A stretch of 64,000 bases of DNA from Ceratodon purpureus (lineage: Eukaryota; Streptophyta; Bryopsida; Pseudoditrichales; Ditrichaceae): contig CM026427.1 of NCBI GenBank assembly GCA_014871385.1, forward strand, positions 14,034,430 to 14,098,429, written 5' to 3'. Under the pieces are notes generated by a model. That model ran no database searches, had not been told where the DNA came from, and saw nothing but the letters and a program-made list of their open reading frames with translations. Every line of letters starts with the position of its first letter. The first letter of the stretch is position 1. Positions 1 through 64,000 of this stretch are shown piece after piece. Made by a program: the position numbers and the translations under genes.

Positions 1-380
1 ATAAATTCTTATCCATCTTTATATTCACGTGTTAACTATGCGGCCTACATTTAGAAAAAACATTCAATTTGAGTTAATTTTTAAAAACTAAATTGATTAA
101 ATTAAAATACATGTGCCACTTACAATTCAATTGAAAACTTTCAATTGGCTAAGTTCAATTCAAGTGAACTGCTCTCCTCCCTGCATGACATAAACACTTT
201 ACTCAACCAACATAAAATGATGACATGGCAATGACCAACTCCCAAATGAAAAATCAGTACTTCTCCAAATCCCAAGTTACAATAAAACTTTGATCACCAA
301 TTTGATTACTAATTTCAAGTAACTTACTAATTTATTACTAGTCATTGATCAAGTATCTACCCTAAAAACGAGGGCATAGT
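1..380. other. AT-rich intergenic, nothing recognised
   Basis: AT-rich sequence with short direct repeats of the type TTCAATTG/TTCAAGTG. I see no gene, RNA or transposon end here. Confidence 0.5.
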
Positions 381-530
381 TAAACCGGGAGTCCGTGTAT
401 ATAAAGCGGGGACACACTCTAGACTATTTGGAACCCTAATCCTTTGAGACTCTCCACCTCTCTAGGAGCTCTCTGCAAATCAGAGCAGCGGTCAAGTTAT
501 TTTGACTCAGAATATAGAAACAGGTGAGGT
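381..530 (+). promoter_or_regulatory. LTR-like TATA cassette, copy 1
   Basis: A run beginning TTAAACCGGGAGTCC is followed by a perfect TATATAAA (398-405), AGCGGGGA, then AACCCTAATCCTTTGAG, a CTCTCCACCTCTC tract and a GGTCAAG..TTTTGACT segment. The same order of blocks recurs twice at 42,790-43,090, so this is a dispersed repeat carrying a core promoter. It is probably the promoter/R part of an old LTR or TRIM-like element. The hairpin at 558-718 and the ORF at 1079 lie downstream in the same orientation, so a transcript started here could cover both. The LTR assignment is an inference, because no second LTR or primer-binding site was identified. Confidence 0.55.
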
Positions 531-557
531 AACCTCGGGAGTGAGTGGGGACTACCG

Positions 558-718
558 GTTTAAACCAGTGTTGGACTGTTATGGCATCTTTCTACAGTGA
601 AATCTTGGACAGTGGTTCATTCTAAATACCCGTTTGAGGTACACGGGTAATTAGAATGAACCACTGTCCAAGATTTCACTGTAGAAAGATGCCATAACAG
701 TCCAACACTGGTTTAAAC
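558..718. repeat. 161-bp near-perfect inverted repeat (hairpin)
   Basis: Bases 558-635 are the reverse complement of 641-718 with two mismatches (626/650 and 634/642) and a 5-base loop. The outer 68 bp pair perfectly. The arms begin GTTTAAACCAGTGTTGG. The structure is either a very young foldback/MITE or a transcribed hairpin that yields small RNAs. It lies about 155 bp downstream of the TATA box at 398. Arms this perfect are more like hairpin-siRNA or foldback DNA than a conserved miRNA precursor, which normally has bulges. Confidence 0.85.
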
Positions 719-1078
719 ACCAGCAACGAATGCCATGCGGACACACTTGGCTCACAACCGGAACACTTCTTCTGTTCAGGAGATGAGCAGGTTGTCAGTG
801 CTGTATATGGTAGAAATTTACTGAAGATTTTGGCGGAGAAGACTGTCGGGATGTCGGAGCATGGGCACAGTACTTACCATTATTCAAGTGTACTCGATCG
901 TCGGAGGTAGAGTGGTGAAGCCAGAGCTTGCAGCCTGGAGCGGAGAGACTCACATTATTACGGTTGCATGCACTTCTGGATCGGCTAGCGCGATAGATTG
1001 CTGATCCGATAGTCCTCTTTGTGCGTGAGTTAAATTACTTGCAAGCCTTGAGGAGAAATCTAGAGTGGGAGAGGCAAG

Positions 1079-1687
1079 ATGATGATGATGAGAGGACCTG
1101 CCCCAATGGGCTATGGTCCGGCTCATGTGAGAAGTCGCGTGGGGTATAATTCTAATGTTATTTGGGTAGTTCTTGCATCGATTCTCGGGGTGATGCTGCT
1201 CATGATGGCCATGCTATACAAGCGAACTATGGATATGTTTTACACCGTGAGTACCGGGACCGTGATGCACTGTACTCGGCAGACAATTGTGCGAGCGTCG
1301 TCGACATCTAGACTCTCGCTGACTGTGGTGGTGATGGCTGTGGCGTTTGGGTTTACCATGTTGCAGTGCTTCGGCGAATGGTACCATCGTGTGGGCGTCG
1401 GGGATCATCGCTACGGAGCTAGGTCAGGAGCAGCGAGGAATCAACAATATACTTACCTCTATTACACGCACCAGCGCCAGAGGGGGTTACCATCCACAAT
1501 GATCAGGGATTACCGTGGCCTCATGCTTCTCGTCTTGGTCGGAGTGTCTGTGCTCACGCTCGTGAATTCCGGGAGCACCCCACAGCAATATTCCCGTTCC
1601 TCTCGCTCTGTGCATGTTGAGTATCCCCTGGTCGTGTTTCTTTTGATTAGTGGCTTCCTGTCCGTGTTGTTGCTTTTGATACGGTAA
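1079..1687 (+). CDS. Predicted four-helix membrane protein, family unknown
   Basis: A 202-residue open frame starting at a run of four ATG codons. I do not recognise the family. Four hydrophobic stretches are visible at about residues 28-48, 77-98, 144-161 and 182-202, so an integral membrane protein with four spans is likely. The last span reaches the C-terminus. The loop between spans 2 and 3 is polar, with a YTYLYYTHQRQRGLPS segment. No intron is needed. GC content is above the flanks, which supports coding. The reverse-strand ORFs over it are shadows. Upstream lie the hairpin (558-718) and a TATA cassette (398), which may or may not be its promoter. Transcript evidence is lacking. Confidence 0.5.
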   Translation: MMMMRGPAPMGYGPAHVRSRVGYNSNVIWVVLASILGVMLLMMAMLYKRTMDMFYTVSTGTVMHCTRQTIVRASSTSRLSLTVVVMAVAFGFTMLQCFGEWYHRVGVGDHRYGARSGAARNQQYTYLYYTHQRQRGLPSTMIRDYRGLMLLVLVGVSVLTLVNSGSTPQQYSRSSRSVHVEYPLVVFLLISGFLSVLLLLIR

Positions 1688-4600
1688 ATACATGCCCTTT
1701 CGTGACTCTCCCTCAAGACCATCATTGACCGCTACTTGGGCCATGTCTTCGAGTATGTATATAATATCGTGCTTGGGGACGTGGATTTCATGTCATTAGC
1801 TGAAGGCTGCAGAAATTGCGTTACTATAGCTATTAGGTTGAATTATGTCCATGTACATATAGGAATCTCGAAGTTCTCTTTGTGTCCCTTCTCTGGATAT
1901 CCAACATCTGTTTAAGTTTGAGATACAAAGTTCACATGAGAAGGATATATTTGTTGAGCAATGCATAGTACGTAGCTAGCCAGCTGAAGTTTGTGTGGAC
2001 GGGTAAAATGTCAGCTCACGTCCACCTCCACGTGACCATACCTCCTTTCTGGAATCCTCAATTCATTTCGTTCTACAGCGCGACTTCTACAGTCTCTTCT
2101 ACCTGATTCAATGTCTCGACTATATGATAGAATATTCCGTGTTTGTCACTGGTAGACATCCCACACTTCGATGTTACATTTCATAGAAAATTATGCCTGA
2201 ATTTTTCACTCTCAAACCGTATACAGTGCAAGGCATGGCATACATATGCAGTGCTGTAATTGTATCTCTTGCCCATGGTGAAGGAAATGAGGAAACTTTG
2301 ATTTACCAATCATAATAATGGTGGTGTTTGAATGAGCGACGCCTGAAAAGATACTCTACGCAAATTATGTCATTCTTTTACTCAATGCTTCATTAACTCA
2401 ATATAATCGGCCACAACATGTAGTATAATCAAGCTCGGTACATGGCAGCACCACTAAAAAAGTACTTTAGATATCGCAAGTCGCTAAATCCTGCAAAAAG
2501 ACTAAATCCGCCTTTAAGATAGCTTGTTAACCGTCGCCCTTAAGATTGTAAATCTGCTAACCTGGCACCCGCAAACATTAGCAACTACATTATCATAACC
2601 ACCCAGACCATGAACAATTCACAATCGAATACGCACACCTTTCTCAAGCATTTGTTTACAAGAACGCAACCAGGATAAATGGAAATTATTCAGCTTCAGA
2701 GACCTCCTAGAAACCTTCAATTCTTTTTTGAATAGAGATGTACTTTTGATGTGCCAAGCTATTAACAGAATTTGTAAGAATCTTCAATAGAATGATATAC
2801 AAAAATGTAATCATGAATCTCGGGTGTTAAATTTTAGGTGTTATTACAAGTTTGAAGTTTCTATTCCGAAGTTGCTGAATTCGTCAATGAAATTTTCATA
2901 GATCTCAGCATTTCATCCAGAAGAGTTCAAAAATTTCTTAAAGATAAACTAGAACAGTCATTCTCCGTTTGCTTTGAAGTTCCAACTTCCAGAAAGGCCA
3001 TTCAGATAATTTGTCTTCTCATTAAAGGCTCACTTGATCATTTCATTAAGTTCAACAGAGGTTTGCGATTGATTGTTAAATACAATTAAAAAAGTTGCAA
3101 CCATTTCAATGGTTACTTTTTTATTATCGTGTTGTTTAGATTGGATGTACTTGTACTTGCTCATTCTCTCCTGTTTTGACGTTCTCTTATTTATACTCAT
3201 GTCTGTTTGATTGGTTTTCCAAAGTTGATGCATTGATGCGTTCAACCTTTCAGCCCTCAGTCCAGAGAAAGAACCATCTGCAGTAGGTTGGTGGCATAAC
3301 ATTGAAGAAGCTCTTACTCGAACCAACACGCAGACGCCCAAGCATTTTAGATTACTGAATAAGAATATCCGTATTGCTGCAGAGAGAGCATGAAAAACAA
3401 ACACGTTGACGTAACATACCAACCAGTGTTCTTACCCATCAGCACGGTGGCGATGAAATTTCGGGGTGTTACGCGCTTGCAACTTTGCATGATGTTTTAT
3501 GAGGAATCAATCCTAGGTAAAAAATTCCACTAGAGCAGGATGTGATGGTAATCATGCAGCCTGGTTTTCACCCAACTTCTGTAGCATATTGTGACTCATC
3601 ACAAGTTTCTCCTGTGCTGATTGTGGGAACAGCTTACATTGACAGTGCTCGAAGCCATTTGAGCAATTTCCTGCCATTTGACGCATGCCAAAACAGTAGC
3701 AATATCTGGACCCCCTGGACGTCAACAACTCATCAACAGCCCTCAACAGCCCTTCAACAGAATCCGATCGGTCCCGACTCACGACGTAGTACATCATATG
3801 GACCATCAATTTTGTTAATTCTGATGGCAGCTAGTAAATGTTCTCTAGGCCCCTTCACAATGTCTCTCAGACGAGGAATAAAAGTGACACAAAGTTAGAA
3901 TTTCTGCAGAAATCGGATTCTTCTTCCTCATTCCAGCCATGACAGGTCACGATCTTCACTGATCTTAACAGGAAGATATGCTTGAGGCTCCGCTTGTGGC
4001 AAAGCTTCAGGTTGACATTCACAGAGCTGCTGAGGCTCTCACGGACTTCTTGTTTGGGACTTCGCGCCATTGCTCAGCCGAAGCATCAAAAGTGCTTGAC
4101 ATGGACATGGTGCCTAAAATCCAGGCCTGCTGGCAATTTTTATCAATGAGTCAATGGGCATGTACTATCTTTCAGAGACGTGCAGTACCAACTGAGATTG
4201 TGCCAATCTTCTTGCAAGGGTATCAGCATGCACGTTTGCTTGTATGTGCAGTACAGCAATCAGATGTTGATACACACAAGTGGAGTTCAAAGAGTTACCA
4301 TCTGGCACCTCTTGAGAGTCCGTCGTCGTCTAAGCAATTATGTTATGGGCATTGCTTAGCTACCTAGTTTCTAGTGGTGCAGTTCTGCATTTGCTTCTTG
4401 GCAATATTACTATTGGTGAGTATGGACGTGCTTCAGTATATATCATACTCCATGCAGAAGTTTAAGCTGTGTTACTTCAACATTAATTAAATCAATCCAT
4501 ATCAAGTAGAAACTGGAGTATCGTAAATTCTCGTCAAAGTAAATCTCAAGAAATTAATTTATTACTATCGAAGCTCAGACGAGTTTCAAGATTAAACATG

Positions 4601-5026
4601 TTGATGAAGTTGTGCGCTTCTGCAACGTTTTAGATACATGTTCCCAAACTCCCATTAAATTCTGCAAATTCTGCAACAAGGGAATGGTACTTGGGGATCG
4701 AATACTATCCATAATAATGTAGGAAAAATAAGAAGAAATATTGAAATCAGTTGAAGATCCACCAATTTAAACGGCCAAGAACATACTCAATATTTGAAAA
4801 CATGTTAATCTCAATTACAGAAACTAATCATCGATTCAGAAAATTCCACTGTGTATATCAACATAGAACGTGGTGAGTATGACCAATGCCAGACGTCGAG
4901 TACAGAAAGAGTCCTTATCGAAGGATACCCCCAAAAATGAATCAGAGAGGATGCTCAGATTTACTGCAAGGTGATCCTGGAGGTTAGAAACAAGGCAAGG
5001 TGAGGTGAAGAGGGTGAATAAGAGGC
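1688..5026. other. Intergenic; GC-richer patch at 3440-4370 with unproven ORFs
   Basis: Mostly AT-rich DNA without recognisable genes. Bases 3440-4370 are more GC-rich and hold two plus-strand frames (3542-3898 and 3978-4367, 118 and 129 residues). They could be exons or remnants of one gene, but I recognise no motif and no convincing splice pair between them. Treat as a possible gene fragment only. Confidence 0.3.
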
Positions 5027-5206
5027 GTGCCTGCAGGTGGCCGTGGTATAATGATACAAAGCTGCTGCTGCGTTACGCTCATGCTGCCCAGCTTCTTGCA
5101 GCGAGGCCCGTATCCCCACTCGCTTCCATCGAGAGCTGTTGCGCAGAGCTCCTGCCCCTCTATATTCACGTTAAGATCGATCGGCAGTGACGACGCGGGA
5201 TCAATC

Positions 5207-5938
5207 ATGGACGCACGAAGTGCTCGCGTTGCTGTGTTGGTGTTGCTCGGAAGCGCCCTTGTTGGGTTATGTCTCCCCCATGATGTCTTGCCCCCGGTCA
5301 CAGGAAGGTACTCTCAGCCCAGCTTCAAGGCTCTCGACCCTTCCAGAGATGTTGAATCAGGGGATAGCAAAGCGGGATTTCATAATGTATCGCCCAGTTC
5401 AATTAGGTCAACAGCCCGTCGGAACTCAGACGGCAAGGTTTCGGTGCGAACGGTGGCTCTTAAGCATGTCGACGTTGGCGGAGGAGGTCCAGAAGATCCG
5501 GGAGAAGATGATCACCAGAAGCTGGAGTCGTTCGAAAGCGATGCTGATGTTGTAGCATCATGGAGGGAGAGTACTGACACAAGAGCAAGGATGTCGATGT
5601 CCGGTGACGGTGAAGCGGATATTGTTCACAGGATTGGGAAGAGGATGATGGTGATGCACCGATCCGAGCGCAGTTTGCGCACGTCGAAGCCCTACCCGTG
5701 CAGCTTGCCCGTCGGGACGTGCCAGGGATCATTAACGGTGGCTTGCTGTGGGAGTTCTTGTGCTGATGTTGCGACGAATCGCAACCATTGTGGGCGTTGT
5801 GGACACTTGTGCAAATCCGACAGAGCGTGCTGCAATGGAAAGTGCCGGCGCCTGGCTACGGACGAGCGCAACTGCGGACGATGTGGGTTGAGGTGCGCTC
5901 GCGGGACCAAATGCCTGTTTGGCCTCTGCGGGTACTGA
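5207..5938 (+). CDS. STIG1-like cysteine-rich secreted protein
   Basis: 243 residues, intronless. The first 22 or so residues form a typical signal peptide (MDARSARV followed by a VLVLLGSALVGLCL core). Residues about 25-165 are polar and low in cysteine. The C-terminal 75 residues carry the stigma-specific protein (STIG1) pattern: two repeats of Asn-x-Cys-Gly-x-Cys-Gly (NHCGRCG and NCGRCG) separated by CCNGKC, ending CLFGLCGY. STIG1 proteins are small secreted peptides known from pistil exudate and pollen-tube signalling; in a flowerless plant the role must differ and is unknown. I chose the ATG at 5207 because it gives the signal peptide; a longer frame opening at 5027 adds 60 residues that would spoil it. 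A TATAT lies at about 5160, quite close to this ATG. Confidence 0.85.
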   Translation: MDARSARVAVLVLLGSALVGLCLPHDVLPPVTGRYSQPSFKALDPSRDVESGDSKAGFHNVSPSSIRSTARRNSDGKVSVRTVALKHVDVGGGGPEDPGEDDHQKLESFESDADVVASWRESTDTRARMSMSGDGEADIVHRIGKRMMVMHRSERSLRTSKPYPCSLPVGTCQGSLTVACCGSSCADVATNRNHCGRCGHLCKSDRACCNGKCRRLATDERNCGRCGLRCARGTKCLFGLCGY

Positions 5939-7604
5939 ATAAGATTTTCATCACATATGAGTGAGTGATTAGCTACCTGCAGTGGTGATGAATTATGCTA
6001 GGAATTATACAGAAGTGGTTAGTGCCTGACCATCCTGTAATGTGTTGCCTATCTGTACTATCTGCTCTTGTAGCAAATAATTAGCAGGATGATTAGTCTT
6101 TCGAATGCTCAAGGGCCTTGTGGTTAGATACTGCCGCTAGTTCAATCAGTGAAGGTAAATTTCAAGTTAGTGATGATCTGAGTTGATCCCGCGTGTGTAC
6201 GTACGGGTGTGGCATTTCATTTAGACTTGCACACTGCTGTAATCACGGTACTACTTAAGCACGCCCATCGGGGGTTACTTCAACCTTTTGAAACTCTATT
6301 CAAGTTGCAATTTAGCCGGATTCTTGAAGGTTTCTGAGGAGAGATCTAGGTCGTCTCTCTTTTCTCTTCTGTTAATCAGTAAAAAATGATTTGTGGATCA
6401 ACTAGTATAATTTGCTATACCTGATTGCGAACTATCTTTGTTTCGTAGGATCTGATGATGATGAATCAATAGGTAAATTAGAGGAGTTCAAGTCTGACAT
6501 ACAGATTATAAGACTTTGCAGTAACTGAGCCTTTTGGCTGCATCAATTCCCCCTGTGATCATCGTCTTTGTCATTGTGAATACTCAGGTCTTATCTTTTC
6601 GGAGTCACATAACAAAGCATCTGTGCATGATCGATGATCGTCCAACCCAAAAGTGTACGATTCGTTGTTAAGTAACCTCTGTGCAGGGTTGGTCCTACAA
6701 TTACACTATACATTACAATTCACCAAGATGTGCCCTACAGATTATATCGCAATTAAACTGCAAACCAGGTCTAAATTAGTTTGGTTTCCTTATTTTGTTG
6801 CGTTCTTTTTCGCTTTCATTGAAACAACCCTGGGTACAGATTTCACAGCAAACAGGGTTGAATATGCTTAGCTCAGATTGGCGTTGAGAACATCCTACCA
6901 ACGTCGATATCGTGTAGGCATGAACTGTATACTCTAGTGCATAAAGCAAGATGTCATGTGACCGTGACATTTGACGCCATAGCTCCTACGACATGCGAGA
7001 TGCATAGAATTCGTTTATTCCTCTTCTACACGTACATCGATAAACTTATGCACGTTCTCTTAACATATGCGGACAGTCATCCCCGGGCGGTCATTCCTTC
7101 GATTACTTAGTGATGCATGGATTGGGGATATGTTTTAATAGATGATTATGTTAAAAATCAGTGTACCTTTTGGTGGAGTAGGTTCAATCACGTGTGAATG
7201 CCAAGAGATAGGTGCCTTGTGAGCTTACTGTGGAAAGATGTCGCTAACTTATACATGGGCCACACCAAAAACCCCAGCAACTCTAGTCACCAAAAACATC
7301 AGCCCTGTATAATCTCCGAAAATATTGGACTGGGTTTTCAATTGGTTGGAGCTACTGGAGTGGCTTGAAGGAGGGGTAACCTTGCAACCAACAGGTCCTG
7401 CCAATTGAAATCCCAATCCAACATTTCAGGTGATTATATAGAGTTGATGTTTGTGGCTCAGCCGCCTTGTGTAGCCATGGTATTAGTCATGGTTAATTCA
7501 AACGATTGACACTTGGACAATAAATTGTTTCACAATCTTCCCACTGCTTGTGAGTCTTCGGGTGTGTAAGGTAGGGAACCACCGTTGAGGATGTAGGTTG
7601 ATCA
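5939..7604. other. Intergenic, nothing recognised
   Basis: Downstream region of the STIG1-like gene. Short open frames such as 6653-6871 show no protein-like pattern. No RNA gene or transposon end is evident. Confidence 0.5.
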
Positions 7605-7608
7605 TTAA

Positions 7609-8103
7609 TCCCTAAATGTCCTCACTTATGTCCAGTTTAGGCAGTTTTGTAAAGATGCATTATAAAATGCAATTAATATGAATATTCATGACTTGATGTA
7701 TAAATAAAAGTCATACATGCTGAATTTTAAATTCTATCTATACGGTTATATCTATGACTGCTATCACCAATCTTTTTTTATAAATTTTGAAACATAAAAG
7801 AAAAAATTATCTTGTAATTCAATGACGAATAAGATATTGACAATAAGTGGACGAAATTTGTTGTGATGGGTTATAATGTAGTAAGTTTAGGTGTGGTGAT
7901 TTTTGGAGATTTTTTGGATGCTTGATTTTAATAGTTTTTTTCTTCAAGAACACTTTTAGACCAAAATCTTGAAGATTTTTGGTGAAACACTACATCACAA
8001 AATGAGGCATAGAAAAACACACCTCAAAAATTGCATGACGGATGAGAAAATATGTAAGAAATTTTTACATCAGGCCAAAAAGGCTTGCTTGGGCAGCTAG
8101 GGG
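7609..8103. mobile_element. TTAA-flanked short element, copy 1 (CCCTAAA family)
   Basis: The left end TCCCTAAATGTCC follows TTAA (7605-7608). The right end ...CAGCTAGGGG precedes TTAA (8104-8107). The interior is AT-rich with no ORF. The same terminal type recurs at 51,611, 52,576, 56,553, 58,562 and at the window end (63,995). This looks like a non-autonomous inverted-repeat element with TTAA target preference. Terminal identity here is imperfect, so the copy is old. Confidence 0.5.
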
Positions 8104-8409
8104 TTAAAGATTATATTAGTAAGAATCCGTTGAAGAATTTTGATTCTAACATATCCATTGTGGGTCATCTTGGTATTGATGGATATTTATCAAAGATGTC
8201 CATAAATAAATTGTAGAAATTGTTGTAAGATACTAAGATGATTCAAGTTGTGTAAAGTAAAATTCCATCGTACTGAAAATTCAAGGTGGCTTTTAGAGGA
8301 TAACTTGAATGCTAATTGCACCGTTTTGAGTATAGTAATACTGTCACGCAAAAATACCAGAGTAGAGTATACAGGGTAACATGTGAAACATAACCGTGGG
8401 GGAAAGCAC

Positions 8410-8918
8410 GGTAAAGTGGACCAGTCATTTGAAAAAGTGGCTAGAAAAGAATCAAAAACTATCTAAAAATCACTTCTAATGAAGTGGGGCCCTCTTTATG
8501 TTTAAGAGGTATTCTAAAATAGTCAATTCATATACTCATTAATTGGTTTAGGGTTCCAAAAGTACCGCAAGAATGTTTTTTGGGAGGGTCACTTCCACAG
8601 TACTTTTAGTAAGTTTTTTCCATCAAACATTGTTTTTTAAATTGAAAAAATATCCTCTAAAGACAATAGAGGGCTCCAAATGAAGAAATTAAGACTTTGA
8701 AAATGTACATTTTCATGATTTAGAACTAGAGGTCAAATTAAGTTTCAATGAAGATGTTTTTTTTATGAAGATGCCTCTTAGATACCTCATGGCACCTTAA
8801 AAAGTGACTAAAATGCTCAAAAACTACACCGAAACGCTCAAAATCAGATTTGAGCTTTGAAAAACAGCATAATCACTTCATAAATGATCACATGTGTCAC
8901 TTTGTGGTCCACTTTACC
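8410..8918. mobile_element. MITE-like element, GGTAAAGTGGACCA family, copy 1
   Basis: Perfect 14-bp terminal inverted repeats, GGTAAAGTGGACCA at 8410-8423 and its reverse complement at 8905-8918, enclose about 500 bp without an ORF. The interior is strongly similar to 57,640-58,318: shared blocks include AAAAAGTGGCTAGAAAAGAA, GAAGTGGGGCCCT and AAGAGGTATTCTAAAATAG. Two copies with matching ends and interior define a transposon family. No clear target duplication was identified. Confidence 0.7.
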
Positions 8919-10317
8919 TTGATTTTTTTAGTGATAAAAAAATCCGAGAAAATCTTATTAAATATATTTGAAAACCCTTGACCTCACCCTTGGGCTTTGG
9001 CTGTTGTTGTTTCATTTAGAGAGAAAGAGAAATTTTGGTCTTTGGAGGAGACCAATGTGAATTAAGTGTATGTTCATTCCACCCCTAATTCAATTTCCAA
9101 TTTTTTTTTTTTTTAATGGTTGTTTTTTGATCAATACTTTTGAAGTTGCGCAATGGACACCTTCACAAATAATTATTATATTAGTTTATTCATTCAAAAA
9201 CTAATTCAAAAACAAGAAAAAATTGGGAGATTCTAATGATAAAAGAAAGTTAATGTTAAATTGATTACAGTGATAGTTGGCTATTTTCAAATCATATGAG
9301 AAATTTTTAATAATTGTTATTCCGAAAACTTAAAAATCAATAAATAAACTTCATGGTAGTGTGAGTGAAGACTTAACTTTGCTAGATAGTGAAGAAGAAC
9401 TCACCTAGAAGTATCATTTTCTTTTATAAATATTTCTATTTCAATTTTTTTAAAGAAAGTTTGTCAGAATCCTTAGTGGTTAGAAGACTCACCCTCAACC
9501 AATATCAAGGTTGTTTCTAAATCAATATGTAAATTAGCCCACCTTTTTAACCAAATTAGTAAAATAAGCCAATTTAATTAATTGATTAGTAGTAAATTCC
9601 TTGGAAACATAATTCAAAGTCGCTTGCTTAACTCATGAATTATCCATTAAACTATGAAAAAACTTAAGATAATTATTATAGTGGCATTTATTATGTTGGA
9701 GGGTTCCAATTAAGTAAAGTGTCGTGCAACAGAGGTCAAAATGAAGGATAAAAGGAATTATAGAATTCAAAAAAGGAATCCTTTGATTGTGTTAATTTCT
9801 CTTTGTGCATTGCCTGCTAGTGTGTTGATTTTACTCTATGAGCTAGTGATTCCATGGTTCATGCAAATGGGTATTCCTACTTCACTTATTAGACAGATGG
9901 ACTGTAGTCTTAAAATGTTCATAATGTAGAAATTGTGTTCTACTACATTTAAAAAGATCCCCAAAAGATGTCCAATTTCATCCCAAAAAAAGACAGTGGA
10001 GATAGTCTCGGTAGCCGGTGTCTGTCCACATCATCAGTGTAATCAAAGACACATGCAATAGTCTTAAATCCTTAATCATGTACTACAGAAATTAGATTCT
10101 ACCAAGGCAATAGTCTTAAGTAATCAATCATGAGTTGAAGGAATTTGATTCTACCAATTACATTGTACCTATAAGTATTTAATTTATTCTTCTTTGACTA
10201 TCACCTTTCACTTCATCCAATGAATGACGTTCATTATGCAATTTAACTTCTCAAACTAAAGTCCACTAATTTCTCTCATAATGATTACAAGTGTAGCCTA
10301 ATTCTTTCAACATTACT
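8919..10317. other. AT-rich intergenic, nothing recognised
   Basis: Long A/T tracts and no convincing coding frame. The 62-codon frame at 9741-9929 has no supporting feature. Confidence 0.5.
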
Positions 10318-11170
10318 TTGCCCATCATGCTATCTACAAGGAATCTGGCATCTCACGACATGAGTTTGATCCTCTAGCATCTCACAATATGACTCTTCCC
10401 ATCCTGCTACCACCCATCCTGCTATCTACAAAGAATCAGGCATCTCACTACGTGACTTTGTCCATCCTACTATCTACAAAGAATTTGACATCTCACTACG
10501 TGCCTCTGCCCATCATGCTATCTACGACGACTTTGGCATCTTACGACATGACTCTTCCCATCCTACTACTACCCATCATGCTGTCTACAAAGAATTTGAC
10601 ATCTCACTACGTGCCTCTGCCCATCATGCTATCTACGACGACTTTGGCATCTTACGACATGACTCTTCCCATCCTACTACTACCCATCATGCTGTCTACA
10701 AAGAATCAGACATCTCACTACGTGGCTCTGACCATTCTGATATCTTTAAGGAATCAGACATCTCACTACGTGGCTCTGACCATTCTGATATCTTTAAGGA
10801 ATCAGGCATCTTACTACGTAGATTTGACCATTCTCATATCATCAAGGAATCAGGCATCTCAGTACATGACCTTGCGGCTCTGACCATTTTGATATCTTCA
10901 AGGAATCAGGCATCTCAGTACATGACCTTGCGGCTCTGACCATTTTGATATCTTCAAGGAATCATGCATCTCAGTACATGACTCTGCGGCTTTGACCATT
11001 ATGATATAATCAAAGAATCAGGCATCTTAGTACATGGCTCTGCGGCTTTGACCATTCTGATATCTTCAAGGAATCAGGCATCTCAGTACATGACTCTACG
11101 GCTCTGACCATTCTGATATCTTCAAGGAATCAGGCATCTCACTACATGACTCTGCCCATCATGCTATCTA
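10318..11170 (+). repeat. Minisatellite of 48- and 57-bp units
   Basis: Tandem units with the core GAATCAGGCATCTCACTACG and GACCATTCTGATATC. The period is 48 bp around 10,750-10,850 and about 57 bp after 10,850, where the extra bases are TGCGGCTCT-like. Because both periods are multiples of three, a 164-codon frame (10389-10883) stays open through part of the array. It is a by-product, with a repetitive leucine/serine-rich translation. Confidence 0.85.
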
Positions 11171-11270
11171 TGTGTATATACATATATACATCCTTATATA
11201 AAGCCAAAAATGTAGTTATCATGATTTTGGCTCAAGGAAAAAGACTATAAACTTCTTTAAACACACTCTA

Positions 11271-11360
11271 AAATACACATCTAAGGTATTTTAAATACAC
11301 ATCTAAGGTCTTTTAAATACACATCTAAGGTATTTTAAATACACATCTAAAACACACATC
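11271..11360 (+). repeat. 22-bp tandem repeat, four copies
   Basis: AAATACACATCTAAGGTATTTT repeats at 11271, 11293, 11315 and 11337 with one or two changes per unit. Confidence 0.85.
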
Positions 11361-12300
11361 TTAAGTTAAAAAAAGTAGGATCTTAAAAACAACTTTTGAG
11401 GCCTTTATTTTTCTATCATTCAACATTTAGAATTAGACAATGACAAGCTAAGTACTTTTGTGTTTTAGATTAGGGTTACAAAAAGATGCACACCCCTAAG
11501 TAGTCTACTATCTTTAATATATAAATATATTAATTTACAAATTAATACCAAAAAAAATTAATTCTTATTTCTTTATCATTAAAAATGTACTAGAGACAAC
11601 AACTAAAAATTCTTTGAAAAATACCAAAACATTCTTTTTGACATTGAATCTTAAATTTAAATTTTTAAACGTCCACTTTTCTAATTCTTGGCTTTGAGAA
11701 TTTGTAAATTGAGAGCTTAGAATTCTATTGTCTCTACATTAAAGTCTTAATAACAAGAGAAAATGTTGGACATAATATGAATGAATTTGAAAACATAGAA
11801 ATTAATTAAAAAAACATGTTTCTATCAATCATCAACAAATATCACAATATGAGCCTAAAAGGACAAGCAAGTATAGGAGAGCACAACCTTTCAGGTTGTT
11901 CAGACAATCATTCACAAGCTTGCGTACATAGACTTTATTCACATCGGTAAACATGAGGGAACAAAATGATTCTTCTTCAAAATGTAATAAGAAATAACGA
12001 TTATTTGGCTACATCATTGATCTTCAATTGGAAATACATCATCTAATAATGTTGCATACTCATCACCATTATTTCATCTACTCTCTTCAAATTACTCTCA
12101 AATAACATCTAAAATTCACTCTAAAATACACTTCTTTCACCTAAAATAAACTCACACGTTCACAATTGTAAAAAAAAATAAAAATAAAAATAAAAAATAA
12201 AAACCCAATAGAAAAGGACTAACATCTTTGAACACCATAACTCATACTCATATATCTCCTTAAAACCCATCATCTATTCTCATCACACGTAGGAAATCGA
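11361..12300. other. AT-rich intergenic, nothing recognised
   Basis: AT-rich spacer before the GC-rich upstream region of the BAH-PHD gene. No gene or RNA seen. Confidence 0.5.
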
Positions 12301-13075
12301 AATGTACGGCACCTCTAGATATCATCATTTTGCAGAGAGCAGAGGGACACCGGACAGGCAGTCATAAACCCCATCCCCATCCCGCGGGAGTACACTCCAA
12401 GCTCCAAATACAAGAGGAGCCCGTACCCGGGGGCGCGGCAGTAGGGCAGAGCAGAGCAGCGTAGAGTAGAGTAGAGTACAGAGTGGGGGGGAGTCTCCCG
12501 CGCAACTCAGACGCACTTTGCGAATATTGCACCACCTCCCTCGCAATGGCCAGCCGGCCATAGCCACCACCACCACCACCACCCCACTCACAGCCCCAGC
12601 AGCAGCAAGCAGCAGCACAGCCCAAGGACACACCCTCCTCCATTTCCCGCTCACTCCCATTCCTTCCCTTGAAGCGATTCGAACCCCACTCTTCTCGGAC
12701 TCACAGGTGGGATCTAATCGCCATTGCAAGCACTTCAATTCGCTGCCACTTTGAGACCGAAATCCATCTAATTTTCGTGGTTGAGTGTCGCCATCGCAAC
12801 GCGGAGAATATCAATAGCTATCAATATCAACGCGGTGTAGTGAGTGTCGTGCTGTTCAAGTTGTTGAGAGCCTCTTTGAATTCAGAGAGGCATTAAGGGT
12901 ACCGGTGGTTTTTATGGAGTGTTGAGTTATTGTGTTCTGCAATAGGATTTTGATTTCGGTCTACTCTTTTTGTTTAGGGCTTTGAAAGCAAGTGTATAGG
13001 TGTGTCTCGGTGGGAGGGTGAGTAGGGAGTGGGAGGCTTGTTTCAGAAGGTTTGGTTTGGGAGGTGGAGGAGGGG

Positions 13076-13083
13076 TATATAAG
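13076..13083 (+). promoter_or_regulatory. TATA box, possible promoter of BAH-PHD gene
   Basis: TATATAAG in a GC-rich region, 284 bp upstream of the first in-frame ATG (13367). The DNA between is strongly G-rich on the plus strand (many GGGG runs, 13,010-13,330). It would be the 5' leader. Confidence 0.4.
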
Positions 13084-13366
13084 TGGAGGTTTTGGGGTGT
13101 ATTGAGAGGTGGGTTTTGGAGGAGGTTTTTCTGGGTGTGAGGAGCGTTTTTGTGGTGTTTGGGGAATTTGGGGGAGTGAATTGGGGGAGTTTGTTGGTGT
13201 TTGGGGTGGAGAGGTGATAGAGGTGGGTTTGGGAGGGCAGAGTGTGGGATCGGTTGCGTGAGAGGTGAAGGAGGGGGACTAGGGTTAGGGCGCGGAGGTG
13301 ACCGTTGAGCTGCTGAGCTTCTCGCAGGGGTTAAGATTTTTGGGTTTGGGTCTGAGGGGTGTTACG

Positions 13367-15056
13367 ATGGATTCTCGGATTGGGGTGTCTAGGAGGAACA
13401 GGCTGTTCGAGTTGATGGATGCTCGGGTTGGGGTGTTTAGCAGGAACAGGCCGTCCGGGGTGATGGCGAAGCCGAAGAATGGGAAGAAGAGTTTGGACTC
13501 GTGCCTGATTAAGGGAACTCGCAAAGTTGTGAAAGGTATGGCATCTCTGTTCCGGGTTCTGGAGTGTTTAACGGTTGGATTGGAAGTTTAGGCTCGGTTT
13601 TTGTGGAGTTGGTTTAGGGCGTGTGCGTAACGATCGCCCCTGTGTTGTCTTCTTAGGATTGACATTGTGCTGATCGTGAGAGTATGTGACGGTAAAGGTT
13701 AATCAGGGAATTGGGTTGTTGGCAGTTGGAGACACGGTTCTCATGCGCAGCGAGGATCCGGATAAACCTCCCTACATTGCGAAGGTAGAGAAAATCGAGG
13801 CTGATAGCCGGGGCAATGTGAAGGTGCGGGTGCGGTGGTACTATCGGCCGGAGGAATCCATGAGTGGCCGCAAGCAGTTCCATGGGCAGAAGGAGGTTTT
13901 CTTGTCTGACCACTATGACGTGCAGAGTGCCGACACGATAGAAGGGAAATGTACAGTTCATTCTTTCAAGAACTACACGAAGCTGGAGGCTGTGGGCGCT
14001 GATGATTACTTCTGTCGGTTTGAGTACAAGGCCACTACTGGTGGTTTCACTCCTGACCGCGTTGCTGTGTAAGGCTCCGCTTCACTTGGATAGGTTCACT
14101 GACATGAGCTTAAGTAGTTGAATGATGTTTCTCTTCTGATAATCCACTTCTCATGCTTTGCATCTGGCATACCCGCCTACATTAGGTGGAGTGCAGCATG
14201 TTTTGGAGGTTTGAGGGGAACTAATGCATTAGCATTTTAAATGCACTGTTTCAGGTATTGCAAATGTGAGATGCCGTACAATCCCGACCATGTGATGCTT
14301 GAATGTGCAAATTGCAAAGATTGGTGAGGTTTCTTCTCGCTCTTTCTTCGTCGTACTAGATCACCTATTTCCTTAGTGCAGACTCATGAATCTTTCGTGG
14401 ACTGATGTGTATATTTGTCCTACCTGTGCTCTTGAAATGATGTGTTCAAGACTCTGATCTCACATCTTTGACAGATGTTTTTATAAAATTAGGGTTACGA
14501 GTAATAATGACAGAACAAGCTGAATTTTATTTAGCTCAGTCACAGCACCTAACGGTTGATTAGATGCAGTGAAAGGAACATGTGGATTCTTTCTGAGTGC
14601 TTGAACTACTGGATGGATGCCTGCAGGTTCCATAGACATTGCGTAGGCTTGAGCCCAGAGCAGGTTGAACACTTGGATAGGTATATTTGTCCTACCTGTG
14701 CTCCTGAAAACGTGAAGAAAAGCAATGGACCATCACACAAGACACCTGACGTCAAGGTAACCCGCATTCACTTTACAGCCTTTCTCCGCTTTCTTCACCG
14801 CTAAAGCGAAACAAATATTTTACAAAAACTTAATCTGAGTTATGTATTTAATAGTCGTTGTTACAGATTCCTCAATTCTGTCTGGGTTGCTCTCTTATAC
14901 TAGTCTCTGCAGAGACGCCCGTGATACCTGCATTATTCTTTAGGTGGACAATGATGTCTTTCATGTAACCCTCGTGACGTCTTTCGTGTAACTCTCATGA
15001 CGTCTTTCGTGTCTTTCTACTTCTTGCAGCCGGAGCCAAAACGCCAGAGAAGGTGA
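13367..15056 (+). CDS. EBS: BAH-PHD chromatin reader (EBS/SHL type)
   Basis: Five coding exons fit GT-AG rules and phase: 13367(or 13463)-13535, 13726-14068, 14255-14323, 14627-14756, 15030-15056. From ATG 13463 (MAKPKNGKK..) the protein has 213 residues, close to the 230 of Arabidopsis EBS and SHL; from 13367 it has 245. The BAH domain (about 25-140) includes the [14 protein letters not shown] and WYYRPEES stretches. The PHD finger (about 141-190) has a full Cys4-His-Cys3 set: CKC, CANC, WFHRHC, CPTC. The tail is basic (PKRQRR). In Arabidopsis the family binds H3K27me3 through BAH and H3K4me3 through PHD and represses flowering genes; here a nuclear Polycomb-linked reader is expected. Oddity: the longer start adds two 16-residue near-repeats. 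Confidence 0.94.
14403..14437 (+). repeat. Copy of PHD exon 4 segment inside intron 3
   Basis: GTATATTTGTCCTACCTGTG at 14,408 repeats the exon-4 sequence at 14,681, which encodes the end of the PHD finger (YICPTC). The following bases (CTCTTGAAA versus CTCCTGAAA) also match. The copy lies between exons 3 and 4 and looks like a short local duplication, a potential decoy exon fragment. Confidence 0.7.
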
Positions 15057-16459
15057 TCTTACCGCAAGTTTGGGCCCATCGAGTGGCTCGAACAGTATCT
15101 TATTTGGCTCATCCCCTCAGTCGTTAAAAGATGTGTGAAGTTGATGTAGATATGGGAATAGATGAAAATTTGTAAGATAGTGGGTTGACTACCTTGGTGG
15201 GCTTCTACATTGTTTCCCTCAATACGGAGCTGTGTACCAGGAACCACTCAAAGTATTTATTCAAATACACGAGTTGGGGCTGTTCCAATTAAGCAGTCCA
15301 AGGACTTTCCTTACGCTGTCTCAGGGTAGCGTAGCTCATAAATGCTGAACAAGAGCCTATTCCACGTCGATATCTGTGATGTCCCTTGGATGAAATGACC
15401 CTGTAGCTCATGTCACAGTTTCTCCAGCAAGACCCGTTTTTCCCCCCTCTATTGCAGGTTAATAGACATAGCAAGACATTTTGGTCAGTTGAGCAACTCG
15501 AATCTGGCGTTGGTTGTAAAGTGTTCTCATCATTGATGTGTACTTTCCTCAAAATATCCAACGTGGCTCATAGTTTTACTATGGGCGCCTTTGTTTACTG
15601 CTTGCAGCTTGAGTTTGTGCAGTTCCTTGATGGCTTCTTCGGGTTTCCCTTTCTTCTTTATCTTTTGGTTTTAGAGCTAGAATTCCATTTTGAGGATCAT
15701 GAACGAGCAAATCGTGGTACAACGTGGAGAAAGGTGAACAACACACGCCAGCATACGAAGCGGAAACTGATATGTTTGAGATCATATTAGGCTGTATTGC
15801 CAGAGTTCCACCTGGTTCAACTTATGTTGAACGTAGGTCAGCTGGGATTCAACATCAGAACGACTATTTTTGCAGAGTTGAATAGTTAGCAACCACTGCA
15901 GGCAATTGGTTATGACAGCCATTCAATATTTTTTCTTCACTAGTTTTTTGTTTTTTTTGAAACAACTGGAACTTTATTCCACTGGATTAAGTGAAAAACA
16001 AAGTGCCACCGAAAAGTCAAGCAGGCAACAAATAACCAACTTTCTTCACTAGTTTCAAGTCGTGGATAATTCTATATTAGTCATTCTTTATTAAATTTTA
16101 GTGGTGAATAATTGAACAAAATTGCATACAGTAAGGGCCTCCAGTGAGCATCCTGAGTCCCGACTGCCTCTTTGTACAGTGCTATCATGGAGTTGAAGTG
16201 TACCGGAGTCTGTCTTCATGAATGCTCATCTTTAGGAACTCATTGTTTATGTTGTGATCATTGTAGCTTGCATTCAGGATTTTATGTTTTATGATGTTCC
16301 CCAGGCGCTGAGGATTACAGGAAAGTTATCCTTGAACAATTTTAGGAACACATTAGACAAGAATTGAATCAATTAACAATATCATGTTAAAATTTTATAA
16401 ATTCATTACTTCATTTAAATTTCAGAAGTAACAAAAATGACTAGATGTAAATTATATCA
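15057..16459. other. 3' region of BAH-PHD gene and intergenic DNA
   Basis: Contains the presumed 3' UTR. The 126-codon frame at 15410-15790 overlaps antisense frames and has no recognisable motif, so it was not called. Confidence 0.45.
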
Positions 16460-17038
16460 TTATGGTACACTGTCGCTTCTAGAATATATTTTTTTGAAGT
16501 TATGGCCATATATTTTGAAATGACCACTAAAAGGTACATGATGTTCCACTACTGGATAAATTCTAGGTTTAGAAGCCTTCATTGTAGTACTCTCATGAGA
16601 TATAACTTCTTGAAGTACATTTTTTATTTTAATAGACAATTCAATAGTTCCTTGTTCTTTCCCATTTGGAAGTGAAAGAGGCCATTTAACAACTATTGGC
16701 ACCTTCTTTTCTTTGTATTGAAATGTTAAAGGAATTTTCACTCGTCCTAATAATTTATCATCCTTAGAGCCACGGTGAAAAACATCAATGTTCAAATACA
16801 CCGACTGTCTAAATAGATCGGTATGTGTACAAAAGAGTTGCAAAATATCCGAATTCCATATTGGGTTTCTTCCTCCATTGTATAGAATTTTAGTATATTT
16901 TTTAGATTCTTTAGAACATATCCACACTTGTACAAAAGGATTCATTTTTTCAGAAAGTGACCATCGTTTCACATCCATCAAATTGCGAGCACGCAACACT
17001 TTTACTTCAACACTCTGTAAATCTAAATAATCCGCCAT
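16460..17038 (-). CDS. Single C2-domain protein
   Basis: A 192-residue intronless frame on the minus strand from the ATG at 17038 (MADYLDLQSVEVKVL). An upstream in-frame start at 17134 adds a hydrophobic, non-conserved 32 residues and is less likely. Residues 9-130 resemble a plant C2 domain: VEVKVLRARNL (strand 1), NPFVQVWI (strand 2-3), NPIWN (strand 4) and LNIDVFHRGSKDDKLLG (strand 6). C2 domains bind phospholipid, often with calcium. One usual calcium Asp is Asn here (MNPFVQV instead of DPYV), so calcium binding is uncertain. Codon use is very AT-rich compared with the BAH-PHD and CSN8 genes. It could be a retrocopy or a young gene. Confidence 0.65.
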   Translation of the reverse strand: MADYLDLQSVEVKVLRARNLMDVKRWSLSEKMNPFVQVWICSKESKKYTKILYNGGRNPIWNSDILQLFCTHTDLFRQSVYLNIDVFHRGSKDDKLLGRVKIPLTFQYKEKKVPIVVKWPLSLPNGKEQGTIELSIKIKNVLQEVISHESTTMKASKPRIYPVVEHHVPFSGHFKIYGHNFKKIYSRSDSVP

Positions 17039-17431
17039 ATTAAAACATACAAGAAACAAATGTAGATCAAATGAAAATATAAATGACAATTCAACTGTTA
17101 TCACTTTATATAAAGAATCATTCCTTCTCACCAATGAGAAATTAAAAGAACAGAAAGAAAAAGTAAAAGAAAAAAGTAAAATAAAATAACAAAAGTTAAA
17201 AATGTCGAGTTAATGGTGCCTGCGGTAGTGACTGAGGCATATCAAAACCCGTCACTGTTACTAAAACCAACACAAAAAATAAGACCAAGTACCCAAAACC
17301 GTCAGTATATCTGAAACCAACACATTAGTGAGGGCGATGTATCTAAAGCGTCATACTCAAAGGCGTCATAGTATCTAAACTGACTTTAATAGTTATTTCC
17401 TAGATTCAAGGAATAAAATCTAGCCTCTGCA

Positions 17432-17440
17432 GAGATAGTG
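17432..17440 (+). repeat. MULE target-site duplication, left
   Basis: GAGATAGTG directly precedes the left terminal inverted repeat. The identical 9 bases directly follow the right one (37033-37041). Nine bases is the usual MULE target duplication. Confidence 0.96.
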
Positions 17441-17792
17441 GGAGAAGGCTAAATGCCATGTAGTGAAGGATAAGGCGGGAGCAGCGCGCCGTGCGCGCCC
17501 CCGTGGCGCGCCACGTCAAACGCCCGGTTTCCACCTAAAGCAGCCGTCGCGGGTAATTACCGGCTACAGTGATTACTTCGTTTTGTGACACAGAGCTTGT
17601 GACTCTGAACCCCGTGACACAACCATATCCTCGTGACACCAACAGTGAGACACTGATGTTTGTAACACTGCCCGTTGAAAAAAACATTGTGACGCTGGCA
17701 TGACGTCAGCCCTCGTCTCCATCAGTTCTACCGGGTTAGGGTTTTCGTGTTTCAGTGTCTCCGAGGCTCAGCACCGAAGCTCCGCTCCGTCT
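17441..17792 (+). repeat. MULE terminal inverted repeat, left (352 bp)
   Basis: Begins GGAGAAGGCTAAATGCC and ends ..GCTCCGTCT. It includes a GC-rich stretch with the palindrome GTGGCGCGCCAC, three copies of GTGACAC (17585, 17614, 17633) and a telo-box-like GGGTTAGGGTTTT near the inner end. One difference from the right copy was seen: GGGAGCAGCGCG here versus GGGAGCGGCGCG. Confidence 0.96.
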
Positions 17793-18070
17793 CATAGTGA
17801 GGAATGTACGTTTAGGGTTTTCTTTTAGCGACGGTTCTTTGTGCTATTTCTTCAATCGGTTTAGGTCTCAGATCTGTGGTTGTTTCAATTTGTTCTCCTT
17901 GATGTGAGCAATGTCACATGCAACAGTTGTGTGCGTTTACGGTTTAGGGTTATTGTAAACTTACGATAATGGAGTTGCATCGTGTTCTAAACAGTACAGT
18001 TTCTATGTATCTCTCGCTACCTATGTCCTTCTGATTGCACTTCCCATTTGAATCGACGCATTTGAGCAAC

Positions 18071-21000
18071 ATGGAGGGATTTTGCAATGGACAGCCCGAA
18101 CAGAAACCCATCATTGACGATGATATGGGTGTTGAGGTGGATCTCTCCCAATTTGACATTCACGCACTCCAGCTCCAACAGATTGAGGACCTAGTTCAGG
18201 AACCACCCCCGGGTGTTTTCGGTGCTCGTGACCTAAGATGGGAGCTAGAGTATCGGCCTCCCCGAGGGGAACACAAGAAGTCACACCTGGTTCAGCAGTG
18301 TTACATTCCAACAAGCCGAGTAGGCGATTTCGTAGATGGTATGCAATGTGGGCGAGAAGGGACACAATGTAGGTTCAGGGCGAATAAAGAGAACCGGAAG
18401 CCGAATCTACGCCGAGATGGACCGCGGACGCCTCTATCCTTCACTAGGTATGGTTTAGGGATTCCTTCGTAATGCATGTATTGTTGTATTGTTGCATCTA
18501 GGGAGGTGTGGTTCACAGATAAATCTATGTACAATATCACAAGCACTGGGTACTACATGCTGTGCCGGGTGTCATGTTCCATCCCGATTGATCTAAAAGA
18601 TGTGGTCGACAATTCTCCAATGGCAGTTTTTGTTTCTCGTCGTTAAGGGTTAAAGTCATATGAATTTATGGCCTGCATTGTTTTCTGATTATTGAGCGCA
18701 GGTACAAATGTGAATATGGGCCCAAGGATTACTCCCGTATCGTGAAACCAATCACTGAGGACCTCCTCCCTAAGGAGAGGAAGAAGCACCGTATTCCAGA
18801 TTCAATTCCAGAAGGGAACATGTTGGCACCGACTAGGAAGGCAAGGGCGAAACGGGCTCCCAAGAGTGAAGCACGCAAGGCACCACGGAAGTTCAAGTCC
18901 AGACCTGGAGGAGTAGAGGTAGACGCCATGGACTGGATGCTTCAAGATCCAGTCGTTCCACCTAAGATGCGGGTGAGTAGGAAGAAGAAGGGAGTTGTTG
19001 GAGACGGTGTCACAGCACTTGATCCTACTGAAGGGCATGCTGGGTGCATTCCGGACCTGAATGAGGTTCCCGCTGTGGAAGATCCAGTTCTGGATTCGGC
19101 AAATGTCACTAAGAAACGAGCTCCTCGAAAGAAGAAACTGCCCGTGGACTCCGAGGGATTCACGTTAGAACAGTCGGGCGAACTTCCAGCAAAAGAGAAG
19201 AAAAAGCGAGCGCCCAGGAAGAAGAAACCGGCCGCGGACTCCGATGGATCAACGATAGAACAGTCGACCGAACATCCACAAAAAGAGAAGAAAAAACGAG
19301 CGCCTAGGAAGAAGAAACCTCCCGTGGACTCTGATGGATCATCGATAGAACAGTCGTGCAAACTTCCACCAAAAGAGAAGAAAAAACGAGCGCCTAGGAA
19401 GAAAAAATCAGATGCCACTCACGAACAGGTAGCATGTCTGGTATCATCGGACCACATACCAGCGGAGTCCGTTGTCATGGATCTGAACCAATCCTCTTCT
19501 ATGGCCGGTTCTACACCTGTCATAAATAAAACGACCACAACTTCACCAAAGTGTGGTTGTAGGAAGATGAAGGGGTGTGAAACACCAGTGGTACAGTGTC
19601 ACGCTCCACTGCCAACAGTTCTGGATCAGTGTACTGGCAGCGGAACTTACTGTTCCCCGGTGACAGACAATGCGAAGTCTTCTTGCTGTTCGGCATCAAT
19701 AGATGAAGATAACGCCACTGCGTCTGTGAACAATGGAGACTGTTGTGAGTTATCAGAACTACTCTCCGCGCTTGGTGATATTACGGAGTCCTGTATGGAT
19801 TTTCCAGAAATTGAGAGTGGACCTTCAGATGACGGGGAGGTTGTGGATACTGTGGCTCCCAAGGTAGAAGTACACACAAGTGGGGGTTCACCGAAACCAA
19901 ACAACGTGAAGAAGCCACCTCGAAAGTCTCGGGATTCTAAGAAGAAATGGGGATCGTCCATTAAGAGGGGCTGTTTGGCGCAATTTACTGTGAAGTCGCT
20001 GTTGTACCTCCCTCATGTCTCCGAGATTTGTATCATTCAAGAGAAACATGTGAATAGCGATGGCCTCGTGGTTCATGGAGGGATGAAAATTGGAGATCGA
20101 AGTGCCTTCTCAGCTCATCTGTCCCCTGAAATCAGATCGTTTGTGGAGGAATGCTTGAGGCGGAAGGACACACCGAACCAGATCATGAGGAAGCATCTGG
20201 ACTTGCTGAAACAATGGGAAGCGGAAGGGAAAGATCTGACTAGGGATTTATTGCTGACAACGAAAGATATCCGTAATATCTCTGGGAAGCTTGCCCAAGA
20301 GACATATATGTTACACAAAAACGACGCCCAAAGTGTACGGATGTGGGTGCAGAGAAATCCTGAGAAGATTTTCTATTACTCTGAATCAAACAAGGAAAAG
20401 GCCAAACCAGTTGAAGGTGAATTGACAGGGGAAAATATGCCTTTCACTATCGGGATCCAAACGCCATGGCAGGCCAAGATGATGCTTAAGCACGGTCATT
20501 CGGGTGGAATTTCTGTTGACGCCACATTCGGTACTAATGAGAAGAAGGTACTCATCAGATTCAAACTCCCCTTTTTTTTTTCCGTTTCTTACATTCGATA
20601 CTGTGACATTGTGACACTGGTCAGGACTGACCTCACTGTTCAAACCGTGTGTAAATTGTCTTCGCAGTTCCCATTGTATACGCTAATGGTTTTCGACGAA
20701 TGGCACAACGGAATTCCTGTTGCATTCATTCTCACCTCTAGATGTGCTGAAGCGGATTTAACTCCGTGGATGGCCGCCTTAAACGAGAAAATGGTGGGGA
20801 TAAAACCAGAATGGAAACCCGCAGCCTTCATCGTGGACTGTGCGCAGGGCGAGATTAATGCCATCAAGTATGTGATCCCCCTTCACGTAGAATTTAGTCC
20901 AATCTATTAGTTATGGATATATGTCATTCCTGAAATGTATCCTCCTAATGAAACTGTTATTTTATTCTATGTGTACAGCAAAACATGGCCTAAGACAGAG

Positions 21001-22134
21001 ATATTCCTGTGCCTATGGCACGTACGTAGAGCGTGGCAGAAGAATGCGTGTTACAAAATCTCTGATTTGAAAATGAGAGCCGTCATAATGAAGGAGCTCG
21101 GCATGTTGATGTATGATAGGAGTGCTCCACCTGGACCGGAAGGTAGGGAATGGGCTGAGAATAAAATCTTAGAGTTGGAAAAGAGGTACCCAAAGGAAGT
21201 GGAATTCTGGGAATATATGAAATTTCAGTGGCTTGATAAGGTGCATATGTGGGTAGTTGGATTTCGAAATCTATCGTACTGTGGACAAGACACTAATGCG
21301 GCCATAGAGGGTTATCACGGGTTTGCGAAGTCGATACTGAAGTCTGAGAGGAGTAGAATGACTGGTAGAAGGGTTGATTGGTGCATTACAGCTCTAACAG
21401 AAGACGTTGTAGACCATTACTGGTACAAGTGGTTACGTAAAGAAAAAGGGTTCGTTGACAATAAGAAAGGTCAGGATATCGTGGTCTCATCTATCCTTCG
21501 AGCCAGGAAAATTCCAGACGAAGATGTGACACTGCCAGAACATGATGGTGACACTGCCCTTGTGACATCCACTCAACATCGTCATCTCCGTTACACTGTC
21601 CATAATCCGGGTTCAGAATGGGCAGTCTGTAACTGCGTCTGGGCGCAGCGTGGGAATATGTGTAAACACCACGTCAAAGTGGTCATGATGATGAACCCGG
21701 ATGTCGCGGAAGGAACAATTGCTAGGTTCTGTGGCAGGTTGGCTGGCAGTGTCACAGGTGGACTGCATCAGCTTCTCACGCCCCAGAGGGTTCAAATGCC
21801 GAACATGTCACAGTCAGAGACACCTTTTTCGGCTCCGAGACCCACCCCACAAACGAGGAATGCTGAAGACCCCGCTGAACGCTTGCGGCTTCAAGTGATT
21901 GAATTACACGAGGAAGTAGACGGTGACTCCGTAATGATGGAGCACCTAATAGCTGAGTTGAATAGAACGCTGGGTCGTATCCGGAAGATTAAAGCCGAGC
22001 TGAAGCATGGTTCTCTGCATCCGCTTGCTGAGTCACCAGTGTTACAGGTTGTAGACGACGGTCAAGGATTCAAGCTAGGTCGCAATAAGGACTTCCTTGA
22101 GAGGTCGTTCAATCCTGTTTCACGACGGTTATAG
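18071..22134 (+). CDS. MULE transposase (DDE, SWIM zinc finger)
   Basis: Four exons with phase-consistent GT-AG junctions: 18071-18447, 18702-20547, 20668-20867, 20979-22134. They encode 1,192 residues. The N-terminal part has Cys-rich patches. Residues about 263-361 hold four basic KKRAPRKKK units at 30-residue spacing, probably nuclear localisation or DNA contacts. The catalytic core has D732 (SVDATFGTN), D798 (IVDCAQGE), the C/H motif CLWH and E918 (NAAIEGYHG), the usual DDE arrangement of MULE transposases. A SWIM finger follows: C1025-x-C and C1036-x-H (CNCVWAQRGNMCKHH). The enzyme should cut and paste the element by binding its TIRs. No frameshift or missing catalytic residue was found. 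Intron 2 (20548-20667, 120 nt) is open in frame. GTGACAC motifs lie inside its exons. Confidence 0.94.
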
Positions 22135-22313
22135 GTACGATACGTAAGAATATCCTGTTTCATCCAACCAGTGAATAGTAGCGCTGTTAAGAGACGTCAA
22201 CCACACTCTTCGGTGATGGTTACTTTGTTTCTAGTCGTGTCCTATAGTCGCTCATTCTAGTTTGACAGTGCTCCATCTCCAGAGCTGGTCATTCTCATTT
22301 TCGATCCGTCAGC

Positions 22314-22736
22314 ATGTATATTAGTTTCCGTGTCGTTGTTGATGGTTTAGGGGATTGGCTCTTACTTTCTTTGTTCACCTTATCGATATGCCTGTTGCTC
22401 AAGTTCTGCGTCTCTCCGGTGGCAGGGCATAGTCAGTCGATAGGTGAACGTGGGCGAGCCAAGAGGGCGGGCAGTAGATGCTTCCGCGTGAGGGTTGACC
22501 AGGCGTCCAACCAGAGACGGAATGTGCGGTCGAGGCGGCGCTCTAAGGATGTCGACCCATCGGATTTTGAGACCAATGTTGCTGGACGGCAGAGTTGCAG
22601 AGAACGTCATTTTCTAACCCTTCCTAAAACGGAAAGCGGGTCAGACAGTGAAGAGATGCGATGGGTTATGAAGAATTTCTACTCTGCCATGGGTGAGGAG
22701 GAAGACCATAACATAAGCTGTTATAGTCGCAGTTAG
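22314..22736 (+). CDS. Possible small ORF of the MULE left arm
   Basis: A 140-codon frame downstream of the transposase. It begins with a hydrophobic stretch (about residues 15-35), followed by a basic region (RRNVRSRRRSKD) and an acidic end (SGSDSEE, GEEED). I do not recognise it. It may be a separate short gene, a 3' exon or chance. No strong promoter signal was seen. Confidence 0.25.
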   Translation: MYISFRVVVDGLGDWLLLSLFTLSICLLLKFCVSPVAGHSQSIGERGRAKRAGSRCFRVRVDQASNQRRNVRSRRRSKDVDPSDFETNVAGRQSCRERHFLTLPKTESGSDSEEMRWVMKNFYSAMGEEEDHNISCYSRS

Positions 22737-23218
22737 TGATTACGAGTCTGCGCAGATGGGTATATATCTTCCTGAGTCGCCCCTACGTTTATTGACGACT
22801 TAGCATACGTTGGAGTGGAACAGTTAGAACTGACGATGTCCGTGGACGAAGTGTATGGCTTCGGCTAATTTTTGGCCACGCGTGTGCTAATGGAATAAAT
22901 GTTTATAATATGTTCATCGTTATCAAATTGTATGTTCAATGCTTGCCTTCACTTATGTGTTACACTGTGACACTGTCGAACTGCTTTCACTGTACCTACG
23001 GTATAGTCTAATCATCACCTCCAATGTGTCCGAGACTACATCTTCCTTTGCTCAATTAAGAGAATTACTCAGTACTTACATAAGAATCGTACGCTCGTCA
23101 TTATTTGCGGTTGCGAACCATAACTATATTTGATTTAGGGTTCATACTTCCGGACGTGAACAAGTTCCCAGAGGAGAAGAACGTGAACGTACTCAATACA
23201 TCGACGCCCTCTGCTCTG

Positions 23219-23225
23219 TATATAA
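23219..23225 (+). promoter_or_regulatory. TATA box upstream of small MULE gene
   Basis: TATATAA in the context CTCTGTATATAAGGGAG, 111 bp upstream of the ATG at 23336. It is a classical plant core promoter position if a short leader is assumed. Confidence 0.55.
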
Positions 23226-23335
23226 GGGAGAAACTCTTTGTCTCATAAACTCTCTTTCAATCTCTTTTTTGAGCTTCCATTTTCTAGGCTGTGTTTTTCG
23301 TTAGGACTGTTCTCGTTTCAGACTCTAAAGTAGGT

Positions 23336-23734
23336 ATGGATGCGTTAGAATCAGAAGTACTGGACTTCTTAGCAACTATGGCAGACTATGTAGAGGCACC
23401 TCTCCGGAAAACGCATATCTCCCTTCCGTCCTCCAACTGTATCGGCGTGCCTGCGCAAAATGATCGAATTTATCTTCCACCTCTGTCATTAGTCCGTGGC
23501 CATGTGAAGCGTAAGCGGACTGTACCCTTAGGTGTTAATACGAAGGCTCCGGAAAGGAAGAGGGTCATTCTCTTCCCCGACAGTGGACACTTCCAGGGAG
23601 TACACTGTTCTACTACTTACGTATCCCTACTGCAAGGGCATTCCAAGTGGGAGAAATCGACATGTGACACTAAGAGACTTCAGTGTGGTTGCAACTCTGT
23701 GGTTTCTTGTACCCACAGCAGCTCGCAGTTTTGA
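23336..23734 (+). CDS. Small basic protein of MULE, unknown function
   Basis: 132 residues from ATG 23336 (MDALESEVLDFLATM). The start resembles an amphipathic helix. A basic segment follows (HVKRKRTVPL and PERKRV), compatible with nuclear localisation. The C-terminal third is cysteine-rich (CSTT, CDTK, CGCNS, CTHS) and may be read-through of an intron or 3' region. It has its own TATA box and a GTGACAC copy within the frame (23664), and a cluster of the motif follows at 23,835-23,877. No family is recognised. By position it could be an accessory or regulatory protein of the element, or the first exon of a longer gene. Confidence 0.4.
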   Translation: MDALESEVLDFLATMADYVEAPLRKTHISLPSSNCIGVPAQNDRIYLPPLSLVRGHVKRKRTVPLGVNTKAPERKRVILFPDSGHFQGVHCSTTYVSLLQGHSKWEKSTCDTKRLQCGCNSVVSCTHSSSQF

Positions 23735-23834
23735 ACTTAAGGCAATTAGTTGTATGTCGTGGTACGTTCAGTAATGCAGGTGTAGAAGCGTCTTACATTA
23801 TGACAGTAGCCATAAAGTGTTAAGTCATTACAGT

Positions 23835-23877
23835 GTGACACTATCCATCATGTGTTACACTGTGACACTGTGACAGT
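23835..23877 (+). repeat. GTGACAC motif cluster, left side of cargo
   Basis: GTGTGACACTATCC, GTGTTACACTG, TGTGACACTGTGACAG in close succession. Exact GTGACAC occurs at 23835 and 23862. The cluster marks the inner edge of the left gene arm. No further exact copy occurs until 30,397. Confidence 0.8.
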
Positions 23878-24599
23878 CTGTACGAGAGTTACTGAATCAA
23901 TAAATGATTCACTCGAGACTGTATTCAGACGATACAGAGTTTTATGTTCTTATGTCTACAATTTTATACTAGTTTTAATGAAGAATTAAAGTAATAAATT
24001 CGCATTATACTCCATCTTTGCAAGTTAATTTGCCATTGTTTTTATCTTCTTATAGGTTTTGCTACAGAACTTGACGATTTTATATTCTATGTTTTCCAAT
24101 TTCTTTCTTATCTGATGGACTTGTCTTCAGTATGGTATCGATTACATTTTTAGTACACATATCCCCGCGAGATTACAGTATTAGTACAAATATCCTCGCT
24201 AATTTGTATTTCAAAACACATGTAAAAACTTTGTACGTAACGCACTACTTTGGAAACAAATTATATTAATCCCTACCCATTACTACGATGTACTTCTATC
24301 CTACAGTACACCATGTAATAAAAATAAAAATAAATAATTTAGAGTTTAATTAGGTGAGTGGACTGAAATGCAATTAATTTTTTATAAACAATTTCCATGT
24401 CGTTTACATTTCGTTTATATAATTTCTTTAAAAACAGGGACAGAGTAATATACCATAAAAGAATTTGGAAATATTAAATGCAACCATTATTTAGCCATTG
24501 ATATTTATATATGTATATTTATATATATATATTTAGCCATTGATATTTATATATGTATATTTATATATATATATTTAGCCATTGATATTTATATATGTA

Positions 24600-24660
<61 letters not shown>

Positions 24661-27295
24661 GTATATATATACTTGTTCCTTCTTATGGATTTATACATGT
24701 CTAAATTGAACATGTGATTAGTACATTTCAGCATTATAGTATTTCGTGGTTTTTGTGTCCTTGCAAATATTATTTACAGATAACTCTTATTTGTTAATTT
24801 TTTTCCCCCCATAAGGGTATGTACTGCTTGAACACGGACAAAACATATTGATCAATTTCTGATGATATATCTTCTCTAATTTTTCTTCTTTCAGGAGATG
24901 TTATTGTCTTCTCATTTCTATGTATTTGCTTCAAGGATATTTATAAAATAATACTGAAAGATAGTAAAAAATTTAATTGTCAGTATCCCTCTGTTTTTAA
25001 CATAGTTTGCAAATGTTCAGAGTATGCATGCCCCAGATATATGTTTTACATAAAGCATAACAATGAATATTTCGACTACTAAGCATATTATTGATATTAA
25101 TAAATTTACAGTATGATGTATGCCATGTCCTTAATTACACTAGACTTTAAGATGTGCAATTCACTGATTGAATTGTTCATTTCAATATTGCAAAACTTGG
25201 TATATCATAGACACATCCATATCCTGTTTGTGGAGTTCACACATGAAAATATTATTATAAATATTTATAAACTACTTTTATTGTAAAAATTATAATATAA
25301 AGGTATATTCTTATAAAAGACACAAACTTTCCATTCTTATAATTTTGACTATATATTTGAATTTTTATTATTCTATTACGTATAAAGTATGTCTTGGATA
25401 TTAAAGCTTGGACAAATTCATGGTCATGTTACGTACTTTCTAAGAAAACGGAAAAACTTAATTGAATTTAGAAAATTAGAAAATTACTTATTTTAATTTA
25501 ATTGTTTAAATTTTTTTTATCATTATACTCAATTCATGAAAGAAAACCGGTTATACTTTTATGCCCACTTCCTTACTTTCTGTACCCTGATTTTCATTGT
25601 TTATTATTATCAATACTTATACTTATTTATTTTTTATTTATGTGTTTCTATTTTTTTGAATTAGTACTATGTTTTGTTTTCATTTACTTATTTCTGAAGT
25701 TAAAATTGTAGGGAAGCAATTCTCTTTATATGTCAGTACTCTTTTGGTTTTTTATCATGGTAGATGAATTCCTTAATTTTATTTATCCTAGTTATATATT
25801 TGTTTAGGAAGTGAATAGTAGGTGCTTATCAATAACTTGGTATTTAGTGGGTGATTAGTTGGGGGGTTAGTGGTACAATGATGACTGCAGAGTAATGATA
25901 AGGGAGGGAGTGGGGGGTTAGGGGTAAGTGTTGACGGCGGAGTACTAATGAGGGATGGAGTGGGGGGTTCAATGCGTTGGATGGAAGTTGGGGGGGAGCG
26001 AGGAAAGAAGGCGGGGAGCGTGGGTTTGAATCTCAGGACTTCTTTCTTGGTATGCCTCGTTGGGCTGTGGTGCGTAAGCTTTGTTGTCTTTAAGGTTTCA
26101 GAGGGACTCTCTTGCTAACGTCCACTGCCCTGCGCATCAGGTTCGCTCGCAGTTACATGATCGCGATGTCTTGTTTCCGGTTTTCTGTTTACTGCAGTCG
26201 GCCAATATGGTTTGGAAGACCTTGTTCTCGGTGTTGCTGTGCTGTGATGTTGTGGAGAGATGAGTTCGTATCTGGAGCGTGCGAGGCTTTATGTGTTTCT
26301 CGTTTTCCTGGAGAGTTCGTGGTGTTGTTGTTGTTGGAGAGGAACTGGCCTGCTAGAGTCGAGACTCTCAATGTAATCATTAGTATTTGATTACTTCGTG
26401 TTTCCTAGGCGCTTGAGATGAATGTTGTGCTGGTTTTCATGACAGCGGCACCCGGTGCGTGCGTACGTGTGTGCAGGAGTCGACCTAAGATTCACCTCGT
26501 CGTGCACCTGACCTTCCGTCTGTCGTGCTGTGGGAGTGGTGGAGCTCTTTGACACTGGACTCCGGATGGTTGACAAGCACCTCGACTTCCTGTTGGCGTA
26601 GACAGCGGTGAGCCTGATACTGGTGTTGGGCATGCATTTCGGATGTTTTTTATGTGAGCTGAGTGTCTGTGAGGTGCTTTCGGAGATCGTGTTGACAGTG
26701 TTGGCTCGGGACCACTCTGATTGAGGAGAGACAACCTTCGTTCTTGGGTCACAAGCGTTCTTGGGTCTCAGCTTCAGCAACCGGGACAGTGAGCTTTTTC
26801 AAGTGAGCTTTTTCAACGAGTATGAAGTATGAAGTTTACACTTTCATGAAGTATGAAGTTTATACAACTCAGGTTTGGATGGCTAGGGTTTAGGGTTTAA
26901 GGGATGGTAATGCTGGGATGGAGCGATCGTTAGTTTTGATTTCTGAATGCGTTTCGTTTGTTGCGAGATTTCAGGCCTGTCGCAGTGCGCGCAGAGGTGC
27001 GCTAGGCATGCGTGTTCGCCGCTAGCGAATGACAAGTTTACTTGCGTTGCGGCGACTGAACCAGTTCCGGGTTGCAACAATTCGTGCGGGGGGATACAAT
27101 TGGACTTCGGAGGGAGTGGATTTGTAAGGTTATTCTCTGCTTCTACTACGAGAAGAAATGGTAGAAAGCGGAATGTGCCATGGAGTTGAAGCTACCACCC
27201 GATCGGAGAGATGAGCCCTAAATCCCACCCTCATACTCTGTTTTCTAGAGCTAGCTTCCATGAAATAAGCACATGGTGTTGGATTTCAATCATGC
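23878..27295. other. AT-rich then mixed cargo of the MULE, origin unknown
   Basis: 23.9-25.8 kb is extremely AT-rich. 25.85-27.2 kb is GC-richer, with G-runs (TGGGGGGTTAG repeated near 25,860-25,970) and several short frames on both strands. None is recognisable, but the base composition suggests another captured genomic piece. A frame near 26,950-27,190 is cysteine-rich and unassigned. No exact GTGACAC motif was seen. Confidence 0.45.
24489..24690 (+). repeat. 42-bp tandem repeat (x3) running into a TA microsatellite
   Basis: ATTTAGCCATTGATATTTAT starts at 24489, 24531 and 24573, a 42-bp period. It is followed by a long (TA)n tract to about 24,670. This is slippage-prone DNA inside the MULE cargo. 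Confidence 0.9.
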
Positions 27296-27297
27296 AG

Positions 27298-27799
27298 GCA
27301 CAGGAGTCATGGTACACAGCATTCACCAGCTCAGATCTGTGACGGACAATTTCGCGGAGAGCAATGTGCTCGGTCAAGGCGGCTTTAGGGTCCTGTACAA
27401 GGGCGTCCTCGCCGACGGCACCAAGATTGACGTCAAGAGGATACAACTGGCGGTGGTGAGCAGCAAGGGGCTTAGTGAGCTCCGATCTGATATTGCGATA
27501 TTGACCAAGGTGAAGCACCGGCACTTGGTGGCCCTCCTGGGCTACTGCACTGATGGCGTTGAGCGACTCCTTGTGTACGAGTACATGTCGCAAGGCCCCC
27601 TGGCGCAGCATCTGTTCAAGTACGAGGAGATGACCGGGAAGCCTCTCTCGTGGACGATGAGGTTGGAAAAATGCGCTTGGGCGTTGTCCAAGCGGTGGAG
27701 TATCTGCACGGTTTGACGCATCTGAGCTTCGTACACCGCGATCTGAAACATTCGAATGTACTTCTGAACGATGACTTCCGAGCGAAGAACTGTAAATGG
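27298..27799 (+). pseudogene. Captured receptor-like kinase fragment (TMK-like)
   Basis: A fragment starting after an intron-like acceptor (CATGCAG) encodes kinase subdomains I to VIb: [39 protein letters not shown] and, after one frameshift near 27,670, [18 protein letters not shown]. The wording is that of TMK-type receptor kinases. It is inactive: the glycine loop has Arg for Gly (GGFRVLY), the invariant Ala before the ATP lysine is Asp (KIDVKR), the frame is shifted, and homology stops after the catalytic loop near 27,790. There is no upstream receptor part and no kinase C-lobe. It lies inside the MULE and is best read as a captured host fragment in decay. Confidence 0.82.
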
Positions 27800-27856
27800 C
27801 CTTATAAAACTCTTAATTAGATCAGCATCATGAGCTGTTGCATTTTTTGTGAACAG

Positions 27857-28451
27857 GATGGCAAGACCGTGTTGGCAGATGATGTGCTCCCTGATGGAAC
27901 AGTGGTGAAGAAGGGTAACATAGTGCAATATGTGCCATACTCCATGGCAAGGATGCCTTTCTTGTGGGGTTCCGATGCGCAGGAACTCAAACCAGAGAGA
28001 TGGCTGAAGGACGGTGTGTTTCAGAGTGTTTCTCCGTTTAAATTCACTACCTTTCAGGTACTGAAGCTAATCTTCTCATTTTCCATCATTGTCATAGATT
28101 TACAAAAGCACTAGGGTGCGATGCTTCAGACTGTGGATTAGGAAATTGAAGGTTTGGTTTCCAGTGCGCTGCAAGAATAATCACTCAGACTCTGTCTAGA
28201 TTTGGTAGTAAAATTGATGGATTGACATGGGATACGCATTGTTACAGGCGGGGCCTCGTATCTGCTTGGGACGAGATTCTGCTTACTTGCAGTTGAAGGT
28301 TACCCTAGCGCTCATCATTCATTTCTTCACCTTCCAGTTGGTACCCGGACAAGAAATAACTTACACTTCCTCGTTGGTCATTGCAGAACGTACTTCTGGA
28401 CAAGTAGGTTTACTTTGGACGAGCTTGGTGATTCAAGAGCCCAATTTTTAG
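27857..28451 (+). pseudogene. Captured P450 C-terminal fragment (CYP704/CYP86-like)
   Basis: Two exons with intact splice borders, 27857-28057 and 28248-28451. They encode the last third of a cytochrome P450: the DDVLPDGTVVKKG stretch, ARMPFLWGSDA, the PERW motif, then the heme-binding AGPRICLGRD with its axial cysteine, and the terminal strands up to a stop. This wording matches fatty-acid hydroxylases of the CYP86/CYP704 clan. An acceptor (TGTGAACAG) precedes the first exon, so genomic DNA with introns was captured, not mRNA. The I-helix, ExxR and N-terminal anchor are absent, so no enzyme can be made. It follows the kinase fragment in the same orientation by about 60 bp, as in Pack-MULEs. 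Confidence 0.87.
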
Positions 28452-28851
28452 TATTACCTTCAAAAAACAAATCATTCATTCTTACATCGGGATTTGTGTT
28501 GATCTGATGCAATCTCATAATGTGCGAACGAGATTGCTAATTCTGTGAATAATACAGATGGCAGATCACGAAAGGAAAGCGGATGTTTTGACAAGTTCAT
28601 GCGACACTTGCTGTAAGCTTCAATCTTCTAATTGCACAAAATCTACTCTTAGGATTTCGATCGGCCTTGGCACAGTATTATATTTGCACTGACTTAGAAG
28701 ACAAAGCACCTCGTCAGAATCGTTATATAGCTGCCTATGCTTGTGAAAGTTGTGTTGCATAGTGGAATGAATTGTATGAGCGGACAGTGTGTTGAATATC
28801 ATTGCATTTGTAAGTTTTGTTTTGGAGTTGTTAACCACTATTTTATTTATG

Positions 28852-28893
28852 TAAATGTAAATGTAAATGTAAATGTAAATGTGAATGTGAATG
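28852..28893 (+). repeat. Hexanucleotide microsatellite (AAATGT)n
   Basis: Seven or more units of GTAAAT/GTGAAT in tandem. The Asn-Val repeat in the overlapping short frame is a by-product. Confidence 0.9.
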
Positions 28894-28969
28894 TAGTGAG
28901 TTCTTTAGCACAATGTAAATGTAATTTTTGTTTTATTATAAACATTGTAATTTATTAAAATCCAGAGGG

Positions 28970-29315
28970 GACTCGGTTGGTGGTTTATCTTCCTAAAGTT
29001 GATAAGCCGGATTCCTGATGTCCTCTAAATAATTTAAATAATTATTTTAATTTTATAGAACTCGCATGGTGGATTGTTTTCCCGAAAGGGTTAATTCTTC
29101 GGATTGTTGATGTTCAATTTAATTCCCTATTTAATAAAATCTAAAATAATATGAAGAACTCGGTTGGTGGCTTATTTTTCCGAAAGGTTAATAAGTTGGA
29201 TTCCTGATGTTCTTCTTTAAATCATGAAAAATATTAATTTAAAATTTTTGGAGAACTCGTTTGGTGGATTATCTTCTTGAGAGGGTTGATTATCCGGATT
29301 TCTGATGTTCTCTTT
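28970..29315 (+). repeat. Four diverged ~95-bp tandem repeats
   Basis: Units start near 28970, 29058, 29156 and 29252, each with ACTCGGTTGGTGG, a TTATCTTCC..AAAGG middle, a TAAGCCGGATTCCTGATGT block and an AT spacer. In units 1 and 3 the middle can fold (GGTTTATC with GATAAGCC; CTTATT with AATAAG). Their function is unknown. They lie in the MULE cargo. Confidence 0.8.
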
Positions 29316-30396
29316 AATATAAAAAATCTAATAAAAATTTAACTAAATGTATATATAGTAGATGTTTCCTTTTTTTAATATGATTTTTTATTTTCATGAA
29401 ATTTTAAATTTGTTTGATACAGGATGGCAGACCAAAACAGTTGTTGAATATATCGTTTTCATCATATGATTTTGGATTTGTATGTGGACTATAAACATTC
29501 CATTTCATGTGCATAATGGTATTTTTCTTTTACCTAGATTATTCTTTAAACATTTTGAATATTTTTTTACCTCAATGAATGTAAACTCTTATATTATATG
29601 AACCTTCATTATATGTTTAACATAGTAGATTTATAAAGAAAGGCCGTGCCCCAATATACTCCGAACTCATAACAACTGTCCATGACTGGCTCCGTTTACA
29701 TTCTAGAAATTTGATCTGTTGCATGATTTCTTTTTTATTTTTGATTTTTGTTTAGACCATTGAAAAATCATAAGATTCTGTTTCTGTTTCATTGAATATA
29801 GAATAGTTATTATCATCTGTTGATGGATTTTTTGAATTGAATCTCTTAAATTTTAAATGAATATTTGCTTCTTGAGTTGATTTTCCCAGTGATCCTGGAA
29901 AACTATGAAGGACTGAAGTTCTTTGGAGTATGATTTTTCGTTGACTAATTTGGAAAGGTTCTCACAGGTTTTCTTTTTTGCCTTTTGTCAATTTTTTACA
30001 GATGAAACTAATTTGTTTTTTTCAAGCAAGACTTCTCTTAAGTACAATATATTGAAATAGCCATAAAAGAGAAATCTAATCAACGTTTGTTTGTTTGTTT
30101 GTTTGTGTTTTTTTTTTTAAAAAAAAAAAAAGAGAATATAAAAAATAAAAATAAAAATCATATAGAGCTTCTTTGTTTTTCTGTACCCCTTATTGTAGGA
30201 GGTAGTTTTTTTAGTAGATTAGATCAAATTTGAAAACAACGTATAGTCGAGGGTATAGATCGAGGGTATAGATCGAAGAAACGGGTGTGCGATTTAATGG
30301 TATTCTTCATAACAAAGACAGCCAGAATACAACATACTTCCCGTTCATTGTAACACTGGGAAACAGATAAATTATGAAGACTCTTCATGCAATCCT
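29316..30396. other. AT-rich cargo, nothing recognised
   Basis: AT-rich spacer with poly-T/poly-A runs near 30,090-30,150, including a TTTG microsatellite. No coding frame seen. Confidence 0.5.
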
Positions 30397-30576
30397 GTGT
30401 CACTAGTATCACTAGTGTTAGCAGTATCAACTGTGTCACCAGTATCACCAGTATGAACAATGTTCACCAGTGTCACCAGTATCAACAGTGTTAACCAGTG
30501 TCACCAATATCAGCAATGTCACCAGTGTCACCTGTGTCACCACTGCCAGCAATGTCACCAGTGTCACCAGTGTCAC
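30397..30576 (+). repeat. GTGTCACCAGT array, right side of cargo
   Basis: About eight exact GTGTCAC copies plus many near copies (AGTATCACC, AATGTCACC) in 180 bp, at roughly 9-bp multiples. The array lies just beyond the stop of the Ulp1 gene and mirrors the cluster at 23,835-23,877 on the other side of the cargo. Confidence 0.9.
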
Positions 30577-30773
30577 CCGCGAGAGGACAAGGAAAACACT
30601 TGGACAAATCACAGAAGACATTCAACGGAGCATACTCCCATTTCGGAACATAGTATACACTCAGAGATAATGACAGTGTGTGGAATAAAAAAAATTGAAG
30701 AGTACAGTCTGTGACTTCGTACAGAAACAGTGAACGTTTGCTATACACAACAGTGGCACTATGCACAGAAGTT

Positions 30774-33700
30774 CTAAACCCAGGAATCTAACAGCACCAT
30801 ATCTCCGTCTGGCTCTACGTCTTTCTCTAACACATTCGCGACTACGCAAAGCGGTGGTCTGTATCTAGTATCCCGCCTTCTGAAGTCAAGTTCTCTTGCC
30901 AGGAGTGTCAGAATCTCGAGACTGGTATCCTTAGGTTTGAACGGCTCCATTAGTGCCGCGGCCAAGCTCTCCTCCCTGTCCACACTCAGATGCCCTCGAA
31001 ACTGCACATGAAGTTCAACACTGACTGTGACATTACGTAAGAAAAAGTTTGAATGGAAATATGGGACTATAAGCTGTACACAGTTCGAAAACAGTCGATA
31101 AAAGTGAATGCCACGTACCTTCAAATACAGCATAGCATTGCGTAGAGTATGATGACCACACTCGTAAGTCCCCTTCTGATGGAAAACACTCTGAGAGACT
31201 ACGGGGACATCGTACAACTCCACTCCTCTAAGAGTCTGCCAAGAATGACTAATGACATTAACAAAATCAGCATGTTTCTTCCCTGGAACATGCAATTCAC
31301 TATCCGGAAATGAGTCAAAGTGAAGGACTCTATCGTATTGAAACACAAGTAGAGACCAATGATTGGCCGTAACCCAAGGGAGGAGTAATTCCTTCACTTG
31401 ATATATCCGAACAGGTGAAGGAGGCTGAAGAAAAACGGACGCCCACTTCTTCAAAGTTGTCCTGCCTTTGGCCACTGTCATATAGCAACTGGATACCCGG
31501 GACGTGAGGAACTGAATCTCGTGGCGACTGCGAGCCGGGTATTGATAATACATTCGTGACAGTGTAAAATCAACAATGTCGTTGCCGAGACGAGTGCGAA
31601 GACGCTTCAAATCGCGAATGTTGGAAAATTTCACCTCTATCTCTTTACGCGACTCGTTGTAAAAAACAACTACATCCGCGGGGTCCTTCTTTCCTTCCTT
31701 CCGGGGAGTTTCCGTAATAAGTCCTCAATATTGAGAGAAGTATAGGCCTGTGCCAATGTCAAAACTCCAATTTCCCCAACCTGAATTAGACACAAGTCCG
31801 GCAATGAATGAGCCCCCCTCTTCAAAACCTCATTCTTCGTAAGATATCTGGATCGTGTGGCAGGTTTCCTCATCGGGCCCACAGCAGTATCACGTTCAGC
31901 AGCCTGGGACAGGTTCACCAACTGAGACACCGCTTCAAGGTCTTCTTCGTCTTCAAAGCTCTGGGCAAGGTTCCTGCAAGTCGTAGCTTCATCAGCAAAT
32001 CCAAGATGCCCACTGTCTTGCCCCGCAACAATGGACACCCCTTTATAAGGGGTTTGTACATGATTCTGTACATCATCTCTTACCCACTGATGAAAGCTAG
32101 GGTCTTGTGAAAACGTGCCATTTTCAACTACGACGTCCTGACCTGCATGGGCACTGTTATTAAACTGACTTAGCGTAAGTAACGGTGCCGCACCTGGGGA
32201 CACTATGTCCTCGTCCAGAATTTTGTCGATCTCCGGAAATACAGCCTGCGTTGAACTCACCCCGGTAGAATGTAAGTCTACAACGACGGGGGTAATTATT
32301 TTACCTTTTTCGCGAACGAAGTCAACTATAGCCTTCTGATCTCGCTTGAACTCCAGCATCGCCTCATGCCCTGGCTCATCGGGTACTGAAATCTCGCTTT
32401 GAGACAGGTTAGCGTTCATAGCAGATGTTGTTTGAAGTTCAGAGTTGCCGCCGGTCACACAAGGCACAACAGGGTTACAGAGCGCTGTCTCAGTAGAGTC
32501 TCCGGAGTCACATCTGTCAACACCGTCTGCTATATCTTTTATCACTGCTGCGATTACAGAGTCATTGTCGTCGGTCAGTGTCACAAGGTCTGTGACACTG
32601 ACTCCTGGTTCGGCTCCATCATGCACCTCAGTGTCACAGTCTCCTGACCCTAAACCACCGGACACCCCGATCTCCTCAACTGCAATTTCTCCTTCGGCAG
32701 TAGTATCAGTCGTGGTAACAATGTCCGTCACTATAACCGTATCTTCTAATCTCTCATCGTGACCAGAATCACAACCGGATGGCATCGCCTTCGACGCATT
32801 CTGTACATCATAACCTTGGCCGGCTTCTGAATCACTGAGTAAGGGTTCTGTAGAAGTCGCAGAGTCGGGCACTCGCATATCACGGGTACAGTCCCCCCAA
32901 TGCTTCTCATCCTCCTCGCGGATTAGGTTGGTCATAGTGTGAACATTGTCCTGGAGTTTGAGTCGCAACTCGGACACAAGGGGGTTCGTGCTTGTAATAC
33001 AACCGCCCATAATCCACCCAACATCTCGCTCCTCTCGAACTCTAAGTGTTGATCGCCAATTGGAATAGTGTTCCGCCCAGAGATTAGGGTCTGTGGTAGT
33101 CCAGGCCTCTTGAAACTGCTCTGGGTGACATACCGCAAAATCCTGCAACGCTCTCAATTGCACCAATCGTACCCAAGCAACCAAATTCGATACTATGTCG
33201 TCGCCCAATCCGGAGTTCACTAGCTGGATTTCCGAAAACACCGATTCCCTAAACGCTGCATCTTTCACATCCACCGACAACGTCGCAAATAAAGAAGGTC
33301 CTTCCAAAATCAGCATGGACAGCGCCTTCATCACGTCCTCCAGCTCCAGACATTCACTTCTAAATATGTGGCTTGTAATCCCGTAAAAGGGACATGTGAA
33401 CTGACGAAAAATCCCGTGTTTGTTCCTGAAGAGAATCCGCATAATATACACAAAATGCGAAGGAGGTCGTGGGTTCACCCGCGATTCATAGAGAATGCGT
33501 CGCACCTCCTGAGCCTCGCTTACTGCGACGGAATGAAGAGAACACGATAACAGGGTATCAGTCGTACGAAAGTGGAACACCCTTAAACCTAAAAAGTCAC
33601 GACAATAAAGCTTAGAGCGAAAAAAAATGAGAATGTGAAACAAAATTAGAGCAGAAATATTTACCGTCGTGCACCCAAGGCAAGGATGGCAACTTCTGCA

Positions 33701-36121
33701 TTATTCCCTCGTCCGTTGTAAGAATCTGCCACAGGGGACACCAGTGCCATACAGATGCCTCTCTTAACTTCCCATTCTTACGGCGGAATTGGATAATCGC
33801 GGACTCCAACATGTCGTCGCGTTTCCTTACGATGTCGACCCGGTACGCAGCAAGTGCTAGTTCGTAATTAGAATAATCCTGTGTCCACTGAATGTATTGA
33901 CGGAGGCATTCCAGGTCTTTGTAAACAGTGCCCTCTTCCACAGAAAAAACTAATCCGTCAATGGCAACTGAAACTGCTTCAATTACATCAGCAGGTAGAG
34001 GTGCTTTCCTATCCCCCTGAATATCAGATTCTCTTGTTAGTTTGGATGTGACCTTATGCGCCAGTGTCACTCAGCCGTTAAATGGTCACTGAATTCAGAA
34101 AAGGTCAAAAAACTAATGAACAGCGCAAGCAGGAATCGATTACTCACCTTTCTACAAGTCCACCAGTACACGCAACGCATGAGCTTCAGTTTGAAATCTG
34201 TACACATTAGGGAAAGCTCCCATTTCTCTACAAACTTATCTCCACTGCTGCACTCCCACGTCCATGGCAGATCAACCTCCGCCCCTATCTCCTTCAGATA
34301 GTACAATCCAGGCATGCGTGGCTTCAACGGACAGACGGGAGGGGGAATCTGGACCTGTAGGCTTTCCTCCGACGGGCAATTCTTCTCGATGTACTCGTCT
34401 TCAGCTCTCTTAAAATCCGCGAGCCCTCTTTGGTGAGCCACCTCGACATCGGGATGAAACGATAGAGGATGAGGTGTGCCCATCCCATCCGCCCAGAATT
34501 GTCGGAGTTTGGCATTCCTACTCCAGCCGTCACTTTTAGGGATAGCGGCGTATGTAGGGTCCTCTGAGATCGCAGGTGTAGATGGGCCTGTAGGAATCAC
34601 TGATACAACGTCTAGGGCGCTTCCTGTAACATTGTCACAACCTGTGTGACACTGTGACTCTACCCCGACAGTCAGCTTTCCTGAAGAGATTCCCACCTGT
34701 GGCCAACATACACAATCCAGAGTTAAGTGGAGAACTTCCGAATTGTAGGAATTCAAGAGAAAGGAATTAAACCTGTACATTTAATGTCACGAGAAGTAAC
34801 TAACCTCAGAAGTAGAATTTGTTGTGGATCTAGGTAATTTAAGTTTCCGATGCAGCAGAGGATCCCGGACAAAGACCTTGAACGTTTCCAAGTCGTCGTC
34901 GCTACATGCTTTTCGCTTCAACGTATCCCTCCCGACACCATCTGCTCCATCACCGCTGACCTCTGGCTCTTGTGCCAAATTCGTGTCGCAAAATATTGGG
35001 CTAGAGATGCCCTCTGTTGACAACATCCCTCCTTTACGATGTGGCGATAAGTCGAGAGCCGCCATTTTCTCTACAGCCCGGACCTGCGGTGAGACATCTC
35101 TGGAACCCTTCTTCTCATCTGCCGAAGTAACCCGAGGACTCCGTCGAGTCTCAGTTGTGCTATTCTTCTTGCTGATATTGACACCACTTCCCGCATTAAG
35201 CGTCGGGGATTCCCTGTTAGCACAGTCCTTCCCTACGAGTACTTTGGGTTTTTTCCCTGTAATCTTCTTTGCCTTCTGTATCTCAACTCCCTCAACCTGC
35301 GCGACCGTGGGCTTTTCAGTACCTGCTAACCGTGTGGCGGATGCACTTCCTATCCGCACTGCTGGTCCCTTGAAGAGAAAATCCTGTGGAATACTACAAC
35401 CCGTACGTGGAAAAGTATGTGGCTCAGTATGGGAACTCCCTTTCACCTCAGTCGCCTTCTCGCAATCCTCCGCTGTGACTAAATCTGCCTCGAAATCGTC
35501 ACAGTCATCCCCGTCCACACCAAGGTCGTCATCTGCTCCATCTTCGGAATTGCCATGCGGTTTATCGTGGCTCTTCAAAACCGCGACTGACTTCCCTAGG
35601 ACCTCCACCTTCTTCCCCTCTCCCGTCCTGAAATCCGGATACGGAAGCAGCAGGGCTTTCTTTCCATCCGGATACCTGGCTTCATCACACCCTTCAATAA
35701 ATCTGTGCTTGTTAAGCATCATTTTGTTAGAGTAGTGATTCTTACCACAGTATATGCAGAGGAAGAACTTGCGATTGCCACATGGTTTCACTCCCCCTTT
35801 AGCCATGGTTGCAAACTCTTTCTTGAGATCCTCCACTCGTTGCTGGCTGGGATACGTAACGTTGTAAGTTTGCTTGTAAATCTTCACCCTCAATGTCACA
35901 GGTTGAGGAGCCATTTCTTCAGCACTGCAGGGGACGGACATTTCTCCACACGTAGGGCAGTCCGTATCAGAAAAACTAATGTACCTGAATTTGTTTTGTA
36001 GCCCCACTACGCGCCCACAGCCTCCTAGACACCGCACAGAACTGTAATACCAATCCGCTTCTTCGTAATTCACTTGGTCCCTGGAACAACAGTGGGAGGA
36101 TGTGTTAGTCTCCTCAAGCAT
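30774..36121 (-). CDS. MULE-encoded zinc-finger protein with Ulp1 protease domain
   Basis: Five minus-strand exons join in phase: 36121-34805, 34696-34148, 34052-33665, 33588-31781, 31697-30774, giving 1,661 residues. The N-terminus has a ribbon-like Cys set (C31, C35, C55, C58) and a C2HC finger (C122-x2-C125, H139, C145). The middle is acidic and Ser/Thr-rich. The C-terminus is a C48 (Ulp1/SENP) peptidase fold with H1467 (NHWSLLV), D1482 (HFDSF), Q1528 and C1534 (TYECGHHTL); the Gln-x5-Cys spacing is as in yeast Ulp1. Such proteases remove SUMO or related modifiers. In plant MULEs their role is unproven, perhaps anti-silencing. The last intron (31780-31698, 83 nt) is inferred because it alone restores frame. 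Separate genes cannot be excluded. GTGTCAC motifs lie inside exon 4. Confidence 0.85.
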
Positions 36122-36680
36122 CAAATAGGGTTAGCCGAATAAACTGTATCCGAAGGTCGCGAAAACATCAAGAAGGAAGACATTCTGAATTGCGCAATTC
36201 AAAGACTCCTCGAAATCAATCCGCGGAACAACCTAGGAATACTCCAGAAAAACAGTCCGGTGTTACTGGGCTTCACAGGCTTCACCGTGCGTAGACAGCG
36301 CCTGTTCTTGCGAACGCGTGACTCACTCCCCATCACCGAAGGAATTGCTAACCACAAAGGAAGAAACAGAGGGGCTCCGTAAACTTACCGGCATTGTGCC
36401 CATCACGTAACCCCCTTCATGTTGTAGTCAGTTGCGGGAGCATAACTTGAATGCGCCATTGGAACCCTAAACCCCAATGTATCAAGTCCTTGCCCGCCAA
36501 CCCTTCATTGCACAATTAAATCGAGTCTCGACGTACAAGGTAAACAATCACATGGAAGGTACAATCATCACCTCTATTAAATTTCGTGATAGCGACCTTC
36601 AAATCGCCACAAACCCTAAACATTATCAATGCGACATAGCCCCTGCGCTAATACAATATGACCCGAAAACATTGCATAGA

Positions 36681-37032
36681 AGACGGAGCGGAGCTTCGGT
36701 GCTGAGCCTCGGAGACACTGAAACACGAAAACCCTAACCCGGTAGAACTGATGGAGACGAGGGCTGACGTCATGCCAGCGTCACAATGTTTTTTTCAACG
36801 GGCAGTGTTACAAACATCAGTGTCTCACTGTTGGTGTCACGAGGATATGGTTGTGTCACGGGGTTCAGAGTCACAAGCTCTGTGTCACAAAACGAAGTAA
36901 TCACTGTAGCCGGTAATTACCCGCGACGGCTGCTTTAGGTGGAAACCGGGCGTTTGACGTGGCGCGCCACGGGGGCGCGCACGGCGCGCCGCTCCCGCCT
37001 TATCCTTCACTACATGGCATTTAGCCTTCTCC
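36681..37032 (-). repeat. MULE terminal inverted repeat, right (352 bp)
   Basis: The reverse complement of 17441-17792 over the full 352 bp, with a single difference found by eye. It includes GTGTCAC at 36834, 36853 and 36882. It ends ..TTAGCCTTCTCC next to the target duplication. Confidence 0.96.
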
Positions 37033-37041
37033 GAGATAGTG
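37033..37041 (+). repeat. MULE target-site duplication, right
   Basis: GAGATAGTG, identical to 17432-17440. The sequence after it (TCGCGTTAAGG..) is the presumed upstream/leader region of CSN8. Confidence 0.96.
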
Positions 37042-37185
37042 TCGCGTTAAGGTGCGCGAGCAGAAAGCAAGCGCCGGTGAGTTTGCAGGCTGCGGGGCGC
37101 AGACAAAGACAGAGGAAGACACAACACAGAGAGCTTGAGGGAGAGAGAGAGAGATCGAGGGATTGAGGGATCGCGCGAGGAGAGG

Positions 37186-38543
37186 ATGGCCATCCCCGTG
37201 GACGGATCTGCCGCCGGGCCTTCGACCTCCGGATTCACAGCGCTGCTGGACGCCATCCGCGCGCGCCACTTCGCTCAGCTGGCCGACATTCTGGACACTT
37301 CAGAGCTCGAGGTGAGCGTTTCCATCATGGTTTTTGGATTTTAGGGTTTGGTGGGTTATGGGTTTGCGATTGAGCTTTAGGGTCATTGTTTTTGCGTTTC
37401 TTTCGTCTGATGAGGTTGGGGTGGTGATGCAGATTGCAGCTTCTGGAGCATCGAAGCCTCAGGACTGGCCGTACGCTGTGCACGTTCTTGCCCATGTTGT
37501 GAATCACGACTTGTGAGTAGCGGTTTTATTGCCTCTTTGGGCGATTGGTGTTTGGGTCGATCGGGATCGGGATGTTGAAGTGTTGAGAGTTTTTGTGGAG
37601 TTGGTGAATTGAGAGTGGTGAAATTTGGGTAATTTTGCAAAACCCTAAAAATGTGAATAGGGTTAACGATAATCTGTTTTTATTCCTTCAGGAATAGTGC
37701 GAGATTCGTCTGGAAACGAACCCCGGTGAGTGTGAAGGAAAGCAGCCCAGAGCTGGTGGCAGCATGGAAAATTGTACAGAACATGTGGACTCATGATCAC
37801 GCTGGCGTATATAAAGCCTTGAAAGGGTTTGATTGGACGGAGCTAGTCCAACCTATTACCGGTGCTATTGGTGGTGAGTTTTTAATTGCTGCAGAGGGCA
37901 TAGTATGTTTACGTCCACCTCAGGGGCTTAGTTGTTGTTGCAGAAGTTTTTTCTCTAGGTTTTATCTACTCGATTACATCTATATTGCTAAATTCAATAA
38001 TCTGTGTAGGTTTCTGATGGCTGCATTAGAATTGAGCACGTCTGGGTACCTTTTTGTCAACCAGAAAGTTTGCTAAACGCGGTGCGTCTTTTTCTCTGGC
38101 AGATAACTACTCCACCAGCATGCTGAGATTGCTCTCTACCGCTTATTCCACCGTTAGCGTCGCTGATGCCTCTGGCTTCTTAGGCTTGTCGGAGAACGAG
38201 ACAGTCACTTGTAAGTATCCGGGGTTTCTAGAGATGTTGGATGCACTGATCCTACTTAGGAAAGGAGTGGTATGCATTGTGTACAGCGGTGACGTAGTTT
38301 GTTACAGATAGCTCTTTTTAAATTATTTATCAGCATTAAGAGTTGCCGTTTCTCAATTTTCTGAGGAAGTTTGACAGATTTGCTTGTTGTGTAATTGCAG
38401 TCTTGACACAACAGCATGGATGGGTTTTGGATCCTGCTTCACAAATGTTGACAGTAAGGCCCATGTCTACTGTGTCCAATAAGAAGACGGACTCAAGCCA
38501 GTTGCAGAATTTGACGGAGTATGTCTTTCACTTGGAACATTGA
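37186..38543 (+). CDS. CSN8: COP9 signalosome subunit 8
   Basis: Five exons join in phase: 37186-37311, 37433-37512, 37692-37873, 38103-38210, 38401-38543, giving 212 residues (Arabidopsis CSN8 has 197). Recognisable CSN8 wording: QDWPYAVHVLAHVV, SARFVWKRTPVSVKE, MWTHDHAGVYKALKGFDW, MLRLLSTAYSTVSV, SSQLQNLTEYVFHLEH at the C-terminus. The protein has a PCI/winged-helix fold and no catalytic site. It is a core subunit of the nuclear CSN complex, which removes NEDD8 from cullins and is needed for COP/DET light signalling and development. The start is the first ATG after a GAGAGA-rich leader and gives the usual N-terminal helix. The coding part is intact. The only oddity is the MULE 144 bp upstream of the ATG. 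Confidence 0.95.
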
Positions 38544-41500
38544 TATACACATTTTTATTTCTCAGTTTTGGACCATCCTAGGTTGGACTATCCCCTCATC
38601 AGCGCGGGTTAGAAAAGAGAAGTTATACCAAATGTAGATAATTGAACTATATGTTACGTACGAGACAGTCGTGTCCGTACTCTGCAGGACTATATTGGAT
38701 ACATTCACAAAATTCTCTGTTTCTTTTTGGTTAAGGGAGTTTGTGTCCTCAGGATACTGGAGCTCTAAAAATGCTCAATGAGTTTTTTTACATTTCTCGC
38801 AAGTCATTTGGCCACTAGCTGTGAATGTGAATGTGATCCACAATTGTTTGTGGACTACTTACATCACTTTGCGTATTCTCACGGTCTACATTTGATGAGA
38901 TTTTCTATTATGCTGCTACAGTCGTCAGATGAGTGTCCATCTGCTACGTTTGTAGCTTCTTTGAAGCGTCATTTGAAGGTCCCAGGTCACAGTGCCGAAC
39001 GATAATTTGCGGAAAGAAACGGAAAGACAATGAGGTATCGCAAATTCCACATCTCACAGGTGAGGATTTCAAGGAGCTTTGGTGATTGAAATCCTAAACT
39101 GTCGCAGATGTTTGCGATTCCGCACCAGTCAAAAATTTATAACGTATTCTACCGACTTAAGTTGCCATCCATTCCATAAAGCCTCGAAATTCTGCTGTGT
39201 AATACAGAATAATTTTGCAAAATAGATGTCTGATTGGAACACGCACATTGACGAATGGTAGATAACTCAAGGCCAATGAAGCATGAAAACGTTCAAGAGT
39301 CGTACAGGCTTGCATCGGCAAGAATTTCGGTACCACAGCACACTGCAGAACATGATTGCTTTTGGTACTGCGCAGTCCAGCAGACACGCTTGTGAAGGCT
39401 ACTGTCACATAAATATCAGCAGCTTATCGAAACAAAGAACCGAGACTTGAGATGTCCCCTCCACAGTACCAGTGTAATGAACAGATAGTATGGGTCTATG
39501 AAAATGATAAAAATCTCCACATGCTGGAACAATAACACAAGTAATCAGTACTTCTTCAGCCATACGCCATCTAATTAACTTACGAACAGCAAGAACCAAC
39601 GTGGGTCGTGTGCTGAACGTACTATTAATCACCCAGAATTATTCCCAGCATGGTTCACTTCTTGGGTAAGTGCTTGAGGGGGTGAGAGAGACAGAGTGCC
39701 ACTAATTTTCTCTTAAGCTCGGCGTTGGATTGAATAGCAATATTAGAGAATCACAGCAATATTGTTGGTTCAATGGACGTGATGGTCGGGGTAGTGGTAT
39801 TGAAGCTCTGGACTCCTCACGGGGGATTGATGAGAGTTTGAAACGTGAAGCCTTAGTTGATGTTGTTTGATGCAATTTGGTCCTCAATCTGCTGTCAAGC
39901 AGAAAGCGGCACCGGCATCTCCCGTGGTACCGATTCCTTCGAAGATGTCACGAGGTGCAGCTAATTGTGGACTGCAACTAGGAATGCACAAAAGTTTCTA
40001 AATAGCGCGGTTAGATTTGAATCCTGGTGACAGACATGCAGCAGATAAATCCAGCTCCAGATCCAGGCGTCTCAGTGATGTCGGTGCATGTTTTCATGCC
40101 GCATGCGTTTTAAGGGCATTTTCTGTCATGGTTTCAATGGTGAGAGCTTCGATCTTCAACACTGCCCTGGACGTGCCTCGGGATCCGGACTTTTGATGTT
40201 TCTACAACGACGCTATCTCATGGCTTAGAAAGTGGCTACACAGGCTGTTCTGGCCCTGCCCAATTTTGTGAACTTGATCGGCACCGGGAATTATCTTTGT
40301 TGCTGTTATATATACAGCGAGCGTCCCATCATACTAATCTCAGTACATAAACGTCAGCAAGTTCACCACTAATTCTCTTATTCTATGAAAACGTACGTAT
40401 ACATGATAAAAGAACAATGGACACTATTTTAATTGTAAAATATATGTTTCTCATTAGTTTTTTAGAATATTAGTATGATTTAATATTTTGACACGAGTAT
40501 GATTGAATTACAAGTCAATGTTTACTTTATTAAAATGTCATATATAAATCCAAAATTTTGATACAATTAATAGTCTTTTCATTTCTATTTGAATTTTGAT
40601 TTCAAAGATTCAAAATCTCAAAATAAGGTGACTAATGTCTACATATATTTAGGTCATACTTTTTAAATATTTTTGAAATAAGCCTTCAATATATTTTATC
40701 ACTTTCACAACTTTGAGAAGGGAAAAATAAAGTTTTTTGTCAACTTTATTTTACTTGAATTTATTACAAAAGTGAATGTAAAGTTGAGTGAATAAGTTGA
40801 TAGCAATAAAACAATAAAAAAGAATTATGGACGATGTAGCTTAGAGCGTATAAATTCTTGTATATCTTCTTCCATATCTGAAGTATCTGAATAAAATATC
40901 CAATATGATATCCGATGAAAGATCATATGAGATATCCAGTGAATCAAGAGTAAAATAATGAATAAAATAAGTTCACGCTTCAAACTTGCCATTGCAATTG
41001 AATATTTTGTTCAACACTAGGCTCTTGAATATAGTAGATAACCTTTATCAAATGAAGAACGAGGACAATAAAAGGCTTTTAATTTACTATATATTACAGA
41101 AATATAAATCAAAATAAAAGATAGCTTGAATGGATTGTAACAAACTTGAATTTATACTATCCCAAAAAGTAAAAGAAAAAGAAAAAGATTTAAAAATGGA
41201 TAAGTTTAAGCCTATTACAGGGAGCACTTTAAAATACAAAAGTAAAAAAAAAAAATACAAAAAGAATAAAAAATGGAAAAGTTTACAGTTCTCTCCACAA
41301 CAAAAGCTTTTAACCATTTAATTCAGCTTTTTGATTGACTAGGAAGTGAAGTTTATTAAAAAATAATTCAGGGAACATATTATTGCATTTTATTTTTAGC
41401 ATTAATTGAGATCATTCTATGAATTTGGAGTGAATTAAAAGAATTTTTATTTATTATTTATTGGTCAATAATGTCTATGAAAAAAAGGTTTTAGTTCTTA

Positions 41501-42789
41501 ATTCAAATATATGAGGAAAAAATCAATATGTTTATTGTTGCATGAAATAAGTCTTATAAATTTTGACTGGTTACATTTGAATTGATGATCTAATTTAAGG
41601 CTCATCTTCAAATATACTCAAATTTATATGCCATTCATTTAAAATATATTATCAAAAAGTGACGTTAATGTGTAATGGTGTTTAAAGGTTGTGGTGAAAG
41701 TTCAATGTCTTTAATTTTGAAGAATTTACGATGGAATGCTTAGTATATGTTGCATACAAAATTCAATTAGTTTATTCAATCATAGGAACATTATTTGCAT
41801 TTTGAGTAGTAGGAATACACTACTATGATTTCTTAACAACCCAGGCACCTATCACTTAGGCACCTATCATGTAATAAATATTTATTTCAGAATAACTATT
41901 AGGTGATCCAAAAAGTAATATACCGAAGTAGGGCATTATAAAAATAAATAAAATTTAAATTTAGGTGTTTTTTTAAAGAAGTATAATGTTCAAAAACATT
42001 TGTCGTTAACCTTATTTATAGTAATAGTTTTTTTAATCAATATCTTAATTCTTTTAATCTCCATAGATTTATTGTAAACAGGTCTATTGATGTACATAAA
42101 GCTTCTGTTATGTGTCAAAAACAATTGTTAGGAGTATTTTTTATTGTCATAAAATGAAATATTTAGTAAGATAAAAAAACTTTGCAATGCATGTTGTTAA
42201 TCAATCATCCTTATTGTGATTTAAACATTAGCTGAATACAAATTAATATATTTTTAACATATAATTCCAAAAATTTCCAATAATTTAGGTATCTTTCTAA
42301 ATAATTGTTTGTTCCCCAAGTTGCAAGGAAGCTGCTGTACATGGCCTGACATCAATCTCAGTTTCAACATTGTTGAATTCCAAAAGTATAATTCTGTGTC
42401 CGTTAAACTTGTAACTTTTTTTTAATTTATATATATTTTTTTTTAAGAAATTCAAAACTTCAGGCCACGTGGCAGTAGGGGCACCTTGGTTGTGCTCAAT
42501 AGAAATATGAGAATGGCATGCTGAGTGTGCATGAGAAACAGAATGATTATTCAGAAATGCTGGTGACTGGACTGTTTTTGTCTTCCTTCCTAATTGTCAT
42601 GACTGGTTCTACCGGGAACCACCATAGACCTAACTTCTGAACATGGTGCTTGGAAGTTGGAACATTGTGGATGTATTGAAGGTTCCCTTCCAAGATCCCC
42701 TTCCAAAGCTGACTCACTTCCAATTTTTCAAATTGCAGCACTAGACTGGCCACACTGGGTTGGGGACCTGCAATACTCTATCTCATTGG
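38544..42789. other. Intergenic, mostly AT-rich
   Basis: 38.5-40.3 kb is mixed composition and includes the 3' end of CSN8. 40.4-42.4 kb is very AT-rich. Short frames (e.g. 38778-39005, 41087-41317) lack protein-like features. A perfect ABRE/G-box palindrome GCCACGTGGC lies at 42464-42473. Confidence 0.45.
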
Positions 42790-43090
42790 TTAAACCGGGA
42801 GTCCCTTTATATGAAGCGGGGATAGACTCTGCCCATTTGTAATTTTAATTCTGTGTTTTCTCTCCATCTCTTATGGAGTTCTCTTCCAATTAGAGTACTA
42901 GTCAAGCAATTTTTGACTTGTGAATGGGATAACTTATTGGTTTCATCCCCGATTTCCCCTTTAAACCGGGGTACAGGTATATAAAGCGGCAATGGGCATG
43001 TGTCATTTTTAACCCTAATCCTTTGAGGGCTCTTCACCTCTCTCGAAGCTCTCTTCTAATCCCAGGAGTAGTCAAGCTTCTTTTTACCTC
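42790..43090 (+). promoter_or_regulatory. LTR-like TATA cassettes, copies 2 and 3 in tandem
   Basis: Two head-to-tail units start TTAAACCGGG at about 42,790 and 42,961. Each has a TATA box (TTATATGAA near 42,808; TATATAAA 42978-42985), a TTTTAACCCTAATCC-like block, CTCTCCATCTC or CTCTTCACCTC, and AGTAGTCAAGC. The block order is the same as at 381-530. No ORF of a retroelement is attached. The tandem state suggests unequal exchange within an old LTR-derived repeat. Confidence 0.6.
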
Positions 43091-43368
43091 CAAATAGAGT
43101 AACCATAAGTAACTTCAGTAGTGCATTCTAGACTTTCGCTTTTAAAAAGGGTGCGAACTATGCATGTTTGTATGGCCAATCAGTGTGCATAGACTTTATT
43201 ACAGTGCATAAGAGACTTAGATCAAGGCATCAAATAGGGATTTAATAGGCAAGAAGTGATGGTAGTATTTAGATAAAATAATTTCATATATTCCCCAATA
43301 CCTATAATAGTTGGTGCAATCCAAGACACAAAGTCGTCCATGTGGAAATGGTTTACCATGCCCACTTA

Positions 43369-43483
43369 CTAGTAGAAACCATGTCCTTTATGACCAGAAA
43401 TTTTGGTCAAATTGGACACAAGTGACCAACTTGTGTCCAATTTGACCAAGATTTTTGATAAATCAGGACATGGTTTCCACTAG
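43369..43483. repeat. 115-bp imperfect foldback
   Basis: The left arm CTAGTAGAAACCATGTCC..GGTCAAATTGGACACAAGT pairs with the right arm, which is its reverse complement apart from a few mismatches and small bulges. The loop is very short (GACCAA). It could be a MITE or a miRNA-like hairpin. The bulged stem is more miRNA-like than the hairpin at 558. Confidence 0.75.
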
Positions 43484-43928
43484 AGACTTGACTTGGTGTT
43501 TATTAACAACTTTCTGTAGTAATTTATGAGTTACAATAACTTGAATTTCTACCAATTAGGCAAAAAAATAAAATAGAACCAATTGAAAATGGTCAAAAAT
43601 TCTCTTCTATTTTGAGCCTCTTGAATGCAGCCAAATCTTCCAAAAGCAGAGTTTCTTTACAAACCACTCTTTCATTTGCATTTGCCTACATTTGTGCGTA
43701 ATTTTTATCTCTAATACCTGACTAGAAATACATGAACTACCTTATACACCACGGGAATGGATGCCTCCAACTTATAAGTCATTTACCATTCGTGGCTAAC
43801 ATGTTTATCCATCCTCAAACAAACATTTATATATTGGAATTATAAGGTTTGCCTCACAAAAATATAGCCCTCGGAATGCCAGGATAATGATACCCGCTTC
43901 CTGGCACGGATATCCGCGAAACAGCCCG

Positions 43929-43935
43929 TATATAC
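43929..43935 (+). promoter_or_regulatory. TATA box, possible promoter of 45,731 gene
   Basis: TATATAC within CCCGTATATACACAGG at the edge of a GC-rich stretch. It is consistent with transcription start near 43,965 and a long spliced leader up to the ATG at 45,731. This is an inference from position only. Confidence 0.35.
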
Positions 43936-44309
43936 ACAGGACAACAAAATTCCACTTCCCAGCAGGCAGTGGGGGACTGGCTTGAGAAGAGCATCTCATT
44001 GCGCTGCGGAACAAGTCGCGCCCAAAGGCAGCCGTGGGATGGGCTGCCATCGCCTGCTTCAAAAGCACGACATGGACGCAGGACGTGTATGCGGACCCCC
44101 GGCGCCAAGTGTGCAAAGTGCAAACCCTACCATCGCCTCGCTCGCTCGCAGCTCCATCGATTGCTGTGCGTTGCTTCACGCCATAGCCAACAACTCCACC
44201 GCCCTGCCGCCCGGGTCTCGTGCAAACTCCTCCTCATGCCTCCTACCCTCGGACGCTCGCTCACGCTGTGCAGAATTGCTCTTGCGCCTGGAGTTCGCTG
44301 CATCTGCTA

Positions 44310-45060
44310 GTTTCAGGTACTGATTTAATTTTTTTGGCTGATTCTGAGCTCTAGCTGGTGAATTGCTCCTTTGCGTCTGGCCTTGAGGAGCTGGCTCGCA
44401 TTCGGATGGATTGATGCTGTTGAAAGTGCAATTGACGGCGAGGAGATGGCTCATTTCAGGTTCTAGTTTACTTTTTCGGATGATTCTGAGATCTAGTTGC
44501 TGATTGCTCCTTTGCGCCCGGTGTCAAGAAGTTGGCTCGCATGTTGCGTTTAGGAACCGGGAGTTTGCAATGGTAGGGCGAGAGTTTGAGTGTTCCTGGA
44601 TAACTGATGGAGTGGAGAGGAGGTGCGGGAGTCATGATTTGAGTGCTGTTTTCAGGTTCTCGTTCAACTTTCTTGGATGACTCTGAGCTCTAGTTGCTGA
44701 GGTAGTCTTTCTCGCTCGGCTTTAAGAAGTTGGCTCCCATTTGCCCCGGTCGACGCCAGTGAAAGTAGAATTGACGGCAAGGAGATGGCTGCATCTGTTA
44801 TTTTCAGGTTCTAATTTAGTTCAGCTTTCTTGAACGACTCTATGATCTTGTTTCGTAGAGGAAACCATCTCCAGTGAATTCAACTCCCTCGTGCCTCGCT
44901 TAAAGCCGGCTTGCATTTTTTTGCACTGACGCCATTAATAGCTGAATTACGCTCTGGAGATAATTGTATCTCCTCCTTTTAGACGCGAGTTAAAAATTCT
45001 TGGATGATTCTGAGCTCTTGTTGTGTTGAGAAGCGGGGAGAGTGCAATGGCAGGGCGATA
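44310..45060 (+). repeat. Five diverged leader repeats upstream of tail-anchored protein
   Basis: A block of the type TTTCAGGTTCTAGTTTA..GGATGATTCTGAGCTCTAGTTGCTG recurs at about 44,330, 44,470, 44,665, 44,825 and 44,995. Several units also share GCTCCTTTGCG, AAGAAGTTGGCTCGCAT and AATTGACGGCGAGGAGATGGCT. Each block carries a possible acceptor (TTTCAG|GT). They look like amplified 5' leader/intron segments. Confidence 0.75.
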
Positions 45061-45730
45061 GTCCGCGTGTTGGTGGATGATTGTTGAAGTGGAGAGAGTT
45101 CATGGTTAGATTGAAGATATTTTTTGTTGGAGCGGAGCGGATGAGTGAGAAGTTGATGTCTGGTACTCTTTTGATGTTGTGATAGTGACATGTGACTTGA
45201 TGGAGTAATCCATTTTCTATCTGTGTTGAGGTGGCGGTATTAGTTATGAATTGGAGCTGGGAGTTCAATTTGGAGGATGATCATTAAGCGGTTGCCAGGG
45301 TTTGCAGGTAGGTTTGCGACGAGTGGATTGAAGAAATTACATGCGACGCATAATTGAATTGATTGAGGGAGTGAGAGCATTCGGAGCTCTGTGCAGGGCC
45401 GAGGGGTTTACACAAGTGGCTAAGAGGTGTTTCTATGAGCTTGAAACGTAAGACTTAGCTGCATCGATAACTGCATCATTAATGTTGTGCTGACGCGTTA
45501 CTGTATGAAGAGAATTTCCGTGTCTATTAAAGAATATTGGAGAGATAACGAGGAAGATGTGAGTCGTGGCGGACACAGAAATCCGTAGTCGTAGGACAAC
45601 TTTTGGAGGTTGTAGAAATTGCACACTTCTAGAGTGTCTGGTCTGCAATCATCAGTCGAAGTTTCAAGGTTTGAGAGAATTTTAAAGTCTGGTTGTGTGG
45701 CAGAAACCCTTCGTAGTTCATCAAAGCAGG

Positions 45731-46159
45731 ATGCCTTTTAAAGACGATTCACCGTTTGAGAAGAGAACCGGAAAACTGAACATGGATTCAGACAATGGAA
45801 AGGAGATTCAGAAGCCCCTTCTAGAGCCTGAAGGCGACGTACATACTGAAGGGCAGATTGTTTACGGTGACACAGTAGAGAGTGAAAAAGAAGATCATCT
45901 GCACACGCCTTTGGTGAAGCATGTCCATTTTTCCGAGTCTTTGCAGCGCGTATTGGAGAAAAAGGAATGGGATGAGGAGATGGGGCTGAACAAGGACGAT
46001 GACGAAGAAGAGGAGGAAGAGGAAAGCACATGGGAAGAATTTTGGGAGTGGGTTAAAGCGGAGACCAAGTGTTACGCTAACTACATTTGTCCGGTTGTTC
46101 TAGTAAATGCGTGTATCCTTTTTGTCATCATCTATTACTTCTGGAGCCGGAAAAACTAG
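45731..46159 (+). CDS. Acidic protein with C-terminal membrane anchor, unknown
   Basis: 142 residues from ATG 45731 (MPFKDDSPFEKRTGK). The body is hydrophilic and acidic, with a Glu/Asp run (about residues 94-105) before STWEEFWEWVK. One hydrophobic segment (about residues 118-137, CPVVLVNACILFVIIYYFW) is followed by SRKN, so a tail-anchored protein facing the cytosol is predicted. Codon use looks genuine. A splice acceptor (GTGTGGCAG, about 45,702) lies just upstream of the ATG, so the leader is probably spliced. A strong donor (TAG|GTGAGA) follows the stop directly, with a likely acceptor (CCCATGCAG) near 46,361, giving a 3' UTR intron. I do not recognise the family. Confidence 0.55.
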   Translation: MPFKDDSPFEKRTGKLNMDSDNGKEIQKPLLEPEGDVHTEGQIVYGDTVESEKEDHLHTPLVKHVHFSESLQRVLEKKEWDEEMGLNKDDDEEEEEEESTWEEFWEWVKAETKCYANYICPVVLVNACILFVIIYYFWSRKN

Positions 46160-48767
46160 GTGAGAATCGATCTGTGCCAACATCTATTGTTTCCTGCTGT
46201 ATACTATTCGCTTCGTGAGGATGATTCTTCTCACGAATCAGCTTCTATAACAAATTGCTTCAGATTTTGCTTCAATGTCTAGAGCTTTCGATAATCCTGT
46301 TCTGAGAATCTAGTGTTATTGTTAGTTGAGGTTGTAACTTTCTTGTCACCTCCCATGCAGGTTTTCATAGATTGTGTTTCAAGCAACAAAGACGCTCACC
46401 ATGGAAAGCCTGTTCATCGCGCCGGGATATTTGGAAGTCAAATGGAGATAGATTACTACATTTGCGGGAATGAGTTTCTGTTTTCAGCACAAGAATAAGA
46501 ACAGTTGAAGCTCAGACATGAACCGCCCATTTCCAGCTTTGGTATGAACAATAAGGTAATGTTACGACTCTACTCTGGCTAGATTAGAAGAGGAGTCGGT
46601 AGCCAGAAGTTAAAGTGACTCGAGTATGATTTAAAGAAGAGCAAAGGTACATACGAGGAACACTGTACAGTATAGCATGTATAATTGAGTCTTTGCTCAC
46701 TTTCAGGATACTGCGTGAGGAGCTCCTTAAAGTTTTTACAGGTAGTTAAGGCAGGTTATTCATTAGCAGTATGCGTGATTGCCGTTTAGTTTGAAACCTC
46801 ATACATAGCATGCCATTGAGTTTGTGGCTTTCTTTCTCGGACTACGGGAGCCTAGACTGATCTTTCGGCTTTTGTACATATAATGCACGAGTTCCGGACT
46901 TCTGAATTTCGGATGTTACTGTATATTCAATGTTTGAACTTGCAGTTTTCTAAATTTCTTTCTCTCAAATTTCTTGCCTCTGAGACTCTGACATAGGTAA
47001 GGTAGAAGGACCTATTCTTGAGAGGTTATTGAGAGGTCCTCTGAAGTGCTTCCCTACTATTTAACCTACAATGGTTGAGATAATACTGAAATCTATCCCT
47101 ACTACAACCTGCGACCTTGATTTGACGCTTAGAAGGATGAGATTATTATGTCCTCTTTGGATGTTTCTAATTTCCACATTTCTAGTACTTTTTTCTTAAA
47201 CTTTAATAGTTTACAATTAATTCATATCAGCTCCAAATAATGAAACCACTTGAATTGAACTCAGTTTTCCAATGCAAGTACAAACAAGACATTTTCAGAT
47301 AGTCATGAAAAATATTTTTTAACTCCTGTATGTCAATATTGGATATACAATGACATTTAATATACAATATTCTTATCAATCATTGAATATACAGGAACAT
47401 CGGAAATTCAGAAGCCTGAAACAGACACACTATTATTGATAAAAATGACACACTGCAATCGATAAAAGTATGGAATATTGAATATAAAATAAATTTTCAG
47501 TATGTCGACAGCAGGTTAGTTCCCCTTGATCAAATATATGTTCATTGTTGAAAAATAAGGTTGGTTTACCAAAACTTTAAGTTCTTGATTTTAGTTCTTT
47601 CAAAGATAATCACTAAAAAAGCCACTTAAAATAAAAAAATATATCACTAAAAAAATTATTATATTTTTAATTTTCCATCCTTCAAATTTTAATTCATGTT
47701 ATTTTCAAGAATTATTTATCAATGAACATCCTATCAACTTACGGAATTTGCATTTGTAAGTGCATTTCAATAAAAGTCAAAGTGGTTTCATATATTTAGA
47801 GCAAAAATAAATAACTTAGAGATTTTCAAAGAACAAAATAGAAGTTCCATCAATGTGGATGTATGACGCTCAAAGTGGACATAACAATCTAATGCATCAA
47901 ATGGTCAAGGCATACAAAAAGAGGTTTTATACGGGCTAGCTTTGGGTTTTGTCACAACCATTTGAGGTGGATAATAGGATGTAATTTAAGACAATTTTCA
48001 ATATTCAATATACCTATATAATTTAATTGGAGTGGAATTACTTCAAGCATTTAATTTGTAGATTACTACAAATATCCCATAATTGTTGAAGTATTTTTCA
48101 CAAGACTAAATCAATTTATATCAACTAAACAAACAAGTTAATTGATCATATGCGGTCACATATTTTAAAAAGTACAAGAGTAATAATAAATTTGACACAC
48201 CAAGATGTACTCCTTTGTTAAATCACATTGCAATTCCACCACTCAACTACTACCATTCAAAATGAGTCACCACCAAGATCATAATCAGATAATGAAACGC
48301 AAGAATCTTACAAATCTTTCTTCAACTTGAATGCACCATGAGAGAGGGGTTGAAGCTGAAGGAATGTTAAGCACGTTCCATTGTGCGTGACTGAATCAAA
48401 GGATGCAGACCTTTAAAGGAGAAGTCTACTGACACCATTCCACTGAAGAGGTCGAATGCGCTTTCAAAACCAAACCTCCACTTGAACAAGGGTAATAACC
48501 AAATACAGACACTCCTACAAGATGCAACCATCTTCTAACATCATAACCAATTGTACCTTCCTCACTATATTTTCTTATATGCAAAGGATTTAATCAGGTA
48601 ATTGCTGAGATAGAGGTGTCCCAAATTTCACCGCATTGTGCAACTTAGAGTTGAATCCGCTCACAACAGATCTTACTCGACTGCATATGACGTATACAAA
48701 TTGGAGGGCTTTAAACAGATCGCTTGTGATGTATACAAGGATCCACATACCATACTGGGGAAGAGGG
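46160..48767. other. 3' region and AT-rich intergenic DNA
   Basis: Up to about 47,000 may be the spliced 3' UTR of the preceding gene. After 47,150 it is AT-rich, with no recognisable gene or element ends. Confidence 0.45.
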
Positions 48768-49475
48768 AACTATAGTCAGAAGATGGTCATTACAAGCACA
48801 CACACTTCTCTCAATTCAAGCGCTCAAAGTTTGAACGCATGATTGGTCGACAGATTCTTTAAACGTTTGGAGAATTACTCCTGCAATGAAAATTTTCAGC
48901 AGTTTAATATGTACAACGCTGCACGTTCATGTGCAGATGTTTCCTCTTGCCGAGTGCTTAAACTTCCCAAAGCTACTGTAAACAGACACCTCGTCCAACA
49001 TTTTCACATTGAAGGAACATTTATCAACTCCTTCATGGACGGTGCACTCGAGTTTGTACTAAACAGCTTTTGAATGCTGCACAATATAATTTACTTCCAT
49101 GTTCGACTAGGAAGTGGAGTGCATCAAAATAGCATTCAGGGAATAAAATATTGCATAAAAACTAATCAAGTTTGTATGTTTCCGGCCAGAGCCCTAGAAG
49201 CAGTGGCTGTGTCTCTTAATGCTTGCCATTTCTTCAATTTCATGTATGCTTTTGCGCAACACTTTCTTGATCTGCTCCGGAGTTGCAGGTTCTGAGCCGT
49301 CCTTCACTGATAATATACAGCACTGGAATCTGAGTTCGCTCTTTCTCAGCCATCATTGTTATGATTTCTTCGTTGCATCCCTCCCTTTCTCCAAACGGAA
49401 GGGTTCTGAAGCTTGGCAACTGTAAACGGCCCATCTTCACTTTCTCTTTTTTTCTTTCGCGTGTAGATCAGTAGC

Positions 49476-49760
49476 TTAGTACATTGTGAGCCTCATCAAG
49501 GACGCCAGAATCTCCTCATTCACGTCTTCGATCAAGGTCCCTCCCATCCTCAGCTTCTCCAAGTCCACCCCCTCCCTTTCCAACCATCTTCTGATTCCTG
49601 GCCACCTCTCCAAACTCCGCTTCAAAACCAACTCACTGCATGGCAGAGTGATGATCACCTTCTCCTTCATCACCTCCACCTTCACCTTCTTCAGTTCCGC
49701 CATCCTCACCTCCACCTGCATCGCCATCGCTTGACCTGCGCCTCCCTCCATGATGGCCAT
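49476..49760 (-). CDS. Small protein, duplicated gene copy A
   Basis: 94 residues from ATG 49760 (MAIMEGGAGQAMAMQVEV); a second ATG four codons on is also possible. There is no recognised domain. It is rich in Lys/Glu/Val and Leu, with a predicted beta/alpha pattern (KVKVEVMKEKVIITLPCSEL, then RWPGIRRWLEREGVDLEKLR). A minus-strand TATA-like AATAAATAGAGG lies at about 49,806-49,817, about 50 bp upstream of the ATG. The paralogue at 54,565 differs by a few substitutions and one in-frame 3-bp deletion before the stop, so the frame is kept in both. GC content is well above the surrounding DNA, which supports coding. Confidence 0.5.
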   Translation of the reverse strand: MAIMEGGAGQAMAMQVEVRMAELKKVKVEVMKEKVIITLPCSELVLKRSLERWPGIRRWLEREGVDLEKLRMGGTLIEDVNEEILASLMRLTMY

Positions 49761-51610
49761 ACAGTATTCGTGAAATGTGAGAATGAACGATGGAAGAACT
49801 CAACCCTCTATTTATTAAGTGGAAGCTGAAGTCATTGCTTGCGACACAAGCAAATCATCCCATCATCTAGAACATGCTAGAAACGCAGATCCAGCTCACA
49901 CATGGCTGGAATATGATGGATGGTCGGAAAGGGAACCATTCAGCGGAGACGATCTACTCACTCAGATAACTCGAAGCCTCTGGTGTCCTAATTAGACTTA
50001 AATCCGCCAGACTCGAATTAGCTTACAGAACAAGTTCCCAGCTTCTAGAACTCAATCCCTTAGAAGACGTGGTAGCAGTCCTTGTCTTGCACGATTTCGC
50101 TAGACAAAAGTAAGCCTTCGGCTTCCCATCCAAACCATTTTGTAAGCTTCTCTGGGTTAGAGGCTGCTCTGCTGAAGGGGAAGATGTCATGGCTCCCTCG
50201 TCCACCAGCCCCTTCGAACTCCCATAGATCTTTCCACTTTAGCAGCAACACAGCCTTGGAATCACTACACCCTTGGGCTTGGAATCTGAACCCGACAAGT
50301 CATGCATGATGCTGAAACTCGACAAGTTCTCAAATCATGAGCGTGCATCCCAACGCAGTTCGCAATTGAACGGATTCTTCATATCCCCGCTGAAGGGAGT
50401 GTTGTCTCGGCGATTGTGCCATTTGCCTTGCTTCATTGTCGTGTAACATCATTATGCTGTGCCTGTGGTATAACATAATCATGTAGCCCATGAAGGTGCC
50501 CTCCCGGAGGTGCTGTGGTGTTTCACGTCGAATTCCCCGAGACGAATAGCGAGCTCCTCTCTCCTGCACAAATCGTGCCCAAGAGCTGTATCCACAAGAG
50601 CATAATTTATACACTATTGTCAGGTTCTGGATCTGCTTTGACGACCAAATTGCCAATTAACTGAATGCTACACAATTGCAAATATAGAGAATTGTGCATT
50701 TAGCTGCTCATCGTCTCATTCAATCCTTTACCTCAGTGGACTGAGGATGTTAGACTCATCTGAGACCATGTCTTATAGTATATGATTTCCTCAATTTCTA
50801 CGGAATTCATTTCTCAAAAGAATATGTGAGTCATGGTAATTAGAAAATTTCTGTGGGGCTGAATTTTTGAAAATCATGTTCAATCCCCATCATATGTTTG
50901 TAACGGAATGTATCCTAGAAAATTCATCTAGATCTGGCTTTATTTATTTAGTATTTGAATACATTTTTTGATTGGTCGAATACATAAGTTGCATTCATGA
51001 AAAAAGGAAAAAATGTGAACTATGAAATTTTAAACATCATTAGTATTATCATATAGTAAGTTTTCTTGCATTACAAAAATGTCAAATTAAATCTTTTATT
51101 TCCATATAAATAAGGTTTGACCATACTGGTCTTCTTTTGAAATAGTTTCCTCTCGAGGTATTGACTTCAATAGTACATATTTCAAATAATGGAAATAACA
51201 AACAAACTTGTTTAGCAAAAGTCATGTAAAGTAGTACTATAATCCAAAACTGTTGCAAAGAGCTTTAGAGATTAACGTGTCTAAGAAGTACAAATCACTT
51301 GAATGGATCAACTGATGTAACACTCTCTACCTTTAAGTTTTAAGATTATCTCCATTGAGCTTTGATTTGAGGATCATACACATGAAGTAGTGACGTCAAA
51401 CAACTACAAGTTTAATGACTAACAATGGCTACAAAAACATGATCTAAAGAGAATTTAAAGTTCCTTGTAACCTTGTGTTAGAAGGCGAGATCATTGAATT
51501 TTGTCCACTTATATCTTTTAAAAAAAAGTTGAATTTTTGGACATACACAAATATTGCAAATTTTCAAAATTCAAATTTTAATGACTTACCAAATACTTTT
51601 CCCTCTTTAA
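49761..51610. other. Remainder of duplication copy A
   Basis: GC-richer up to 50,660, with short minus-strand frames (50,060-50,251; 50,330-50,656) that are also present in copy B. They may be old exons, but no start, splice pair or motif supports a call. AT-rich after 50,700. Confidence 0.35.
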
Positions 51611-52337
51611 CCCCTAAATGCCCACAATGAATTTAGAGCAAAAACTGTCTTTCAACATTCATTTGTGAAGCAAGTTGGTTTTTCCAATTTTATGACATTT
51701 TTTTGGAATTTCAATCATAGGATCTTATAGCTAACTTAATAGGACATTCTTTTCATAAAATTCAAAAGAAAAACCCTAAGTTTTTGTCTTCAGAAGATAT
51801 GTTTTCAGAGTAAGATGAAGAATAAAAGGAAAAACTAAATTACTAATTACATCCACATAAAAGTAGAAAATGTCACTTTCAACGGTCAAAATGATGTGAT
51901 ACATAACCAAAAAAATTCCAATTTTTATTTTGGAAAAATTGTCAAAATTGAATTCAAAATGAGGTGTTAAAGTTATTTTCAAGTGCCCACATAACATGAC
52001 TTGTCATATCTTTAACCTCACTTATTGGAATCGATTGAATCAAATTTTTTATCCAAATATGAATCTTTACAAAAATGATGATTTTTTTTAAAAAAATAGT
52101 ATATTTGAAATTTTTTGTGGTTGCCCGCATTGTGATTTTAAACTTTCAACTATTCATTTCTTTTGCATTACATATCTGAATCTTATGGAACAAAGCTTGG
52201 CATGTACGTAATGACCTAGAGAATTCACATACAGTATCTCAGAAGTTGATATTTATTTTTGAAACTTTGGTTAAATATTTTGATATTTATCCCAAAATAG
52301 CTAGCGACCACAGTTTGGGTGCGTAGGAGTTTAAGGG
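51611..52337. mobile_element. TTAA-flanked short element, copy 2
   Basis: The left end CCCCTAAATGCCCAC follows TTAA (51607-51610). The right end ..GAGTTTAAGGG precedes TTAA (52338-52341). It is absent from the equivalent place in copy B. No ORF. Confidence 0.6.
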
Positions 52338-52575
52338 TTAAACTTAAAATTTGGGAATTGAAAAGTATAGAGCAAGAAGAAGAATAATACGACAAAAGTC
52401 ATGCTATCTTGGCTTAGTTTTGAATAACCCTGATTTTTAATTAACTATTCACAAACAAACACTAGTCGACATCAGTCTAAAGTATTTTTTTTCTTTCTTA
52501 GAAGTTAATTTTTTTCTTGCATCAAAAGCAGATATCTACAAGTTATTACAATTACCGACTTTATAAACATGCCTA

Positions 52576-52810
52576 ACCCTTAAACGACAATTCCTTCCCT
52601 CATATTCACACCCAAAATCTCATTTAAACTCTATTTTAAGCACAATTTTGTTTTTAATCTGCTTTGGCTCTATTCTAAAGAAGTATAAATCTCTTTAAGG
52701 TGCTCCGTTTGGCGTTTTAAAACCCCATTTGGTGCAATGGAGTATAAGTTATGAACAAGATTCTCTCAAGATAATTCCAAGTCCGAGGGGTTGGGGCTGT
52801 TCTTTAAGGG
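52576..52810. mobile_element. Short TTAA-family derivative, copy 3
   Basis: The ends are CCCTTAAACGAC and ..TTCTTTAAGGG with decayed flanks (CTAA, TCAA). It sits at the same place in copy A as the 820-bp element at 58,562 in copy B. Flanking sequences on both sides correspond, so it was inserted before the duplication and later shortened, or its partner was lengthened. Confidence 0.5.
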
Positions 52811-52850
52811 TCAAGTAAGTATTAAGCGCTTCATGTCAATTAATTTTTTA

Positions 52851-53841
52851 AGCAACATATTTTCTAAATAAAAAAAATCAAATATTTTCTAAATAAATAA
52901 ATAAAAATATCATCATTTTCTAGAAATTCATATTTACATTAAAAGCTTTAAGTCACTCCAATCTAATAAGTGAGGTAAGAGATATGAGAAGTCTTAATAT
53001 GCCGGAAATTTGGTCCACTCCAGATTAAAATAATTGTAAGAACTGATTTTGAAGTTGATTTTAACAATTTTTCAAAATAAAAATTGGAAAAGTTTTTGGT
53101 TACTCATTACATCAATTTATAGTTGGAGTTGATATTAACAATGAGCTTGTGGCTTGGTGTCCAAACTCAGGTTTTAAATCAACTTCTACGCTCGATTATT
53201 ATGGTTTCTTGTTACTGGTTAATTGTGACTAAAATGTCTATGCTCAAAAAGGGGGAGTAGATCTTCACTTCCATACCTTTGTCATGTGGGCTTTGGATTG
53301 AGGGTAAATCAAACAAACACTTAATTCACGTCGGTCTCCTCCAGAGATCAAAGTTCCTCACTATGGAGTAAATATTATCCACTTTAATAAAAACATAATT
53401 AACAATTTGATTTTTCCTTCTACCCTACATCTTATGTTAATTTACATATGGTTTGAAGATGAAAAATATGGTTTAATCTTTTGAATTCTTTTTTTGAATT
53501 TCTTTGCTCAGACTTTCAAGTCATTCTTTAAATGAAATATGCAATTTTCCATCCTAAAATTGTAAAGTGTATTTTTTTGAAAATTCATTGAAGATAAGAT
53601 TTCATTCTAAAATTGTAGAGTGTATTTATTTAAAAAATCACTGAAGATAAGATTTCAGTTTTTTGAAGGATTGAAAAATACTTGTTTATGAAGTTTAAAG
53701 ATAACATTCTTACAATTGATTTTGTTCATAATTCTAAAAAATTGGAATAGAATGTCTTGATAAGCTAGTTATAAAAATCCTACGGTTGAAATTGGGAAAG
53801 AATGCTACTATATTCAAAAAAATAGCTTGCTTGGATTAGGG
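52851..53841. other. AT-rich spacer between duplication copies
   Basis: AT-rich, with no gene recognised. A short internal direct repeat of the type ATCCTAAAATTGTAAAGTGTATTT occurs twice near 53,550 and 53,605. Confidence 0.45.
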
Positions 53842-54564
53842 TACTATGGTCAGAAGATGATAACCGCATGGTCATTACAAGCACACACAATTCAACTTTC
53901 TCTCAATTCAAGTGCTCAAAGTTTGAACGCATGATTGGTCGACAGATTCTTCAAACGTTTGGAGAATTACTCCTGCAATGAAAATTTTCAGCAGTTTAAT
54001 ATGTACAACGCTGCACGTTCATGTGCAGATCATGTTTCCTCTTGCCGAGTGCTTAAACTTCCCAAAGCTACTGTAAACAGACACCTCGTCCAACATTTTC
54101 ACATTGAAGGAACATTTATCAACTCCTTCATGGACGGTGCACTTTGTACTAAACAACTTTGAATGCTGCACAATATAATTTACTTCCATGTTCGACTAGG
54201 AAGTGGAGTGCATCAAAATAGCATTCAGGGAATAAAATATTGCATAAAAACTAATCAAGTTTGTATGTTTCCGGCCAGAGCCCTAGAAGCAGTGGCTGTG
54301 TCTCTTAATGCTTGCCATTTCTTCAATTTCATGTATGCTTTTGCACAACACCTTCTTGATCTGCTCCGGAGTTGCAGGTTCTGAGCCGTCCTTCACTGAT
54401 AATATACAGCACTGGAATCTGAGTTCGCTCTTTCTCAGCCATCATTGTTATGATTTCTTCGTTGCATCCCTCCCTTTCTCCAAACGGAAGGGTTCTGAAG
54501 CTTGGCAACTGTAAACGGCCCATCTTCACTTTCTCTTTTTTTCTTTCGCGTGTAGATCAGTAGC

Positions 54565-54846
54565 TTACATTGTGAGCCTCATCAAGGACTCCAGAATCTC
54601 CTCATTCACGTCTTTGATCCTGGTCCCTCCCATCCTCAGCTTCTCCAAGTCCACCCCCTCCCTGTCCAACCATCTTCTGATTCCGGGCCACCTCTCCAAA
54701 CTCCGCTTCAAAACCAACTCACTGCATGGCAGAGTGATGATCACCTTCTCCTTCATCACCTCCACCTTCACCTTCTTCAGTTCCGCCATCCTCACCTCCA
54801 CCTGCATCGCCATCGCTTGACCTGCGCCTCCCTCCATGATGGCCAT
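54565..54846 (-). CDS. Small protein, duplicated gene copy B
   Basis: 93 residues, same start (MAIMEGGAGQ) as the copy at 49,476. Differences include Glu to Asp in WLDREG, Leu to Arg and Glu to Lys in GGTRIKDV, Ala to Glu in ILESL, and loss of the final Tyr through a 3-bp deletion. The TATA-like AATAAATAGAGG and the leader are conserved. Function unknown. Confidence 0.5.
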   Translation of the reverse strand: MAIMEGGAGQAMAMQVEVRMAELKKVKVEVMKEKVIITLPCSELVLKRSLERWPGIRRWLDREGVDLEKLRMGGTRIKDVNEEILESLMRLTM

Positions 54847-56552
54847 ACAGTATTCGTGAAATGTGAGAATGAACGATGGAAGAACTCAACCCTCTATTTA
54901 TTAAGTTGAAGCTCAAGTGGTTGCTTGCGACACAAGCAAATCATCCCATCATCTAGAACATGCTAGAAACGCAGATCCAGCTCACACATAGCTGGAATAC
55001 CATGGATTGGAATGCATGATGGATGGTCGGAAAGGGAACCATTCAGCGGAGACGATCTACTCACTGAGATAACTCGAAGCCTCTGGTGTTCTAATTAGAC
55101 TTAAATCCGCCAGACTCGAATTAGCTTACAGAACAAGTTCCCAGCTTCTAGAACTCAATCCCTTATAAGAAGTGGTAGCAGTCCTTGTCTTGCACGATTT
55201 CGCTAGACAAAAGTAAGCCTTCGGCTCCCCATCCAAACCATTTTGTAAGCTTCTCTGGGTTAGAGGCTGCTCTGCTGAAGGGGAAGATGTCATGGCTCCC
55301 TCGTCCACCAGCCCCTTCGAACTCCCATAGATCTTTCCACTTTAGCAGCAACACAGCCTTGGAATCACTACACCCTTGGGCTTGGAATCTGAACCCGACA
55401 AGTCATGCATGATGCTGAAACTCGACAAGTCCTCAAAACAGTGGCGTGCATTCCAATGCTGCTCGCAACTGAACGGTTTCTTCATGTCCATGATGAGATA
55501 GTGTTCCTTCGTTTGTCACGGTGATTATGCCAAATTTTATTTGCCTTGCTTCATTGTCGTATAACATCATTATGCCATGAACAGTGTAGTGTATCATGTA
55601 GTTCATGGCCCTCCCGAAGGTGCTGTGTTTCACGACGACCATGAGAGAATTTCCGAGACGAACAGCGAGCTCCCCTCTCCTGCGCAAAGCGTGCCCAAGA
55701 GCTGAATCAACTTTGCGTGAACATACACTATTGTCAGGTTCTGGATCTGCTGTGACGACCAACATGCCAACTGACCGAATGCAGCACAATTGCAGACAGA
55801 GAATTGTGAATAAATTGGCTGCTCATTGTTTCATTCAATCCTCTAACTCGTCTCATTCAATCCAAGAACTGAGGGTGTTTGACTCATCTTAGAGCATGTC
55901 TTATGATATATGATCTCCTCAATCTCTATGGAACTTATTTCTCAAAGGAATATGTGAATCATGATGATCAGAAATTTTCTGTAGAAGGTTTGAATTTTTG
56001 AAAACCGTATTCAAATCCCATCATATATTTTTAATGTAATTTATCTTTGAAAATTGATCAAAACTTTGATCATGTCTATGTTTAGTATTTGAATCTATTT
56101 TTTGATTGGTTGAATTCATAAGTTGCAATATAATAGAAAAGAGAAAAAATTATGCAACATGAGATTGAAAATATCATTAGTATTATGAAATAGAATTTTT
56201 TTTTGCATTACAATCATGTCAAATTATATATTTTTTTTCCATATTGTTAAGGTTTGACCAATTGGTTTTCTTTTGAAAAGGTTTGGTCTACAGGTATTGA
56301 TTTCAATAATACATCTTTTAAAAACAAAAATGGGGGAAATTTATTTTATCCTTAATAAGTCGTTCAAAATAGTACTACAACGCAAAATGGGTTGCAAAGA
56401 GCTTTAAATGTTATTGTGTCTAGGAAATACAAATCATTTTAATGGGTCAAGTGTTGTAACACTCCACCTTTAGGTTTTGGGATTATCTCCATTGAGCTTT
56501 GAATTGAGGAACATACACATGAAGTAGTGTCGTCAAACAACTACAAGTTTAA

Positions 56553-57485
56553 TCCCTAAAGGTCCAGGAAACCCGATTTGGATTTTTGCTATTTCGGGTA
56601 GCCTAGTTGAAGAGGTTAAAAGTAATATTGTTGCCTTATATGTTTATTGGATGATCCCTTTACCGCAAGGTGTATGTGGTAAAATTTTCAAAGTCAAATT
56701 CCAATTTTAGAACCTTCATCTAGAAATTTAGGTTTCAAGTCCAAAACGGGCAACTTAAAATTAGATTTTTTTTTCAAATTTTTTTTAAAAAGTATCTTCA
56801 TAACCAAATCATTACTCAAAATCCAAAGTGACCCAAGCCAAAAAGTTTACCAATTTTACAAGGGCAGCCTCCAAAAATTTCATGAACAAGCTTCAAAGTT
56901 TTTTGTAATTTTACAATTTTTTCTTTAAAAAATTGTCAAAATTTGAGATTTAGGAATTTTTCAATTTTTTTTGCTTCCAAAATTTACAAACTCATAGATG
57001 TAACTTTTCACCGTTCACATTTTTTCCAAACCAAAAACATTTAATGTTATTTCAGTTTTACCATATTGATGATTTCGTACCTGCTTTTGGAAAATAATTT
57101 GCATGAAGGCCAAAAAATCAAAATAAGTCTTAAAAATTTTGCATGGAGGTGCCCAACTTAGTTACCTACATGGAAAAAAATATGAGCAAAATGTTTGGGG
57201 TAACAATCATTAAGTCTCCCTTGGCACCATTTGGACTATGTCTTTCGAGGAAAGCCAAAAAAAAAAAAAAAACAATAAACTTTGAACGTTATAATCTCAC
57301 AAATGGTAAAGATCCAAGAGTTTAAATTTGGCATGGTATTAGTGCAAGTAGTTAGGTTGAAGATCTTACGGTTGGAAATACCAGATTAGCAAATATTATT
57401 GGAAACATACATCAATTTCCATAGGGTGGTCAAAATCTGCAGTTTTCTGTTTTGGAAATGCCAAAACACCTTGGACCTTTAGGGG
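56553..57485. mobile_element. TTAA-flanked element with visible empty site, copy 4
   Basis: A 933-bp element with ends TCCCTAAAGGTCCAGG and ..CCTTGGACCTTTAGGGG. TTAA lies on both sides (56549-56552, 57486-57489). Copy A has the uninterrupted site ACAAGTTTAATGACTAACAA with a single TTAA. The terminal repeat is about 13-16 bp with one indel. The interior is AT-rich, with no long ORF, so it is non-autonomous. It shares interior blocks (GAACGTTA.AATCTCACAAA) with the element at 58,562. Confidence 0.82.
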
Positions 57486-57627
57486 TTAATAATCTACAAT
57501 GGCTATAAGAACATGATCTAAAGAGAATCTAAAGTTCCTTGCTACCTTGTGTTAGAAGGCAAGATCATTGAATTTTGTCCACTTATTTTGCTTTCTAAAT
57601 ACTTTGACTTCTCTAAAATTGTTCGGG

Positions 57628-58318
57628 AGAAGCACAATAAAGTGGACCACAAAAGTGCTTAGATATTTGCAAGTTTCAACCCTTTTGCAAAAGTGATGGA
57701 AAGATGTAATTGAAGTCAAATTTTTATGCTATGGATTCTCAACTTGAAAAAAACTCGTGTCAAGTAGACACTTTAAAGTTATTGTATGAAGGCTTTAAAT
57801 CCAAGCAAAGTGAATGCAGTCATTTGAAAAAGTGGCTAGAAAAGAATCAAAACCTATCTAAAAATCACTTTTGATGAAGTGGGGCCCTTTGTATGCTTAA
57901 GAGGTATTCTAAAATAGTCAATTCATATAGTCATTGTTTGATTTAGGGTTCCAAAAGTACTGCAAGGATGTTTTTAGGAGGGTCTTTTCCGCGATACTTT
58001 TTGTCACTTTTTTATCACTGAACATTGTTTTTTAAATTGAAAAAAACATCATCTAAAGACAATAGAGGGCCCCAAATGAAGAAATCAAGACTTAGGAAAA
58101 GTTTATTTCCATGATTTAGAATTAGTGGTCAAATTTATTTTCAATTCACGATGTTCTTTTTATGAAGATGTGTGTAAGATCCTGTATGACACCCTGGAAA
58201 GTGACTAAAATGCTCAAAAACTACACCAAAATGCTCAAAATCAGCTTTGAAAAACAGCACACTTCATATTCACTTCATAGTGATCACATTTTGCACTTTG
58301 TGGTCCACTTTATTGTAC
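57628..58318. mobile_element. MITE-like element, AAAGTGGACCA family, copy 2
   Basis: The inverted ends CACAATAAAGTGGACCACAA and TTTGTGGTCCACTTTATTGT are about 20 bp long, or 28 bp with mismatches. The interior matches 8410-8918 closely in order and sequence. It is absent from duplication copy A, so it inserted after the duplication. Confidence 0.78.
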
Positions 58319-58561
58319 TCTCTCCCTGTTTCTTAGAAATTGAGGAATATGGAGCAAAAAGAAGAATAATACAACATAAGTCATATCTTGGCTTAATTTT
58401 GGAATAACCCCAACTTTTAATTACGTATTCACAAAGAGTCTAAAGTTTTTCTTTCTTTCTTTAAACTTAACTGTTTTCATCAAAACTACAAATACAAAAT
58501 GCTACAAATACAAAATTTGTCTACAAGTTATTACAATAACCCACTTTGTTAACATCCTTAA

Positions 58562-59381
58562 CCCCTAAAGCATCAACTCAACAGTTTTGGTATGATTTAG
58601 GGTCCGGTCAGGCTCCCTATGAGTCAAATTTTTACCGAATGTCGCTCTAAATTTGGCACAGCATGGAAAATTTTCATACCTTTTTAACAAGACCATTCAT
58701 GCTTCAAAATTCCTCATAATTTAGGAGATATCCGCAGTCAAAATTTGAAAATACTATTCGGGCATGCTAAAATCTGCTCAAAACTGCAGTATATGCCAAA
58801 ATTAATTGGATCACAGAAACTTCAAAAATTCACCAAAAATTGAAATTTTACTTTTTTTCAAGTTTTATTTTTCCTACATGTAAATAAAATTTGAAGGCAT
58901 GATCTCACCGCTCGGATTCCCAATCCAATATTTGTATGTATGTCTTTTTTACTATCATGGACCGACCTTTGCATTTAAATTTCAGCATACCTCCATGTGA
59001 AAATTCAAGCATTTCTTTTGGTTTTGTAGGTTGTATGAGGAAAAAATTCCATGGACATATTCCTAACTCATCTAGGAACAAGAATTTGAAGAGCCTCACA
59101 TCTAGTTTGCTTTTCAAATTGGTTTTTTTGGCTCACGAAACACTTGAAACCCATTTTGCAACATGGAAAAAATACTTTTTTTCCAACTTAGAACGTTACG
59201 ATCTCACAAACAGTCAAGAGTTTGAATCTAATATTTGGGGTACACATACATGTACAAGTAAGGTACTAGATCATACAGTTATTTCCCCCAAAATACATCA
59301 TAACTTAAAAACTAACACCTTGTATTGAAATAGTCTCATTTTGACGGTTTTTGGTAGTTTGAGGCCTTTCAAATTCAGGGG
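58562..59381. mobile_element. TTAA-flanked short element, copy 5
   Basis: The left end CCCCTAAAGCATC follows TTAA (58558-58561). The right end ..AAATTCAGGGG precedes TTAA (59382-59385). Its interior resembles copy 4. Frames inside (58936-59328) are not protein-like. Confidence 0.6.
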
Positions 59382-59410
59382 TTAACGTATATTGAGCACT
59401 TGATGCCAAA

Positions 59411-62178
59411 AAAGAATTATTTTCACCAATTAATACATGAATTGGAATAGATTGTACAATAGTAGGAACCCCCACCCATAATAACATTTTAAATCAAAAC
59501 TCTACATTACCACCAATGCTAATTTTTCACACAATCTTGACCTATATAACCTACAAAAACACTACATTTAGAATTTTCTAACATTTACAACAAGTACATT
59601 CTGATCACCAACCAAGTCTTTTTTTAGTATGTTGAACAGGTTTTCTTATAGACTGGACTTTGTTGTAAAACCTCCACTATTGACTATCAAGTTGGCAACA
59701 GAGTCGGCTCCCGTCGTTGAAAACTAGGAATCCTCACGCCACGTGGCAACCAGAATCGAAACAGAAGAAGGCCGTCGATGCTCAATCCTCAGATTATCCT
59801 TTTCCATTTGAATTTCATTTTCCTAATATCGATTCGGTGTGTTTGGGATGAGAGCAGGTGCCCACTGCCCAGCTGGAGCAACGGGAAGAAAGGATTGGAA
59901 CGTGGATGCGCGAGCACACCTGTCGGAGGCAATTATTAGCTAACGAGAACCCAATGTCGGCAATTACTTCAATTTTGCAAGCCTAGGGATATCATCAATA
60001 ACTCATCTGACATATATCACTTGGGCCAAATGGATCATCAAATGGATGCGTGAATCTCTCATCGCAAGGGAAGGAGAGAGGAGTCCCTTACAACCTCACA
60101 TGATTCATGAAGCTGGAGCCCCAGGGTCCAGATCAGTAAAATTACATGCACAGACAGGTGAGTGTAAGAATTACGGATGAATTGAGGGAGCTGGGAGCTG
60201 CTGCAGGGCCGGCGGTCAGCTGTCTCGATCGCACTCATACACTCCTCGCAGGCACGGTCATGCACGTCAATGGCCGTTTGGCGTCGAGGTCACTACGTGT
60301 TCCACGGAGTATGCTTCACGCTTCACGCTTCACGATTTCACTGCATAATTTCGACAATAATGGAGTTCCCGGTGGGTTGCACATACACATCAGGCGACAC
60401 AAGTGTGCCAGATTGCTGGATCCTTGCAAGGCCAGGACAAGCTGTTGATCGTTCACTCAGTCTTGCACATGGAGCGTTGTACCTGCCTTGGGCCCTTGCC
60501 GAGACGAGTTCAATGCGGAATTCTGCAGTTCCAGTGCTTGCAGGCATCTCATCTGCGAGGATAGCAACGTCTGTGGTTCTGCAACATTGCACTGAAGTGA
60601 TGAGCATTTCTTCTACTCTTCCTTTTTCACCTTTCTCGTGAACCAACATAAAACTGGGTCACATGTTCTCAAATGTTCATATCCAGCACCTCTCAAATGT
60701 CCATATCCAGCACATTCAAGGCAATCCATATGTGCGCATGAGTAATATTCATGCTTGGGGTCCCAAATGCAACAATTTATCCCATTACAGCAATTACAGA
60801 AGGTAGGGATGCTGGTCTTTATACGATGTATTGCAAAGTTATGGGTGAGGTCTACTGTAGCACCGTAGCAGATTTGTCCTATTAATATTTTTTGAAGAAA
60901 AATGGAAAATTAAGAGGACAAATAAATGAAAATAGAACATATTAATTGAGAATTGATTGTTAATTAAATGTTATATATTAATAGAATAATTTAGTTTTTT
61001 CAGTTGAATGGTTTTTATTAATTATTAGTCTTCACTTGAATTGTTTTTCTTATTGTTTTTTTTGGTCCAAGTATATCTATTTACTTAATGTTCACAAATG
61101 TAACTTTGTTCCGCGTCAAAAGTAACAACAACATTAAGTAACGTGAGTGATGACAATAATATAAAATTCATACATCAAAGATAGATGTAATGTTGAAATT
61201 CCTAAAATATGTACTCTAGAGCGTATATGACATCAACCACATTTTTTGGTTGATTGGTTTTCAAGAGTCTAAAGGAAATAGTATTGTGTTTTGAAGGAAA
61301 ATAATACCATGGCCATCTATTCAGTTTATTTTGAATAGACCTTGGGACTGTATAATGGAAGGATACACACTTCAATCATGTTGGTACTTGAAGCTCTTCT
61401 TTCTTTGTTCACAATTTCTACAACCAATGTTGGGGCAGCATCTTCTTACTGATTTTTTCACTTACCAATAAAGCATCGTTTATCTTTGCTGGTCACTTGG
61501 TTCATTTCGGCAAGTTTCTTCCAATTTGACTCAAAGATCCATGAATAGAAGATAGCCATAAGACGGTTTCTAGAATGTTATGCCATGGAAAGTTCATGGT
61601 TGTATTTGACATATACTTCTAGGAGTTACATACCAGAAACTACAGTGTAACAAGTTGTATTCCATGGGTAACAATGGTCGGTCGTTCTCTGAGGCCAGCT
61701 GCCTGCAGGGATGGGAAGAAGTTGACTCTTCGCTAGCATGTGGGCTCTGGGTTGCCATTTGGGAGCTCAATTGTTTGCCAGGTCTGTCCGTAACATGTAA
61801 ATTATTGTGAACTTCACTCTCAAAATGGGTGGCCTTCCAGATTCAGGATCACCACTGTCATTGACAATGAAAGAATACCTACAAGTAAGACCAAGTTGCA
61901 AGACTGGATTTTCTCGCGGGTGACAAAGAAAAAATATACAAGACAGAAGAGCTGGAAGGCAGGCTTACAGTGCCAGCCATACTGGTAGAAGTCTGAATAT
62001 TGATGTGCATCATTTCACTCCCATGGCTGAACTCTCGGATTTTGCCTTCTAGCAGAGACTGGCAATCTTTGAGCTATCGTAGCACCATAGAAGGGTCACC
62101 ACCCAGTGAGCAAATATTTACTCCTATTTCTATGGAAAAAAAAATGTTCACCTTTCAAAAAACGAATTTCTTAATTTT
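59411..62178. other. Intergenic with a GC-richer island at 59.69-60.65 kb
   Basis: The island holds a perfect ABRE/G-box palindrome GCCACGTGGC (59738-59747) and overlapping frames on both strands (60146-60448, 60270-60641 plus; 60338-60649 minus). None has a recognised motif, so strand and reality of a gene cannot be decided. The rest is AT-rich. Confidence 0.35.
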
Positions 62179-62769
62179 TCAATCATGAGCAAAAAATATT
62201 CTCAAAATGATCCCAAATACCTCAGAACTAATGTTTATATATTTTAATTCTATTTTCATGTTTTTCTCCTCACAATTTTTCAAATTCTTAATTTTTATTT
62301 TAAAATGTTTTTGGGGCAAACCCAATATGCTGCTAGGTATGCAATTTGTGAGAACTGGTTCAGACCATATGAAGCCAACTGGTTTATGCCACATCCAGTA
62401 TTCACCCAGATCCCTTTGTTTTGGCTTGATGGTAATTGTCCAGGCCTTGGTTTTGCTGCTTGAGGAGGCTGCAGTAATATCCCGTAGATCAATTCTCATG
62501 TCTTGAATTGTTTGTGTTTTTGATTGCAGGTGCAAACTAAGGGAATTCATTGCAAGTAAGACCACACTAGTGATTGTGATTTCTTGTTCCACTGAGCTAT
62601 CACGGCAACTTTTTTCACACGCTACCGTACCCAAGACATGCTTAACCTGCATTTTACATACCCTGGTAAGATGGGTCAAGTCCACAAATATGAATTTTCT
62701 TAGCATCACTTTTAGAGTCTCTCCAAGAAGTACAATAGGTTTCGAGTTTGAGGGGGTTCCCTGTGCCAA
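62179..62769 (-). CDS. Hypothetical protein or gene remnant
   Basis: A 196-codon frame starting MAQGTPSNSKPIVLLG on the minus strand. The first 130 residues have balanced composition and a cysteine-containing section (RVCKMQVKHVLGTVACEK). The last 40 are Lys/Ile-rich, as expected of AT-rich noncoding read-through. No family recognised. It may be an exon of a longer gene or a decayed copy. Confidence 0.2.
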   Translation of the reverse strand: MAQGTPSNSKPIVLLGETLKVMLRKFIFVDLTHLTRVCKMQVKHVLGTVACEKSCRDSSVEQEITITSVVLLAMNSLSLHLQSKTQTIQDMRIDLRDITAASSSSKTKAWTITIKPKQRDLGEYWMWHKPVGFIWSEPVLTNCIPSSILGLPQKHFKIKIKNLKNCEEKNMKIELKYINISSEVFGIILRIFFAHD

Positions 62770-64000
62770 TTTCTTAGCATTGGTTTCAACAAATATAGTA
62801 AAATGTTAAAATAATTAAAAATAGTTTTTACAATTTCATTCTCTCATTTTTAGGTCTATTTTTAACCTCGTATTTTTATTATTTATAATGTTTTTTTTCT
62901 TCTCCTTCATAGCCAAATATACTAAAATTTATCTTTATTTATTTTTTAGCTATTTGTATCACTATCCAAAGTAGTTTATAAAATATATTCTTTAGTGTTA
63001 TTATTTCTTCTGTTTCATTTAATATACATTGAAAAACACAACATGATTGGACGGATTCATGGACTAATGAATGGTCCAAGGTTTGTTGAAGTTCAATAAA
63101 ATTCTATTAATTTTTTATATTTATTTCTCACTTGATATTGATTCTACTCAAACAAACAACTCCACCAAACGAATTATGCAATTTCATCACAAATTGTGGT
63201 TCATAAATTTGTTTAAAATAGCACATGAAAGTAATGAATTTATTTTTTGGATGTATTGGTCATTTCTTATATTTAAGGGTAAAAAAGGACAAAGAAAATG
63301 ATACAATGATGATTCACAAATGAATGTTTTACAGCATTTGTGTAAATTTTTTGCACTGTAAAAGTCAAAGGTTTTGTACTAATATGATAAATATGATGTT
63401 GGTTACTTGTGCACCAAATTTTAGATTTAACAAAGAGGTGTAGCATTGTGAAAAAGTTGTATAAGGATCATGGGTGTTAATGCTATTTTATTTTTTGACA
63501 AACGATTTTTTTTTTAAGAATAGAAATCCATGCGGTCAAAACAAAGGTTTTTATCTATTCTTGAAGTGATAAAAAAATAAATTAAAAAAAATAAAAAAAA
63601 TTAAAAAAAATCTTTATCTTTTATGCGACAAAGAAATAGTTATCTTTTGCTCGACCAAAAAAGATGAAAAAACTTTTGCTCCTTCTAAAATGAAAATCTT
63701 CCACAATATAAGAATTTTTTAATGACAATACCAAAACCAATCATGTTAGTTACTTGCACAAAAAATCTTAAAGGTAGTTTAAGGGTGTATCAAAAAAATT
63801 GAGCCGCCCGAGGAGTAGGAAAAAAGGTTTTGGGCACTATACATTTTTTTTTTGAGGTTTAGTGCAAAAAACATTTATATTCCCGCAAAGCTCTTGCAAT
63901 TCCTATGTCTACAAAAAAATTCGGAAACTCATATCTAAAATTGACATTATAGAAACTTGCCCAAATTTTCAAAAAGCCCTCTCGCCGATTAGGGGTTAAA
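62770..64000. other. AT-rich; right end of a TTAA element at the border
   Basis: No gene seen. The last bases read ATTAGGGG followed by TTAA (63996-63999), the same right end as the TTAA family. Its left end was not found with confidence. Confidence 0.4.

Follow-up and report, generated by a model that had tools for sequence, protein, structure and literature searches.

What does a short DNA word do when it is repeated through the ends, introns and exons of a moss transposon, and is absent in exact form from the DNA on either side? The question is raised by a 19.6-kb element at positions 17441–37032 of the window, that is, the whole 64-kb stretch of Ceratodon purpureus DNA that was analysed; the remaining 44.4 kb are its flanks. 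The element represents a young, autonomous-type, TIR-bearing Mutator-like element (MULE) family of moss. Its left and right TIRs (17441–17792, + strand; 36681–37032, − strand) are 352 bp long with a single mismatch between them, and the 9-bp TSD GAGATAGTG is perfect on both sides (17432–17440 and 37033–37041), as the initial annotation had claimed. Long TIRs combined with a TSD of 8–11 bp are a MULE hallmark.

The fear that the genome might hold no other copy proved groundless. A genome-wide search with the Ulp1 exon of the partner gene described below gave 150 scored matches, its own included, and sibling arms are mostly 93–99% identical. Perfect 9-bp TSDs flank 10 of the 11 family elements inspected (the window copy and seven siblings were scored by script, C6_94 and C6_81 judged from their end sequences), which rules out two insertions joined by misassembly; for C6_24 a TSD was not seen. 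One end base is altered in C6_81. Two copies of 21,029 bp are identical to each other and have different flanks, and therefore movement must have been very recent, which strongly supports what had been supposed from the TIRs. The bryophyte nature of the element, likewise proposed from the letters, agrees with the assembly. Rfam and tRNA scans gave no matches, nor did searches of viral and prokaryote collections and of NCBIfam.

The transposase gene (18071–22134, + strand) has four predicted exons (18071–18447, 18702–20547, 20668–20867 and 20979–22134) separated by three GT-AG introns, and comprises 1,192 codons with no internal stop. Its product scores 49.4 bits against PF10551, the MULE domain of Pfam (E 6.3e-13; cut-off 27.6), as a MULE-type DDE transposase does, and its translation contains what we take to be the DDE and SWIM-like CxC..CxH residues. 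A 90-bp tandem repeat within the coding sequence (19114–19407, + strand) encodes a basic 30-aa peptide repeat. A PDB search by sequence returned no matches for this protein. The structure of the element and its copies support the view that the transposase moves it, leaving the 9-bp duplications.

The second gene (30774–36121, − strand; predicted exons 36121–34805, 34696–34148, 34016–33665, 33522–31119 and 31001–30774) is convergent with the first, and the initial description of a MULE with a convergent, Ulp1-bearing partner is thus supported. The N-terminus of the partner protein is a conserved zinc-finger-like domain (35552–36088, − strand), a candidate DNA reader, and its C-terminus is Ulp1/C48-like (31119–31697, − strand). 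All four catalytic positions recognized earlier in the latter (H113, D128, Q174 and C180, the His-Asp-Gln-Cys set of C48 peptidases) are invariant in six of six aligned sequences. The Pfam C48 score of the window copy falls below the curated cut-off (17.3 vs 20.7 bits, E 0.0043), and four of the six aligned members match C48 at E≤1, the best at 3.3e-4. Single-sequence structure models were of pLDDT 33 for the Ulp1-like domain and of unusable quality for the N-terminal domain (pLDDT 42.5), and a PDB search by sequence with the former returned chance-level matches only, mostly antibodies. Exons 1–4 gave no Pfam match at E≤10, a search in which the HMMER filters drop most weak matches, and so neither DUF1985 nor DUF287 was detected there.

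The partner gene of the window copy is not intact, and of the two long intact genes first described only the transposase gene stands as an open one. The partner frame shifts near 31,690, within a run of purines, where the stretch measures 58 bases in this copy and 59 in all eight siblings; the open frame there is of 316 aa in the window copy, compared with 975 aa in five of the eight siblings and 520, 520 and 481 aa in the rest. Either a mutation of this copy or an assembly error would account for the missing base. A frame-restoring intron was considered and rejected: 106 candidates could be modelled, yet the siblings are open at this point without one.

The main feature of the element, overlooked in the earlier annotation, is the dispersed word. 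The element contains 17 exact copies of GTGACACTG, where 0.18 would be expected, and the 44.4 kb of flanks contain none. One site lies at 20611–20619 (+ strand), and the others start at 19594, 21526, 21548, 21747, 22967, 23862, 30468, 30496, 30523, 30559, 30568, 32576, 32592, 32629, 34062 and 34646; they fall in introns, in both coding sequences and in a tandem block of 9-bp unit downstream of the partner stop codon (30390–30577, − strand). When one mismatch is allowed there are 53 sites in total, 12 of them in the two TIRs (six in the left TIR, which has no exact site). The putative self-recognition word, TGTGACACTG, is thus repeated in TIRs, UTRs, introns and exons, and it is retained in relatives.

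Composition and codon usage are excluded as the origin of the word by Markov draws, by codon shuffles and by comparison of coding with noncoding DNA. Its dispersal statistic of 30.6 exceeds the maxima from 60 Markov draws (11.7) and from the flank windows (14.8), and the coding-only and noncoding-only halves of the element give the same top 9-mer. Coding sites number eight vs 0.70 in synonymous-codon shuffles, a count reached by none of 1000, and they occur in three frames and on both strands. The partner gene alone, with one mismatch allowed, gives a weaker signal (eight vs 3.6, reached by 17 of 1000 shuffles), and in the noncoding part minus the tandem block and one TIR the word is found four times vs 0.07 expected, although it is not the top word there.

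Among relatives the word persists. In all 11 elements, and in three of three further relatives, the word or its neighbour shifted by one base ranks first among dispersed 9-mers, and the word is enriched in relatives whose Ulp1 domains are 51–83% identical. The 8-mer GTGACACT is in excess within the long open frames of all seven elements tested (0 of 500 shuffles each); in L036 the shifted word CGTGACAC outranks it. Individual sites turn over while the word persists: L033, L034 and L035 each have three to four sites of their own in the partner gene, and none of three aligned sites in that gene of the C12 copy coincides with any of them. In the 3' exon of the transposase gene, sites are shared with C6_94 (3/3), L033 (2/3), L034 (2/3) and C6_24 (1/3), and C6_94 also shares the one site of an earlier transposase exon and one of three in the partner gene; descent or protein constraint therefore explains part of the pattern. 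The word offers a simple handle for finding family members. Of its 29 close pairs in the genome, 22 have a scored Ulp1 exon no more than 10 kb away, and of the other seven the two inspected were both inside family members. The reversed pattern used as a control gave 52 matches vs 29, but is not independent since that string also arises inside head-to-tail arrays of the word.

The middle of the element (24493–30252) is variable and carries captured host DNA without the word. In four siblings on C6 it is unmatched by blastn except for an AT-rich repeat. It holds a protein-kinase gene fragment (27264–27713, + strand; PF07714, E 1.1e-11), the frame of which is broken downstream, and a truncated cytochrome P450 fragment (27821–28406, + strand) with an apparent intron retained; the latter matches PF00067 (E 1.8e-6) over 27821–28111, and its second piece was read from the sequence. 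Because the 3' end of the P450 fragment is also found in the C12 and C10 copies, a 588-bp difference here is better explained by deletion in siblings than by a fragment private to the window copy. Exact GTGACACT sites are absent from the cargo of the window, C12, C10 and C3a copies, and number 18–19 per copy in the arms.

How does this element compare with known ones? In MuDR of maize two genes converge, each with its start next to a long TIR, and the TSD is of 9 bp. The moss element shares these traits, but is about four times larger, has an Ulp1-like partner and carries cargo. The genes of MuDR are mudrA and mudrB (PMC6446971). In its kinase and P450 fragments, one with an apparent intron, the element recalls the Pack-MULEs, which carry fragments of host genes between TIRs and lack a transposase; it differs in retaining its own transposase gene. 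Elements of the Kaonashi (KI/KIU) type and ULP1 MULEs of melon, rice and grapevine are described as having a C48/Ulp1-like gene opposite the transposase, as here. The KI-MULEs are, however, described as non-TIR elements of angiosperms, and this element, with its reverse-oriented Ulp1 gene, has TIRs, so it is not one of them; in melon ULP is reported from TIR-MULEs too. The likeness to Kaonashi partners rests on the Ulp1 domain, the moss protein having in addition its zinc-finger-like N-terminus. In a review, Ulp1 capture by non-TIR MULEs is dated to the monocot-eudicot split and the function of Ulp1 in them is termed unknown. No paper on a comparable moss element was among the matches listed from open-licence PubMed Central.

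The closest parallel to the word itself is VANDAL21 (Hiun) of Arabidopsis, likewise described as a MULE with a repeated 9-base word partly in tandem arrays, to which its protein VANC21 binds along its own element (PMC5735166). Among the VANDALs of Arabidopsis, a transposon protein is described as countering silencing in a sequence-specific way through a word of its own, and according to the same review Ulp1 is present in some VANC genes. A short element word, dense and partly tandem, is thus common to both systems, and the moss word agrees with that of VANC21, YAGTATTAY, at seven of nine places, a match equalled by about 1% of random 9-mers. VANDAL words, however, are described as mainly noncoding and as differing between families, whereas the moss word is also coding and is conserved down to 51% Ulp1-domain identity. 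VANDAL TIRs are described as degenerate, and those of the moss element are not; nor was a VANC protein with DUF1985 or DUF287 detected in partner exons 1–4 (Pfam, E≤10, where weak matches may be filtered). The word may serve as an address, most likely a VANC-like one against silencing, yet the element is not a VANDAL.

What the word is for may be weighed against this background. On sequence evidence we favour, at a little short of even confidence, a self-recognition model in which TGTGACACTG is read by an element-encoded protein, most likely the partner acting against silencing. Its zinc-finger-like N-terminus would bind the word, the Ulp1-like protease domain would act on SUMO-type marks of silencing proteins, and the whole element would be opened for expression, in the manner of VANC in VANDAL elements. 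It is unlikely, though the most serious alternative, that the word is instead a transposase binding site, its TIR copies serving transposition, the internal ones being extra or decoys, and the partner having another task. The long TIRs of Mutator elements are reported to contain transposase binding sites (PMC3310237), and the moss arrangement, with 12 of 53 sites (≤1 mismatch) in two TIRs, about 17 per kb, would fit that description; residues 1–125 of the transposase are moreover 68% identical in a distant member. Yet exact GTGACACTG is absent from the TIRs, the densest block is internal, the majority of sites lie in genes and 3' regions, and recognition of ends needs no exon sites held against synonymous drift.

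Distribution also speaks against a host protein, be it a transcription factor or a chromatin component, that the element would gather for its own expression or replication. Many of the word sites lie in exons or downstream of genes, and the flanks lack exact copies despite at least four host-type genes there. The word does include TGAC/TGTCA, the core associated with plant TALE homeodomain proteins, inexact sites abound in the TIRs and one lies in the leaders, but a host factor seems to us distinctly improbable. Least probable of all is the view that the enrichment has no function and came about through slippage during replication, gene conversion or common descent. A single block is indeed no more than a tandem array of 9-bp unit, some coding positions are common to relatives, and word counts from siblings with such similar arms are not independent; against this, the 36 sites outside the tandem block conserve only the word and a preceding T, the density of the word is kept in relatives partly at different positions, and coding sites exceed the shuffles in seven of seven elements.

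The self-recognition model can be carried further only tentatively. It is possible, if on balance doubtful, that mosses possess a system against silencing, or for telling self from non-self, that is distinct from VANC or predates it. In it the Ulp1-zinc-finger protein of a TIR-bearing MULE would recognize a fixed 10-bp word, retained by the family as the rest of its sequence diverged and written by selection even into exons, that labels the arms, and not cargo or flanks, as self, with SUMO removal as the effector step. Retention of a DNA word at the codon level in a transposon's own exons is in our judgement unusual. The family also bears on the genome of its host. C6, of 110,524,308 bases, carries 97 of the 150 Ulp1-exon matches vs 45.7 expected by length, and the sex chromosomes U and V of C. 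purpureus are given as 110.5 and 112.2 Mb (PMC9273592); the enrichment ties the family to the apparent sex chromosome of this moss. With its long TIRs, its Ulp1-like partner, its fresh and identical copies and a conserved word that may act as an address, this moss family is a new system that allows a direct test of the function of Ulp1 in MULEs.

The region 17441–37032 is, by its terminal structure in the window, a complete Mutator-like element (MULE). Its terminal inverted repeats (TIRs) are 352 bp each, with a single base difference between left and right, and the target site duplication (TSD) GAGATAGTG is found at either side; the complete MULE with 9-bp TSD of the initial annotation thus stands. 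On the right, a CSN8/PSMD8/EIF3K-family gene [PF10075, 8.6e-9] has its start codon (37186) 145 bp beyond the end of the TSD. On the left, a C2-domain gene on the opposite strand [PF00168, 7.5e-14] starts (17038) some 400 bp from the element's end, and farther out is an EBS/SHL-type BAH-PHD gene. Insertion into 5' regions is typical Mutator behaviour, and the position beside two gene starts is such an insertion. Near its inner end (17700–17760, mirrored in the right TIR), each TIR has a TGACGTCA site and a GGGTTAGGGTTTT stretch, possibly promoter parts for both convergent genes.

A search of the host genome (151 contigs totalling 362,488,568 bases; the window corresponds to C7:14034430–14098429) gave 41 TIR matches, so the element has siblings. 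Ten copies (eight near, two divergent), named here by contig, were retrieved whole, and five further places as single 10-kb stretches. Perfect 9-bp TSDs were found by script in eight of the 11 elements examined (window counted); read from the element ends, C6_94 also has a perfect 9-bp TSD and C6_81 one with an altered end base, while no TSD was seen at the ends of C6_24. The comparison of TIR pairs took in the window copy, C12, C10, C3a, C3b, C6_27, C6_70 and C6_57; the left and right repeats are 1 to 5 substitutions apart in all but C6_57, whose pair is heavily disrupted, with gaps too in C6_70 and the C3 pair. C3a (C3:2728274–2749302) and C3b (C3:3148336–3169364) lie 420 kb apart and are identical across all 21,029 bases, with different TSDs and flanks. 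Unless this is an assembly artefact it represents a very recent transposition, possibly a local hop, in agreement with the recent movement first proposed.

The transposase gene, with four predicted exons, has an open frame of 1,192 codons and a MULE domain [Pfam, 6.3e-13]. Within its coding sequence (19114–19407) a 90-bp tandem repeat specifies a 30-aa repeat that is basic and rich in lysine and arginine; peptide repeats are likewise described for the variable regions of VANC, the anti-silencing proteins typified by VANC21 of the Arabidopsis MULE VANDAL21 (PMC5735166). The convergent partner gene specifies an N-terminal zinc-finger-like region and a Ulp1-like domain. Its reading frame shifts within a purine run near 31,690, where the stretch measures 58 bases in the window versus 59 in all eight siblings; a 975-aa frame spans it in five of these eight, and the window has only 316 aa. 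Of the "two long intact genes" originally reported, then, the transposase is open and the partner gene is not intact. The four catalytic positions noted for Ulp1 were borne out: the His, Asp, Gln and Cys residues do not vary across six aligned sequences with identity down to 51%, an indication that selection maintains a working protease. The Pfam match of the window domain is weak, below the cut-off; its relatives fare somewhat better (four of six at E≤1, best 3.3e-4).

Among dispersed 9-mers of the element the most over-represented is GTGACACTG, with 17 exact occurrences versus 0.18 expected and none in the window flanks; at one mismatch there are 53 in the element and two in the flanks. T precedes it in 28 of 36 sites. 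The coding and noncoding parts, each taken alone, return this same top word; with the tandem block and one TIR removed, the noncoding part has it four times versus 0.07, no longer as top word. Densities per kb (≤1 mismatch) are 46 in the tandem block, 17 in the TIRs, where all copies are inexact, 2.95 and 1.64 in the left and right arms, 0.16 in the cargo and 0–0.07 in the flanks. The coding sequence holds eight exact copies versus 0.70 in synonymous-codon shuffles (0/1000 reach this); taken by itself, the partner gene gives a less clear excess (eight sites at one mismatch versus 3.6, reached by 17/1000). Coding sites occupy three frames and both strands; selection on the word, if any, therefore acts on DNA.

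In all 11 elements the dispersed 9-mers are headed by this word or by its neighbour shifted one base, and likewise in three stretches of 10 kb that surround relatives with Ulp1 identities of 65, 60 and 51%. Among 8-mers a GC-rich cargo repeat leads in C10, and shifted forms come first in two other stretches (L036 and L037). The 8-mer form GTGACACT is in coding excess in long open frames of all seven elements or stretches tested (0/500 shuffles each). In the aligned partner gene one of three C12 sites coincides with a C6_94 site and none with those of the relatives L033, L034 or L035, which have 3–4 sites each there; in the transposase 3' exon the coinciding sites, of three, number three in C6_94, two each in L033 and L034 and one in C6_24. 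Such a pattern points to turnover of sites in the partner gene and partial retention in the transposase gene. Genome-wide there are 29 TGTGACACTG pairs ≤30 bp apart, and 22 of these have a scored Ulp1 exon ≤10 kb away. Such zones cover no more than 0.83% of the genome, and related copies are not independent. Two of the remaining seven were examined and both fall within the family: one is in a member whose Ulp1 domain is at 51%, the other in a member that has a transposase and an Ulp1 remnant. A reversed-pattern control gave 52 matches, exceeding the 29 of the pattern itself; since the reversed string is contained in head-to-tail word arrays, it is a poor control.

The middle of the element (about 24.5–30.25 kb) varies between copies. 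This cargo is mostly present in C12, C10, C3a and C3b; in C6_27, C6_57, C6_70 and C6_81 its matches are confined to an AT-rich repeat on the left margin. It includes a kinase fragment [1.1e-11] with a broken frame and a truncated P450 fragment [1.8e-6] with an apparent intron. Host fragments are captured alike by Pack-MULEs, but here the element retains its transposase. Most of the P450 fragment (27789–28376, 588 bp) is absent from C12 and C10 and unmatched in C3a and C3b; because its 3' end is still in C12 and C10, the siblings probably lost this stretch. C10 carries a 4.8-kb insert (element bases 10361–15168), largely GC-rich with GGCGACGGC-like repeats, having no match in the window copy and no address word. 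In the cargo of the window copy a degenerate tandem array with a period of about 195 bp occupies 28971–29318.

VANC21 is described as binding a 9-base word arrayed on its own element and removing methylation (PMC5735166), and a review mentions Ulp1 in some VANC genes. By this precedent an element-encoded protein would read the moss word, the partner protein being the putative reader, and silencing would be relieved. The two words agree at 7/9 positions, as do about 1% of random 9-mers, and we regard this as a lead, not a test. The moss element itself is not a VANDAL, since its TIRs are long, its word is conserved and also exonic, and no VANC domain was found in the partner gene (Pfam, exons 1–4, E≤10). 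Ulp1 genes are already known from MULEs, and address words from transposons; this TIR-bearing moss family, which keeps a conserved word inside exons, would unite the two.

Of 389 candidate matches to the Ulp1 exon in the host genome, 150 (its own counted) were scored, with identity down to 51%. Contig C6 (110,524,308 bases) holds 97 of the 150 versus 45.7 expected from its length, and the size given for a Ceratodon purpureus sex chromosome, 110.5 Mb, is like that of C6 (PMC9273592). This family may therefore have helped to enlarge a contig of sex-chromosome size.
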